Source: Gracilaria domingensis (lineage: Eukaryota; Rhodophyta; Florideophyceae; Gracilariales; Gracilariaceae). Taken from it: a DNA stretch of 64,000 nt. The stretch covers positions 118,074-182,073 of the forward strand of contig VCMS01000203.1 of the NCBI GenBank assembly GCA_022539475.1. The letters run 5' to 3'. The notes beneath the pieces were generated by a model, which searched no databases, was not told where the DNA came from, and saw only the letters and a program-made list of their open reading frames with translations. The position numbers and the translations under genes are program-made. Below are positions 1 through 64,000 of the stretch, in pieces (within the stretch, counting starts at the first letter, position 1; each line of letters opens with the position of its first letter).

Positions 1-385
1 TCGCAGCGCCAGCGCAGCCTTTCTGCGGCAGCAATGCACAAATAGATTCTGCTGTTGTACTCGCGCGCGAGAGGCGCCGCGCCGCGCGTCGAAATGGGCC
101 ACGTCATTAACCTACGCGCCCCACCACTCCTGCGCTCAGAAAAGGTACGGCCGTAACTTGTCTCCTCCCATGAGAGCACGGGCATTCGCCCCCAGGGCAG
201 TTACCCAGGGTATTGGATTTCTTGTGATCAGCATCGCTACGTGCTACGCTTCAGCAGAAAAAATTCTACACACTCATAAAAGGAGTCTCCTGGACGAGCC
301 CCGTCTGGAGGAGATCTTCCAAGCCTTGGGAGTCCAAGGTCCTGAGGTCCACCACCTCTGCACACACCCAACTGCCGCTACATCG
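1..385. other. no gene recognised
   Basis: This is the 3' flank of the bestrophin-array gene that ends at 386. Short open frames cross it on both strands, but none shows a domain, a signal peptide or a splice-supported continuation. Confidence 0.5.
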
Positions 386-3300
386 CTAAACTTGATCCAA
401 ATCCACTCGCATTTTCTTGCCAGGCTTCGTCTCAGACACGTTCGGAAATGCCGGTCTGTCACTGCGAACAAAGTTCCGAACACCGTCCTTGTACAGAACC
501 AAGTTTGTCTGCACTATGCGCGCCGCTTCTTCCGCATACTCGTGGATAGGCAAGTCTGACACATCATGCCCAAACGGATTCGACAGTTCTTCGGCCCACT
601 TTACCGTGCCAACAACGCCATACGCAATGAATCCGATCCACAGAATCGTAAGCCAGCCGCTAGATTCCACCAGGCCAAGAGGCAACAACAGCCCCCAGAT
701 CAACAGGAATATCTTCAGATGCTGCACGTATCCGTACGGCATGGGGATGTTGATCAGTTCTTCACATTCCGTTGCTTCGTTCTTCATCATGTAAAGGTAA
801 TACATAATGCACCAGTGCTCGTCATAGCTCACAGGGTCTACTACATCTTCTGCGTTTCTCCAGTGGTCGCTCCTCACGAGATAATGATGAAGCACGTCCA
901 AGCAGTAGTCAGCGTGATCCACAGATTTCAGCAGTTGTTCAGTGTCCTCCTCACTCAGTAATTTTCGATACATCTCTCGACAATCTTCTTTCCGAAGTCT
1001 TGCGACAAGCCCCACCGAGAACGCCGCGATGTGCGCCGCAATCCTCTCAAGATCCTTCTCGTGCCATTCATTCCCACAGTAACTTTCGAAAATCCTGTTA
1101 GAAACCATTCTCGTGTGCCCCAAAATAGTACTCCATATTTGAGTACCCTTCACGTAACGACCGTGGCTTTCATACAACCAGAAACCGAGTAAAAGGAAAA
1201 GCGCAAATCCAATGTACTCTTGAACTGAACTGTCAAGGGCGATTCTTGAGCAGAACCACAAGCCACAAAGGTCCTCTATTTCGTCGTCAAACGGGAACTC
1301 CTTCGAAATCGCCCAGGCCACCAGTATCGCCAAGCTAGTATATATCACAACACCAGCAGTCTCAAACGGTGAGAAGGTATGTCGTGCTAGACTTAAAATC
1401 TGACGGAAACCTGATAGACGGCTCTTTCTCTTCACCTCCATAGCCTGCTTTTCGGAAGTTTCTCTCCAGAAGGACTCAATAGCCGATGGTCGGACAAATT
1501 CATGTCCTCGTCCAGAGTAGTTCCTCTGAACAAACAAAACATCAGAGACGACTCGGTTGGCCATTTCATTGAGATCGAGGTCGTTCAGATCCGTCCCAAA
1601 AGGGAATTGTAGTTCCTTAGCGATTTGAAACATGCTGACATGGGTGTTAGTGCATGATATCCACAAACGAACAAAAGAATGGAGATAACTCACCCCAAAA
1701 CTCCGTAAGCGATAATTGGTACCCATAAAATTGTGAACCATCCTGCGCAGTTAAAACTCAAAAGGTCAGAATCTGGTTTCCACCTGTAGATTAACATCCA
1801 CGTTGAAGAACAACTTACCTGAAAACTCAGCAAGCGCGAAAGGCAAGACTAAGAACCAAAGAAAAATAAAACTGTTGAGCAATACAAGGAATCCAGGAGC
1901 GATTTCAAACGATCGCAAGAACTTGGCCTGTCGAATCATCTTCTCCAAACCAACTATCTCAAACCTAACAAAAGATCCTTTGCTTCCGAGCACCACAGGG
2001 CGCTTTAGGTGTTCCGGATGATGCATATAGAGCAAGAGGTACGACCTTAAAAGATCCACGCAGTGGCTGACCATGCTTTCCGCGCATTGGATTCTCGCGA
2101 TATCAGAGAATGACAAAAGGCCCTTGATTTCCCTTAGATCTCTCGAACCACGAAGTTCGCTCTTCAATACCAACGGAATAGCTGCGATGTGAGAAAGAAT
2201 TCTCCGAAGATCCTGTTCGTGAACTGTGCCTTCGGAAAAGAGCGTTAGAAAATGTACGCTGAGAGTATGACAAGACGAACGAAGTCGAGCACCCCAGATG
2301 GTTCCAGCGGCGATGTAGCGCACAAACGCGGCTCGAACGAAGAAACCTAGTAGCATGAACGCCGCGAAGGATATGTATGTAGCTACGGTAACATCCACGC
2401 TGAAACGAGATTGCCACCATCGCGCTACGACTGACTTATCGCGAGCAAGGTAGGATATGAGCGTCGCCACCACAGTCCACACAGTAACATATAGCAATAC
2501 CCACCACGGGACAGACTGGATAAGATGGGCATACAGTTTGGGCTTCATTTTCTCGTCTTCGAGGCCTCTAAGTTTGAACGCAGGCTGTTGACCGTAGAAG
2601 CGAGGACCACCGTCTTCCTCCTGAAAATGGGCCAGGGTGTACTGGCTTTTCACCACTTTGGCATCAACAACATGTCCAATACTTGGCTTGGATTCGTTAA
2701 CTTCTTTCCGAATTAGGCTAGTGGGACCCCAATCAACGCTCTCAACTCCTTGGATGACAGAGCTTGCAGCATGGACACACATGTTCTCAAAAGGAATGTC
2801 GATGGCGTCTTTCCCATACGGATCAACAAGCTTTGCCGCAATCTCCTCGAGCCCAAGAACGCCGAAAGAAATCAGAGGAGCCCATAGAATAGTGAAGAAG
2901 CCCGTGATCGGCGTCATTGCGAATCGCAGAAGCAATAACCAAAGAACTGTGAATAAATGCTGATGTTTGGTATAACTCGCTATAACAGGAAATCGTTTGA
3001 CACCAAGAGCGCGAGATATTGTCTCACGAATTAACTTCACTCGTGCTATCATAGCGTATGTCACGGAAACAGTCGCCCGTTTGTTCGGAATGTCCGGGTG
3101 TTCGAATCGATCTGTTGAATCCTGAAGAAGGACATAAGCCTCGATTGTATTCAGCACATGATTAATACAATTACGACTCGAATTCAGAGCACGGTGGTCT
3201 TCTTCTGATAGAAGACCATGGTTTTCCAGAACCCTATACTTTTCCATTTCCAGTAGCGTATCACGGAAGCATAACGGGACCTGTACGATGTGAGCAACTA

Positions 3301-6169
3301 TGCGTTCCTTGTCCTTTGGGTGGAAGAAGCCATCATGGAAGCTCTGTACCATTTCAATCGCAAGATTTCGGAGGTGCATCTCCATGTCAAAGATAAGCAT
3401 CGCTCCTTCCTCGTACCGCCCGATTGCATCCGACGCTCGGAAACTGAGGATCATAAACAAAGCAAACCCAATGTTTGCTAATACTGAAACTTCAACGTCA
3501 AGTGGGCTACACCAGGCATTGCATGTATCCCGTTTCATTCTGTCCCAGGCGAATGATAACCCATACGAGGCGAACACAGCAACAACTGTCCACGCTGTGG
3601 CTAAAATCATACTCCGAGCAGAGACTGAGGGCAACGAGTTGAAAACCTTCAAAACGGACCCCAGGAAAGAAGGGTTAACATCTTCATTTTTGGACTGCAG
3701 ATACTTCCAGATGCGTTTAAAGAAGTTGAGCTGCGGGGTCTTCATTCCTCCCTCAAGAATGACATTAGTTTCTTGTTCGTCTTTGGCTTTGAACGTATCC
3801 CGAGAATATTCACACTCGTGTACAAATGCCCTTGTCCCATTTCTAGTCGCGTGGTACACACCGTGAATCGAAGTTCGGATTTCCTGACACAAAATGTCAA
3901 GGGGGATGTCTTCTCGGTCAAACCCAAACGGATCAGAGAGATTGCTTCCGATGTTGATAAGGTTAATAACAGAGTAACTGATAGGAATAATGTAGAGAAA
4001 TGCCAAGAACCCATTGAAACTGACTAGTGAGAGCGGAAGCAGAGCAAGCCAAAAGAATGTGAACACCTTCAAATGAGTAGTGAAAGATTCACACATCGGA
4101 AACTTTCGTAGGGCGACGCAGTGTGCCATTGCTCCTTCTAGTTCCCAGATAGTGTATCCCATATTGTACACACTTGCGGTCATAGGCGATTCATTAACCT
4201 GAGTCAGGTGAGCATGAGCGCAATCCGCTGTGTTCAAATACGCGAATACAACATCAATACCATGAGCGAAAAGATCGTCTGCTTCGTCGAACGCAGCCTT
4301 ATCTTGCGCGGAGAGTATGTCGTTGAGCTCCTCGGTATCTCTACTGAAACGCAGCTTCAACTTAGCGGCAAAGGCTAGTGCTGCTACATGAGAAAGCAGT
4401 CGCTCCCGATCTCTTTCGTGCCAGAGCCCCCGTTTACATGCCATAGCCAACTGAAACGCAAGTTCTTCAATGCCCACCCTGATCTTACTTTGCCACAACT
4501 GGAGAGCCTGCCAATATCGCCCATATGCGTCATTCAACCAGAAACCCAATATCAAGAAAATACCCAAACTGACGTAAGAAGTGATCGATGAATCAACCGG
4601 AACATAGATGCACCACCACCTGCACTCTCCGTCGACGTTTTCGTTCCGTTGATCCCATGTGAAGAACAGGACGAACGAACTCCACGCAATAACGACAACC
4701 AGGTAGAGAAGAACTCCTTTGCTGAGTTGACCAATGCGCACAGCAAGAAGGCGTCGCAGCAAGCTTCGCGGAGATTGTTTCTCGTCATTTTGGCTTTGCA
4801 AAGGTGCCTCAAGCCAACTGGGAGTATCATGTTCCGTTCGGATCAATGATTCGAAGTCAAGCTTATCTCGAAAATGAGCATCAAGCACCGTGAGCGCCGT
4901 CCCTGCTGCGAGGTGATTAAGCTTAACATCCTGCATATCAAAGCCAAAAGGATCACTCAAGGCCTCTCCAATAGTGAACAACATGCCAACACCATAAGTA
5001 GTGAGAACAGCCCAAAGAATGGTAAACCTGTTCAGAAAGAAAGTAAAGAAACAAGTAGAAGGAAAAGTGGTGAGGGTCAGTATCCATAAGATCCATCGGT
5101 TCCCATGTGTTCGCTCGCACACTTACCATCCACTGCTTTTTACGAGAGCCAAAGGAAGGAAAAACATCCAGATGTAGAGAAATATCTGAAGATGGGTGAC
5201 GTATCCGAGCGAAGGACTTGATTTGGCAATCTTAACAAGGTTATTCGCCCGGGAATCAACAGCATCCATGAGGTCTAAGAGGAGATATCGAATTCCCCAT
5301 CCGGCAGGAGTCTTGTCTACTGGAACATCAGCAAAGGCATGTCCATCATCCTCGGCGGCGCTAGAGTACGCCCTGACAACCCTCATGCAGTGGCAATGCA
5401 TCATGTCGGCGTCGAGAACGTCGTCGAGATCGTTGTCGTGTAGGATTCCCTCAAGTTGCGCGCGTTCACGCTCCCCACGGAGTGCCATCTTCAAAGCGAT
5501 TGGGTACGCAATCAAATGGGCTGCGATTCGCGAAATATCACCATCATGCCATGTACCCTGCGGATAGTTCTGCCTGAACTGACGCGCAGTTTGACGAAGA
5601 TTGCCGCCAATGTAAGTCCAATGCACTTGCGCTTCGAAATAGCGGTTTGACGCCTCGCGAATGAAGAAGCCGAGCAAGACGAACAGCGCCCATCCAACAC
5701 CATACGAAACCGAAGATGAAACTGAGAGCCTTGAGGTCCAAAACTCAGTGGTGAACCAATCCAGTTCCTTGTTTGCTAGACCATATCCAATGAGAGTGAC
5801 AATGGTACTCCAAACAAGTTGGAAGGCGAGGATGGTATAAGGAACCGTTGTGAGGACGGCGTAGAAAGAAGAGTACTCCGCCTGACTGATTTCGGGCGGT
5901 CCCGAACCTAGCTCGCCGCTAACCTGCGCGTTGCGGAGTCGAAGGGCGAGCGCTCGGTGACTGAAGGACTGGTAACCGACTGCGCGCAACGACGGTTCGC
6001 TGTGGGAGGAGGGATTGTCAGGGTCCATCTCCGCAGAAAGGTCTGGTGAAGTCCGGGCGGGGGCGGTGAGCGCGGAAGCGTGTGGGTGACTTTGCGGATT
6101 ACCTTCGTTCATGGGTTGAGGGTCTGGCAGGCGAGACTCCGGCTGCTGAGGCTCCGGAGGCGCTGCCAT
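386..6169 (-). CDS. five-module tandem bestrophin (putative single-chain anion channel)
   Basis: Predicted membrane channel of the bestrophin/UPF0187 family, with five complete modules in one chain. Exons on the minus strand are 6169-5127, 5027-1819, 1742-1694 (49 nt) and 1634-386; the sum is 5550 nt, 1849 codons plus stop. Introns are 99, 76 and 59 nt with clean GT-AG ends. The cytosolic His-x-x-Asp helix motif (HDGD, HERD, HPKD, HEQD, HEKD) recurs near residues 208, 551, 917, 1284 and 1624. The family Pro-Phe-Gly-x-Asp clasp (DPFGFD, DPFGFD, DPYGKD, FPFGTD, NPFGHD) recurs near 373, 713, 1083, 1445 and 1785. Each module also has the L-x-F...R-Y helix that corresponds to the pore helix; module 3 is the most divergent there. 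The start is the first ATG in frame at 6169; the N-terminal 95 residues are Pro/Ser-rich and disordered-looking. Known bestrophins assemble as pentamers of single modules, so a five-module chain could form one whole channel (inference). Confidence 0.88.
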
Positions 6170-7400
6170 TGGGAATAGAGAGTGTAGCACGAGTGACTAG
6201 GCACAGACGGGGTGCGACGCGACTTCAAGCGAGTTTGAAGCAAACGTTTCAACGACGGTGGGTGTGGATTGGGTGAAGGAGCGCAACAGTATGGTGAGCC
6301 AGCGTGATGGTGATCATTGTCATGGATCGTCGTCCTCCTTGATACTTTCTCGCAACTGTAATAACAAACGAGATCAAATGGAAGGATGTTTGCCAAGTGC
6401 ATGGTGCTCGAGGTTGATTGCGTTTGTCAGGGATCATTCGAGCATGACAAAACGTTAGCAAGCGAGGGTCACCTACGGCGTGTCACGACGCAGATCTCTG
6501 CCGATAGTGTCTTCCAGCTAGAATGATTTTGGCACACCCCCGAAACGAGCCGGTTCAGGTGCTGTAGGATGTCGAGACGGGCGGATGCCATTCTAGAGTT
6601 CTACTCGTTCCAGGTAAGTTTTAAAGGTAGCCTGTACTACTTGCATTGAATCTGCAGTACCAAGGGTAGAAGGCTAGCCTTAAGGATAGCCCTCTTCGGG
6701 CTATCTTACGAAGGTAGGCGTTGCGAGTCGCATCTTGCGAGATTATAACCACGAAGTAGATACGATATCGCCCTGTATTACAGAGCGATATCGTATCTAC
6801 TTCGTGTACAGAGTCTGTAATACACCCCAACAATATCGTATCTTACGAACGATCTCAATGTGGGCCTTGCCGCATACTTGTAATACCTCTGTATGCGGTA
6901 TGCACTGCATACTATGCAGGAGCTTGCGGGAATGACTGCATTTACATAATACATATTTGAATATAAATGTATAATAAATTATCATTATGTACATATATCC
7001 ATCTGCACACAAGTTTTATTCAAGAGGCATTGTTTCATTTTGAGTCTACTGACGCAGCTGACTAATCGATATTGTTTTCTCAATGAAAATGGATCCGTTA
7101 CAAAATAAACAGGCTTCATTCACCAAAAGATATCTGACAAGCAAAACATAGTGCCCTCATTTAAAACATTGAATACTAGACTTGTCGAATAAATAGAGAA
7201 TTGCTTAGGTGTGTTTTTCTAAGGTTCACAGAAAAAATAAAAGCGGTGCAAATTCTACAGATCACATATGAAAACGGAAACGTTAAAAAGCATGTAGTTT
7301 ATTTCTTCATTGAAACTATAAATAAGAATAAAAAATTGTGCACTAAAGCATGCAACTGTTTTCCATCTTTGCAATATCCCAGTCAATAGAACATCTCTCT
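6170..7400. other. intergenic; hairpin-rich, no gene
   Basis: Upstream region of the bestrophin gene followed by AT-rich sequence. It contains the 21-bp-arm hairpin listed separately and a smaller imperfect repeat of TATGC/GCATA motifs near 6890-6925. No open frame here shows a domain. Confidence 0.5.
6750..6806. repeat. inverted repeat, 21-bp perfect arms
   Basis: Arms 6750-6770 and 6786-6806 are perfect reverse complements around a 15-nt loop. The loop edge GTATTACAG recurs in inverted form as CTGTAATAC just after the right arm, so the symmetry is nested. It may be a small foldback/MITE element. Confidence 0.8.
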
Positions 7401-8450
7401 TCATGTAGATAGTTTGAAATTCATTAAGGTCTCATCCGTCATAAAGGCGATCTGAATAATGTTCGCTAGAGCAAAACATATATGACCATGTTTTGACAAA
7501 CGATGCCGAAAACGTTGTTCCAAAGCTGAGAATTGTTTAAAGCGAGCATACAACTTCTCGTGTCTGGCTCGAAATATTTGATGCTTCTCTTTGAAAATAG
7601 GTGAAACAGACTCTGGAGTAATGCATTTCACTTGTTTGTACCCATTGTCCGTTAAAATACATTCGTTTGGCAGTACACAAAAACTCAAATTGGAATTAAA
7701 TATTTCGCTGTCAGGGTGGTTTCCACAGCTGTACGGACCATTAATCCATAATATCTCATCTTTGAATAAACTCAATCCTACTTCATATCGAAATCCTGCT
7801 GATTTAAATTTGTGAGAAAACCACATTTTGTTAAACGGTTTTGGTTCACAAATCGGAAAGTCCACTCCATCCACACTCATATAGCAGTTTTCAAAAGGGG
7901 TAGGACAAAAACGGTTTGCAAAATTAATCTTAATTTTGTTAGAAAGATAAACGTGAAAAATGTACTGGGTTTGTAAACTCACCATATTTAAATTTGAAAA
8001 TGCCTGAACGGTAAAATATGTCCATTTTCTATATGTTTTTTCGTCAACTCCACATATCACTGCATTTGTGTGCTCTGTATTATAAAGCTTCAAAAACATA
8101 AGTCCCCATAAAATGTGTTTCATCTCAGTACCATTTGGTAAAGAGTTTCTGAGAAGCACCCAAATGCGAAGAACAACTTCGATTGAGACTCCAAAGATAC
8201 AGCGAAATTTTCTTACGCTATTTCCATTCATTGACATGACTGATTGGCCTAAAATATTAGAAGCCTCCCGTAGTAGATGAAGTTTAAGAGCATGAATATG
8301 GTGGTCGGCCATGATGAAGAACTGTTCTACAAGTGCACGGAAGTGCAAACAACTCAACAGGCAAAGAAGTTCCATATGTAAAGAGCGTTCAAATGCCCGA
8401 ATCTGCATTATGCTTAAATGTTTCATACTCGTGTTTGTTTTAGGGCGCAT
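7401..8450 (-). CDS. Harbinger-like DDE transposase
   Basis: Single-exon ORF of 349 residues starting at an ATG (8450). It matches the DDE_Tnp_4/HARBI1-like nuclease family common in protists. The first catalytic Asp is in SVDGVDFPICEP, followed by the family's W-[FY]-S-H-K-F and R-Y-E-V-G blocks. The second Asp is in ILTDNGY, and the Glu is in RARHEKLYARFK. A helical N-terminal half precedes the nuclease domain. The protein would cut and join DNA in the nucleus. The divergent gene at 9846 is its likely partner, with a 1.4-kb AT-rich spacer between them. The ORF has no internal stop, so catalytic activity is possible, although the partner gene is broken. Confidence 0.82.
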   Translation of the reverse strand: MRPKTNTSMKHLSIMQIRAFERSLHMELLCLLSCLHFRALVEQFFIMADHHIHALKLHLLREASNILGQSVMSMNGNSVRKFRCIFGVSIEVVLRIWVLLRNSLPNGTEMKHILWGLMFLKLYNTEHTNAVICGVDEKTYRKWTYFTVQAFSNLNMVSLQTQYIFHVYLSNKIKINFANRFCPTPFENCYMSVDGVDFPICEPKPFNKMWFSHKFKSAGFRYEVGLSLFKDEILWINGPYSCGNHPDSEIFNSNLSFCVLPNECILTDNGYKQVKCITPESVSPIFKEKHQIFRARHEKLYARFKQFSALEQRFRHRLSKHGHICFALANIIQIAFMTDETLMNFKLST

Positions 8451-9845
8451 GTCTGTATAAGAAACTATCCATTTCCTCGGTGGGAGGGTTTGCCAATTTG
8501 AGAATCAGAGTCTTGGCATTGGTAGATGTCCTACAAATTCAGAGTAAACGCCTCGTATCAAAATCGTCCTAGGCAGAAACAAAAAAGTTAGATTCTTAAT
8601 TTGCTTCCTTTGGCATGCTTTTACATAGACTATATATGCAGGTAGTGCTAATTGGGAGCGTTAATAAATACGTTTCACAACTCCTAATGAATAAAGTCCC
8701 AGATCTTTCAGTATGTTCGCAGATATTCGCGAATGTTCGCGAATGTTCACCAAGTTTATCTTTTTTTTCTTGGAAGGACCTATAGTATCGACAAAATCAT
8801 TTGAAAACGGGGATGTACGAACAGAAAAATTTAAAAGCACTATTGCCTACATTGCCCAAGTGGGGCACACTTGATCCACGTCTTTGACAAAGATACCTCT
8901 CTAGCACGAGATCAAAAACTTGAAGAAAATGTTCGATCCTCCAATCTATAAGACTTTCCTAGACCCTAATGCGAATGTACGTTGCGATATACTCTGCGAC
9001 ATAAGGAGTAGATATGCTTAATCTCTTTCATAGCAAACGTTCATATATAATTTGTAACATTACAAATGTTTTTGGAGTAGTTCGTTTCCGGAATGTTCGC
9101 CGAAAAACCAAATATTCGTCAACAAAAGTACTCTTTAATAACTAAACTAAACTTCTGCAGCTGCAACTATATTAGGATGACATTCATAAGTAGCTACTCT
9201 TGTAATAAATTTTGTTTCTGCACTTCTTTTTCGCATGAAATTGCTAAATTCGCTAAACAAAAAGGCTTATGTTCGTTGCAAACTTAAACTACGAAAATTA
9301 TGTTCGCGAATATTCGCAGCATGTTGGCGAACACTGAGCTTTACTTTTTATGATTTAAGCACAGATGCTTTTAGAACAAACCTCCAAGATGAAAGCAAAG
9401 GCCTTTAGAGACATGAACCAATCTTTAACTTAAGATTCAAATTTTAGGATGATGTGTTGAACATGTCCTTACAATAACATATCTAAACTACAAGGTGTGA
9501 TCCGACAAAGTTTCTACGAAACAAACCCTTGTGCAGATTACAACAGCCACTGACCCATCAAAACTGTATGGCCTTCTACGGTTGTTTTCGGCATGGAACT
9601 GCCGTGAATTTGACTTAGGGCTGAATTGAAAGCAAGAAAAGATACATACTTTTTATGCTTTCGTCAGAGTTTCAGGACAACCACCTGTTACCAAATTCAG
9701 TAGAGGACCTATCCAGAGATTATAGCCCTATAACGGCTCAAAATATAATAAAAAAACAACGTCCTCGTTGTTCAAACTGTGATCGCAGTTCGTATCAGTG
9801 GAGCTACGGTTTCACTTGTCTGGAAACTACTCTTTAATAGACACC
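8451..9845. promoter_or_regulatory. divergent spacer with TTCGCGAA-type repeats
   Basis: AT-rich spacer between transposase and partner gene. A cluster of GTTCGC/ATTCGC motifs lies at about 8709-8748 (two full TTCGCGAA octamers) and a second one, mostly in opposite orientation, at about 9298-9335 (one octamer). These could bind the transposase or accessory protein. No open frame in the spacer shows a domain; a 60-codon frame at 9655-9837 directly precedes the partner gene and may be leader sequence. Confidence 0.45.
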
Positions 9846-10707
9846 ATGAAGCCGAAACGAAAGCGTCTAACAGCAAATTCGAATGCTGTGAAGCTTTTCA
9901 AGATAAAATTACAAAGCGGGGAGCTTGATGGAACAGAAAAAGCAGAAAGAGTATGGCGTTCTGAAAGCTTGTTTCAGAAACACAAGCTAGATACGTTTCG
10001 TGCTTGTTACAACCGAATTCGCAAGGATATGGGTCTCCCGCTAAAAGGTAATTTAACATACAATTTTTCTATCATTGTCGTGACTAACTCTTTGCTTAAT
10101 TAGATCCTGCGTTGCATATTGTTCCTCGTACAAGCTTAGATCCACAACGAGAGAATGACGCAATTGTCATTGAATCTGACGCGTCTAACAAAGATGATAA
10201 GTCGTATCGTGAAGAAATCTTTGTCGATGTTGATCGTAACAAATGGATGCTTTTTGATCAGTTAGACTGGCGCCCTTTTTACCTGATTTCGGAATGGACG
10301 GAGCCAGAAACGACCACTAAACGACTTAGTGTTGAAGTCGTAATGCCCTCGGGATTGCAACGAGGTGATTTTTACGTTCAAATAGTTGATGATAATAAGT
10401 TTTTACAAATCAAGGTACACTGGCCGAGGCCGATGATACATCCGAAGATTCTACACGCAAAGTGGTTGAACCAAAGTGGTTGAACCAAAGTGGTGAGAAG
10501 TATACCGATCACCATCCGGAGTTGAGAGGATTTGAATCGGCATTAAAAAATATAAGGGAGCAAAGCAAAGATCGTGTCTTATCAACCACGAAGATTATCT
10601 TACCGTTTGCTGTCGAATCTCAGCTGGTTTTAGACAATATTAGATTCAATTGTGGTTCAATTGTATACTATGTGCGCTTAAGAGCTTTCAACGAATCTTA
10701 TGCGTAA
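9846..10707 (+). pseudogene. Harbinger accessory protein, frameshifted by a 14-bp duplication
   Basis: Starts at ATG 9846 with a short basic head (MKPKRKR). Exon 1 ends at 10047. A 56-nt intron (10048-10103) has donor GTAATT, branch-like CTAAC and acceptor TTAATTAG. Exon 2 runs on in frame to 10483. At about 10458-10485 the 14-mer AAAGTGGTTGAACC is present twice in tandem. This throws the frame into a stop at 10483, while the natural C-terminus continues in the next frame to 10707. The middle contains a strand-rich stretch ending IKVHWP that might be an Hsp20-like sandwich (weak inference). I do not recognise the family by name. Its position opposite the DDE gene suggests the second protein of the transposon. 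Confidence 0.65.
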
Positions 10708-11815
10708 GGTGGTCAAAACACTGATGACTTTGCGTTGGTCGAATGAGATATGACTGTACTTTCTTGAATGCTTAGATTTGTTTCATATTGTCTATGATTG
10801 ATGAATAAAAAAGATTTGTTCTTTGTCTTTTGCGCATAGTACTGCTTCAGATGACTAAGATGCTGTAGAAAAATGAAGATTGAGTTGCACTAATATCTGT
10901 TTCACAACATGAAAAGTACTGTTCCTACAGATATCTGGATAGTTCTTTTCAAGACGTTAACTAGAAGTATAAATCTTTTTTAAACTTTGACGCATAGTTT
11001 TAAAGTAAAATGAAACAAATATGCTCGTTGCAGGTAGATTGAAAGCTGAAGTCTCCGGTGTTAGATGGCTTCTTGGAGAAGTATGGTTTCTTTCCATTGT
11101 TGCTGTAATGATCTGGAATACGGTCTTCTATCACTTGGTCTGATGCTAATCCTGTTTTTCTTTGTAATATTATCTGAGTTAAACGACAAAGATTGTTTTC
11201 CTCTTCACTAGTTCTGTTGTATTCTATGCATCTTTTCTTGGACGTGTACATATATATTTATGAGCTATGTCAGAATTACGGATATTCCCGCAGGCTCCAG
11301 TAATGCCCAGTTCGAGATCGTTCGTCACGTTGGTGCGTGGCAGCACATCAAAACGGTGCCATAGTTCGAGAGCGCACGCAAGATGCGAAAAGGATAAATG
11401 GATCTCTTCTTACCAAGGGACCCTTCTATCGAGTCGATACAGGGGGGTCACGAATTAACGGGAGTCCCGTTAATTCGTGACCCCCCTGTCTACCACCACT
11501 AATTGCTGGATTGCGGGCAGTATGAGCTAAACCCCCTTCACATTTGTGCGCAAAACAGGGGTCGCACATATTTCGCGGGACCACGTGGCACATCAAAATC
11601 ATCAAAACTCTAGAACAAAAGCATATTTTGGACGTCCATAACGTTACACCAATGAAAATCAAACGTTTAGGACGTCCAGAAAACTGCAATGAAAGCAATT
11701 ACTCTACGTAGGTTGCTGCGACGCTTGCTCTAGCGGCCGAAGGCCGCCTTTCCTTGTATCCGACAAAGAGAGGCAATAGCTTTTACGGCATCAGGTCATC
11801 GATGATCGCTGGCTT
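10708..11815. other. intergenic; one strong hairpin, no gene
   Basis: AT-rich to about 11.25 kb, then more balanced. Apart from the hairpin at 11439-11489 I see no domain-bearing frame. Confidence 0.5.
11439..11489. repeat. perfect 24-bp-arm hairpin
   Basis: Arms 11439-11462 and 11466-11489 are perfect reverse complements with a 3-nt loop (AGT). They contain GGGGGGTCACGAATTAACGGG. It lies 3' of the Harbinger-like unit and 3' of the convergent protease gene. It could be a MITE or a structured termination region. Confidence 0.85.
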
Positions 11816-12877
11816 TCAGCGCAGACGGCGCCAACCGCGGTTGCGGTTCTTCCGCACCTTGCGACGGATCATTCTGCGATACGAGCGCACCCTCATGGCG
11901 ATCATCACCGCGCCCGCGCTCTCGCACTTGTCGCCGTAGAAGGAACTGGTGATACCCACCTGCTCATATTTTCCGTCCACGCGCTGCACAATCGGTCCTC
12001 CCGAATCTCCAAAGCACGTCCCCGTCCGCCCGCGCTTCGGGAAGCCCAACGACGTGTAGCATATCTCCTTACGACGGTTGGTGGCGCCCTGAAAGCCCAG
12101 ATGGTCGTCACACACGGACCACCTCTGGAACAAAACTTTTGCGCGTCGCACGCGTTTCGGCTCGCTCTTCTCCGAGCCGCGTACGCCGTAGCCCGCAGCC
12201 TGAATGCGAGTGCCCGACTCTTTCGGCGGCTTTTCTAGCTTAATTGCGCTGTAAAAGCGATCGTCAATCTTCTCCTCCAGCTCCACCAACGCCACGTCGT
12301 TTGCATACGTTCCGTCGTCGCGGTACTTTCTGTGCACGAACACGTTCTTCATAAATATCTTGTTGCGAGGCGAGCGAAAGAATTTGGTCTTTGTAGACTT
12401 CTCCGCCACCAGTACATACGAAGCTGCAATGTCTATCTCAAAGCCCACGAAGCAATGCGCCGCGCTGAGAATGTACTTGCGCGCTATCACGCTGCCGGTA
12501 CAAGTCACCAACGACCCGAAGCTGTCCACCGCGATCACACGCGCCAGATGCTTGCGCAGCTTTGAGGGCACCCTCTTCCCGCCCACAATCAGTGATATCG
12601 GTTCGTCATTGTCGTCGTCTTCCTCGTCGTCCTCATCAGGCAGGTCGGACGGTTTCCCCAAAAACTGCAGAGCCACCTGTCGAGGCGGCCTGTCGTCTCC
12701 CGACGCCGCGAGTCGCGACAGCGGGGTGCGTGAACCGTCGTCGTCGCTGCTGCGGTCCGACGTCACGATTAAGACGTCATCTCCGTCTGCGGCATCTGCC
12801 GACGCGAACACCGCCTTCTGTGCGGCTGTTACGACAGCGAGTAGCGCCAGGAGTTGAAGAAAACGGCTCAGTCGCAT
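11816..12877 (-). CDS. secreted trypsin-family (S1) serine protease
   Basis: Single exon, 353 residues, ATG at 12877. Residues 1-18 form a signal peptide. A low-complexity acidic propeptide (Asp/Glu-rich around 78-92) leads to the activation motif IVGG (97-100). The catalytic triad is His141 (SAAHCF), Asp194 (NDVALVEL) and Ser292 (GDSGGP). The residue six before the serine, which sets specificity, is Gly286 rather than Asp, so trypsin-like Arg/Lys preference is not expected. The C-terminus is strongly basic. It is expected to act outside the cell or in the secretory path after cleavage of the propeptide. Confidence 0.9.
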   Translation of the reverse strand: MRLSRFLQLLALLAVVTAAQKAVFASADAADGDDVLIVTSDRSSDDDGSRTPLSRLAASGDDRPPRQVALQFLGKPSDLPDEDDEEDDDNDEPISLIVGGKRVPSKLRKHLARVIAVDSFGSLVTCTGSVIARKYILSAAHCFVGFEIDIAASYVLVAEKSTKTKFFRSPRNKIFMKNVFVHRKYRDDGTYANDVALVELEEKIDDRFYSAIKLEKPPKESGTRIQAAGYGVRGSEKSEPKRVRRAKVLFQRWSVCDDHLGFQGATNRRKEICYTSLGFPKRGRTGTCFGDSGGPIVQRVDGKYEQVGITSSFYGDKCESAGAVMIAMRVRSYRRMIRRKVRKNRNRGWRRLR

Positions 12878-13627
12878 GGCGCCGACGCTTGCTGCGCGGG
12901 ATGGTGGAGATGGTGGTCATCTCTCCCTCTCTCATATGGAGATGGTGGTTATGATAGTACATTTAACAGACTGGGACGTGCAGGCATCGCCCCGCATGAT
13001 GCCAAAGGCGGCGGGGGCGGGAGGTGGGCCGCGGAGATGTGGAGTGTGGAGCGCATAGCGCTCGCGGCCGCATCTGCTTTCGGCGCCAACGGATATTCAG
13101 ACTTTCACGTTAAGTCCCGACTTGTTTCTGCCGCTGCTTCTGATAGCAACCTCAACGTTGACCTTACAACACCGTCGCCATGTATATGTACATGTACGTG
13201 CAGTACGCACAGAGTAGTGTGTACGAGCCCGGAGGGCTCCACTCATTCGTTGGGCTCGAAGTGTGAGGCCTGAGGCTCACACAACGGCACGCGAATGCGA
13301 CAGTGTGACTCACACGCACTGTGTGAGCGCGTTCGAAAACCGATGCGGGCATTTACCTTCGTACAAACAGAAGCAGAATATTATTCTGATTCTGGCTTTT
13401 GTCCAGCTCTAGATTGGGCCGTTCAACTTTCGAAGCGGTACGAAGGTCCTTCAATATCAGAGCAGACCGTCTCAGTTGAAGATTCATCATGTTGGGGACC
13501 CCAAGTTGGGGGGTTTACAGCATAGTGATACCACGATAGATTGTCGGTCTTCCCACGTGTTTCTGAGCGGCATCTGTCCATACGCCCACAATCTACAAGT
13601 GAATCGAGGACATTCCGAACGAAGACA
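12878..13627. other. intergenic; no gene
   Basis: Promoter side of the protease gene and 3' flank of the Sel1 gene. It contains short self-complementary GTGTGAG/CTCACAC motifs near 13260-13325. No supported coding frame. Confidence 0.45.
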
Positions 13628-15394
13628 TTATGACGTCTGAGATATCATCCGAGACAATATGAGAAGCTCCTTCTTGTCCTTTATTTCGTCCGTGATCGCC
13701 ATCCATGTGTTGTGCACCTCTTCATCCCCAATCTGTTCAACTTGGGCCAAGGCATTTGCAAGGACTGAACGTGCAGCAGCATCATTACTTTCATTGACCT
13801 CTTGCTGATAGAGCTCTATCGCCTTTTCTCTGTTCTGACCAACTCCGCTAATGCCGTGCCACAACACATACCCCAAGTTCAACACTGCTACTAATTTCTG
13901 TTTGCTACACAACAAGCTTTCCAGTAACGCTAACGCCTCCTCGCCGTTGCGCTTGATTATGGATGCCCTCTCCAGAAGCAAGCTGGCCAGGTTCAGCGTC
14001 GTCGCCTCCCACACGGTTCCAATACGTTTCATTCCATCCGTCATAATCCTACAATCGCCGCGGAATGGCAAGGGAATCTTACTCTTTCGGATATATAATG
14101 GTACCCATACCAAATCGTTCCGCACGCCGTCACGTACTAAAAGTTCTCGTAAGCGCTCCTCCGCTTCTCTCAGGTCGGATTCCCTCCCAGTTTCACCAAG
14201 TATTATGGCATACGCTAATGCCTTCGCTGATTCTGCTCCCGCCGCCAACTTGGAGCGAGCGCGCTTCACGATGAGCTTCAGGTCACGCTTTTTGAATCGC
14301 AGCAACGAAGCATATGCACCATACTTGTCGGTTTGGTTATGACGCTTGACATGATCCTTCATCACATCTATAACTGTTGGTAAGCACCATTTGTATTCTC
14401 TGATACCACTCCAAAACATACCGCAAGCTATAGCCATTCCAAATGAGTTCCCCTGGACAGCGTCTTCCAGACAGAAGGACACGGCCCTCCTATAGTCGGG
14501 GCCATAGAACTCATCTCCCAGCAACAACAGTTTGATCAACCGAGCATACGCGGCAGGCGCACCGTAGAGTCGAAATGCGCGCTTGTAGAGACGTACTGCT
14601 CTCAGTCGATTACGCACTTGCTCACAATTATCGTATATCTGTGCGAGCAGGACAAGAGCGCGTTCGTTTCTTTGTTGTTCGCAGGCATCTTCCAGAATGC
14701 GTACCGCTTGAACGACGTCGGCGTCATACTTCGGATGTGGATATGCCAATATCTCTGCCAAGTTGCACTTGGCTTCTATCAGGTCTCCCTTTTTGATGGA
14801 AGTTTGGTACCATTTGACGGCGTCCGGGAATGAACGACTGACGTTGCAGGTGCCATGGTGATAAAGCAGTCCAAGCGAGTTCATGAGGTGCGGATCTTTC
14901 GAGCGGCGAATAGCGTTGTTGTAGAGTTCCATAGCGCGTTCTTTCTGTGCTACCAGTTGCGGGGTTTTGAGAATAACTTCCGCAAGGCATTGGTCGATTT
15001 CAATGTCGCTTGTAAGTCGCAAAGCGCGTTCATATAGTTGTGCAGCAAGCACACCATCCTTCCTACATGCTATCCCGTCGAAAGTAACCTTTGCGAGGAG
15101 CTTGATCGTATCTGGGCATTCAGATGACCTGAGACTATGTTCCAAAAGCGGGACCACTCGGTGGAAATGAGCGCGAACGCCAGACTTGTACAAGTGGTCT
15201 GCAAGGTAGAACATAGCGTCTGCGCTTTCGTGCTGTTTGATGGCCCTCTCCAGTAGCTGTACGCCCTGCTCCGTGAGGCCGTATTCGCTTATCAGGAACT
15301 GTCCCAGGAGAACCATAGACGAGCAGTCATTGAACTCTTTGATCGATTGCTCGAACTGCTGGTAGAGAGCTGGTGGGAGCGAATGAGCTGACAT
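13628..15394 (-). CDS. Sel1-repeat protein
   Basis: Single exon, 588 residues, ATG at 15394. The protein is a run of helical Sel1/TPR-like repeats. Recurrent motifs include A-x-x-L-A-x-x-[LY], the block NSLGLLYHHGTCN and the A-V-K-W-Y-x-x-[AS]-I-K-K-G pattern. Such repeats form superhelical scaffolds that bind other proteins. No signal peptide or membrane segment is seen. The gene immediately upstream on the same strand encodes a paralogue with the same block order, so the two arose by tandem duplication. Confidence 0.82.
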   Translation of the reverse strand: MSAHSLPPALYQQFEQSIKEFNDCSSMVLLGQFLISEYGLTEQGVQLLERAIKQHESADAMFYLADHLYKSGVRAHFHRVVPLLEHSLRSSECPDTIKLLAKVTFDGIACRKDGVLAAQLYERALRLTSDIEIDQCLAEVILKTPQLVAQKERAMELYNNAIRRSKDPHLMNSLGLLYHHGTCNVSRSFPDAVKWYQTSIKKGDLIEAKCNLAEILAYPHPKYDADVVQAVRILEDACEQQRNERALVLLAQIYDNCEQVRNRLRAVRLYKRAFRLYGAPAAYARLIKLLLLGDEFYGPDYRRAVSFCLEDAVQGNSFGMAIACGMFWSGIREYKWCLPTVIDVMKDHVKRHNQTDKYGAYASLLRFKKRDLKLIVKRARSKLAAGAESAKALAYAIILGETGRESDLREAEERLRELLVRDGVRNDLVWVPLYIRKSKIPLPFRGDCRIMTDGMKRIGTVWEATTLNLASLLLERASIIKRNGEEALALLESLLCSKQKLVAVLNLGYVLWHGISGVGQNREKAIELYQQEVNESNDAAARSVLANALAQVEQIGDEEVHNTWMAITDEIKDKKELLILSRMISQTS

Positions 15395-15638
15395 GGCTGG
15401 TACACCAGACTAAAGCGGAGGGAGAACGGAGACAAGACCAAACCTCGTTGAACGACGCGGTGGTGAGTCGTCTGTTGCGATCAAGCGACGCGGATTTCCG
15501 GCTCGGAAGTTCCGAGGTTCGGAGCCGGAAGACACTGAAAACACTTTCATGGTGGCCCGTCAACGGTCACACGAGATAGAGGCACGTGTCCAGCAGCGCG
15601 TAGAGCTGTAAACTGCGTCATTCACGATGATTCATCTG

Positions 15639-17438
15639 TCACGGTTCGTGATCGCACGCGGCCGAGCGCCACTTCTCCTCGTTGCTCGCCGATATCAGCC
15701 GTCTGAGTTTACGCAGCTCCTCCTCATCGTCCTCTTCCTCTTCCACGCTTCGCCACAGTTTCCACGCCATCTCCGCGTTCCCGTTGTCCGCGTCCATGCG
15801 CTCCCCCAACGCGTTCGCCAGCATGGTGCGAGCCGAAGCGTCGTTTGTTTCCTTCACAGCGTCTTCCAGGAGCTGCATTCCTCTTTGGTACTCCTTTCCC
15901 ACTCCCCGAATGTCGTTCATCAAGATGTAAGATAGATTCAACGTCGCCATCAATCTAAGTTCCGAGCTCCTCATCTCCTCCAGTATCGTCACAGCTTCTT
16001 CCTCCATGCCCTCGAGTTCAAGGAGAAGACTAGCGAGATTCAACATTACCACGTTCTTCCAGCATGTAAACCTCTTCATCGGATTCGTTATGCAGTCTAT
16101 ATGTCCATCAAACGGCAATCCACAGGAGCTCAGTCGGAGATAAACCGCCGCCCAAACAAATGAATGCTCAGAATACTCCTGGATCGCCTGTGACCGAAAG
16201 CTCTCCAACGCGAGCAGCTTGTCATTATCAACCTCGCTTTCACTGAGCATTATCGCTTCAATACTTCGTACGTTTGATCTGTCAATTCTACCATTCAACT
16301 TTTTCAAGAACCTTTTAGCACTCTCTCTGCCACCGGGATATGCACTTAAGTCATGCCGCACCATCAACGACAGGCACCCATGTCGAATCCAGCGACCCGA
16401 GCACATGTGCAGTATGGCCTTTTTCGGATCTCGAACAGAATGATCTGTTCCACTCCATAGCAATTCCGCTAACGTTGTGAGGAACACGAAGTTTTTCGTC
16501 TTCTCATAGATATCCCAACAGAATTTATGCGCATGGGCATGGTCAGAATGCAAATGCTCATCACCTTCAAGAAGCATCTTCAGAAGTACTGCCTTCGTGC
16601 CTTCCGAATCGAAAAGAAAGGATGCGGTTTCGTAGAGGTGGATAGCTCGTTGAACGTTGATGCCATGTTCCAAATAAGTGTCCGCAAGTTCGAGCATTGT
16701 TCTTTCAGCGCGTTCATTCTCCAACGCATCTTCTAGCAGGCGGATAGCATGTTTGACGTCATCGTCGCTCGGATCATTTCCGAGCAGGAGGACGGCCAGG
16801 TTGTACATAGATGACGGGAATTTGGACGTCTCAATCGCGCGTCGGTACCACTTGGATGCCTTCTTGGGACACGGGTCGAGGTTGCAAGTTCCGCTGTGAT
16901 AAAGGAGTCCCAGGCCGTTCATCAACTTGGCATCCAAGGATTCGACGACGGCCTCTCTATACAGAGCGATTGCACGCTTCTTCTCCGACTTCAAATCCGG
17001 TGTATGGAGCAAGCTGTATGCCAAGTGTGCCTTGAGGTAAGGATCTTTGTCGAGCCTCAAAGCACGTTCAAACATTTGGGTGGCAACGAGAAGGTTCTTT
17101 GCAGTACCATTGCCATGGAGATAACACCGTCCCAAGTCACGAAGTACATCAGGACGCTCTTTCAGTTTCAAAGAACGTTCCAGCAAAGAGATACCCGCAG
17201 GGCAATCCTTGTCGCTGTTCAACATGTATCGCGCAAGACAGTGCATTGCGTACGGATCTTCGGCTTGTTTAACGGCTCGCTTTAACAACTGAAAGCCGCG
17301 GAAGCGCTGTGAGACGAAGTTTCGATCTAGGAGTAACAGTTGGGCGAGCTCTATCATGGCGTCGATATCGTTATATCGGCGCACCGCTTTCTCAAGAGCG
17401 CTTGCTTTCGCGAGCGTCTTTTCAGCGGTGGAAGCCAT
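15639..17438 (-). CDS. Sel1-repeat protein, tandem paralogue
   Basis: Single exon, 599 residues from ATG 17438 (MASTAEKTL). The frame stays open upstream to 17684, but that part is Pro/His-rich and looks like 5' UTR. Sel1-like repeats include NGLGLLYHSGTCN and A-S-K-W-Y-R-R-A-I, which align block by block with the neighbour at 13628-15394. The C-terminus has an acidic EEEEDDEEEL stretch. Likely a cytosolic adaptor; partner unknown. Confidence 0.83.
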   Translation of the reverse strand: MASTAEKTLAKASALEKAVRRYNDIDAMIELAQLLLLDRNFVSQRFRGFQLLKRAVKQAEDPYAMHCLARYMLNSDKDCPAGISLLERSLKLKERPDVLRDLGRCYLHGNGTAKNLLVATQMFERALRLDKDPYLKAHLAYSLLHTPDLKSEKKRAIALYREAVVESLDAKLMNGLGLLYHSGTCNLDPCPKKASKWYRRAIETSKFPSSMYNLAVLLLGNDPSDDDVKHAIRLLEDALENERAERTMLELADTYLEHGINVQRAIHLYETASFLFDSEGTKAVLLKMLLEGDEHLHSDHAHAHKFCWDIYEKTKNFVFLTTLAELLWSGTDHSVRDPKKAILHMCSGRWIRHGCLSLMVRHDLSAYPGGRESAKRFLKKLNGRIDRSNVRSIEAIMLSESEVDNDKLLALESFRSQAIQEYSEHSFVWAAVYLRLSSCGLPFDGHIDCITNPMKRFTCWKNVVMLNLASLLLELEGMEEEAVTILEEMRSSELRLMATLNLSYILMNDIRGVGKEYQRGMQLLEDAVKETNDASARTMLANALGERMDADNGNAEMAWKLWRSVEEEEDDEEELRKLRRLISASNEEKWRSAACDHEP

Positions 17439-17859
17439 GCGCGGAGACGTCCCACACGGTTGGGGATGGGTGGGGGGAGGGGGGGGAGGGGGGTGTTGAG
17501 GGAGAGAGGGCAGGGCACGAGTACCGACGGTACGCGGTGGAGCGTGGCTGCGGTTGCGGATGGGGTGAGAAAATGGAGCGCCTGCGGCGACGCAATGGGC
17601 AGCGCAAGGAGGGGGTGGGGGGCGTGACGAGATGTGGTGCTGCAGCGTCGCGGTAAACGGAGCGGCCGCATGTAGGACGACCACGTCACCAATGCCACGT
17701 CATGACTGCGCCAGCCTTACACGTGCATAATGTGTTAGCAGTGGCGTAGATCTCATGTGTTTATACGCCGCTGTATAAACTGATGTGCGCGTCCATCCGA
17801 CGACGTGCTGTACTTGTGTTTTCCTGACGACTCCTCAACCAAGTTGATTCGCGATAAAT

Positions 17860-19611
17860 TCAGGCCGTGGTCGGCGTCCAATCTTCCAGGCCATGGTAAA
17901 ATGTTTCTTTGTCCAATCCATACGTTTGTAGGACCCCATTGATCGCATCTGCGAACCTACACATTTCGTCGTCGGGCTCTTGCTCATCTTCGTCCCTTAA
18001 TCTTTCTCCTTCGATGCCGCCCAAACGACTTGACATCCGAAGGCACACTCGCTTCAGCGTGCCACAGAATAGTGCTACACTTTCGAGAGCATCGCTAATG
18101 TCCTTCCCACACGCCTTAAAAACCATTCCCCTGTACACGAAATCACAGTTAATCAGTTGAACCTGAAACGCCCTTAAAGACGTCTTGAACTTCTTCAGGA
18201 CCTGAGTAAACACAGGTAGTCCAATCGATGCATTTGGCACTTTCAAGTGCTCTAGGGAGCAATTGCATTTCAGAAGACCAATCCAAAGCTCTGTGCTTAT
18301 TTCATGCATTTCCCTAACCCAATGCGGAGAATCAGCTTCAAAATCAATTTCCAGTATCTTTAGCCGTTTCCATGTGTGAATGTACTTTGATAGAAGCCCG
18401 ACCATTGTAGTCGGTATTGTGACATGGAGAACTTCTATGTTTGATGCAACACGGTATAGAAAATCCAGGCCCGGTTTCGTCAACAGTATCCCTCTCTTTG
18501 TATGAAATCGTTTGATGAGCGGGGCAAGGTGTGTGTACCTACGGCGGCTACTGAACTCTGGAAACACAGGCTCAATATCATAAAAAGAGAGAGATCGCAG
18601 TTTGTTTCCGTTCCCACGTTTCAGATACTGCAGGTCCGTGAAGACAAACTTCTGACTCTTCCATTCAATGTTCTCGAGGAGGGAATATGAGTGTAGAAAA
18701 TGCAGGTCTAGTGAGTTTCTGACCAAAGTAAGCGTCTTGATTTTTCGAGGAATCCCGGAAAATGTTTCAGAGACCGGAACCTTGAGGGAAAAGTGGAGGC
18801 AAAGTGTTGACAGTCTCGGACTTCTCTCTGCCAAACACGGAGCAGAGGCCCAAAACTTGCGAAAATGATCTATGTCTGCTGCATAGTCGAAGTTCTCGTA
18901 GTTCAATGAAAGAGTCTGAAGACGAGGAAACTCAATTTCCCGGTCGCTGAGTACCGCTAGGGTCACATTTTCTGGGTGAATCATGGTAATTTGTTCCACA
19001 GTGGAAGCGATTGACGCTAAGAAAGGTACTATGACTCCCGAAAGTTGATATGGATTGAACACGGTAAGGTTTCCAAGCACAAGCTTTCGAACCGGGCATT
19101 TCATGCGTGTATATGTTGCTATTATACACAACTCATTCTTCACAGAGGCGTCTTGCGAGAATTTCTCTCCTGATAAGAAAGAAAAACTGGGATCATCATG
19201 GTCATACTCTTCCAGAGGTAAACGGAATCTTGTTGCTTTGCCAAAATTGAGCAAAATAAGCGAGCATTTGACCAAACATCGAACTGAATGAAAATCGGAG
19301 AAGCCCAAGAACGTGCCTGGGTTCGAGACAGCGTAGCACCAAAGCAGAGCAGCCGCTTCGCCTTTCTTGATGATTTCAATCGCTCGTCTGCTGTAGAGAC
19401 AAGTATGTGTTCGGCTGCAGAAATTGAGTTGTGTTTTTGCGGTGCCCCAGTCCGTCTTCGACGGATCTAAATAGCTGATTATTTTCAGCAGTACATCTGA
19501 AGGCAACGAACTGAGGGATAAAACTACATTTCGTGGTGGATGGTTGGAAAATGATGCTGAGTTCGGTAGAAACCTTCGCGTTCCTGATGGTCTGAGGTGT
19601 ATGTGCTCCAT
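17860..19611 (-). CDS. F-box protein with LRR-like C-terminal region
   Basis: Single exon, 583 residues, ATG at 19611. Residues about 32-75 fit an F-box (SLPSDVLLKIISYLDPSK followed by a helical segment with C-S-R). The rest is Leu-rich with irregular repeats of the type L-x-x-L-x-L and an acidic patch near residue 545. F-box proteins usually recruit substrates to SCF ubiquitin ligases through Skp1; the substrate cannot be told. No intron is needed. Confidence 0.75.
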   Translation of the reverse strand: MEHIHLRPSGTRRFLPNSASFSNHPPRNVVLSLSSLPSDVLLKIISYLDPSKTDWGTAKTQLNFCSRTHTCLYSRRAIEIIKKGEAAALLWCYAVSNPGTFLGFSDFHSVRCLVKCSLILLNFGKATRFRLPLEEYDHDDPSFSFLSGEKFSQDASVKNELCIIATYTRMKCPVRKLVLGNLTVFNPYQLSGVIVPFLASIASTVEQITMIHPENVTLAVLSDREIEFPRLQTLSLNYENFDYAADIDHFRKFWASAPCLAERSPRLSTLCLHFSLKVPVSETFSGIPRKIKTLTLVRNSLDLHFLHSYSLLENIEWKSQKFVFTDLQYLKRGNGNKLRSLSFYDIEPVFPEFSSRRRYTHLAPLIKRFHTKRGILLTKPGLDFLYRVASNIEVLHVTIPTTMVGLLSKYIHTWKRLKILEIDFEADSPHWVREMHEISTELWIGLLKCNCSLEHLKVPNASIGLPVFTQVLKKFKTSLRAFQVQLINCDFVYRGMVFKACGKDISDALESVALFCGTLKRVCLRMSSRLGGIEGERLRDEDEQEPDDEMCRFADAINGVLQTYGLDKETFYHGLEDWTPTTA

Positions 19612-20060
19612 CTCAGCGATAAAGTCAATACCGGGTGACCCTCATCGACGGAATAGAGTTTGGCTTTTGCGGATCCGGGCAGGTGCAAAGCTCGTCAGAG
19701 TATCGAAGGAACATTGTAATTGACAGATACTCATTTGTATGCATAGGTTCCAAATGCCTTTGGGATCAATAAGACTCTGCTGTACCAGCGATGCCCAACG
19801 CATAAGACTGCTGTACCAGCGATGCCCAACGCATAAGACTGCTATACCAGCGATGCCCAACGCATCTTACCTGTGCACAAACGTGAGAATAAGATTTCGG
19901 GATATATCAGCATCGGTTACTTGACGGCTAAAATATTGCAAAACTATAACCAACCTCTATATTACTGTAGATCAATTTCTCAAAACTTGGTACAGAGTAC
20001 CTGTAGTAACTTCCACCCCATTCTCGTAAAGGCGAATCAGATACGGGCTCACCGCCTTAA
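19612..20060. other. intergenic with a short tandem repeat
   Basis: Promoter side of the F-box gene and 3' flank of the receptor-like gene. It holds the 31-bp tandem repeat listed separately and no supported gene. Confidence 0.5.
19779..19865. repeat. 31-bp tandem repeat, 2.8 copies
   Basis: Unit GCTGTACCAGCGATGCCCAA plus CGCATAAGACT repeats at 19779, 19810 and 19841. The third copy has one substitution (GTACC to ATACC) and is cut short at 19865. Confidence 0.9.
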
Positions 20061-21927
20061 TCATAATGGAAGTTCATTGGAGCTGTCTTCTGCTGATGAA
20101 GAGCAACAGGTTTTTGTTGCCTTTAAATCATGTTGCGAAAGAAGGTAGGTAGGCTCCTGGATTCCATCTTGTCCTGAAGGCTGTTGCGGTAAGATCACCA
20201 TCACCAAAAACATAATGCCTCCAGACGAGAACACAATTGCAAAGAAAACCCAGAGCTTGTTGAAACTGAGGATGATATTGAGCTGCGCTTCGCATTGCGG
20301 CAAGGTGTTCATATACTTCCGAAGAGAGAGGTTCGTTTGATTCCTTTGTAGTTCGAGAGTGGCAAGACTCATGGGCTCAGTCAGATCACTACCACTTGGA
20401 ATAATCATTGATAGGGCATCGCTCTTGATTGGTTCCCCAACAATCACGAAACGGCCGCAGTACTTCTTTCGAATCGCCGAGGAGATTGCTGATTCAGGGG
20501 CGATACCGTATCTACATTGACCCCTTTCAATCGCTTCATACATTTTCGGGAATGAATCGACAAAATATGGTGGGTTTCCATCATGGCACGCGCTTTGATG
20601 ACGAACATGACAAAAGCATCTAGTCAAAATGTTAGTATTCAACAAAGGTGTTCCGCCAAGCCCTTCATCCGAAGACAACACATACTTAATTGCAATGGAT
20701 TGGTTCCAATAGGTCTCGAAGGCACCACCTTTAGCGACACATACTTCTGATGGCTTGACGCGGCAGTTCTGAAGATCGCCTGCAGACCGAAACTCTGTCT
20801 CGATAGAATCTTGTACCAGGGATGCTCTGAATATCAAAAACGAAAACAAGGGTTTAGACGAAGATGAAACAAGATATCTGTAAAAACCGAGAAAGACCAA
20901 GAGAACGGAGAACTTACGTCATACTCGCCTCATAAGACAGTACGAGGAACATTGCAGACACCCCAAGAATTAAATTCAAGAACCACTGACGAGTAGTGTG
21001 TCCATTTCTAACGTATGGGTCGTCGGAGAGCATGAGCATTCTCATCACTAAGCATATGCATCACACGCACGGTCAGTGACATGATACTTTGTGTCCCGCA
21101 ATCAACGGAAAGTTTGAAAGGGTGGACTTACCCGTGCTCTGAAAAGCTTTCCTCAATCGATGAAAAAGATGTCTTTTTGTCAGATAGTGTACCAACCGCT
21201 CGAATCTATTATGCGTTTCTGGGAGCGGAGTGTACGGAGCGGGGGGATGGAATCTAGAGTCAAACATCTTCAAAAACGTAAACATGACGAACAAGGAGAC
21301 TATAGATATCCACGAAGGGCCGTCAAACGTTTGAAGAAAAAACCAAAGCTTGCCTGAAACTGTAGTGTACGAAAGGTGTGTGAAAACTACAGCTTGATCA
21401 AAACTGAAGGGTGGCAAGAAAGTAACTTTTCCATAACGATTGGTATTCTGAACCCAGCCTCCTATTCCGATATCACAGGGGCAGTTAGGAGAGTCTCTTA
21501 TTTGGCCATTTGATTTGTTTGTACATTCATACATGTTGTTTATGAATGCATTGAAATCGGTGGCGTTTGTCTGGCTGAAGGGAACGATGGACGAACAACT
21601 CCAACCCAGATAAGACTGAAGTTGAAGCACGTAGTCTTTGATGACGCCGTCCAAACCATTCTGAGGATCATTACGGAAACGATTTAAGTTAGTGAAGCAG
21701 TAAACATTAGCGGAATGTAAATTTGAACAGCATACCCCCCAGTGGCTTCGATTGTTTTTGAAGCTGATAGGAAATTCCTCCATGAAGCAGCAACGCAAAG
21801 GTGGATGGGTCGATAGCGAGTCTTTACTCGCAGACATAGGTTCACACGTCGTGATAGATGCCAGCAGAAAGAGTTGAAGCACTACCATTTGTACGAAGTT
21901 TGGATGTTCAGTGTGAGAGTCTGCCAT
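20061..21927 (-). CDS. ionotropic glutamate receptor-like membrane protein
   Basis: Three exons: 21927-21132, 21047-20918 and 20877-20061; 1743 nt, 580 residues plus stop. Introns are 84 and only 40 nt, both with GTAAGT donors. The start is taken at ATG 21927; ATG 21888 would put the signal peptide (MVVLQLFLLASITT) at the very N-terminus. A Cys-rich ligand-binding half carries a GGWVQNTNR...FLPPFSFD block (residues about 156-178), like the S1 lobe that precedes M1. Membrane helices lie near 206-223, 285-307 (ending SYEASM, at the place of the SYTANLA motif of glutamate receptors) and 514-537. There is no large N-terminal domain, and the segment between helices 1 and 3 is hydrophilic, so I see no clear pore loop. 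It may be a divergent channel or a non-conducting receptor. Confidence 0.72.
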
Positions 21928-22107
21928 ACTGGGCCCTGACGCTAAGAACGCCAAGAGTCGCGAAGCCTTTTTGAAGCCGACTGGACAAAAGATGTTGCGA
22001 TTGACATTATCGCTTGGTGGGTCTCGGATCCTGGCAATACTTATAAATGCTTTGTTTAAGTATACGAAGTTAAGCAAATCCAAGCATGTGTCATCGATCA
22101 TTGTCAC

Positions 22108-23110
22108 ATGTGAACATTATGGCAGAAACTTAGCTGAGAGAAATTGTTTTCCCGGAACGTCTATCTCTGGCAGCAATGTGAGATAGAAGAGGGGAGTCGT
22201 AAGGGCTATTCATGTCGGTATTTAGCACGATCGTCAGCTGCTTTCGGTAGATCTGCTTGGGACAGATTTCCGTGTCAAATTACTTTTTTTTCTCGTACCC
22301 GGAAATTACGATACCAATGGTACATGTTAGTAGTTTGTGAACCTTTGTCTCCATCGAAAATCTGAATGACTGAGCTGCTCGCAGCGTAGCAGATAACCTG
22401 AGTCAGCATCTAAAGTTACTCGCCATAATCGCAGACTACTGACGAGCATGTGCGGGAAAAGATCTGTTGCTAACACACATGAAGTACCTTCGTACTACGA
22501 AGGTACTGTACCGTCGGTACTCCATGTGTGTACGTTCGTACTACCTTCGTAGCTCATCTCCTTAGGCAGCGACACCAGGGCAGCAAAGCATAAAATTTGT
22601 AGACAACGTGTAGTGAAATAATTGGCTATGTCCAAAGATAGCCGTTTACTCTTATGGTCCTCTCCCCCCATCTCCATCGGACATTCGCATGCCTGCATGC
22701 GAATGTATCAGCAGGGGCGCACGCTGAAAATAATTGGCTACCCACGGACACCGAGGTTCGGGGTATATGTAAATCGTCCTCTCGCTCTCCTCCAGTGGAC
22801 ATTCCTATGCAGCAGGGGGACAAGACTGCCAGCTACCACAAGTCCTGCAAAACAGGCGCAGCGTGTGCTGCGCGCCAGCGCGCGCGTTCAGCAGGGCGGG
22901 CGGCGAGATGGTGCTCGGAAAGGGCCCCGAGGGCGGGTGGAGCGACGCCGAGGTGGCGCGCTGGCTGCGGGGGTTTCCGCCATGCTCTTTGGCGACCGTG
23001 TGCTGGGCTCCGAGACGGCCGTGGTGGGCGCGCTCGCGCTCGTGCACGAGGGGCTGCGGTGGCGGTGGCGGCGGCGTTGGGCGGTGGGTACGGACGGCCC
23101 CGACGCGGGG
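22108..23110. other. intergenic; repeats and a GC-rich island
   Basis: Contains a small GTACCTTCG/CGAAGGTAC hairpin at about 22487-22507 and a perfect 12-bp-arm hairpin at 22681-22706. An imperfect direct repeat pairs 22618-22711 with 22727-22817; both copies start ATAATTGGCTA and end near CAGCAGGGG. A very GC-rich block follows (about 22855-23115). Long frames cross the GC-rich block on both strands, as expected from composition, and none is convincing. Confidence 0.5.
22681..22706. repeat. perfect hairpin, 12-bp arms
   Basis: ACATTCGCATGC and GCATGCGAATGT are separated by 2 nt. It sits inside the first copy of the imperfect direct repeat. Confidence 0.8.
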
Positions 23111-23115
23111 CGCGA

Positions 23116-23748
23116 GGCATACGGGATATGGTACGATTAAGCCGTAGTGGTTGGCTTCTTCTGCAGACATGAAATGGTCTCTCTCCACCTTGGTCTCAAT
23201 TTCCTTAAGAGATCTTGCACATGCGCAACATATATTCCCTTAAGGCGTTTCCGCAAGTTCAGAATCTCCGTGGCATGAATGCCAATATCGCTTGCTTGCC
23301 CCTGTGCTCCACCGCTGGGCTGATGAATCATGATTCGAGCATGTAGAAGGGCTCGACGATTCCCCGCAGTTCCAGCCGCGTGCAGTAGCGATGCCATGGA
23401 ACAAGGCTGTCCAACGCATAGAGTCGCGATGTCGGGGGCCACACACTGAATGGTGTGATAGATCGCGAGACCAGCTGCTACTATTCCGCCAGGAGAGTTT
23501 GTGCACATCGATATTGTTCGCGATGGGTGTCCTGATTCAAGAACGAGCAACTGTGCGACAACCATTGAATCATTGATAGGTTCATTCACGCAAATGTGTT
23601 CCATAAGAAAGCGGGGGTAAATATCGAACACTCGCTCACCTCGTGGCGTCTGTTCTAGGACCGTTGGTACCAGAGTAGATTGTGGGGCAAGGCGAGTGGC
23701 CTGCTGAAAAGCAAGCGTCGTGGCACCGCCGCCTTCGAGAACAGACAT
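23116..23748 (-). pseudogene. clpP: ClpP protease subunit, frameshifted and 3'-truncated
   Basis: ATG at 23748; the frame reads 203 residues to 23137. It resembles the ClpP proteolytic subunit: [13 protein letters not shown], a nucleophile block [10 protein letters not shown] (Ser117) and [11 protein letters not shown] (His142). The third catalytic residue, Asp in an E-R-D-x-F motif, is absent from this frame. It is present one frame over ([18 protein letters not shown], about 23190-23140), so a one-base shift lies at about 23205-23235. In that second frame the normal C-terminus is replaced, directly after HYGLI, by low-complexity sequence from the GC-rich island. No mitochondrial or plastid presequence is evident. 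A working copy elsewhere is expected. Confidence 0.75.
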
Positions 23749-25877
23749 TTAGCACTTTCCCAAACTGTTACGCATCAAGAAGTCTTCAAGGACGATCAAA
23801 TCACTGTGCGCACAAGAACAAAAGAACACGTTGCTGCAGGGTTTCGACTGGTAGCGTTGCCAAGAAAGTATGGCTGAGATGCTGACTACCACTATCATGT
23901 ACGTGCAAGGCAGTCCAAAGTAGCAGCGCCAGGGACTGCCCTTGTACTGCTACACCATCTCAAACTGGGCAATTCTCCAATAACGGCCAAAACCCTTTTG
24001 ACCAAGTTTTCGTTCACGTGTTCTTGATGTCTTGTGTTTAGCGCTACTCCGGTAGCGGGCTGAACTGCGACAACCTGAGTCATTCCCAGCCGTTGCAAAT
24101 ACTAGTGATAACTTTGCTACGTGAACCGAAGCCTCTGCAAGGAAAAGAACGAAACTCTCGCTTCGAGCTTTACTCATTCTGAACACGGCATGTCACAGTA
24201 TGATAACTGTCTTTGACGGAGAACCTGTCCAGAATCGTTACTTTCTTTGCATTGTGCTATGCTTGGGATCAAACTCCGTGTCGCAACAAACAGGTGACTC
24301 AATAGATGGGCATCGACACGTCCCTGAATCACAAAATCCGTCGTAAAGTGGAAAGGCGTCCACACGGAGACATTCGCAGTCATTCAAGTGCTCGTGGACA
24401 GGCTGCGCGCGGAGGCTTCGGTCCTTTTGACCGTGGAAACAGGATTATCTCCTCATTGCGCTTGGTAAGCTACCATATGATGATGATTCCATGTTCAGAC
24501 TGCAAGCGTGGTTGGGCCAAACAAAGCTGGATTGTGTTACTCAGATTGCTTCCATATTCGAATCGATGACGTTTTGGGCACGAGATCTTCATATTTCCTT
24601 TTCTCCGAAGCAGTAGAATCTTAACGCGAGGATGATTTGTCGCGGACAACACGTCCATATCTGCGCGGCTGCGTTGTACCGTCGGAACGTATACCTTTTC
24701 GCGGAAAAGGGCTACGGTCGGGAAGCTTCCCATGGTAACCTCCCAAGGGGGGATGCAACAGTAAAAAGGTGGATTTCAATTTTGTATAAATTTCCATTAT
24801 TTTAATCGGTCAAGCTTTGGGTCAGAAGGCTTTCTTGCTTTGCTGGCTCTAGTGTCTATCCGACCGGCTCTCTGGCCTCATATGGGGCCAAGGAGCCGAA
24901 GTAGATTTGTGTAAAATTTTGTTTATTTTCAGTGAACGATTCAAAAATTCAATAGTTTAAACAGCAGTTTGAACCACTCTTCTGGTTCTTTCATTCAAAT
25001 GCTTAAACGTGACGCTTATGTAGTCAGTGTAAACGTGCGTGAGTGGTCAACAGACTACAGAAGAGCATTAAAAACCCAAGTTCGAACCTCGCTGAGTTCA
25101 AATTTACACTCAAAAACTGTTTTGGCAGCTCAACTTATTCAAAATCGCTTTACTTTAGAAACACATAAACGTCCACCTGAAAGGCAAACAGAACAAGGTG
25201 ACATTTGTCAACAAGGAAGTTTTGTCAGAGCGTAAAATTGCATCTTGCATGTTAAAAAAGCATGTTAATTAACAATTTCCACCCGAAATGTTCTTACGTC
25301 TATTTTGCTAGACATAAGGACTAGCCAATGAAAATAAAAAAGAGTGTAGCATTTGTAGCCCTTTTCATGGCACATGTTGATTTAAATGCACCCATGCTGC
25401 AATCACCTACAATACTGCACTCCAATGTACTCTAGAGTGAACTTCATGACCTCGAAAAAACCTTTCATAGCTCTATCATCGAAACGTGCCGCCACACTTT
25501 CTTTACTCCTACAATAGCTCTTTTGTTGCTTGTAGGCATCTTCTCACGTACTCTGCATTCTATAAAGTGTCTTATTTCTATGAACGGCTCAGCAGAACCA
25601 AAAGCATCCTCATATATCGCGAAACAATCAACCAATAAACAACTTCCGCACATAACGCCTTACGACGAAGACGTTACCTGTTCAACATGCAATAGAACTC
25701 CGTTCTACTAGACTCAACATGGTGCATGAATAGTGTGAACCGTAACAGAACTTGTTTCTGCTTCGAAACCACTGAGCACTTTCAACAGCAAAGGTCGAAA
25801 AGGCTCCTACAAAGCGTACGTTTTTGAGCGCTACGGATTCCTTGGAAAAGGAAATCGCGTCCAAATTTCTCATTGCA
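23749..25877. other. intergenic; no confident gene
   Basis: Short frames at 24470-24733 (-) and 24969-25235 (+) show no domain. Sequence beside 25265 (TTAATTAACA) and the small inverted motif TTACGTCTATTTTGCTAGAC near 25296 resemble motifs beside the second piggyBac-type locus. They could belong to the left end of the piggyBac-like element. Confidence 0.4.
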
Positions 25878-28007
25878 TTATGCAGGGAATTCGAAACGTT
25901 TGGCTAAATAACAAGGACGCTTATATGAGATTTGAGGAAGCATAGTGAAACACAATTTACATCTTGAACAATATCTTTGCAGTTTTAGAGTTTCTGTCGC
26001 ACGATTGATTCGTTTAAGTCTTCTCTTTGACACAAGTGCTTTCCTTGCTTCTTGAATTGCTTGGTAAACATCGGGTCGTGTTGTTCGAAGTTTCTCCCTT
26101 TGATGGTAGAGAGTGAAGCAATTCACATGAAAGCCGTGCATGCACTTTGTGCAGGAGTACATCTTGTAACCTCCTTCTCTCTCCTTCGATGATAGATTGC
26201 ATAAGAGGCAGCGCACACTTTTTCTTCCTTCTGTCTCAAAAAGTAAATGTAGAGATTCGCATGATGCATTGCTTGGAGCCTCGCTAGTGTTCGAGTTTCG
26301 CGACGAAACACGTCTTCCTAGAGTTGCTCTTTGCTGTTTGTACCCCCCATGATCTTCCACCATCTGTATGATAAGCCTCTGTTTCATTGTAGAAATGTCA
26401 ATTAGAGCCTCTCCCGAAGTTTTAACGGCCTTCAAAAGAGCGTGTGCGTTTAGGATACTCGCGTCTAGAATGAACGTAAGAAGGCTCATTGTAACCCGCT
26501 GCTCTTTTCTGACCGTCGCAGCAGTAGATCGGAATTGGTCAAATCTGTCCACGCCGTTCATGAACAGGTTGTAGGCAACGACCATTGCTGGGACTTGGAA
26601 AGTTCTGCGCTGCAGTGATTCGTTTCCAGTCCATCGCTTTAGAGGTGCCAGTCCATGGACGCATTTGACTGCGTGATCGTCGGGAGAATGAATCGGTTTT
26701 GTCGGGGTGTCAAGCAAATCGTTCGAATAGAAAGTAACTACAGTGCGGTCTTTGAAAACAATAAAGCCAGCGTTGTCTGCGACCTCAACAGTATCGTTTC
26801 CTGTCTGAATCTTTTGGTACACTTGCACAAGACGCCAGTCTCCTCTTTTCGCATGCTTGAGGACTTCGATCGCTTCTTTCAACCTCGGTCTGTTTATACC
26901 GTCTACATTGTTGAAGCGCACTGCTCCTAGTATTCGACACTCCCCATCGCTCAAACGATGTACTTGTCGAGCAAGCAGATGACGTGTGTAGAAATTGTCC
27001 ATGACTACTAAACGTCGAAGAGTTTGTTGTGGATGCAGTTGGGTCTGATGGGCCATCTGGGCGCACCAAAGTGCGGACGCGCTTGATTTCTTTACCAACG
27101 AGCCATCTACAGTGCGATCGACAGCACCGCGTAGTTCACGAAACAATGTTGTATATCTTTGCAGTGGCATTTGACCCGTTTTGTTCCCGGAACTGTTGTC
27201 CTGGAAACTGTGAAGGTAAGCATGTGACCATCCAACAACTGCATAAAATCGTATACCGAATCTGACGGGTTTGCTCTTCATGTAAGAACGAGCTCCCGTG
27301 CGTCCTTTACATCTGACGGTGTTCTCTTCCAAAGAGCTGACGCCAACGGGTATGGCGAGAGTAGCGGCGATGCGTGCGAAATGTTCCAAAAGTTGGCGAC
27401 TATGCCATAACGGGTCAGAGAGGGCTACTTCGTGCTCATAGGAAGCATATATTTGCAGTGATGCTCGTATGTTCATGAACGTATCCCGGCTCAATACCTT
27501 TTTGAAGAATGGGATGCCAAGCAGATCTGATGTCGACCAGTAGTCACGGAGGCGATTGAGACGATGCAAAGAAGTAGCGAGCTCCAGACCCAGATAGGAA
27601 TACAGCTCGTCTATTCGTAGGGGCTTCATTCTTCTTCCCTGCTTCATAAGTGCTCTACTAGTCCAGGCCCTCACGCATTCCAGATACGACTCGTTCAAAA
27701 ACAAACTGAAGAGACCACGTTCCTTCTTGTGGGCATACGTTCTCCTTATTAGCGCCTCTTTGGCCAGGTACAACCCACTTTTCTCGCGCCATTTTGCACA
27801 GTATGGAACAGTCTTGTAGAGATCCATTTCCTCGGCCGCTCCAAGAGCTGTCACTGCAAACTCTTCCTCATCATTCTCGTCCCAACAGAATTCCCCCACA
27901 CCTTCAGCGTTACACTCCCGTGCGTTTGAAGATACTCCAGAGTCATCATTGGTTTCAGGAATGGCTGCATAAGAAGACACCTTGGATGAGCTAATGAAGA
28001 TATCCAA
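25878..28007 (-). CDS. piggyBac-like transposase
   Basis: Open frame of 709 codons, no internal stop. The frame has no ATG at 28007 (it opens with TTG) and stays open upstream to about 28100, so the true start or a first exon is unresolved. The core is the piggyBac DDE domain (DDE_Tnp_1_7). The first catalytic site reads SSLEENTVRCKGR, with Glu where Asp is usual. The second is VVMDNFYTRHLL and the third NGVDRFDQFRS. The C-terminus carries a Cys-rich zinc-binding domain (CLLC...YSCTKCMHGFHVNCF), as in other piggyBac transposases. Piggybac enzymes cut and paste at TTAA. The Asp to Glu change may impair catalysis. Confidence 0.83.
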   Translation of the reverse strand: MDIFISSSKVSSYAAIPETNDDSGVSSNARECNAEGVGEFCWDENDEEEFAVTALGAAEEMDLYKTVPYCAKWREKSGLYLAKEALIRRTYAHKKERGLFSLFLNESYLECVRAWTSRALMKQGRRMKPLRIDELYSYLGLELATSLHRLNRLRDYWSTSDLLGIPFFKKVLSRDTFMNIRASLQIYASYEHEVALSDPLWHSRQLLEHFARIAATLAIPVGVSSLEENTVRCKGRTGARSYMKSKPVRFGIRFYAVVGWSHAYLHSFQDNSSGNKTGQMPLQRYTTLFRELRGAVDRTVDGSLVKKSSASALWCAQMAHQTQLHPQQTLRRLVVMDNFYTRHLLARQVHRLSDGECRILGAVRFNNVDGINRPRLKEAIEVLKHAKRGDWRLVQVYQKIQTGNDTVEVADNAGFIVFKDRTVVTFYSNDLLDTPTKPIHSPDDHAVKCVHGLAPLKRWTGNESLQRRTFQVPAMVVAYNLFMNGVDRFDQFRSTAATVRKEQRVTMSLLTFILDASILNAHALLKAVKTSGEALIDISTMKQRLIIQMVEDHGGYKQQRATLGRRVSSRNSNTSEAPSNASCESLHLLFETEGRKSVRCLLCNLSSKEREGGYKMYSCTKCMHGFHVNCFTLYHQREKLRTTRPDVYQAIQEARKALVSKRRLKRINRATETLKLQRYCSRCKLCFTMLPQISYKRPCYLAKRFEFPA

Positions 28008-28383
28008 AGAACATGCCGTCCAACATCGACCATTGGGAGAGAAATCATCGAAGAGGGCGAACTTTTTGGCGGATACTTCGGCCTTTGCAAACCTAGACCA
28101 GCGCTGCTGTCAATAATCCCAGATCTCATTGGACATACAAGGTTGCGCGAGATGAATGATCGGCAGTATCTCGCAGCGCAAATTTGCGCACCACAGCTCC
28201 TTTCCAAAACTGATTTGGTGACGTAAGGGAGCGATACCCTTGCCACGTCGTTGTGATGCTACAAGCGCAAATTTACGATCGGTTCACAGAAACCCTGAAA
28301 TGGATGGGCTTATAAGGCGTAGCGATAACCGTCACGTGAAAACGTCGGGAGCACAAGCAAAAGGCCATTGAGTATGGTAGATT

Positions 28384-29001
28384 CTATTCAGCTCCGAGAA
28401 GGTCCTGGTCCTCCAGAAGCTGTTCCCCGTGAACGGTAAGCGAACGTTCATCAAGTCTAGTGATTCGAGACTGCTTGGGGAATATGGGATACGCGTTAGG
28501 ATCTTCAGACACGGAGGCTGCCACAGCAGTGCTGGCTGCGACCGCCGCATATCGACGAGGGTTGCTGCTCGGCCTCTGCAGCGGGTAAAAGGCGGTCAGC
28601 GCCGTTGGGGCAGGTGGCGGTCGTGGCAGAGACGGTAGTAGTGGCGGAAGCACTATTTGGCGGCAGAAAGGATTGAAGGCACCACAAAACCTGGCGTCGG
28701 CGTGGTGCGGGGCAGCTTGGTGCGGTTCTCGGTTCCAAACGGCCTTCTGCTCATACTTGTACAACAACGTTTCATACTCGATGCGCAGGATGAAAGCGGC
28801 TGATGTGCACGTCTTCCGCAGCACTAAGGCCTGCGCCACCGTCTTGAAGGCCCGTGTGCAGATGACGGCATGTAAGACACCACGTTCTACTGTGCATGTG
28901 CATCGTTTGTGGAGGCCTAAAAGCACCAAGTCCCGCCAAAAAGAGTTCAGCTGGTGGCCACAATAAAGAGGCGCGTGTCTGCGCACACCTGCGTCCTCCA
29001 C
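28384..29001 (-). CDS. hypothetical protein (weak)
   Basis: Open frame of 205 codons on the minus strand. The middle (FILRIEYETLLYKYEQ) is helix-like and is followed by a Pro/Ala-rich stretch and a charged tail. I recognise no domain, and overlapping frames on both strands are also open, so this may be chance. Confidence 0.25.
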   Translation of the reverse strand: MEDAGVRRHAPLYCGHQLNSFWRDLVLLGLHKRCTCTVERGVLHAVICTRAFKTVAQALVLRKTCTSAAFILRIEYETLLYKYEQKAVWNREPHQAAPHHADARFCGAFNPFCRQIVLPPLLPSLPRPPPAPTALTAFYPLQRPSSNPRRYAAVAASTAVAASVSEDPNAYPIFPKQSRITRLDERSLTVHGEQLLEDQDLLGAE

Positions 29002-30835
29002 AGGTGCATGAAGGCGCGCTTTGTGCCATTCATCTGATGACGCGGTGCCTTCTGCGAGCGGTTTACGCAGTAAATGAAAACGCCATCAACTTTTTGCCCT
29101 TCCTCCCTACCCTTCGTCCGTTTGACAGTCCCTGACGATCGCGATGCGCGAGACCGGCGATTCAGTGCGGTGCGTACGCATCATGCGATGGGTGAAGCGG
29201 AGAAGACGGGATCCGAGAAAATGACGGCGATGGCTTCACAAGTAACGTAGTGCGGCGAGCGGTAGGTTTAAAGACCACATTGAACAAATCGGTCACCACA
29301 GCACCGCAGCGACGGCGAGCAGGGCATGAACCGACGCTGTGGCAACGCGAAGAGGGCCACCGATCGAAAGTTGCTCGTGGAAATTGCGGCGGAAAGGAAG
29401 GCGGTGGTGCCAAAAGGTGGTTGGCGAAAATAAACGAACAGACTTGCTTTTCATCGTTTGTTGGAGAGATAAGCAGAGAAACCGAATATCTGAGATCAAA
29501 TTCTTTTGTTATCAATCGCTGATCTGCGCGCAGCGTAGAACAAAAGAGACCTCTATGACAAAATAGCTGACGGAATTCGCTGTAGAAAAGGTTCTTGAAA
29601 CTAATGACAGATTGCTGCTGGGGAAACAGAGTGAGAGAGAAGAAAAAGCTCTATGGAATCGATCGTTGTCGTGCGCAGTAAAGTGATGGGGGAAGCGGTT
29701 GAAGGGCGGCAAGTGCATTCATTTTGTAAAGAGAGAAAGCGGCACGGAGACCAAAAGTGTTGCGCATCGCGAAGACTAGTATTGAGAGTGGCGGCACAGG
29801 GGCGACAGCAGTGTGACGTTGATTTGAACCATGTCCCGCGATGTGGGACGTGTTACAAAGGGTGTTGGACGCTTTGGGTCAATGTATTGGTATACCAAAA
29901 TACTGCTATATGGTGCGAATCATTACTAGGTCGTGCCACGCTCCGCGGCACGACCCAAACGCCATTTGACGCGAAGAGGTGTGCTAAAATTTTGTCGCGA
30001 TGATTTGGCGCTACTGGTTCTTATGCGGCGATGATGAAAATGCGGTTTGCTCTGCACACGTGGCAACATGTGGTTGTTTGAATTGTCTCATATTCTTGTA
30101 GAAAGTTTGCCTATGCATATTATACCTTCACTGTGAGCAAAGCGATGCTATTGAAGCAACAAGGTTCAAAAAAACGACGTTCATTGGCTGGGATCAGTCA
30201 AAAATCGGCCATGTACCAATCAAATTGTGTTGCTTATGTCTATTGAGCTAGACATAAGCAAACTGGGCACCTGGCAGTTTGATAGCCAATGAGTCTAGTC
30301 CCCGACCAACCAAATTCACAGCTTATGTCTATTTGAACATACATAAGCAATCCGGGTCGAAAGGGTTAAGTACGAGTCTATAAGAAATCAAACTTATCGT
30401 TTGTTTCTTTTCTGAAGTACTCATATACTAACTTTAATCAAATGTTGATATCAGCCTTCATAACTTTTTGACTACTTTACGTCAAAAATAGAGTGACAGT
30501 CACGCAAATGACCTGAAAAACAAAAGTGGCCAGCCGAACTGTGACATAAAAAATATATACATCTTGTCTCTTCAGAGATCAGGAGCACAAAAACTTGGCC
30601 TTAATGTTGCTCTTGCGTATTTCGCAACTTCCCTGGTAAACAGCAGCTGTTAAAGTTCCAACTTTTTCATTCGCTTCCGAGTCGTTTTTGCCAGATGAAT
30701 ACCCGTTCTAGCCACTGGCAAGCTAAAATCAACCTCTTCCTCAGAATTTCTTCTGATTCGACCAATAAAATCCCAGTTGTTATCAATTAGTTGGTCTGCC
30801 AGTTTGCAAGAGAAAGAATGTGGTTATAGGTTTCT
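29002..30835. other. intergenic; small inverted repeats
   Basis: No supported gene. Two related inverted motifs, at 30233-30260 and 30322-30349, begin GCTTATGTCTA and end CATAAGC. Similar sequence lies at about 25296-25318 near the first piggyBac-type gene. A GGGTTAA at 30361-30367 would fit a piggyBac-type end with a TTAA target, but no partner end was found. Confidence 0.4.
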
Positions 30836-32494
30836 TCAATTTCCAGTAGAACTTCTGTAAAGATTCCAGGCATCTACAAAACACATTGCAAATAGAGTTG
30901 TATTAACTCGGAAAGACCATTCCTTGACTTCAAATTTCGTCTCGATTTTGTGGTCATCCTGTCTACAACTAATGTGACGATCGATTGTGCAGCATACATT
31001 GTAATATTTTTCGCACACATTTGGGATGGATATCGAAAAAGAAAGCTTTTTGGCCGTCCCGTTCACGTTTTTCCAGCGAGTACGATTGATTGTAGGGCCT
31101 GGATTGGTCGAATCGTATGTGCTGATAAATCATCTTCTTTTCCGATCCACCCAAAGAACAGCCATCATTTCGATTCGTAATAGTTATTTCTGACATTCGC
31201 TTCATAGGAAGCCGTCTTGTAGCGTTTTTAATAACACCAATAAATCGCATCCGCTTTTTCAAAACAGATTCTACTGTTTCAACAGAAACAGAATAGGAAT
31301 CAGCGCACACGAGACGATCGCTCCCAAACTAATCTTGAACCAATGTCAATAGAACAGATGTGCCATGTTGAAATTCTTCTGAGAAATCCATTGTCGCCGT
31401 GCTGGTACTTCCCATTGTTACCTCGAATTTGAGGGAAGTATACCGCTCTGTCCACAACAAACGGTTTTCAGTTCACAGCCGTTCTCTAGATTTCGGTCCA
31501 GAGCAATGTAGTTCGGAAGTTAAATGTTTATCCAATGTCCACCCAGTCCATACCAGCGTGAAATATTTTCGTCGACACACAACGAGCTTGAAGGCGTGAC
31601 AAACTTTCGTCGATGATTGTTGATTGCTGAAACAAAGTCAGACACACGTGACCATCGTGCCTCGTTTTCCACCTCTTCCTCAGGTTCGCCGCTGAAAACG
31701 ATGCATCCCCGGAGAGCCTCAAATCGATTACGGGCCATAGCTTTACCCAAACCGGGTGCTTGTATATACTTTGAAGAAGATTCACAGCTCCATAAAGTTC
31801 GTCGATGTGTGAATTCAAAACGAGTTATTAAAATCATCACTCCAAAGAATCTGAGAATCTCCCCAGCAGTTGTTTGTTTCAATCCCATGCTTCCTAATCT
31901 GATGTTCGTCTTGTGTACAATAATGTTTAAATGGGAAGCAGGAAACATCCACATGAAATAATCAAAAGGTGTGAGATCCCGAGGAGCATGACATGCCGTA
32001 ATAAAATCTCCCGTTGGACCAATAACTTTCCACTGATGCATTCGGATCTGAACATTTAGCAATAACGGTACACTTTGCCCCTTCCAAATCGTCTAATGAG
32101 CGTCGACTTCAGAACGCGCTTCAACAATGTTCTCCTCCAACACCAAGATTGGTGTTGGAACGGCTTCCTCATTCGGATTGCTTGGCGTCATACGTTGCTC
32201 TCCTGGAGTCATTTCCTGTCCTTGTTCGTTCGCTTGCCCGCCGTTTGTCTCCAACTGCTGTTGACGCCCGAGGGTCGCTGCTTCTTCAGTTGTGACATGG
32301 TCACCCTTCTTTACGATGCAAAGTTTCATGTCACACTCTTTGCAGCGACCGGGTAACTCGAAATTGATTCTCACGATTGTTTGACGACGGCCGTTGTTGA
32401 GATTGAGAGATGTGGACACAACCGTTCCACTGATCGTTTTGGTCTTCCATTGGCTTCCAAAGAAACGTTTCCAACCAGTTTCGGATGTTACCAA
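30836..32494 (-). pseudogene. piggyBac-like transposase (PGBD type), decayed
   Basis: An N-terminal frame 32494-32096 ends in TAG (32095-32093), and the same frame then reads on to a TAA at 31522-31520. Between them are recognisable piggyBac features: FDYFMWMFP near the start of the core and VDENISRWYGLGGHWIN, which contains the first catalytic Asp. Homologous sequence continues past the TAA (NYIALDRNLENGC), then degenerates. Later fragments at 31310-30836 may be the C-terminal part. At least two nonsense codons and later frame breaks make this a dead copy. It belongs to a different subgroup from the transposase at 25878-28007. Confidence 0.75.
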
Positions 32495-32741
32495 TCGTGC
32501 ACGACTATGAACCGATTTCCAACAACGGTGCGCGGATCATTTCCCCGTGGCAAAGTTGGGTATATATGTCGAGTGCTGTGATGTCAACAGAGTTTGTTGT
32601 CATTTACGTCCTAAAATCTCGTGACTTCGGTTGACGCCAAGGAAGAGGAGATCAAGGAGGACTGTGTACGTGGGTTTAAACTGCGATGGAACGAAGTGAA
32701 CTAAAATAATGAGTGTTTTAATTTCGGCCTCATGTGATGTC

Positions 32742-32765
32742 AATTGACCTCATATGAGGTCAATT
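32742..32765. repeat. perfect 24-bp palindrome
   Basis: AATTGACCTCAT followed directly by its reverse complement. A half site GTCAATTGACCTCAT precedes it, so it may be a dimeric binding site or a foldback end. Confidence 0.8.
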
Positions 32766-33241
32766 TTCGAAAAGACACTAGAGTAGGATCATCATCAGCA
32801 ATCGGTGTGGTGCACGCACGGAACCATTCTGCGTTCATGAGGAACCAAAAAAGTGCAACCTTCAGATGCAAAATGTAACTATCCTTTGCCACCAATTGTA
32901 GAGCAAAACGTGCTCGCCCGATGCACGGGGATGGTTTTCATAAATCTTTGGTAGGGATGATTCCGGGTACTCGGAAGGTATGAGTATTGGCCCACGGATG
33001 GGATGCTCTTTAGCAGTATTGAGGTATGGCACCCTGAGGGGTCGGCCATGACGTGGCATGCATGGGTACTGGTCGCGTGTAGGCGTGTGCAGGAATGGGT
33101 GTGTTCACACATGTTTTGGTATGATTTTCGGATATTTTACTGGCCGCCGCCGCGGGTTGTCACGTGCACCACGTGTATGGACCTGCCTAAGTGTGCATTA
33201 GATTATTTAATTTAGTTTAAACAATTTATCGCTTACGATAT

Positions 33242-33267
33242 AAGGGGTGACCTCCCGGTCACCCCTT
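33242..33267. repeat. hairpin, 11-bp arms
   Basis: AAGGGGTGACC and GGTCACCCCTT around a 4-nt loop (TCCC). Confidence 0.8.
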
Positions 33268-34232
33268 CCTTCAGTAAAGGGTAACCGAGTTCGGCTCTGA
33301 ACTACGTTCGCCTGCGCGAAGTGCACAACTTCCTCAGGAGGGTCACCGCGTACGGTACGAACTAGATTCATCCCTCGGGATCACTCAGGCACTACTGACC
33401 TACACAGCTGTTGCCCTCGGGTTTGTTTCCGTCTTCGGACCATTGTTTTATTTGTCTTTACTTGCAGATTACTGCTTACCTGTGTCAGGTGGGTTTTCCG
33501 TCTCTGTATGGAGTTATTGCCGTGTGGGCTTAATACAAAACCTCCGTCTCCCGTCGCCGGGTCTGTTGCCGCTTTTCGCACGCCTCGCCGAGGGTTCCTC
33601 CTTTGTTTTTTCCATTCTTTTTCCCTTTCTACCTAGGGCTTACACCGCTCTTCGGTACCTTTCCTCTCGACTATCCCGTCACTTTTCGCCGGACTCCTGG
33701 ATCAGGCCCGTTCACCCCTCAACCTCCGTAGGTATATCCCGTACCACGGGCTGTCTCACACCCGCTTTATCCGTGTTCGGAGGGCTCACCGCTGAGTTCA
33801 CCCCGTCTAGAGGGCAAGGACTCTAACGCCTTGAAAGACGATCCCATCGCTGGGGTTTTGCTCCACACCAATTGGAACAGTTAAAGGTGCATATCCTGCG
33901 TTCTCCTCTGAGACTGTCTCCACCGCGGCGGCGGATATGAAGTGTATTCATGATTTTTTCATTTTCGGCAGTACTTTCATCCCCACCGTGGATGAAAATG
34001 AAAAAATTGAAATCCATTCCATTCATTTTGACATGAAACCATACTCCAAATAGAGAACAAATGGAATGGAAAGGCTATTGAATAGATGCAAACCAATGAC
34101 CTCACATTTTGGCGGGTAAAGCGCAGTGTGCTACCACTTCAACTTCCATTCATGCGCTGTTGCCTCCTCTCGACTAACGAAACCTTGCATTGAGTTTCAA
34201 AACATCTTCTCGTCTCGAGAGCATCACAACAA

Positions 34233-35492
34233 ATGGGCGTTGGACGTACATGGCAAAAAGAAGAGCGTGCTGCACTCGCTCGGGCTTAGATCTATGCCTC
34301 TACCGATCCCATTGTTGGTAAAGACCAAACCAGAAAGGCATTCTATCAAACAGTTCAAAAACGCTTTACCCAGTACGATGCAGATCGCAAATGTCCTGGT
34401 AGGTACGGATTTCGCAGCGTCGAAAGCTGCAAGCAGAAGTTCGGGGAAATATCAGCAAACGGTCAGAAGTTTAGGCCCTCATTACGCAGAGTGTACAACG
34501 CCAATCCTACAGGTGTTGTAGAGGAGGATATTATTTCAATGGCGGTTGCGATTCATCTAGGTATTGTTAACAAAGTGGACTACCATATGCGTAGCTTTGA
34601 TCAGAATAAGTGGATTAATCTGCAAGCGTGGAAGATCCTGAAGATGCATCCAAAATGGGAAGTCGTAATTTCCAGTCCTACTAACAAAGAGGGCGATGTT
34701 CCAATCGTCGAAGGATGCAACTCTCCGGACGAAAACCTCCAGATTGATGTGAACAGTGGCGCCACAATGGCCAAAGCCAAGCTTCAGTTTGGCGAAGCAA
34801 TGCCGGTAGAAGATAAAACCAGTCCTAATAAGTCTCGTAAGATGGCCAACAGCTTGCCTGGTAGAGACAAAGCGAAATGTGCTCGAACGGAAGAGAACAT
34901 GGCGCGAAGCATGAAGGACATTGCGGAGACGATGGCAAGGAAAGCGGAAATACCGGAGGAAAGGAATGCGATATCACTGTTCATGACCACAGATGATCTC
35001 TTAACCAGTGCGAAGGACCTGGAAGGAAAGAGAGCATTTCTCAGAGCTACGAGAAAGCTACACATGAAGCGCATATTGTCTCTCCTGGAGAAAAAAGACA
35101 CAAAAGACCCAGTCACTTTCGAGAAGAAAGACAATTCAGTCCGAAAGAGGATGCCACCGAACTCCAATGCTGGTAGTAGTGACAAAGAATCGCGGCAGAA
35201 TACCAATGCTGTTTGTACTAAACGGTCGCAGAACATATCGGACTCTGAGAAGCTCGCCGTTGCTGCTCTACTGCAGAGCACTGAAGTGGAAAATGGTGTG
35301 ACCAACTCAAGCGTCACGCCTCGCTCCGCGAGTCCTTTGCCCCGGTCCGCTCCTCGCCTCTCTCATCGCGAACCTCCGCTGCGGACTTTGCGCTCGCCGC
35401 GGAGCGAGGCGCGAACATATGAGAAGAGAGTAGTGGTTAATTGTTCCCACACGTGCTCAATGAGCGCCGCCTTTAGAGCGAAGTGCTCATGA
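34233..35492 (+). pseudogene. Harbinger Myb/NAM-C-like DNA-binding protein, one nonsense codon
   Basis: The frame starts at ATG 34233 (MGVGRTWQKEERAALARA). It meets TAG at 34287-34289, where the family has a conserved Trp, then continues without interruption: IYASTDPIVGKDQ, a helix-rich Myb-like region, and FRPSLRRVYN. The C-terminal half (KSRKMANSLPGRDKAK and IAETMARKAE) fits the NAM-associated domain found in these transposon proteins. It would bind element ends and bring the transposase to the nucleus. Apart from the single TGG to TAG-type change, the frame is open to 35492. Confidence 0.72.
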
Positions 35493-36740
35493 TTGTCAGT
35501 AACCGAGTCCTCTCGTTGTGCAGCACGCCCAGCCCGACTTCCCTGTGCCAAGACTTGTGCGCCTGGGCTTGTAGGGTCATTAAACCAACGAAACTCTTTT
35601 CCGTTCATTATCTTCTTTGCCTCGTCAAAGTCCATTTCGCCACCAAATCCACCCCTATAAGCATCACGACTGTCCTCTACAATTATGTTGTGTAGGAATA
35701 CACAGGTACGAATTACGATTGCTAAACCGTCTCTGTACCACCCGTGCAGGTCTGTCAAGTATTTGAAATCGTTTCACAAGTACACCAAAGGCTCTTTCAA
35801 CGTCCTTGCGTAGCTTTTCCTGCCAGGAGGAGTACCTTTTTTGTTTCTTGTTACCAGGTTCTTGAATCGTCTTCTGGACAAGCGCCCAATTAGGATAGAT
35901 ACCGTCTGATAGGTAGTACGGAAGATTAAAACGCCTCCCATTGATTTCGTATTCAAAGAGATGAGGAAACTCGCCTTTCATAATTGAGGTAATAGTAGAG
36001 GATGTGTCTAGTATGTTGATATCATTATTACTACCAGGTGATCCGAAGAACATGTGCCATATCCAGAGATCAGAATCTGCTATTCCTTCCAGAACTATTG
36101 TAGGTTTCGATTCCTTTCCACTATTCATGCCAGCCCAAGCAGTAGGACAGTTTTGCCATTTCCAGTGTTTGCAATCAATGCATCCCATACAACCTGGCAT
36201 TCCCCTGGAAGCATAGATTGACATAATGCGGCGTAGGTCTGCCTCAGTAGGCTGTCGTAAGTACTCCGTCCCAAACTGTTGGATGATTGCCCTACAGAAT
36301 GCCCTCAAAGACTGTAGGACGCACGGTTCGGAGAGCCCGCAGTATTCATCAAGACTATCCGCTGCTACTCCATACGAAAGCATTCGTAGAGAGGGAACAA
36401 TTCGCTGCAAAGGGTGAATTCCTGTTTTTCCCAGTGCGTAAGATCTTCTTTTGAATATATCTCTTCCAGTGATTGCATCATGTATTCGCTGAAATAGGTA
36501 CCGCGACATGCGATATCTTCTTTCAAACTGGGAGTCATTGTAGGTTGGATTAGGTGAGAAGTAGTCTTTCATCAATCTTTGAAACGCTTCGTCGAAGTTG
36601 CGAGGCATGTTTGCGGCTTTTCCTGCCTTTGAGCCTCCTATGCTCTTTTCTTGGGAGTGGAAAACTGTGAAAAATGTTTGCAACGAGTTCAAGACAATCT
36701 CATCATCATCAGATGCATCACTGTCTAGTATAGTCTGCAT
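35363..36740 (-). pseudogene. PIF/Harbinger DDE transposase, one frameshift
   Basis: The frame from 36740 encodes an HTH-like N-terminus and the plant-transposon nuclease domain: first Asp in GCIDCKHWKW, second Asp in SDGIYPNWA, Glu in RKDVERAFGVLVKRF. Near 35725-35745 the frame shifts by one base. The expected C-terminus (IVIRTCVFLHNIIVEDSRD) is in the adjacent frame and runs to 35363. All three catalytic residues precede the shift. The 3' end overlaps that of the convergent Myb-like gene by about 130 bp. Confidence 0.78.
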
Positions 36741-36915
36741 CGCTCTTTCGCTGGAGAACGATAGCCCATGTGATCAAACGATCGCGGTGGGGATGCACCT
36801 TGGTTTAGAGCGCCAGTTAAACGGTGCTCTCTACTGTATTGAACAGCCAATTACGGTGGATAAAGTGCACCAATAGTCGCTCGAATATGTATCGAATAGA
36901 CTCTCGCGGTGGAGA

Positions 36916-37148
36916 TAGCCTGAAACCCACACTGAGGTTCCGTCGCAACCTTCCAAAACGTCTATCGTATTGTTTCAATACAAATACTCTTTAGGTCTAC
37001 CACTTTTCCACCATCGAAACTTTTAGAAGTACAATTTTGACAGAACACATCAGGAATGCTCATTTACACATAGAGCATTAGCACAAAAACAAAGATTATG
37101 ACTACAACGCACAAACCAGCAAAAATTCTATCGTTATCATCTAGCACC
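36916..37148. other. intergenic; no gene
   Basis: Short AT-rich spacer between the Harbinger element and the minus-strand multi-exon gene. Confidence 0.5.
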
Positions 37149-38273
37149 TTACACAACTATTCGGTTTTGCAAGTTTTGAATTGCTTCGTGCGACAAAAGC
37201 CCATTCACAACTATGTCTCCAAACAAGACTTTGGTTTCAGACAAAGGCACTTCAATCCCAACATCAATACCATTTTCCTCCTTCAGAAGCCTGTCCAACT
37301 CTAAAACTTGTTTGGCCCAGTACGGCTCATGCGAGGACCTGTAGTTCCTGTGATGTTCCAGGACAATCGTCTCCAACGCTTTCACGATCTTTGCAAAAAA
37401 AATCGATAATGGTTAGGAAAGATTTCATTCATTGATAAGCGATATTATATTACGTACCTTCATAACCACAAATCCGAGCGAATAGATACACATAACGGTT
37501 TCAGTTTCTATCGTTTCCCGGTTAGGCCGAAGGTGGCTTGTGTTATGAGCAGGGAGAAGACTAGAAAGAGAAGCAAGTGCTGAAAGAGCGATATCGAATG
37601 TCTCTTTTCTGGAGGCTACAGAACACTCACGCCACGCACGGAGCTATAACGGTTCAATTAGATAGCTCTTGTTACTCAGAATGTACTTGGCTGCCTCCTT
37701 TCTTTCTTCTTCCGTAGACGTCCTCGAGCGAAGAGCATTAGCTTCAGGATCTGAAAAAAGCGAGCAAGACATGAAAGTCGAAACCTGATCGCATTCACCA
37801 GAACCATTTGTTAGTTCGCAGTTTGACCATGCCGAATAGTCGTATTACTTATGTTTATTGAGAAAGAAGACGTACAACTTTAGATCTGAATCTATCTTGA
37901 AACCTGTTTTGACCTCCTGCAATAAACGCTTCAACTCTTTGTGAATAGTTCTTTCCGCGACGACGTATGTTAACCTGCGCCGTCAGAAACGATCGAATAT
38001 CGTCCGTGCTAGCTGTCTCGCCTAGGACAAAACGAGCTGGATCCTGAAAGAGTGGTGCGGAACTCCAGTAAATTTCTGCTGTAGCGGATACAAATAAGTC
38101 GGTTCCCCCATTGGGCAGCAGAAAATCCGTTGCAGTCTTCAGGCGAACGTATTCCAAATACATAAGAAGGTAAGGTCGGATTCGGTTGTTGAGTCAGATT
38201 CTATCGTTATGTGTAGGATGTGTTTAAAAGGCGCTGTATTGATCTGGTAACATATCTTCGCGGCTTCTGCCTT
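37149..38273 (-). pseudogene. 3' part of an unrecognised multi-exon gene, split by the retrotransposon
   Basis: Minus-strand coding blocks separated by short introns. One candidate exon starts at 38273 after a strong acceptor (TTTCTGCAG) and reads KAEAAKICYQINT. A frame from ATG 38163 (MYLEYVRLKTATDFLL) runs to 37855. A block after acceptor TTTTTTCAG near 37753 reads PEANALRSRTSTEEE; it meets TAG at 37646-37644 and goes on in frame to a GTACGT donor near 37460. The last exon follows acceptor TTTTGCAAAG near 37390 and ends at 37149. The mostly helical protein has no domain I know. The in-frame TAG and the frame change near 38165 suggest decay, unless further introns exist. The upstream exon is at 45720-46541, across the retrotransposon. 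Confidence 0.5.
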
Positions 38274-38292
38274 CTGCAGAAAGAGCTCACTT

Positions 38293-38819
38293 GTTAGGAT
38301 TTCGTTAATTCTGGTCATATTTTTATTTGAAATTGTTATATTGTTATGCTTTTATTTAGTCATTTAATGTTTTGATGCTTTCTTTGAATTCCTCGTGATC
38401 TAGCTATCCGATTTGGTATCCTAATGATCCTCAGAGTGTTTGTTTGACATTAGGTGTCATAATGTTACCAAGACATGTCCCGTGTGATGTCTGCCTCGTC
38501 AGTTGACGTCATGACTGACTTCATAGTTTCGGTGCCTTGCTGGAACTTCTACAAATGGACACGTTGCAGGAACTTCTAGAAGCTTCTAGAAGACTCCATT
38601 GTCGATTTCTACGCACAGCTTCTACACTAATTCCGTCGCAAGGGCCAGTACTCATAGACACATTAGTTTGAGGGATATTCTAGAAATATGCGTTAGCGAC
38701 CTTATTTTCGAAGGTCCGATTCTCCATATAAACCCTGGTCGACTGCCCAACTTCTCCTCGGCCGTCACCATCGTTCACGTTCTCAACCATTGTTCAACCT
38801 CAGACCCAGTGTTCTAACA
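38293..38819 (+). repeat. 5' LTR
   Basis: 527 bp, one base shorter than the 3' copy through a 1-bp deletion near 38340. The two also differ by a few substitutions, e.g. GGATATTC versus GCATATTC. Begins TGTTAG and ends CTAACA. Confidence 0.95.
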
Positions 38820-38836
38820 TTGGTAGCCATCGCAAG
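38820..38836 (+). other. primer-binding site region
   Basis: TGGTAGCC one base after the LTR has the usual TGG start of a tRNA primer-binding site. The donor tRNA is not identified. Confidence 0.5.
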
Positions 38837-38977
38837 TAAGTATTGCGCTCATTTGAAACTGATTGACCATCCAGCCCTATTTTATTTTGCTATACAAAAT
38901 TCCCTAGGTTTGGATGAGCCACAGACGTCCAGCTCATTACTGACTGTTGATTTCTGACCCAATTTGGGTGTTTCCAG

Positions 38978-39591
38978 TGAGCTCAATACGCCGATCCCAA
39001 GTACCGCCGTCATCGCCGTCGTTCTATACGAACACGGAAATATCCACCGAACCGCCGTCATCGCCGCCACCGCCGCCACCCCCTGTCAACACCACCGAAA
39101 CCCCTGTTTCCGCTGCTGTGTCCTCCTTGGAACCGAGTACACCACATCCATACACACCGTCACCACCGTCGTCACCAGCTCGTCAACAACCCGATCCTGT
39201 TGACAGCAATCCGATTTCAAGGAACCGATCGGTTACCGAGGCTACCGAGGATACTCCACGTCATCTGCTCCCTATAGACGACGCGGCTAATATCCAAATC
39301 CTTCGCGTGGCCACCGATCGAATCAAGCGACACCGTATACGTAACCTTCGACGTCGCGTGAAGACTTCCCGGTGTGACGAGCGTGAACTCCGTTTCAATA
39401 GCCGAGTGCAACTTCGCGAACTTTTGTCTGGTAGCCGACACCGCAACAAGCTCCTGAACAAGCGCTCACCACCCGGCTTTTACGATTGTGGAATTCTGTC
39501 ATTCAACAATTGGAAGCACTACGAGGATCACCAAGGTGGACGCAAGCACCAAGCAGCTGTCAATAAGGATAACCGACGTCAACAGCGTTAG
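38978..39591 (+). CDS. extra retrotransposon ORF upstream of gag (Pro-rich, basic)
   Basis: A strong intron lies at 38836-38977: donor GTAAGTATT and acceptor GGGTGTTTCCAG. Joining ...CGCAA to TGAGC creates an ATG across the junction, followed by a 204-codon frame to 39591; the lengths fit exactly. The protein starts SSIRRSQVPP and has a Pro-rich segment, a very basic segment, and a C-terminal half-zinc-finger-like stretch with H-x5-H (YEDHQGGRKHQ) but only one of the usual two Cys. Function unknown; nucleic-acid binding is plausible. An unspliced transcript would use gag instead. Confidence 0.5.
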
Positions 39592-39822
39592 TTTAAGTAA
39601 ATTATAACGTAAACACCTTGTGTTGACAAAAGTTTCCAAGAATCGGTTGTTTTACCCTTGAAGCTATTGTTTGTGGTTGTGTTCCAGTTTCCGCTACGTT
39701 CGTATTACTTAGCATTATCAAGGGAGAAGTCGCCGTACAGGGCTTACTATCTTCCCAGTCGCTTAACGCTTTGTAATTGAACTGAAGAAACCTTAATTGA
39801 ACCACTCCGGCTGCAATTGCAA

Positions 39823-39900
39823 CTTACAGCGAAGGGAATCGAACTTAGAACCTCTGAAATCGCACCCGCGCCGTCTACCCACTAGGCCAGGCGCGCGGCA
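39823..39900 (-). other. tRNA-like relic inside the retrotransposon leader
   Basis: Read on the minus strand, TGGCCTAGTGGGTAGACGGC resembles a Pol III A box/D arm. About 30 nt later AGTTCGATTCCC resembles the B box/T loop. The T stem and acceptor stem do not pair well, so this is not a functional tRNA gene. It may be a tRNA-derived fragment. Confidence 0.4.
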
Positions 39901-40046
39901 CTGCTTGTCTGCAACCTGCAAATTGCAATTTTTTAAAGTGGCAGCGCGAGGCTTGATTTGTACTTTTCGAAAAATTAGACAATTTATTTTGGCAACACCC
40001 CTGTGTGAGCCAATTTCAAAGGTTTTTCATTCGCGCAACTCATACC

Positions 40047-40980
40047 ATGACGACCCCTCAAGGCAACCCAGGCACACCCCAACAGGTGCCTGCAGGCCAA
40101 TTGATCCAAAGTATGGCTCGCGCGCTTGATGAAACACGGGCTCAGATGGAATTGTTGAAGCAAGAAACACAAACAAAGATATCCGCTCTCGAGACCTCAC
40201 TCAGTGTCCTAGCCAATAAGGACAGCCCATCCACGAATCCAAAGATCAACAAGCCCCCAACGTTCACTGGAAAGCAAGACATTGACAGTTGGATCACTCA
40301 TATTCGCAATTATTTTGATGGAACCCCCGACGACAAAGCATTAACGATTGCGCTTAATTACATCAGTGGAGCTGCTCATGAGTGGTATCTCGCCCAGCAA
40401 AGAAATGGACTGGAGCTGCAAACCCTTGAAGAATTCTTTGAACATCTCCAAAAACGATTTACTATTGTCAACAAAGAGAAACTTGCTCGAGAAAAATTAA
40501 GCAAGTGGAAGCAGTACAAAGATGTTCAACAGTTCAATGAAGACTTCCTCAAGATTGTGCTCGAAATCCCCAACATCAGTATGGAAGAGCAAATCGACAG
40601 ATATACCAGAGGCATGAAAAGTTACATCTGGAAAGAGCTTTGCACCAATGAGTACAAATCTTTGACTGATGCCATGAAAGACGCTGAGCGGGTGGAATCT
40701 GCTTTCCGAAGGGGTGGACAGGCGCGATTTGGCAGGCAACTTGGTGTGCTCTGGATCATCTCAAAGACCGGTACCCATGGATATCGGAAATATGAAGCTG
40801 AAGAAGTTAACCAGGGAAGAGCGCGAGAACTGTCGAAAGTTGGGACTCTGTTTCCGCTGTCGACAACCTGGACACATGGCACGCGATAAACAGTGCCCAA
40901 AACACTCCCAGAGAAACTGCCTCCAGGGTCATTTGAAGAACCCACGTCAGTTCCACCGAACCACCATGGCACCCCACTGA
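40047..40980 (+). pseudogene. gag: retrotransposon gag with a displaced zinc-knuckle frame
   Basis: From ATG 40047 the frame encodes a retrotransposon gag core (FTGKQDIDSWITHIRNYF and following helices) to about 40735. The zinc knuckle ([16 protein letters not shown]) is in the next frame, 40741-40980, so a one-base shift lies near 40730-40760. The original frame stops at 40889. The knuckle has C-x2-C-x4-H-x6-C, two residues longer than the usual last spacing. Pol then reopens in the first frame at 40893. Confidence 0.8.
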
Positions 40981-43900
40981 ATTCCATCGGAGCACAACCA
41001 TCGATTAAGCCAGCAAACCCTGTACTCATTGAATCTGCAGATAACCATCGTACCCAAGAAAAAATATCAAGCAACGGAAGACATAAACATCTTACCTCAC
41101 GCTTAGCGTCACCATTTGAAACCCCCTCTGTTGGAGTACTCCTTGCACATGTATTCATCAAAGGCAGAAAATGTACGGCTCTGTTCGATAACGGTTCCGA
41201 AATCAGTTATTTGTCCAAAGCCATCTGCAAAAGCATGAAGATCCCAACCATTGACACTAGTTATGAAGCCGATATGGCCAAAGGCTCCATTACTGTGCTC
41301 CAAGAAACCCGGGAAGATGGAGTAGATATCCAGATTGAAGAACTACGAGAAAAGAGACGCTTCGCAATATGTGCATTATACGGATATGGCGTCATTTTAG
41401 GAAAAGACTGGCTATATGAATATAACCCCTATATCAACCACCGAACCAATGAAATTTCTTTTGTTCACAACTCCAGAACCATTTTCATCAAAGCAAACAT
41501 TAAAAAGAACGAAAAGTTAATTTCTGTGAACACAATCAAGAAGTCATTTCGAAGGAAGCTCCATGTATTTTTCGTAACACTTGGGCCTTCAAAAGAAGAA
41601 ACCTATGAACCAGCGAATGATCATGAAGTTAAAGAACTACTTGAAGAATACAAGGACCTATTTCCAGAGAAATTACCAAAAGGATTACCCCCTCACCGAG
41701 AACAAGATTTTCATATCAAGCTATCCCCTGAAGCAACACCTCAGAAGAAAGGCGTATATAGAATGTCAAATAAGGAGTTGAAAGAGCTAAAGAAGCAACT
41801 CAATGAACTTTTGGAACAAGGTTTCATTCGACCTAGTTCAAGCCCTTGGGGTGCCCCTGTTCTACTCTCAGCCAAAAAGGATGGAAGCCTAAGACTTTGC
41901 ATTGATTACCGAGCCCTCAATAAGTTGACCATCAAAAACAGTTACCCTATTCCAAGGATTGATGATATTTTTGACCAGCTCCGTGGCGCAAAATTATTTT
42001 CAAAAATCGATTTAAGGTGCGGTTATCACTAAATTAGACTCTCGGATACCTCCATTCCCTTGACTGCATTCAGAACCAGGTATGGTCACTTTTTGAGTTT
42101 CTCGTCTTACCTTTTGGTCTCACAAACGCACCCGCAAGTTTCATGAGCTTAATGAACAATGTACTGAAAGATCACTTGGACAAATTTGTTCTATTGTACC
42201 TTGACGACATTCTGATTTACAGCAAAACTGTAGAGGAGCACCTGGAACATATCAGAAAAGTATTCGACCAGCTTCGCGCACATAAGCTGTATGGGAAGCT
42301 TTCAAAGTGCGAATTTCTGAAGAAGGAAGTTGAATACCTCGGGCATGTTGTTACACCAGACGGCATATCAGTAGAGAAACAAAAAGTGAAAGCCACCAAA
42401 AATTGGGAAACACCGAAGAATAAGACCGATGTTCAAGCTTTTCTTGGACTTGTTAATTACTACCGACGATTCATTAAGAAGTGCTTCGAAATATCAAAAC
42501 CACTAACCGCTCTGTGTGGAAAGAACCCATTCAAGTGCGGAGGGGACCAAGAAAACGCTTTCACAAATCTGAAAGAAGCAGTTTCGAGTACACCTGTGCT
42601 CCGTCATTTTGACCCAAAGCTGCCTATCATCGTAACCACGGACGCATCTCAGTATGCCCTAGGAGCAGTATTGGAACAAGTAGAAAACGGTATTGCCCGA
42701 CCTGTTGCATTTCATTCAAGAACCTTGAATCCAGCCGAGCAACGCTACGCGGCCCACGAGCGAGAACGTCTTGCAGTTGTAGACAAGTTAAGAGTTTGGA
42801 TAGTCTACTTACATGGACAACGCTTCAAAGTGCGTACAGATCATTTTCCACTGAAGTATCTCCAAACACAACCAACTCTTTCCCAACGTCAAGTAAGATG
42901 GTTTGAAAGGATCGTTGAGTTTGATTTCACTTTCGAACCAATCAAAGGAAAATCCAACATAGTTGCAGATGCTCTCTCAAGATATCCTAAGCATGTTGAA
43001 GATCCGCTGGCTAGTAACCTCGGTCTACTAGATGAAGCAATCTCCAGATCCAACCAGTTAAATTCTTTATCTCTTATTGGTGAAATATCTAAGAAGGATA
43101 TGCGCGCATTCACAGAAGGATACAAGAATGACAATGAATTCTCTGGTGCTTACAAGAACCCTGAACTCCCATTTGAACGAAAAGAAAATCTTCTCTACTT
43201 CAAGAATAAGCTGTGTGTACCGAGTGGAGAAATCAGAACTAAGGTTTTATTCGAGAATCATGATCTCCCTTCGTCAGGACATATGGCATTTAAGAAGACA
43301 TTAAGAAGAATTTGGAAATCTTACGTTTGGAAGAACCTGAGAAAGGACGTGTAAACGTACACGAAGACATGCCACAAGTGTCAAGAGACGAAGCCAATTA
43401 CCAAGAAGCCCCATGGATATCTCCAGCCTTTAAAACCCGCATTGAAAAAGTGTTCTCAGATCACAATGGATTTCATTACTCCACTTCCACGCACCAAGTC
43501 CGGAAACAGTGCCATTTACGTCGTAGTTCATCGCCTTTCGAAACTTATACGTATCATACCCACAACCAAGAATGTTACGGCTGTCGAAACAGCCCAGCTA
43601 TATCTCGAGAATATCTATCGTCATCATGGACTTTCTGATGCCACAGTATCCGATAGAGATTCGATATTTATCAGTAAGTTCTGGAAGGAAGTATTCCGAT
43701 CACTTGGCACAAATTTGAAGCCATCATCAGCATATCACCTACAGACTGATGGACAAACCGAAGTAATGAATAAGAAGATCGAAGAAATGATCCGATGTTT
43801 TGTCAATTACAGACAGAATAATTGGGACGAGCATCTCATTCAATTTGAAGTTGCTTACAACTCTTCAGTCAATTCTACCACGTCATTTACTCCCTTCCTT

Positions 43901-44521
43901 CTCAAATATGGGGAAGAACCACGAGTTCTTCCAATGGACATAATTACCTCCCAGAATCAAGCTGCTTCTGATTTTTTGACAGGTATCTCGGAGGCTGTTA
44001 AGCTTGCACGAGACCAAATCTCCTGGATAAACAAGTACTCTGAAACGTACTACCATCAGATAAGAACGCCTTGCGACTTTAAAGTTGGTGACCAAGTCAT
44101 GCTTTGAACTAAAAACCTCAAGATGGACGAAACAGGACCACGAAACAAGTTGGGAGTCAACTACTGTGGTCGATTCATAATCACTGAACAAGTGAGCCTA
44201 GATACCTTTCGACTTGATATAGGACCTGTCATGAAGCAAAGAAGAATACATGATGTGTTTCACTGTCAACTACTCAGAAGGTACCGCGAGGACTCTATCA
44301 TAAGGAAATCCCAGCCAAAGCCCACAGCTATCAAACTATCTGACGGAACAGAAGAATATGAAGTACAAGCAATTCTTAATCATCGAAAACGGAAACGCAA
44401 GTCAGAATACCTTGTCAAATGGCTTGGCTATCCCAATCACGAAAATATGTGGCTCCCTGAATGCGAACTCAAGAACTGTCGTGACCTCCTAGAACAGTAT
44501 AAAAGAAGCCACAATCTCTGA
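40893..44521 (+). pseudogene. pol: Gypsy pol polyprotein with chromodomain, interrupted
   Basis: Protease motif [12 protein letters not shown] (Asn where Ser/Thr is usual after the catalytic Asp). Reverse transcriptase with [20 protein letters not shown] and LLYLDDILIYS. RNase H TTDASQYALGAVLEQ. Integrase with a zinc HHCC region, the D-D-E core (MDFITPLP, VSDRDSIF, QTDGQTEVMN) and a C-terminal chromodomain (YLVKWLGYPNHENMWLPE). Lesions: TAA at 42030-42032 in the RT core, a 2-base insertion in a T run near 42090, TAA at 43352-43354 in the integrase zinc region and TGA at 44105-44107 before the chromodomain. Between these the sequence is well conserved. Confidence 0.9.
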
Positions 44522-44556
44522 ACGTACCCGGGCCCAGTAACCAACCATCACGAACA

Positions 44557-45064
44557 ATGGCGAACAACGGACAGCCGAATTTCCCAAACAATCTGCAACT
44601 CGACAATACAAGTCAGTTCTACAGCCGTATAGTTCTTGGCGGAAGGAGGATGCTAACCTGGTTTGATGATATTACCGATGAACTTTTCGAGAGATTTCGT
44701 CTTGCATGGGCCTCATGTCATATTTGCTTTGCCTTTCTGCAAATTCGAGGACCATTTCTGACACCAGAGAATCATGCTAAGAAAGCTATTCAAAGCTCAT
44801 GAAGATGGCTTACTTGAAGATATTCATGAAGAGTTCGTTCTATTCCTATTCTCTTACCTGGTATCTCAGTTTGGTCACCTCTCGCCGGATCCCGGAGACA
44901 CATTCTTGAATACAATTGAAAGTGCTATTCTAGACATCGAGGAATTTGGAGATAATACTGATCTTTCCATAACGTTTGAACCGCGTTCCGATATGGCTCT
45001 CTTCCCCAACCCTCCAGGAGAGTTTGAAAATCACCCTATTCCGAATGGTACGCCCAACAACTAG
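44557..45064 (+). pseudogene. extra retrotransposon ORF after pol, frameshifted
   Basis: Two overlapping frames (44557-44802 and 44774-45064) read as one protein of about 168 residues with a shift near 44775-44800. The product is acidic and helical, with no signal peptide or clear membrane anchor, so it does not look like an envelope protein. It starts 36 bp after the chromodomain stop and ends 36 bp before the 3' LTR. Family unknown. Confidence 0.5.
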
Positions 45065-45099
45065 CGAGTCGGGACGACTTTCCTTAATGGGGGAAGTGA

Positions 45100-45627
45100 T
45101 GTTAGGATTTCGTTAATTCTGGTCATATTTTTATTTGAAATTGTTATATTGTTATGCTTTTATTTAGTCATTTAATGTTTTGATGCTTTCTTTGAATTCC
45201 TCGTGATCTAGCTATCCGATTTGGTATCCTAATGATCCTCAGAGTGTTTGTTTGACATTAGGTGTCATAATGTTACCAAGACATGTCCCGTGTGATGTCT
45301 GCCTCGTCAGTTGACGTCATGACTGACTTCATAGTTTCGGTGCCTTGCTGGAACTTCTACAAATGGACACGTTGCAGGAACTTCTAGAAGCTTCTAGAAG
45401 ACTCCATTGTCGATTTCTACGCACAGCTTCTACACTAATTCCGTCGCAAGGGCCAGTACTCATAGACACATTAGTTTGAGGCATATTCTAGAAACATGCG
45501 TTAGCGACCTTATTTTCGAAGGTCCGATTCTCCATATAAACCCTGGTCGACTGCCCAACTTCTCCTCGGCCGTCACCATCGTTCACGTTCTCAACCATTG
45601 TTCAACCTCAGACCCAATGTTCTAACA
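45100..45627 (+). repeat. 3' LTR
   Basis: 528 bp, nearly identical to the 5' LTR, preceded by the polypurine tract GGGGGAAG. Confidence 0.95.
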
Positions 45628-45719
45628 TCAATGTTTCAATTAGAGAAAACATAAATCGGAATTGGTTAGCTTTCTAAGGTATCAACAGTATATTGTGAAT
45701 TGGTTTCGGAGCATCTTAC

Positions 45720-46541
45720 TTTCTGGATCTGAGATTGGGGGTCCTCGCTTGATACCTGTGTTTTCGATACCCCATCCCCCATCCTTCGTACTTCGAAAAG
45801 ATCTCTGTCCCTCCATTCAGCTTTCTCACGGGCGGTGTTCTTGGACTCCTCGCATATCACATCCAAACGTCCCGACATGTGATCCAGACGCTCAATAACG
45901 TGACCCTTCAAATGTTTCACGGACGAGACCAGTTCAGATTGTTGACATTGCAGCTCTAGAGTGTTTACACTACTAATATTCCTCTTCATACTAGTTTTTC
46001 CACGATCTGGTACGCTTCCTTCTATGTTCGGAGCAGCCGAAGCCCCTGTCTCAGTATTCCTGACAATCCCGCCCTGTACAGCAGAACTCTGCGCCTGGCC
46101 TGGACGAATAGCAGCTGATGGGGAGAAACGAAGACGTCCTTGGGGAGCTCTTCTCTCGATGTACGTGCGTGGTAGATCAGAGCTTTCATTATGATATAGC
46201 GTATCACCAACAGCGTTTGTTGTTTCTGATGGTTGCCCTAACACTCTTGAAGACCTCTGTTGTGACCTGCCAAGAATTGTAGAATCCCGCCCACGAGCGA
46301 TTGAACTGAGCTGTACGATTGGAATGTCCTCGTCGCTTTCATCAGCAAGAAAGCGGGACACGGGCGCTGGTATGCGAGCTTCACTCCGGAGAGAAGAATT
46401 GGCCATCACAACGGCAGGTGAATTACCCGCCCTTCCCGAGCTTGACTGCGCAGCAGGCCCCGTTCGCGCCTTCTTTTCTTGGCTATTAGTTTCATTGCCG
46501 TTTGCAGGGTTGTTACGCTTGATTGCGGTAAGATGTGGCAT
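45720..46541 (-). CDS. 5' exon of an unrecognised coiled-coil protein, cut off by the retrotransposon
   Basis: From ATG 46541 (MPHLTAIKRNN; ATG 46697 is also in frame) the exon encodes a Ser/Arg-rich low-complexity region. A heptad-type helix follows near the end (LELQCQQSELVSSVKHLKGH and beyond). A donor CAGAAA|GTAAGA ends the exon at 45720. Without splicing the frame stops at 45666, 39 bp from the 3' LTR. On the far side of the retrotransposon an acceptor at 38274 opens KAEAAKICYQ in the same phase (0), so the Gypsy element lies in this intron. It is divergently arranged with the gene at 46844. Confidence 0.5.
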
Positions 46542-46843
46542 TCTGTGGTGTGTCACAAAGAAAGAAGATCCAGCAGCGGTCGAAGTGAAGTTTTCGATGG
46601 GGAAAGCTCGGAAATGACGTACACTCCAGAGTTCGTACGTTCTCGAATACGGCAAGGCAGGAACGTCAAGGTACTTAAATGTCAAATGCAGATCCATGCT
46701 TTCAGCTCAATACGTGAACGAAGCGATAACTAACCGAATACCTTACATCGAATGGTTTCCTTTTCATAACAGTGAATGAATTCGTAAACAGCACCAAGGT
46801 ATCCTTCAAATCTGCCAAGTCCGAGCCTTGAGACTTCGAAAAC

Positions 46844-48257
46844 TTGAATCGTCACGTGAGTCACTCACACAAAGATGTCTGGAGAGCGGGAGGCTCTGGT
46901 TCGAACAATCTGCGTCCTTCCCATCCCGTTCACGAAGAGCCGACTGTTATGGACAGCACAACATGTCGACCGGACATTAGTGAGGATCTCTTAGACGCGC
47001 ACGAAACGGATGAGGAGCAATTCCCCGACTACGTTTCTGCAGATACGCAACCAGATGATGTCCCTCAAAACCAAGAGCGTGATGTGTCTTGGGATGTAAT
47101 GAACTTCTAAAAATCCTTTTTAGCTCATTCTGTGCCTCTATTTGCGCAATTTGAGACTCTGCAGCCTAGCCTGGAGACTCCGCACCCAGCATCGATTGAT
47201 CTTTTGACATACTGTGGAGAATTCTGTGTGTTATCTGGGTCTGCGGAGTTGCTGTCCACAACAGTTACGCGATTAGAGTCCAGGGTACCTGCACCATATC
47301 GGTTTGTCTCACACGAGTTTGGTTCTGCGAAAGAGCTTGCCACATATCTTTCTAAGTGGAGAAAGTCTTCCGTGGTAAGGGAGGGTGGCATCAAGCGCTT
47401 ATTTCCACAGACTTTAGAGTAAACAAGACTGGAGTCTTTCGTCCATTGTTGCCTGTTCTCCTCGAGCTCTTGAGTGTTGCAGGAGGAGTTACAAAAATAG
47501 AGGATTACTCAGAGGGAACGGTTGGTGGAGAACGAAGGTTTTCGTCAATATGTGACTCAAAGGCTATCAAAGAGTACACGAAAGATTTGAACTCAACAAG
47601 AAACGTTTTGGTTTTCGACTTGTACATCGACGGCCATATTCTTTCGAACTCCGGCTCTCAGAGTGCAAATAACATTCGTGTTCGTCTTTCAAACGTCAAA
47701 AGCGGATCAAGACAGTTGGTAGAAGTAGGAATTGCAACTTTTCTCGATCAAACTCGTGATAAGCGCGGTCCTACTCATATGAAAATGAGAGGCTGACCCT
47801 TCTGCAAAGATTTCTGTTTCTTCTCGTGTCCGATGTCGCCCGTTATTCTCATATTGGCCTGTTAGTTGAAGACGTGCGTATATCCCCCAGGCTTGTTGCT
47901 CACATTGCGGATCAGAAACAAGAGCGTGCATCGCTTTGTCTGAAAGCAGATGCCGGTTTCGCGGATTGCACTCCTTGCCTGATGGTTTCAGGCGCTCAGG
48001 TGTCACAATTTCAATTAGATTCTGAAGTCAACATGTTTTCCAGTGGAAATCACTCCACTGATGTCTCTGTATATGGCTCTGAAAGCGAGCACTCCCATAC
48101 TTCGTTGCGAAGAAAGAAAGCAGCAGAGAACAAACTCGAACTGTTTCAGATTCAGACATCAGGGAACGGAGCAAACAACAGAAACGTCCCTAGGATAGTA
48201 TCGTTTGTGTTTCCGGAACGCTATGTCAAGAGGCTAGAATGCTATTTTGTGGATTAA
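46844..48257 (+). pseudogene. decayed transposon-like gene (unrecognised, possibly KDZ/Plavaka-related)
   Basis: Plus-strand coding blocks in changing frames. The first, 46844-47063, is acidic; a 45-nt intron (47064-47108 or close, acceptor CCTTTTTAG) would join it to 47132-47422. A frame change near 47375-47425 leads to the best block, 47430-47796. That block contains LVFDLYIDGHILSNSGSQ and RLVEVGIA-type spacing, which recalls the core of KDZ/Plavaka-type transposases. Another one-base change near 47780 leads to 47800-48257 (RLVAHIADQKQE, CTPCLM). The family link is from general pattern memory and is weak. It is probably no longer functional. Confidence 0.45.
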
Positions 48258-48886
48258 ATCGTTAAAAAATGTGCAAAGAATTGAATGTACGGCATGTGCA
48301 AGCCAAAAGAAAAAATTCTTGGATACCATACTTTCATTTATTCAAGCAATACTACAGAATTTGTAGAATGAGTGAAAGCGGACATAATTGCTAGTTCACC
48401 TCCATGACATGAAAGTTTTTGTACCTAGTATACTCAGACGGATTAGGTGGTAGCTCGATCTGGAAGCTACCAACGGCACTTGCATACTTGTCGATTGCAA
48501 ATAAACACAAATAATGAATGTAAACTAACTCTGGCTAGTACAACATTCATGAAATGGTAGTTGCGCACATCCATTCCCCCAACGCTTTTCTACCTCCATC
48601 ATCCCGGCAACTACTGTATCACCTCAATCAAAGTAAAGCACCTTCATCTCCTTCCTCTACCTCCACATCCGCGAATGATAGCGTACGAAATTCTTTCCCA
48701 TCATCATTCTCAACCGTTTCCTCTTCATCCTCTACAACATCCTCTCAGCTCCACTTCTCCTCGTATCCAACAACACTGCTCCCTTTCCACACCGGCTTCG
48801 GAACAGTCCTGAACCCAACCCGTGTCCTCTTCTTACTATCCCCTTTTCTTTCTTGTTCTCCACCTTCGGCTGAATTTCATCCTCTT
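48258..48886. other. intergenic; no gene
   Basis: AT-rich up to about 48.55 kb, then C/T-rich on the plus strand, which is the 3' flank of the minus-strand coiled-coil gene. The long plus-strand frames here are shadows of its purine-rich coding strand. Confidence 0.5.
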
Positions 48887-49438
48887 CTACCCCACACTCC
48901 TCGGTTGGATCGGTCTCTTCTCGCCAACCTTCCTCTTCAGACCTCTCTTCCTCACCAATTCTTTCTCCATCACCTCATCCGCCCCAAAACTATCCGTCGC
49001 CGGTACAAAGTCTCTCGCATCCTCGTCCTCGCTTCCGATGCACACTCCTACCCCAACACCGTTCACGATCTTCGTCTTCGGCGCCGGAGTTACCGGCGTT
49101 CCCTCCACACCCCCTACCCCGCCCTTCTTCCTCCCATTCACCTCCTTCGAGCTCCCCTCCAGATTCTCAATGCGTTTCATCATCTTCTTCTGCTCCTCTT
49201 TCATCCCCCTCAGTTCCCTTACCACGAACCCTGTCACCTTCTTCGTCAGTCGACCCACGTCCTCTCCCATGCGCGTCCCCATCGCTCCGGCACACCCCAG
49301 CACTGCAGTGGCCCACCAGTCCAGCTCGTCCTTTTCTTCCTCCTCCTCGAACACACTCTTTAACTTCTTGTGCGACCGTACCCCTTCGTCCGACTCCCAC
49401 GGCCACCTAATGTTCGAACGCGAATCGTCATCGCTCAT
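48887..49438 (-). CDS. small coiled-coil protein, unknown function
   Basis: Single exon, 183 residues, ATG at 49438 (MSDDDSRSN). An acidic segment (FEEEEEKDELDWWATAVLG) is followed by a Met/Lys-rich helix (MKEEQKKMMKRIENLEG) and basic low-complexity sequence ending in Arg/Lys. No domain is recognised. It is divergent from the membrane-protein gene at 50079, and the two share a 640-bp spacer. Confidence 0.5.
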   Translation of the reverse strand: MSDDDSRSNIRWPWESDEGVRSHKKLKSVFEEEEEKDELDWWATAVLGCAGAMGTRMGEDVGRLTKKVTGFVVRELRGMKEEQKKMMKRIENLEGSSKEVNGRKKGGVGGVEGTPVTPAPKTKIVNGVGVGVCIGSEDEDARDFVPATDSFGADEVMEKELVRKRGLKRKVGEKRPIQPRSVG

Positions 49439-50078
49439 GGTCGCGTTGGTAGAAGATCTGGTAGAAGAGCAAAAGGGATATCGAAAGAAGAGAAATCAGA
49501 GAAGCCGAAAAGAACAGAAATCGCTGATCGTTCCTTCGCAAACCGATCACGGTGTACCAAGGGTAGACGCTTTCGTCCCATGACACTGTAGTACCGCCGC
49601 ACCCGCTCATATCCGTCCAACCTCTGCATCGCAATTATTTTCATATTTACTAGCACAATTCTGCACTTCTGAACACTCTCTATGCTTCTCATTCTCCATG
49701 TTCTCCCAACCGTTGCGAGAAGGGCGTCCCTTTTCATACATGGTTCATGCCAGTAGTATATGAAATGAAATCCTACCACTACCATCATATCATGATTCTT
49801 CCGTCCTCTTCATCGCCCTACATTTTACTCTTCATGTACTCCGTCTCTTCATAGCTTTTCCATCACAGAAGCTAAGTTCGCCACTCGTTTATGAACACCT
49901 TCTTCACTTCAAATTTACAAGCCTTAAAGGAAACAAAACATAGATATAGCTCCTTCGATACACCTCTTTATAGGTAATATCTGCTCGTTTCGTTCTCAAT
50001 AAATATATCTCCTCCTCGCCCCTTCTTTCTTCATTTCTTCTCCTCTTTCCTACCTACTCACAGGCAGCAGAGCTCACA
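49439..50078. promoter_or_regulatory. divergent intergenic region
   Basis: Spacer between two divergent genes. It ends with a long C/T-rich stretch directly before ATG 50079, typical of promoter or 5' leader sequence. No repeat or gene seen. Confidence 0.4.
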
Positions 50079-51270
50079 ATGGCCTTCCAAAACACCCACA
50101 AGGTATCGCATGTACAGCTTCGCAACCAAACTGCTCTCATACCTATCCATCTCAACGCATTTCCCCATAGGACATACATCACCTTTGACGACTGCCTTCA
50201 ACTGAAGTACGACGTTGACACCGGGGAAGCCACGGTTCGAGGAGTCCAGACCCTTTTATCCCCCGAACTGCTGGATGAACTCAGTGATGTTTATGACATA
50301 CCTCACGAAGTTTCAATTCATGACCGAATCCTTGAACATCCTCCCTTCTTCCACACAATTGGGAATTTTTCAGAGCTACCCAACTACATGTCAGAGGCTC
50401 GGTCTTATTCACATAATCCCCTGAACATGCTCTCGCTATCCTCTCTCTTGGCATTCTCCCTCTTCGTTTCAGTAGCCATAGGAGCTCTCTATGGGATTAT
50501 AAAGCCTCTCACAACACACGCTCTTCTCTACGATCGCTCCTCCCGCCGAACACAACTGGGATTCACCATCCTGTACAGCATGCTCGAAACTATGTTTCAC
50601 ATTATTCTGTTTGAATTGGCATTCTCTCTTCACGCCACAAGATATGGTAGACTCGCATATGGTCCTATGACTCCGTCGCACACATCCAGCACCGTTTCGG
50701 CACTGAGGAATAAATACCTCGGCATGGGCATCGGTGGGCTTATCGTCCTCAACCTCTCTATCTTCGTCACCTATCAGCTCCGTCCTCCTCCAATCGATGT
50801 CATGGATTCTCTCAAAACTGCATGTATTTCCTTCTTCCCCGGCGGTTTCTTCTTCGGCTTCTTCACCATTCTCATCAACACATTTGGGATCTATTTCTCT
50901 ACAAAACATACGTTCAACAACATAGTTCAGCTCTCCAATCGGGTGGTATACCGGAGAAGAGGGCTGCCGTTGTATTCTAAACTCGTTCCGGAAAGCTTTG
51001 TTCCTTCAGGATTTCCTGCTTTCTATCAAACTTTTTCTGAGCAGAGTGGTCCCAGTTTTCTTCGCACACACACTCTCCGAGTCTTTGGACCCCGAATCCT
51101 TTGGTTCGTACAGAGGTATCCCGCCCCTCCTCACAAACACCTTGTTCATTGTACTACTTGTATGCTCCGGAGTCGTCAAACACGCAACAAGAATCAACGC
51201 AAAGCGATACTTGTGCGCCATTGGTGAGCACCCTAGACCCCCGACACAACATCTACTGCCTTCTGGCTGA
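50079..51270 (+). CDS. five-helix membrane protein, unknown function
   Basis: Two exons, 50079-50945 and 51010-51270. The 64-nt intron (donor GTATAC, acceptor TTCCTTCAG) is phase 0 and swaps into the frame that carries the last hydrophobic helix; the product is 375 residues. A cytosolic-type N-terminus of about 115 residues is followed by helices MLSLSSLLAFSLFVSVAIG, TILYSMLETMFHIILFELAF, MGIGGLIVLNLSIFV, FPGGFFFGFFTILINTFGIY and LLTNTLFIVLLVCSG. No signal peptide. I recognise no family. Without the splice the frame ends at 51227 in low-complexity sequence. It converges with the ParB-oxygenase gene. Confidence 0.55.
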
Positions 51271-51547
51271 CGTATTCACCAAGTGCGAGACAAGTAGTAT
51301 ACGAACATAAGTACATAACTGATACATGTTTCAACTAAACAGAATCTCTTCTCTACAAACATAGTTCCCACATATTCATGACGCTCTCCAGGATTGAAGT
51401 GTTTGGTATGGTATCCTATCCTACCCTTCAATCTTGGGTGGAGTCGTCGCTTCCACAATTCTTAAACTTTCTCTCGATTCACAAGATCATTTACTTCGAA
51501 ACTATATTCGACACATAGATTACTACAAAGTTTCATCACATATTCAC

Positions 51548-54500
51548 TCAGTCCTCTTTGCCATCCTCAAGATCGTTTTCAATCTCCTCCACTTCATAAT
51601 TCTCATCTTCGTCATCTTCTTCATACTGTTCTTCCCCTTCCTCTACTATCACCTCATCATTCTCCTCCTCCAAATTCGACGGTTCTGGATTCTTCCTCTT
51701 CTCCTTCATACTAACCAGGTCTTCATCCTCCTTGAACTGAGGTCGAAAGTGTGGGTTAAGGTGTACCGCATCCGGGAGGTTGTATTTCTCAGGTACCATG
51801 TACATATGGTAACGAAACAAGGGAATCTCGGGGAATCTTCCATCCTCATTTGAAGCGCCTGCATGGAACACATCACCTCTTCCAATAAATATAGACCTAG
51901 GTGGAACGAAAAACTTCCTCACAAACATCCCCCGTGCCAAACCTTCAAATGCCTTGGGAGTAACTGCGTAGTGTGTATGAGACCCTTCACATACCCAAAT
52001 TGGAAACGACACACTTCCGGACACCATCATAAAGTACCCCAGGTTCTTCTTTTCTTCCAGCTTATCCTCATTCGCCAAGGTCGGGAAATCCGTATGTAAC
52101 TGCTGCCGCTTGCATCCAACTGCAGTACATAACACCCTCCCCCCCGTCTTCGGCGCATACATCCTCTCCTTTTCCACTCTATTATCTTGTAAACCCATTA
52201 AAGCACATATCTGTACCAGTCGGGCATCCAGTAAAGCTCTCTTCTTCACAAGCACATGTCTTTCTACGGCTGCCTCCATGTCATCCACTATGCCTCTTCT
52301 CGTAGTCATGTACCTCCCACCATCTGCGTTGATGATCGGTATCCATGTGATTCGGTTCTCTGGTATCCTAAGGTCTGGAGCCCTCTCGAAGTTCCTTCGG
52401 AAGAAGTCCAGTAATTCCACACTAACATCCCCGTCAATGAGCTTCCTCAAACTTTCTGTCAGCTTCACCAACTCTCCATCCGATGCAAAGCCGTCCAGAA
52501 TACAGAAACCTCTCTCTCGAAGCTCGACGTTCTTCTTCACAAAATAGACATAGGCAAGAGAGTCGTTCTTCAGTGCATCCCCCCATAACGTCTTCTCGTC
52601 GACCTCCATGCCTCCCATTGCCGCGTTCAGGAGTTTATGGCCATGATACGCTGCATGCCAAAAGACTGCATGGTGCACACTTTCAAAGTCCTTGGGCTGC
52701 AACAAGTGGCCTCGGTGTTGCTTCTGGAGATGTATCGCATCCATCCACGGGTACACAGATTTAATGACATTCTCCACTCCAGTCGGCCACTTGCTTGGTA
52801 AGGTCTTCACCAACTTTAGCCACGAATCGTCACCTTCATATGCTACTTCTTCAGCCTTCTTCAGACCTGGCGCCAACACCTGCGGTACTGTGTCATCGAA
52901 CGGGTCAGTGTCCTCTGCCTGTGAGACCGCAATTGGTACTCCATCTTAGTGTGTGTAGCTGCCAATGGATATCTGATGACTTTTCAATACGTCTCTCACC
53001 CCCTTCGCACCAAGACTTCGCAGATGACTGATAGCTTCATCCTGAACAGATTGAATACCCTCCGTCCTTGACTTCTTCCGTTGATTAGGGTTCACGTCTC
53101 TCATTGCATTCCTTCGTCGACGGCTTCGTCTTAAACTCCTCATGCTTCTTGTCTTCGATGGCATATTCTCTTCACTTTCTACATCAGAGTCCTTAGAGCC
53201 CTTGCGCACTGGCGCTTTGGCCTTCCTATTTGCCGAACGTGTGGCCATTCTCTGCGTTGTAGACTCGTCTACCGCTTTGGTCTCAGACTGTGTTTCAGTC
53301 GGCGTAGTACCAGTGGCAGGTTTCAACATATCCACCCCTAAACTCTTTGCCAGCTTATCACGAGCAATCCAGACTCTTCTCGAAATCCTTCCTTCCCAGA
53401 GCTTCTTATTCGAAGGTACTTCAATTCGTGCTGCCTGTGTTGCAAGGTACTCACGAACGGTGCGCATTTCAAACTTTGTCACTTCCACCTTCATGGCATA
53501 CGCTTCTTCCAATGTAACTTTCTTCTTCTTCGAAAGCTTCTCTGCCAAAGATTGAAGCCTCCTGCAGCAGATAAAGAAGTATTTGCGTACGTCTTCAAAA
53601 CGACCCGTCAGTTTCGACACTCGCCTGCTGGAAAAGTATGCAACCAGAGCGTCGAGCGTGAAGTGGGTTGTATGCTCATCCATGGTAAAGAATTCATCAC
53701 TTGATATACAAGAAATTCCAATCTCATGGTAGTCCCCACAAATCCGCTCCAAATGTTCCAGCAATCCAGGACTTTTCGCCACCTTCAACCCCATCTCTGC
53801 AAATCTTGCCAAATGCTTGATATTGTACTGGCCAATGATACCGCAAACACTTAGTGCACCTGCGACAGAGGTCCTCGTCATCTTGCTCAAGTCCTTCTTC
53901 TCTTCCTCAACCAGGACCCTTATAAATGACACAATAGAATGCACCTTGTCAGCAAAACCCATAAGACGAGCTTGCTTCAATCCATCGTTTAGCACATTGC
54001 CAAGGCTCAAGATTTCCCTCGTGGTCATCTTCTGTCCATCTTTTCTCTTCCACAGCGAAACAGAAAGACCTCCACATAGATTCCTAATGTTGGGCATAGA
54101 TTCACAGAGCTCTTTGAGTGCTACATAACGATGAGCTCCATCAATCAGCACACAATTCACTTTCAAGCGATTGTTCTGCACTATGTCCTTCTCGGACACA
54201 TCCTGAGACAGAACAGCAACGCTCATGGTCCCAAGTGCCTGCAAGAAGCTTTTTCGTCCAATCTCTTCTTTCAGAGCCTCGACATGATTCCGGAACAACC
54301 CTCTCACAGTCATTTCCGGAACTTGAATGAGCTCAATATCGACTTGAACAGACACATACTCGTAATGATCTAAGTCAAATACCAAACTCGCTAAACTCGT
54401 ATCGACATCATCAGGAGGTATCACATCACCTTCATCAAAGAGTTCATTGACGTTGCTTCCAAGGCTTTCCTTCACTAGAACCACGTCTTCGTCTTCGTCT

Positions 54501-55327
54501 TCATCCCCGTCAATCACTTCCATTGTCACTCCACTGCGATTTCCAGCCTGAGTAATAGCTTCCGCAGTGCTGTTCTTCGATGCTCCAGACTGCACAATCG
54601 TAGCAGTTTGTTTACGAAATGCCGATACAGCACTCTCTGGGGTCGTGGTCATCTTGAATTCTTGCATCTGCTTTCCACCACCGTGAACGTTCGATGGTGT
54701 TTTCAGCTTTGGTACTGGCGCTTGTTTCCCGCCTTGGGGTTTTTTAGCATTCGACGGGGTTTTCACATGAGCCACTTTCATCTGCATTCGCTTTCGGGCA
54801 CTGGATGGAGTTTTAGGTTCTACCACTCGCACCCGTTTCCCAGCAGTATTCGATGGCTTCTCAGGGGCGACGAATTTGGAACTCGGAGCACCCTTGTCTC
54901 CTTCATCAGCGCTTACGACGTCACCCACCTTAGACATTAAGTTCAGGTCCCAGGCGTAGAAACCGGGCCTGTTCATGTCCTTCAATGTCTTCGGAACAGA
55001 ATCTTCATCGGTACACTTAAAGGGATAGGGATAGGGAGTGTCAAGCTCATGAGATATCTTCGCTCGCCATATACCAACTACATCTTCCCCTGGTTTTCCC
55101 TGCAGAGCATGTCCATGCATTTCCCTTCTGAACGTTGTCTTCCCTCCACCAGCGTCCACTTCAACGAGAACAGCTTTCCCAATCGCTGCTTTGTTCCCTC
55201 CTGCCCCTCCCAACAACAAGGTCACTTCTTCGCCTGGTGCGGGCTTCGACTTTATAGCTGTGGATGCGTTCCCCGTCGCTACGTTCGGTTCAGCAGTTCT
55301 GGTCCCGCTCCGAAGTTGTGGTGCCAT
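51548..55327 (-). CDS. ParB-like domain / 2-oxoglutarate-Fe(II) oxygenase fusion
   Basis: Exon 1 is 55327-53000 and exon 2 is 52918-51548; 3699 nt, 1232 residues. The two frames lie in the same register, separated by TAA at 52948-52946. An 81-nt phase-0 intron (52999-52919; donor GTGAGA, branch-like ACTAAG, acceptor TCTCACAG) removes the stop, and the oxygenase frame has no ATG of its own. Start is MAPQLRSG; the open frame upstream has no supporting features. The N-terminus has repeated KTPSN/KTPSS motifs and an acidic patch. A ParB/sulfiredoxin-like domain spans about 345-420 (VLIDGAHRYVAL), followed by a helical region. The C-terminal oxygenase has the iron site His1051-x-Asp1053 (LHTDFP) and His1128 (VFHAGA), and the 2OG-binding Arg1145 (FRYHMY), then an acidic tail. 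Substrate unknown; a modified base or a chromatin protein is plausible from the neighbour (inference). Confidence 0.75.
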
Positions 55328-55676
55328 GGTTCGTCGAGGCTTTCTCACCTTTCGAGAGCGTCTCATTTGAACCTTTCTCAGTCCCCTCATATCCATTATA
55401 TGATGCCAGTGTGTGTGATATACACGAGTCCTGGTGTTCTTCAAATCGTACGTTTGCTCCCGTGAAGTTGCAACCGCTCGTGTTCGAATCTCCGCCCTTT
55501 CTCGCGTGAGCACAATGGACGCAACCACTCACGTTCAAAACGGCTGCAATGCCCACGTGAGCAGTGTGGGTACAGTTCCTGATGGTTATAAATGGTTGGA
55601 TCAATGTCTGATTCCGTCCTGGTTGACCACTGTCCCCGCCTTTCATCATCTTTGAACATCGCCCGAGCGCTGTGTG

Positions 55677-55752
55677 GGAACCGCGGTTCGCCGGGTTCAT
55701 AGCCGAGATCATAGCTATGATCTCGGCTATGAACTCGGCGAACCGCGGTTCC
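55677..55752. repeat. 76-bp near-perfect palindrome (left arm)
   Basis: Two 38-nt halves, 37 of 38 positions complementary, starting GGAACCGCGGTTCGCCG and centred on ATAG|CTAT. Confidence 0.95.
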
Positions 55753-56173
55753 GGCACGGCGCATCTGACGAAACGCCACGTGTATACCGCCGAAAGGACC
55801 CGCCCTGAGGACCCCCTGGAGACCACTTCTACTACACAATGCGCACCAAAGCACCTGTTCTCACCCACACCACCACTACCTGGTGGTGTTGCTGGCGTTT
55901 ATGTGGGCAGTGAATAAGTGACGCCCCGTCGATGGCCGCCGCCCTCCGTGCGCTGCTCCGCTCCCACCGCATCGTCTCTCCTCCTCAAGCCCTTCCCCTC
56001 CGTCTTCCACGCTTGCTACACAATGTGTCCGAAGTGTCATCCGCGTCTCCATCGCTCTCCCGTTTATTCGACGTCACTGCCCACATAAACGCCAGCAAGG
56101 GGTCCTCCAGGGGGGTCATCAGGGGGGTCCTTTCGGCGGTATACACGTGGCGTTTCGTCAGATGCGCCGTGCC

Positions 56174-56249
56174 GGAACCGCGGTTCGCCGAGTTCATAGC
56201 CGAGATCATAGGTATGATCTCGGCTATGAACTCGGCGAACCGCGGTTCC
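56174..56249. repeat. 76-bp near-perfect palindrome (right arm)
   Basis: Same palindrome as the left arm with the centre ATAG|GTAT; ends and inner sequence otherwise match. Confidence 0.95.
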
Positions 56250-56559
56250 CACACCGCGCTCGGGCGATGTTCGAAGATCTACGAACCCAGTGTTTTCTAC
56301 GTTGGTTTTACATACTAGACATATAATGCACTGCACATACTGAGGTGCCCCACCGGTTTGATGTGTTTAGATCCCACTCTCGTCTCTCTATTTCATTACC
56401 GGCTCAGCTCTCGGTAATCCGTCGCAACCGCGCTCTCCACCATTGTTTCCGACGCTTCCCGACGTTTCCGACGCTTCCCACCCATTTAAACATCTCCGAA
56501 ACTTCTACCGTTCCAAAATACTCGTTTACTTCGCGTCCTTTCCGATTCTCAGTTCTTAC

Positions 56560-59500
56560 ATGGCGTCCACCGGAAATGACGCTCCTCGGACTGTTAAGCA
56601 GAGTGTGCTGGCCGATGAGAACCACGGCACGGTATCCTCTAGCGCATCCTCTAGCGAGTCGTTCGATTCAGCCAGCATGGCAACGCGTTTCTTGAAATGT
56701 TGGGGGTTGTTCATTGAGTTGCGAGATGCGTATGCCGCTTCAAGAAGTGGTACTGGTAATCCGCGTGAAGTTGGGTACACGGAAGTTGTGGAATACGCTG
56801 TATCAAACCGTGAACACCTGGCATGTGCACGAGAGTTCATCACCACTGCGGTCAAGGGTCCTTTCCAAAACTACTCCGCAAAAGAAGTCACGAAGATCTG
56901 TCTGGACGTGCGTTTTCTGAGCAGGGTCTACAAATATACGCGTATCACTGATCTAGACGACGAGAATTCTGATCGGCGCGTGAGAGATTTGTTTACCTGG
57001 AGTCTTGAAAAGGATGTCGACAACGGTAACTCGTTCATATAACGGGCTTTCTGGAATGACCTTTTCAAACGACATGGTCCAGGCAGTAAGCAGACGAAGA
57101 GAACTACGTTCAGGATTGGGCCTCCCACTCGTTTTCAGCAGTTACTCTATCTCTCTTTCGTGAAGCGTATAACTTCGGAGAGAAATCTCCCAGCGGCGAA
57201 GAGAGGAAAGACCGGGAAGGGAACCCATAGAGCTGTGCAGTTCGTCGACGGCTACATAGCTTCGAATGAGATGCACGGGAGACGGATGGCACATGCAGTG
57301 CAAACGATTTGTAAGGGATGGGATTTCTTTGCCTCAACCTTAGGCTTTGGTGATGGTGAGCAGATGTTGCTGCCATACCTGCTTGTAGAAAAGAAGTCGC
57401 TTGGGTTCCATGTCATTGAATCCCGCTCTGTTGGGTACAGTCCGGAGTCAGCTTTTCATACGTTGGGGGAAGAACTGAAACCCACGTTGGATGTGAACGA
57501 CACCGTTTCTTGGGTTCATACTCTTCCGGATACTATCGACGCCAACTTACGGGAGTTGGCAAAGGAATTCTTGGCAGATTTCAGCAAGATTGTGTTGAAT
57601 GGCTTCCTATACAAAATGTCCCCAACGTCAAGATGGAATTTTTGGAAAGCTTCAGACCTGGCCGCCCCGCACGAGTACCACCCCGTTTCAATGTATTCTC
57701 CAAAGAGTACGTGTCTTCTATTTGTCAAGCGATGTCTGTACATAACCTCCAACCATCTCGACTTATCCCTAGGGCCACTCCTTCAGGGCAGGATGGACGA
57801 AGTAATACCGTCACGGTTAAGGTTGAGGACTCGATACAGATTCCGAGCTCCTCCAAGAGGAACGCCGCAGGGAAAAGCTCAGTTAACTCCGATGTCATCG
57901 TCATCCTCGATAGCGACAATGAAGAAGGTGATACACCTGGTGCCTCTGTTGGGGCGAAAGATGACGTTCCAGATGGGGTTCTCCCCCCTCATGACTTTGA
58001 TGACACGCGCACGTTAAATGCTCTAGATGTGGTGCGAGGAAGCATGGAGAAGCAATTCTCAATGCATTGTGTCGGATATGACCAACTGGTGGAGGCCCAT
58101 GGTACTATCTTCCCATCGGATACATCTTTGGAAGGCAACGTTCAGTTCGTGCTCACAGACCCACCATATGGCATCCGCGACAGCGAGTACGACGAATTGG
58201 CTGACGATGATATGGACAATACTGCGGACATCATGGCATCCATGCTTCGACCAGGAGGACATTTCGTTTTGTTCTGCAGTATCGACCAGTTTGGAGACTG
58301 GGAAGAGATTTTGCGAGAGCACAAGTCGGAGGACGCAAGCGGAAAGAAAACCGCATCATTCTTAGTGGATTCGACGCCCATGAACTTCATTCGTTCTCGT
58401 TCGAACCCCTTGAAGAACCCTGCGCGTAATACTACTCGCCTGTTTGGGGCGACGGAGTACGCCGTGCATGGCGTGAGGAATGGAAACCCGTACGCGGAAC
58501 AGAAGGTAATGGTGAACTATCAGAACTTCAACTACGTTCAGCTCGCTATCTGGGCACTATTCTATCATTGACCAGGTTCCAAATCTTACGCCTGGGGAGA
58601 GTCTCCGATGGAGAGTGAAGAGTGGTAGAAGAATTCGAACCGCGAAGGCTCGTCCAGAAGAAAAGTCGAGGCAACTACTGATGGAGCTGATAGCGAGGTT
58701 CTCGAATCCCGGGGATGTTGTGGTTGATCTCTACTCCGGGACGTTCTCGTGCGCGCTGGCATGTATGGATATTGAGGGGCCTCGGCGTTTCATTGGATGT
58801 GAGCAAGATGAGCAGTGTTTCTCTCATGCCAAGCACAATGCTATTGTGCACTACGCAAGAAAGGTGTGGCGCAATGAATTGAAGATGAAAGAACCGGTTA
58901 CGAATGAGGTAGTTCAAGCGTCTTATGTGGTGGATGCCAAATTTCCTGAACGGAAACGAAAGACTTCGACTATATGGAATGCACCCAAGGATTCCCATCG
59001 TACCAATCTTTCCCATTCCATATCATGTCGTACCTATCCACCTATTGGAATGAACCTGGTCTTATCACTACGTACAAAGAGAAACCGTTCCATGAGTGGC
59101 CACTTGCCTTACAAGGGAAGATGACTACGTTGGACAGTCACACTTTACTCTCTGTCGAGGCGACATCGCTATGGCTCTATGTGAAGAAGTCGAATATCAA
59201 ACATGCAGCAAGTGGAAATGGAGTATTTACGAGTAGGGCGTTTTCCGAAGGGGAGGTTATTGGATACTTTTATGGGACCTTGGTGTATCATGATCTAAGC
59301 CGACGCAATACCACACATTTGACGTATGGAGACGGAATGCTGGGGCCACTGCATCTCGGTTCAGGAAGTATTGCATGCAAGTGAGGGTGAAGGGGCAAAT
59401 GTACAACACTCTCCCGCATTATGATACTGAAGTCAACGCTGGTCATGACTGGATAGTTCCTGCTCCTTTCTGTGTAGCGGCTATATCAATGACGCGTCAT

Positions 59501-59718
59501 ATCGTGAAGGTGATGAGGACAAGGAATTGGAAGAAATGGATTCTAACATGGCACGCAAACCAAATGTATTCATTCGCCAGCCCACAGAGTATCAGGCTAC
59601 AACTTTGGGCTTTGGAGAACTACAGACTCCTCGTAGTCACGGCCTCAAGGACATTAAGGAGCACGACGAAATTTACGTTGACTATGGACCCACATATCCA
59701 TTGGAAAGGTTAACCTAG
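56560..59718 (+). CDS. DNA N6/N4 methyltransferase with C-terminal SET domain (fusion, one unresolved frame change)
   Basis: Exons 56560-57025, 57083-57706, 57787-58505 and 58576-about 58960, then about 58960-59380 and 59478-59718. Introns of 57, 80, 70 and 97 nt have GT-AG ends and matching phases. The first three exons total 603 codons. Start is MASTGND. A SUMO-interaction-like VIVILDSDNEE lies near residue 400. The beta-class methylase shows catalytic TDPPYG (Asp488) first, then the SAM-binding part (EEKSRQLLMELI; VDLYSGTFSCALA near 654; RRFIGCEQD). A SET-like domain follows: SGNGVFTSRAFSEGEVIGYF, NGYINDASY, HDEIYVDYG. Between methylase and SET the frame changes by one base near 58945-58975. 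I found no intron of the right length, so this is either a frameshift or two overlapping genes. DPPY is compatible with N6-adenine or N4-cytosine methylation. Confidence 0.7.
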
Positions 59719-60463
59719 GTTCTCAGACAATGTCCTTGAACTTCGTATGGGCTTAATGTAGTGAGAAAAGCTTTTTGTTGAAGTAAATTGTATTGAACAC
59801 TTCTGCTATGATTGCAGAAATACTACTCATATGTACACTCAAGCTGTACTATGTAACATATTGATGCATATAGTGGTATGAAAGATGGTTGAAAGTGCCG
59901 TACTTGTATATGCAAGGCGCAACATCCGGGAAAATCGGACCAAGTCCGGAATATGGACCCGGGAAAGGTCCAAAAATTGAATGCCGATCCGCCACAAATG
60001 CTGCAGAATGCTTTTCTCGATATATGCAGTACGAGGTTAAATTCCCCTCCCCTTCACATATCAGTCCTGCACACCGAGTACGTGACCCTCACATATCACT
60101 CTCAATCATATACCTTCAGTATCGTTCACGTTTCTACATCTGTTCCGTAATACTACCGCGCACGAAGGCCGAAGGATCTCGGATGGCCCCTCAACGTGCG
60201 GAGCATGCAGGTGGTAAACCGCGAAAGGCATCGGTACCGCCGGAGCGCTGGGATACTGGGGTGGCCAAACGTAGGAGCGCGGTCGTCTCACGAAGTAGTG
60301 CTACTAATGGAGAGGTAGCCGAGGCCGAGCACCTCGTGCTGGACTTCGCAAACCAAAATCTTCATCTACAGTATCGGAAGTAAAACCGAGAAGGAGGTCA
60401 GGAGCTTCCACATGCACTACGGAACGCACAGTAAGTGAAACCGTTCAAGCCAAGGATAGTGCA
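59719..60463. other. 3' flank and low-complexity sequence
   Basis: A frame to 60383 (+) ends in a basic stretch (KAEGSRMAPQRAEHAGGKPR) with no domain. It may be the first fragment of the decayed gene that follows. Confidence 0.35.
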
Positions 60464-62778
60464 ATGCGTGGGCCTGTTACACGCTACATGGCTGCAATGG
60501 AAGAGCCAAGGGTCAGTGATGATGGAAATGTAGATATCAAAGCGATGAAAGGAAATAAGAGAAGAACGGCTGTACGTCAGAATGTAAGGAGGACAAGAGG
60601 CAGTGGAGGAACAGAAGGTCCTCGTATCGATGATTGTTTCGACAAGGTGAGAACTGCGGATGACAATGCGGAGATGGAAACCGTGGATTGCGCCATCGTG
60701 AGAGCCGAACCTAGAGCCGAACCTGGGGATAGGGAGATACCCAGAAGCGCTGCCGGAACAGAACGTAACAGTTATGATTCGAGTGAATCATGATTCGGAT
60801 AAGTGAAGAGGAACGAGAAAATGAATGAGGGTGTCTCTCGTGCCAAGAAAGGCAGTGGAAAAAAGGAGCGGGAGTCCACGGAGGCAGTAGATATCCCAAG
60901 TGACGTCGAGGACAAGGATAACGTGGAGGCGAACGACAACGTGGACGCCGGAAATGCAACGCATATGGCTCCCATCGAAGGCAGGCATGATTCCGTCCCT
61001 CATGTTGGGTCCAGACACAAGGAAGACGAAGACGAAGACGAGATACAACCGACACCAGTCACAGGTGAGTCACAGAGAAACAGGTTCAATCAGGTCAGAA
61101 GAAGGACGAACCATGGAAATGAGAATAGACGGGTGGGGAACGATCGAGAACCTGTCATAGCAAACGCCCGTAGAGAAGTATGGAACGATAAAGATGTTGA
61201 TCGTGGTGCTTGTCACGGAGCTTTTCCCTGCATGGTGCAATGGAAGAAGATGAAGATGAATCCCTTACTCCGCGATACGAGCTTTTGGAAAAGATCGGGA
61301 AACTGAAGGGAGATCTGTATCGTACAATAGAGGACAAACAAAGTCTGAAAATGAGCGTACGACTTGCTCAGAAGAACATAGAGCAACTGGAGTTAAGGTC
61401 AGAGAACAAGAGTTCTCATACACTCTTTGAGAGAGGCTCTCAGACGTGGAGGGAAAAGGAACGAACGTGACAGTAACAAGAGCAGGAAGCGGTACAACAT
61501 TGACGTGAACGACGAGTTTGTTGGTGTTGCGAAGACCGTCTATTACTCCATACTTCAATACGCCAAAGACGAGACAAGAGAGCTATGCTTCGAGATGAGT
61601 ATACCGGCAAGAACTGGGGCAACCGAAGTGAGACAGTTGGACCTGAGAAGACGACAGTGTGCTGGTTGTTGATGGGAAGGAGATAGTGCCACGGTGCCCA
61701 ATGGATCTTGCCATGGAGATGAGGGCGTACACGCCATCCGTACTGGTGAGGCGACCATTTTTTGATGCAAATTGTGGAGACGGAGGTAATGAAGCCACGT
61801 TCGGAATCTATCCGAGAAATGAAAATGGAAGATGACTGTGTGAAACAGTTAACGCACGACATTGTTTGCGCAGAAGGTTGAAACAGGCTTAAGTGATGCA
61901 ATAGGTGTTCGAAACGCCATGCGAAGGAGAAGTTATTGATGGGACTAGGTTACCGACATGCTTGTAAGGACCCCGATAAAAAATGATGAAAGGGAGCAGA
62001 ACAAGTATGAATACAAACCAGAGAGGTACGTGAAAAACTCCTACCCGAAGATGCAAATGGATGTGAGATTCTGTCGTCGTGGAGAACTCAGAAGGTAGAA
62101 GATATATGTTTCTCGGGCTTTAACCCATATCATGCAACCGAAGATGAACCATGTGACTTGCTTTTCGGAACAGCCTGAGCTGGAGGTGCTGCGTGAGTTC
62201 ATGGCTACGACGTTTTACAAACAAGTTCGAGGAATACCGAAGAGAGGGATCCAGTGGATGGAACAATTATGCATCTGGCACGTCTTGATGCCTGGATAGC
62301 GTCCGTTGTTCGCGCGACAGAGTCTGAACGAGGGAGAGGGGTAAGAGACAAGTGTTTCTCCAACTTGTTCGGGAAATATCTACCACTGGCACTGAGATTA
62401 TACTGAAGACCGTGAGGGTCCGCATGCAGCAGAGTTATTCCAACAGATTCAGAAATGGCCCATCGAATGGTGAAATGCGCCGCCATGGAAATGATGACCG
62501 GGTCGGGCACTTTGGTTTACGGGGATTCCGTCGCAAAAGGAAAATGTACCTTCCTCCGGAGAAGAATATGTTATGGGAGAATCTCTGAGAACTCCGGCAC
62601 TGCTACTGGATTGCTATGTTGGATGCTCCATCGGGGACACCGTATGTTCTACGAAATAACTGCAGAGAGCGATGTGCACGAAAGCTCTGTGCAAGAAGGA
62701 TTACATGAGGAGAATGGAGAGAACATCACTAATGCCATTGATTGTTTACGTTACGCAAATTTTGGGATTGGATGGTAG
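60464..62778 (+). pseudogene. decayed charged/coiled-coil gene, family unknown
   Basis: A chain of plus-strand coding-like fragments in different frames: 60464-60793, 60803-61306, 61210-61470 (helix LLEKIGKLKGDLYRTIEDKQ), 61427-61672 (GVAKTVYYSILQYAKDETRE), about 61680-61833 (MDLAMEMRAYTPSVLVRRPF) and 62455-62778. Several stop codons and frame changes lie between them without good splice sites. The fragments are strongly charged, then more globular downstream. I recognise no family. It may be a lost partner of the methylase cassette or unrelated. Confidence 0.4.
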
Positions 62779-64000
62779 GGTAAACGAGACTGGGGATTGC
62801 GAGAGAATCTGCTTCATGTAGAAATCGTGAACTTCTAGTTTGCAATGGAGGGGAAAAGGGGGTGCGGGGATAGTTTTGTCGGAGAGTTTGTAACCGAGCC
62901 CTTTATCGAAGAAAGAGAATGGGACAGACCGAACCATAGTGCGGGAAGCAGATGAGTGGTGACCGTTTTTTTAGAGAATTGGAGTTGTGCAATGTGCTGA
63001 TCTTCCTCGTCATCCGGGCCCAGCGGAGGAAATGCAGTTCAAGGATTGCTCAATGTTTATCCAACGCGGCAGCCCTACTCGAAGAGAAGCGAACCCAAAG
63101 CAAATTCAGAATCGCGAATTGCTTTGGTTACCATCTGACTAAGCGAACCAGGGGCAAAGACTTTGAAACCGCAGGCGGTCGGGAAGCACAACCGGAGGAA
63201 GAGTTTCCATTAACCAGGAACGGTAGAAATTTTGGGAACTTGGAAAGGGCCGAAAAGAAGTGGTTGCCAAAAAAAGACGTCACACAAAGAGACCTCCGGC
63301 CGCGCAGTTCTAATGCATTGAAATGACCGATCGGAAGTTCAATCCAGCGAGGGCCAGAGATCCAGAGAACAATGTAAGCGGAGGATGCGTAACGACGGCT
63401 TGGATTTGAATTTTGTCATGGGCGGTTTCCAACGTTTGAAGAGTTGTTCTAAGCTTAGGGACGAAGGAAGAGATGGCGTCGCCGAGAGAATTTGGTTTGA
63501 TGAAAACTGCAATGTAGTTTTGGAGAACAAATCTGTGAGAGCAGATACGGGACGGTTGGATCCGGACCTAGATACTTTCGCCCCGTTGAGATGCTCGAAA
63601 GGGAGAAATGAACTACCATCACGAACCATGAGGAACACCGCCCGGCGAACAAAACGACTGGCCGAGTTGGTAGACATGGAGAAGCTGTTCCTTTAACCGA
63701 ACGATGGAGTGAAAAATCCTGCCGACTCTTGGATTGAGTCCACGGTTTCCTTTGATGCGCAGGTGAATCTTCTGCGAAGAGTACGCAGGTAGCTGGTTCT
63801 TGAACAGAGATCGCGCGTGCTCGTACACCACCTGCATCACCGAAATGGACCGATCCTATCGAACATGTTCTTGGAATATTGAATCAGAGATAGATAGAAA
63901 ATGAGAAGTTACAAAAAGTTGGAGCCTGCCCTGTATGCACCCAAAATGGAGACCAGTGATGCCTGAAGAAGTCTGAGCGAGAGCCCCAAAGAGCGCTAAG
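62779..64000. other. no confident gene
   Basis: Plus-strand frames at 62952-63326 and 63385-63696 and minus-strand frames at 63339-63677 and 63619-63840 overlap one another. They show no domain and could be chance or eroded coding sequence. Confidence 0.35.

Follow-up and report, generated by a model that had tools for sequence, protein, structure and literature searches.

A five-module bestrophin gene in Gracilaria domingensis and the case for a single-chain pentameric channel

Passages of PMC8496536 and PMC6591409 describe bestrophins as pentamers of one-module chains. The minus strand of our window, a 64,000-nt stretch of contig VCMS01000203.1 of the red alga Gracilaria domingensis, carries a gene (6169-386) in which five such modules (M1 to M5) follow each other in one frame after splicing. 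This raises the question whether one chain could make up a whole channel, or whether the number five has another explanation.

When the gene was spliced from the sequence, a coding sequence of exactly 5550 nt was obtained, encoding 1849 aa. The exact exon structure claimed in the sequence-only reading therefore holds, with clean GT-AG junctions at all three introns (Table 1). Intron 2 in M4 and intron 1 in M1 lie at homologous places to within a few nucleotides. The model that NCBI gives for this locus, P0001, is 1859 aa long and contains ten more residues at intron 2; at this site both P0002 and P0004 read SGWFT and thus match the 1849-aa model and not P0001. In the database, the G. domingensis protein is labelled only "Bestrophin/UPF0187".

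Table 1. Exons and introns of the five-module gene, with positions in the window
Feature	Position	Strand	Content
Exon 1	5127..6169	-	start codon, N-terminal tail (aa 1-98), most of M1
Intron 1	5028..5126	-	GT-AG, 99 nt; within M1, SSG-W junction
Exon 2	1819..5027	-	M1 end, complete M2 (aa 450-760), complete M3 (aa 813-1127), most of M4
Intron 2	1743..1818	-	GT-AG, 76 nt; within M4, FSG-W junction
Exon 3	1694..1742	-	49-nt micro-exon of M4
Intron 3	1635..1693	-	GT-AG, 59 nt
Exon 4	386..1634	-	M4 end, complete M5 (aa 1512-1833), stop codon

The claim of five bestrophin modules in one gene was confirmed by profile searches. The full chain gave five matches to Pfam PF25539, Bestrophin_2 (E 1.9e-161, 536.7 bits), and each of the modules M1-M5 was recognised as Bestrophin_2 when scored singly (107.3, 121, 100.8, 104 and 137.3 bits, respectively; curated cut-off 27). 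Failure of a module to be recognised, named in the sequence-only reading as a refutation, did not occur. Among 200 shuffled versions of the chain, the top score against a module HMM built here was 2.6 bits. Two motifs had been reported five times each. Pro-Phe-Gly-x-Asp is exact in four modules, module 3 having PYGKD instead, and H-x-x-D occurs ten times in total, five of them, one per module, in an H-x-x-D-x-x-R context. None of the modules exceeded the cut-off of 24.2 of the animal bestrophin family PF01062, for which only M4 appeared, at 10.4 bits. A search of the whole genome with PF01062 gave zero matches, the controls included; the fitting model is PF25539. Judged by this Pfam family match, the modules belong with bacterial and fungal bestrophins and not with PF01062; a reading of the 'clasp' noted earlier as a calcium clasp is not supported. 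Bestrophin_2 was the sole Pfam family above cut-off in the 1849-aa chain, and no rhodopsin domain was recognised. Hydropathy analysis gave 31 peaks at a loose threshold, from which no clean helix count can be read; by homology, about 20 membrane helices are predicted per chain.

Furthermore, we searched for relatives of the window protein. In three protein searches the best 8000 candidates by shared words were scored, so that distant tandem bestrophins of other algae could escape. Five modules, in the same fixed order, were also found in the named relatives P0002, P0003, P0005, P0006 and P0021, which include Gracilariopsis and Agarophyton, and in P0008. All full-length chains (the window protein/P0001, P0002, P0003, P0005, P0008 and P0021) contain five modules, down to 35% identity to the window protein, and none of 25 long relatives had more than five, though lengths up to about 3235 aa were eligible. 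Between the window protein and P0002, modules are 58-73% identical, while the linkers are 18-31% identical at near-equal lengths. Across the comparisons made, linker identity was 6-41%, and in P0008 the lengths drift (63, 32, 48 and 25). A search at two-module length, made with two-, three- or four-module forms in view, gave 16 rows, 15 of which represent colinear parts of the five-module type. The 16th, P0041 (638 aa), has two weak short matches only, labelled M2 (margin 7.7 bits) and M5 (11.8 bits). When 51 rows were grouped into 33 contigs by equal sequence length alone, where chance equality is possible (a length of 10729 occurs also for P0003) and M1-only rows without a partner were left out, 14 contigs covered the full set of positions, some with no more than the final portion of M1, and 19 held subsets. 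The G. domingensis genome also contains further copies of the family (C11, C403, C238 and C130), which are partial or have frames interrupted by introns or true breaks, and two single-module bestrophin genes, C62 and C87.

The positions within the chain can be told apart. With position profiles, all 191 segments of at least 150 columns were assigned to one position with a margin of at least 74.8 bits; for five bacterial single-module bestrophins used as controls the margin was at most 10.3 bits. In both trees the modules sort into five clades by position (support at least 100/99), which indicates that the pentad is older than the paralogues. Judging from these sequences, the fusion is genuine and ancient. 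M2 and M4 group together (92/80, then 95/84) and the other branching among modules is weak; a simple doubling as the order of duplication is not shown by the trees. The single-module C62 was placed as sister of all modules in one tree (97/82; 87/36 without C87), and a position beside M4 was not rejected (p 0.292). C62 may thus be an ancestral single module or a module released from the pentad.

The positions also differ in the residues of the pore neck, which in the window protein were set by motif. All five modules have a three-level hydrophobic neck on helix S2b, reading W/V/F, L/L/F, F/M/F, F/M/F and F/L/F from M1 to M5. Passages of PMC6591409 give the neck of KpBest as I62/I66/F70. Among relatives, the first level is Trp in 86/88 rows of M1, Leu in 25/27 of M2, and Phe in 29/31, 23/29 and 30/32 of M3, M4 and M5, respectively. 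Variation was seen at the middle level of M4 (Thr in 10 rows, Ala in 4) and at the third level of M1 (Leu in 19/88). Phe at the middle level, an animal trait, was found in none of the five window modules, which have V, L, M, M and L instead. The aperture column (I180 of KpBest) reads W, A, V, L and Y in M1-M5, in a gappy alignment region where conservation is not clear. Profiles, clades and neck residues all differ by position, in support of the earlier proposal that positions are specialised.

From these data, we consider it likely that a single five-module chain folds up to form one pseudo-pentameric channel of the bacterial and fungal bestrophin family. M1-M5 would follow each other around the ring in a fixed order, one at each of its five places, and jointly line one pore, the ring being closed in cis. 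The neck would then consist of a first ring W160/L502/F869/F1235/F1577, a middle ring V164/L506/M873/M1239/L1581 and a third ring F168/F510/F877/F1243/F1585, and gating would be of the KpBest kind, without the animal Ca2+ clasp. The acidic N-terminus hints, weakly, at a site other than the plastid.

The five modules might also have another meaning. The fused chain could be real and assemble in trans, several chains, or one chain together with single-module bestrophins, forming each pore, so that five would be a coincidence of gene growth. C62 and C87 could provide such partners, and near-constant linker length by itself cannot separate cis from trans. However, the repeat number of tandem fusions would usually be expected to drift, whereas every full-length chain seen has five modules over the whole range of identity, and the 18-52 aa linkers of the window protein favour neighbours in cis. 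We therefore regard assembly in trans as unlikely. Cleavage of a polyprotein between the modules, resulting in five different subunits and a heteropentamer, would fit the weakly conserved linker sequences and the specialised positions, but we know of no precedent among bestrophins and hold this to be very improbable.

That neighbouring single-module genes were merely read as one, by gene prediction or assembly, has hardly any probability in our view. It is true that the splice sites were read from sequence and that no cDNA running in frame through M1 to M5 was found, both transcript-type records being incomplete. P0004 runs in frame from M1 to M4 across the first three module boundaries and loses the frame before M5, in the micro-exon region, and P0114 (254 aa, labelled complete ORF), a short M1-only record, has its stop inside M1 and lacks the last part of this module. 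On the other hand, the M1-M2, M2-M3 and M3-M4 boundaries all lie inside the one open frame of exon 2 (3209 nt), and gene models from three named genera agree. Moreover, the protein record P0008 reads through all five modules, in a frame that is probably unspliced, given that the rest of the rows from this source break off where introns lie, and in 71/77 rows the M1 match stops at columns 247-253, the site of intron 1. Given the open frame, P0008 and these M1 ends, both separate genes and an artefact were judged unlikely.

Folding of one chain into one channel remains the reading that we prefer, and it can be compared with known systems. The best solved relative of module 5 is 6iv3 (E 3.1e-16), which, like 4wd8 and others, we take to be KpBest of Klebsiella. 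KpBest shares the Pfam family PF25539, the neck helix and the PFG motif with the window protein, but is a homopentamer with one module per chain, whereas here five different modules form one chain. KpBest is a Na+ channel with an IIF neck, the middle level thus lacking Phe as in the window modules and unlike the animal anion channels; cation or weak selectivity is therefore predicted to be as likely as anion selectivity. Animal BEST1-4 (PF01062), in the passages that describe them, are pentameric channels with a three-level hydrophobic neck, resembling the ring proposed here, but they belong to another Pfam family, have Phe at the middle level (IFF) and are activated by Ca2+. Module 5 also matches the bestrhodopsin structure 7pl9 (E 1.1e-13). 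Bestrhodopsins, rhodopsin-bestrophin fusions of unicellular algae, are likewise natural fusions with a bestrophin domain, but are described as pentamers of chains with one bestrophin domain and one or two rhodopsins each. The BST proteins of the algal CO2-concentrating mechanism (Chlamydomonas BST1-3, diatom BSTs) are bestrophin-like channels as well; the window protein differs in what appears to be a non-plastid N-terminus, and red algae are stated in passages of PMC11142338 to have no BST orthologues of that clade.

For channels with four-fold symmetry, single-chain forms have long been known. The voltage-gated Na+ and Ca2+ channels, for instance, are natural single-chain rings with repeats specialised by position, but they are four-fold and of an unrelated fold. 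We know of no single-chain form of a five-fold channel, and in the titles, abstracts and passages covered by the literature searches no description of a fused multi-bestrophin chain was found. It is likely that the product of the gene is a pentameric ion channel made naturally as one polypeptide, that it has five-fold pseudo-symmetry and is passed on in Gracilariaceae as a unit, and that each of its places is specialised (asymmetric neck W-L-F-F-F), much as each repeat is in the four-repeat voltage-gated Na+ channels. A complete channel may thus arise from the folding of one molecule, where otherwise five separately made subunits have to come together. If true, this would be a bestrophin that is asymmetric and fixed in its stoichiometry, and by altering single modules one could test what each place contributes to gating and selectivity. 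It would also illustrate the conversion of a homomeric ring into a heteromer of fixed order through gene fusion.

The three introns of the five-module bestrophin gene are all of the GT-AG type and measure 99, 76 and 59 nt. The spliced coding sequence amounts to 5550 nt, exactly the length counted in the sequence-only reading, and encodes a protein of 1849 amino acids (W). Its database counterpart, the NCBI gene model P0001 ('Bestrophin/UPF0187 [Gracilaria domingensis]', 99% identity), is 1859 amino acids long, with ten extra residues at intron 2. Since two related database proteins, P0002 and P0004, both read SGWFT at this place, the 1849-residue model is supported over the longer one. The genome carrying the window measures 77.9 Mb, and a size of 78 Mb has been published for G. 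domingensis (PMC10388701).

Over the whole chain, five stretches of W match the Pfam family PF25539, Bestrophin_2 (E 1.9e-161). The modules, M1 to M5 from the N- to the C-terminus, share 23-30% pairwise identity. Taken singly, all exceeded the cut-off of 27 bits, with scores of 107.3, 121, 100.8, 104 and 137.3. The HMM comparison that had been proposed for each module thus recognised all five, and the claim of five bestrophin modules in one chain was borne out. Shuffled W chains (n = 200) reached at most 2.6 bits against an HMM built from W's modules, and the best match of M5 among solved bestrophins was 6iv3 (E 3.1e-16).

Features of the window (nucleotide positions) and neck residues of W (protein numbering)
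Feature	Position	Strand	Remark
Five-module bestrophin gene	6169-386	minus	four exons, three introns read from sequence
Trypsin-like protease ORF	11816-12877	minus	PF00089, 95.3 bits
Sel1-repeat ORF	13628-15394	minus	adjacent to the next; perhaps a tandem pair
Sel1-repeat ORF	15639-17684	minus	see preceding row
Transposable element	25878-28007	minus	DDE_Tnp_1_7
Transposable element	35664-36740	minus	Plant_tran
Transposable element	42143-43354	plus	reverse transcriptase/RNase H ORF
Strong strand asymmetry	48001-56000		GC skew between -0.34 and -0.17 across 8 kb
M1 neck	W160/V164/F168		W numbering
M2 neck	L502/L506/F510		W numbering
M3 neck	F869/M873/F877		W numbering
M4 neck	F1235/M1239/F1243		W numbering
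M5 neck	F1577/L1581/F1585		W numbering

Exon 2 alone is a single uninterrupted reading frame that begins in the last part of M1, takes in M2 and M3 and covers most of M4. The relative P0008 (1816 amino acids, on a contig of 6448 bases) contains all five modules. It is probably encoded in one frame that needs no splicing, as numerous rows from the same source begin or end at intron sites. The transcript-type record P0004 (GEZJ01002761, a prefix which we take to denote a transcript assembly) keeps one reading frame through M1-M4, including the places of introns 1 and 2. It spans the boundaries M1-M2, M2-M3 and M3-M4 before it shifts frame in the micro-exon region. The tail beyond the shift is similar to window exons 3-4 translated in a different frame (local score 28, versus 13 and 20 for the two remaining frames). 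The other such record, P0114 (254 amino acids, labelled as a complete ORF), aligns to W residues 60-295, ends within M1 and would be without the remainder of that module. Among these two records, no in-frame cDNA reaching M5 was found.

The 77 rows P0046-P0122, one of which (P0048) is an M4-M5 piece, were examined against the M1 profile. In 71 of them the M1 match ended at profile columns 247-253; past the match, 41 of the 77 rows had no residues and the others 1-114. As the M1 matches stop where intron 1 sits, we read these rows as first exons and set aside their interpretation as single-module genes.

The first protein search admitted chains of about 1017-3235 amino acids and returned 25 rows, all with the PF25539 family. 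With the HMM from the window's modules, five was the maximum among these 25 long relatives; P0005 gave six matches, two of which are parts of a split M5. W, P0002, P0008 and P0021 supplied the training sequences for the position profiles, and P0001 was also set aside as the same locus as W; the other 123 of the 127 proteins gave 196 segments of at least 150 columns. Each of the 191 non-control segments was assigned to a single position, by 74.8 bits or more, and the five segments from the bacterial single-module controls (P0123-P0127) had margins of at most 10.3 bits. Among the 123 proteins, the module string 12345 was found in 12 and, with M5 split, in 1; 1234 in 10; 45 in 12 and, with M4 split, in 1; 2345 in 2; 23 in 2; 12 in 1; 1 in 78 (three being controls) and, with M1 split, in 1; 2 and 5 in one control each; and 25 in 1 (P0041, weak). 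The weak two-part match of P0041 (638 amino acids, on a contig of 28107 bases) is unlike other rows and perhaps represents another bestrophin architecture. When rows were assigned to shared contigs by equal nucleotide size of their source, all five positions lay on 14 of 33 contigs, in some with only the last part of M1, and subsets on the other 19; the M1 exon was also present on 10 of the 14.

In the G. domingensis genome, a second gene on contig C160 carries all five positions in order and looks intact in an unspliced reading. All five positions are also found on C11 (L027), spread over several frames, and M2-M5 on C403 (L026) with interrupted frames; M1 was not found there within the stretch analysed. 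C238 (L030) holds parts of M2 and M4, and C130 (L029) M5 only. We read these four as putative decaying copies, in which the interruptions may be introns or breaks. Single-module bestrophin genes lie on C87 (L028) and C62 (L031), and the C62 protein is close to the modules of the fused set. Intact genes with two, three or four modules were not found in this genome.

For a phylogeny, 49 modules belonging to 11 chains were combined with the two single-module genes of the G. domingensis genome and three bacterial proteins, 54 rows in total. Each of the five positions formed one clade (support 100/99 or better), and the five clades recurred without the long C87 branch. One clade per position indicates that the set of five was already complete before the paralogues diverged. 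W paired with P0002, and P0008 with P0010, at every position where both were present. By this pairing, the chains were inherited whole. In the protein database, the holders with genus names were Gracilaria, Gracilariopsis and Agarophyton, all Gracilariaceae.

Bestrophins are pentamers with one pore, and each protomer has four transmembrane helices. In the Klebsiella protein KpBest, the neck of the pore is formed by three hydrophobic residues (I62, I66 and F70) and the aperture by I180, and replacement of I66 by Phe favours Cl- (PMC8496536, PMC6591409). A hydrophobic neck is kept in all five modules of W. At its first level, relatives keep the same residue at a given position: Trp in M1 (86/88 rows), Leu in M2 (25/27) and Phe in M3 (29/31), M4 (23/29) and M5 (30/32), counts that include the profile-training sequences. 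The other two levels are looser: Thr occurs in 10 rows and Ala in 4 at the middle level of M4, and Leu in 19/88 at the third level of M1. Aperture residues showed no clear conservation among the aligned modules. In the modules of W, PFG (PYG in M3) is followed by x-D-x-x-D; the KpBest sequence there is T-A-A-N-D.

The linkers of W, from M1-M2 to M4-M5, are 28, 52, 50 and 18 amino acids long. Those of P0002, P0003, P0005 and P0006 measure 28-35, 48-53, 47-50 and 17-18 amino acids, with 6-33% identity to W, and those of P0008 and P0021 measure 63, 32, 48 and 25 and 40, 42, 48 and 19, respectively. Length retained with sequence lost is the pattern that a tether would show.

The observation of a five-module gene was confirmed beyond the reach of the sequence-only reading, as the modules are conserved in number, in order and in positional identity. 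In a literature search with thin coverage of subscription journals, no description of a fused multi-bestrophin chain was found. The natural single-chain pentamer that had been suggested is the best explanation, and a probable one: the five modules of one chain would close the ring in cis, and such a ring would have an asymmetric neck.
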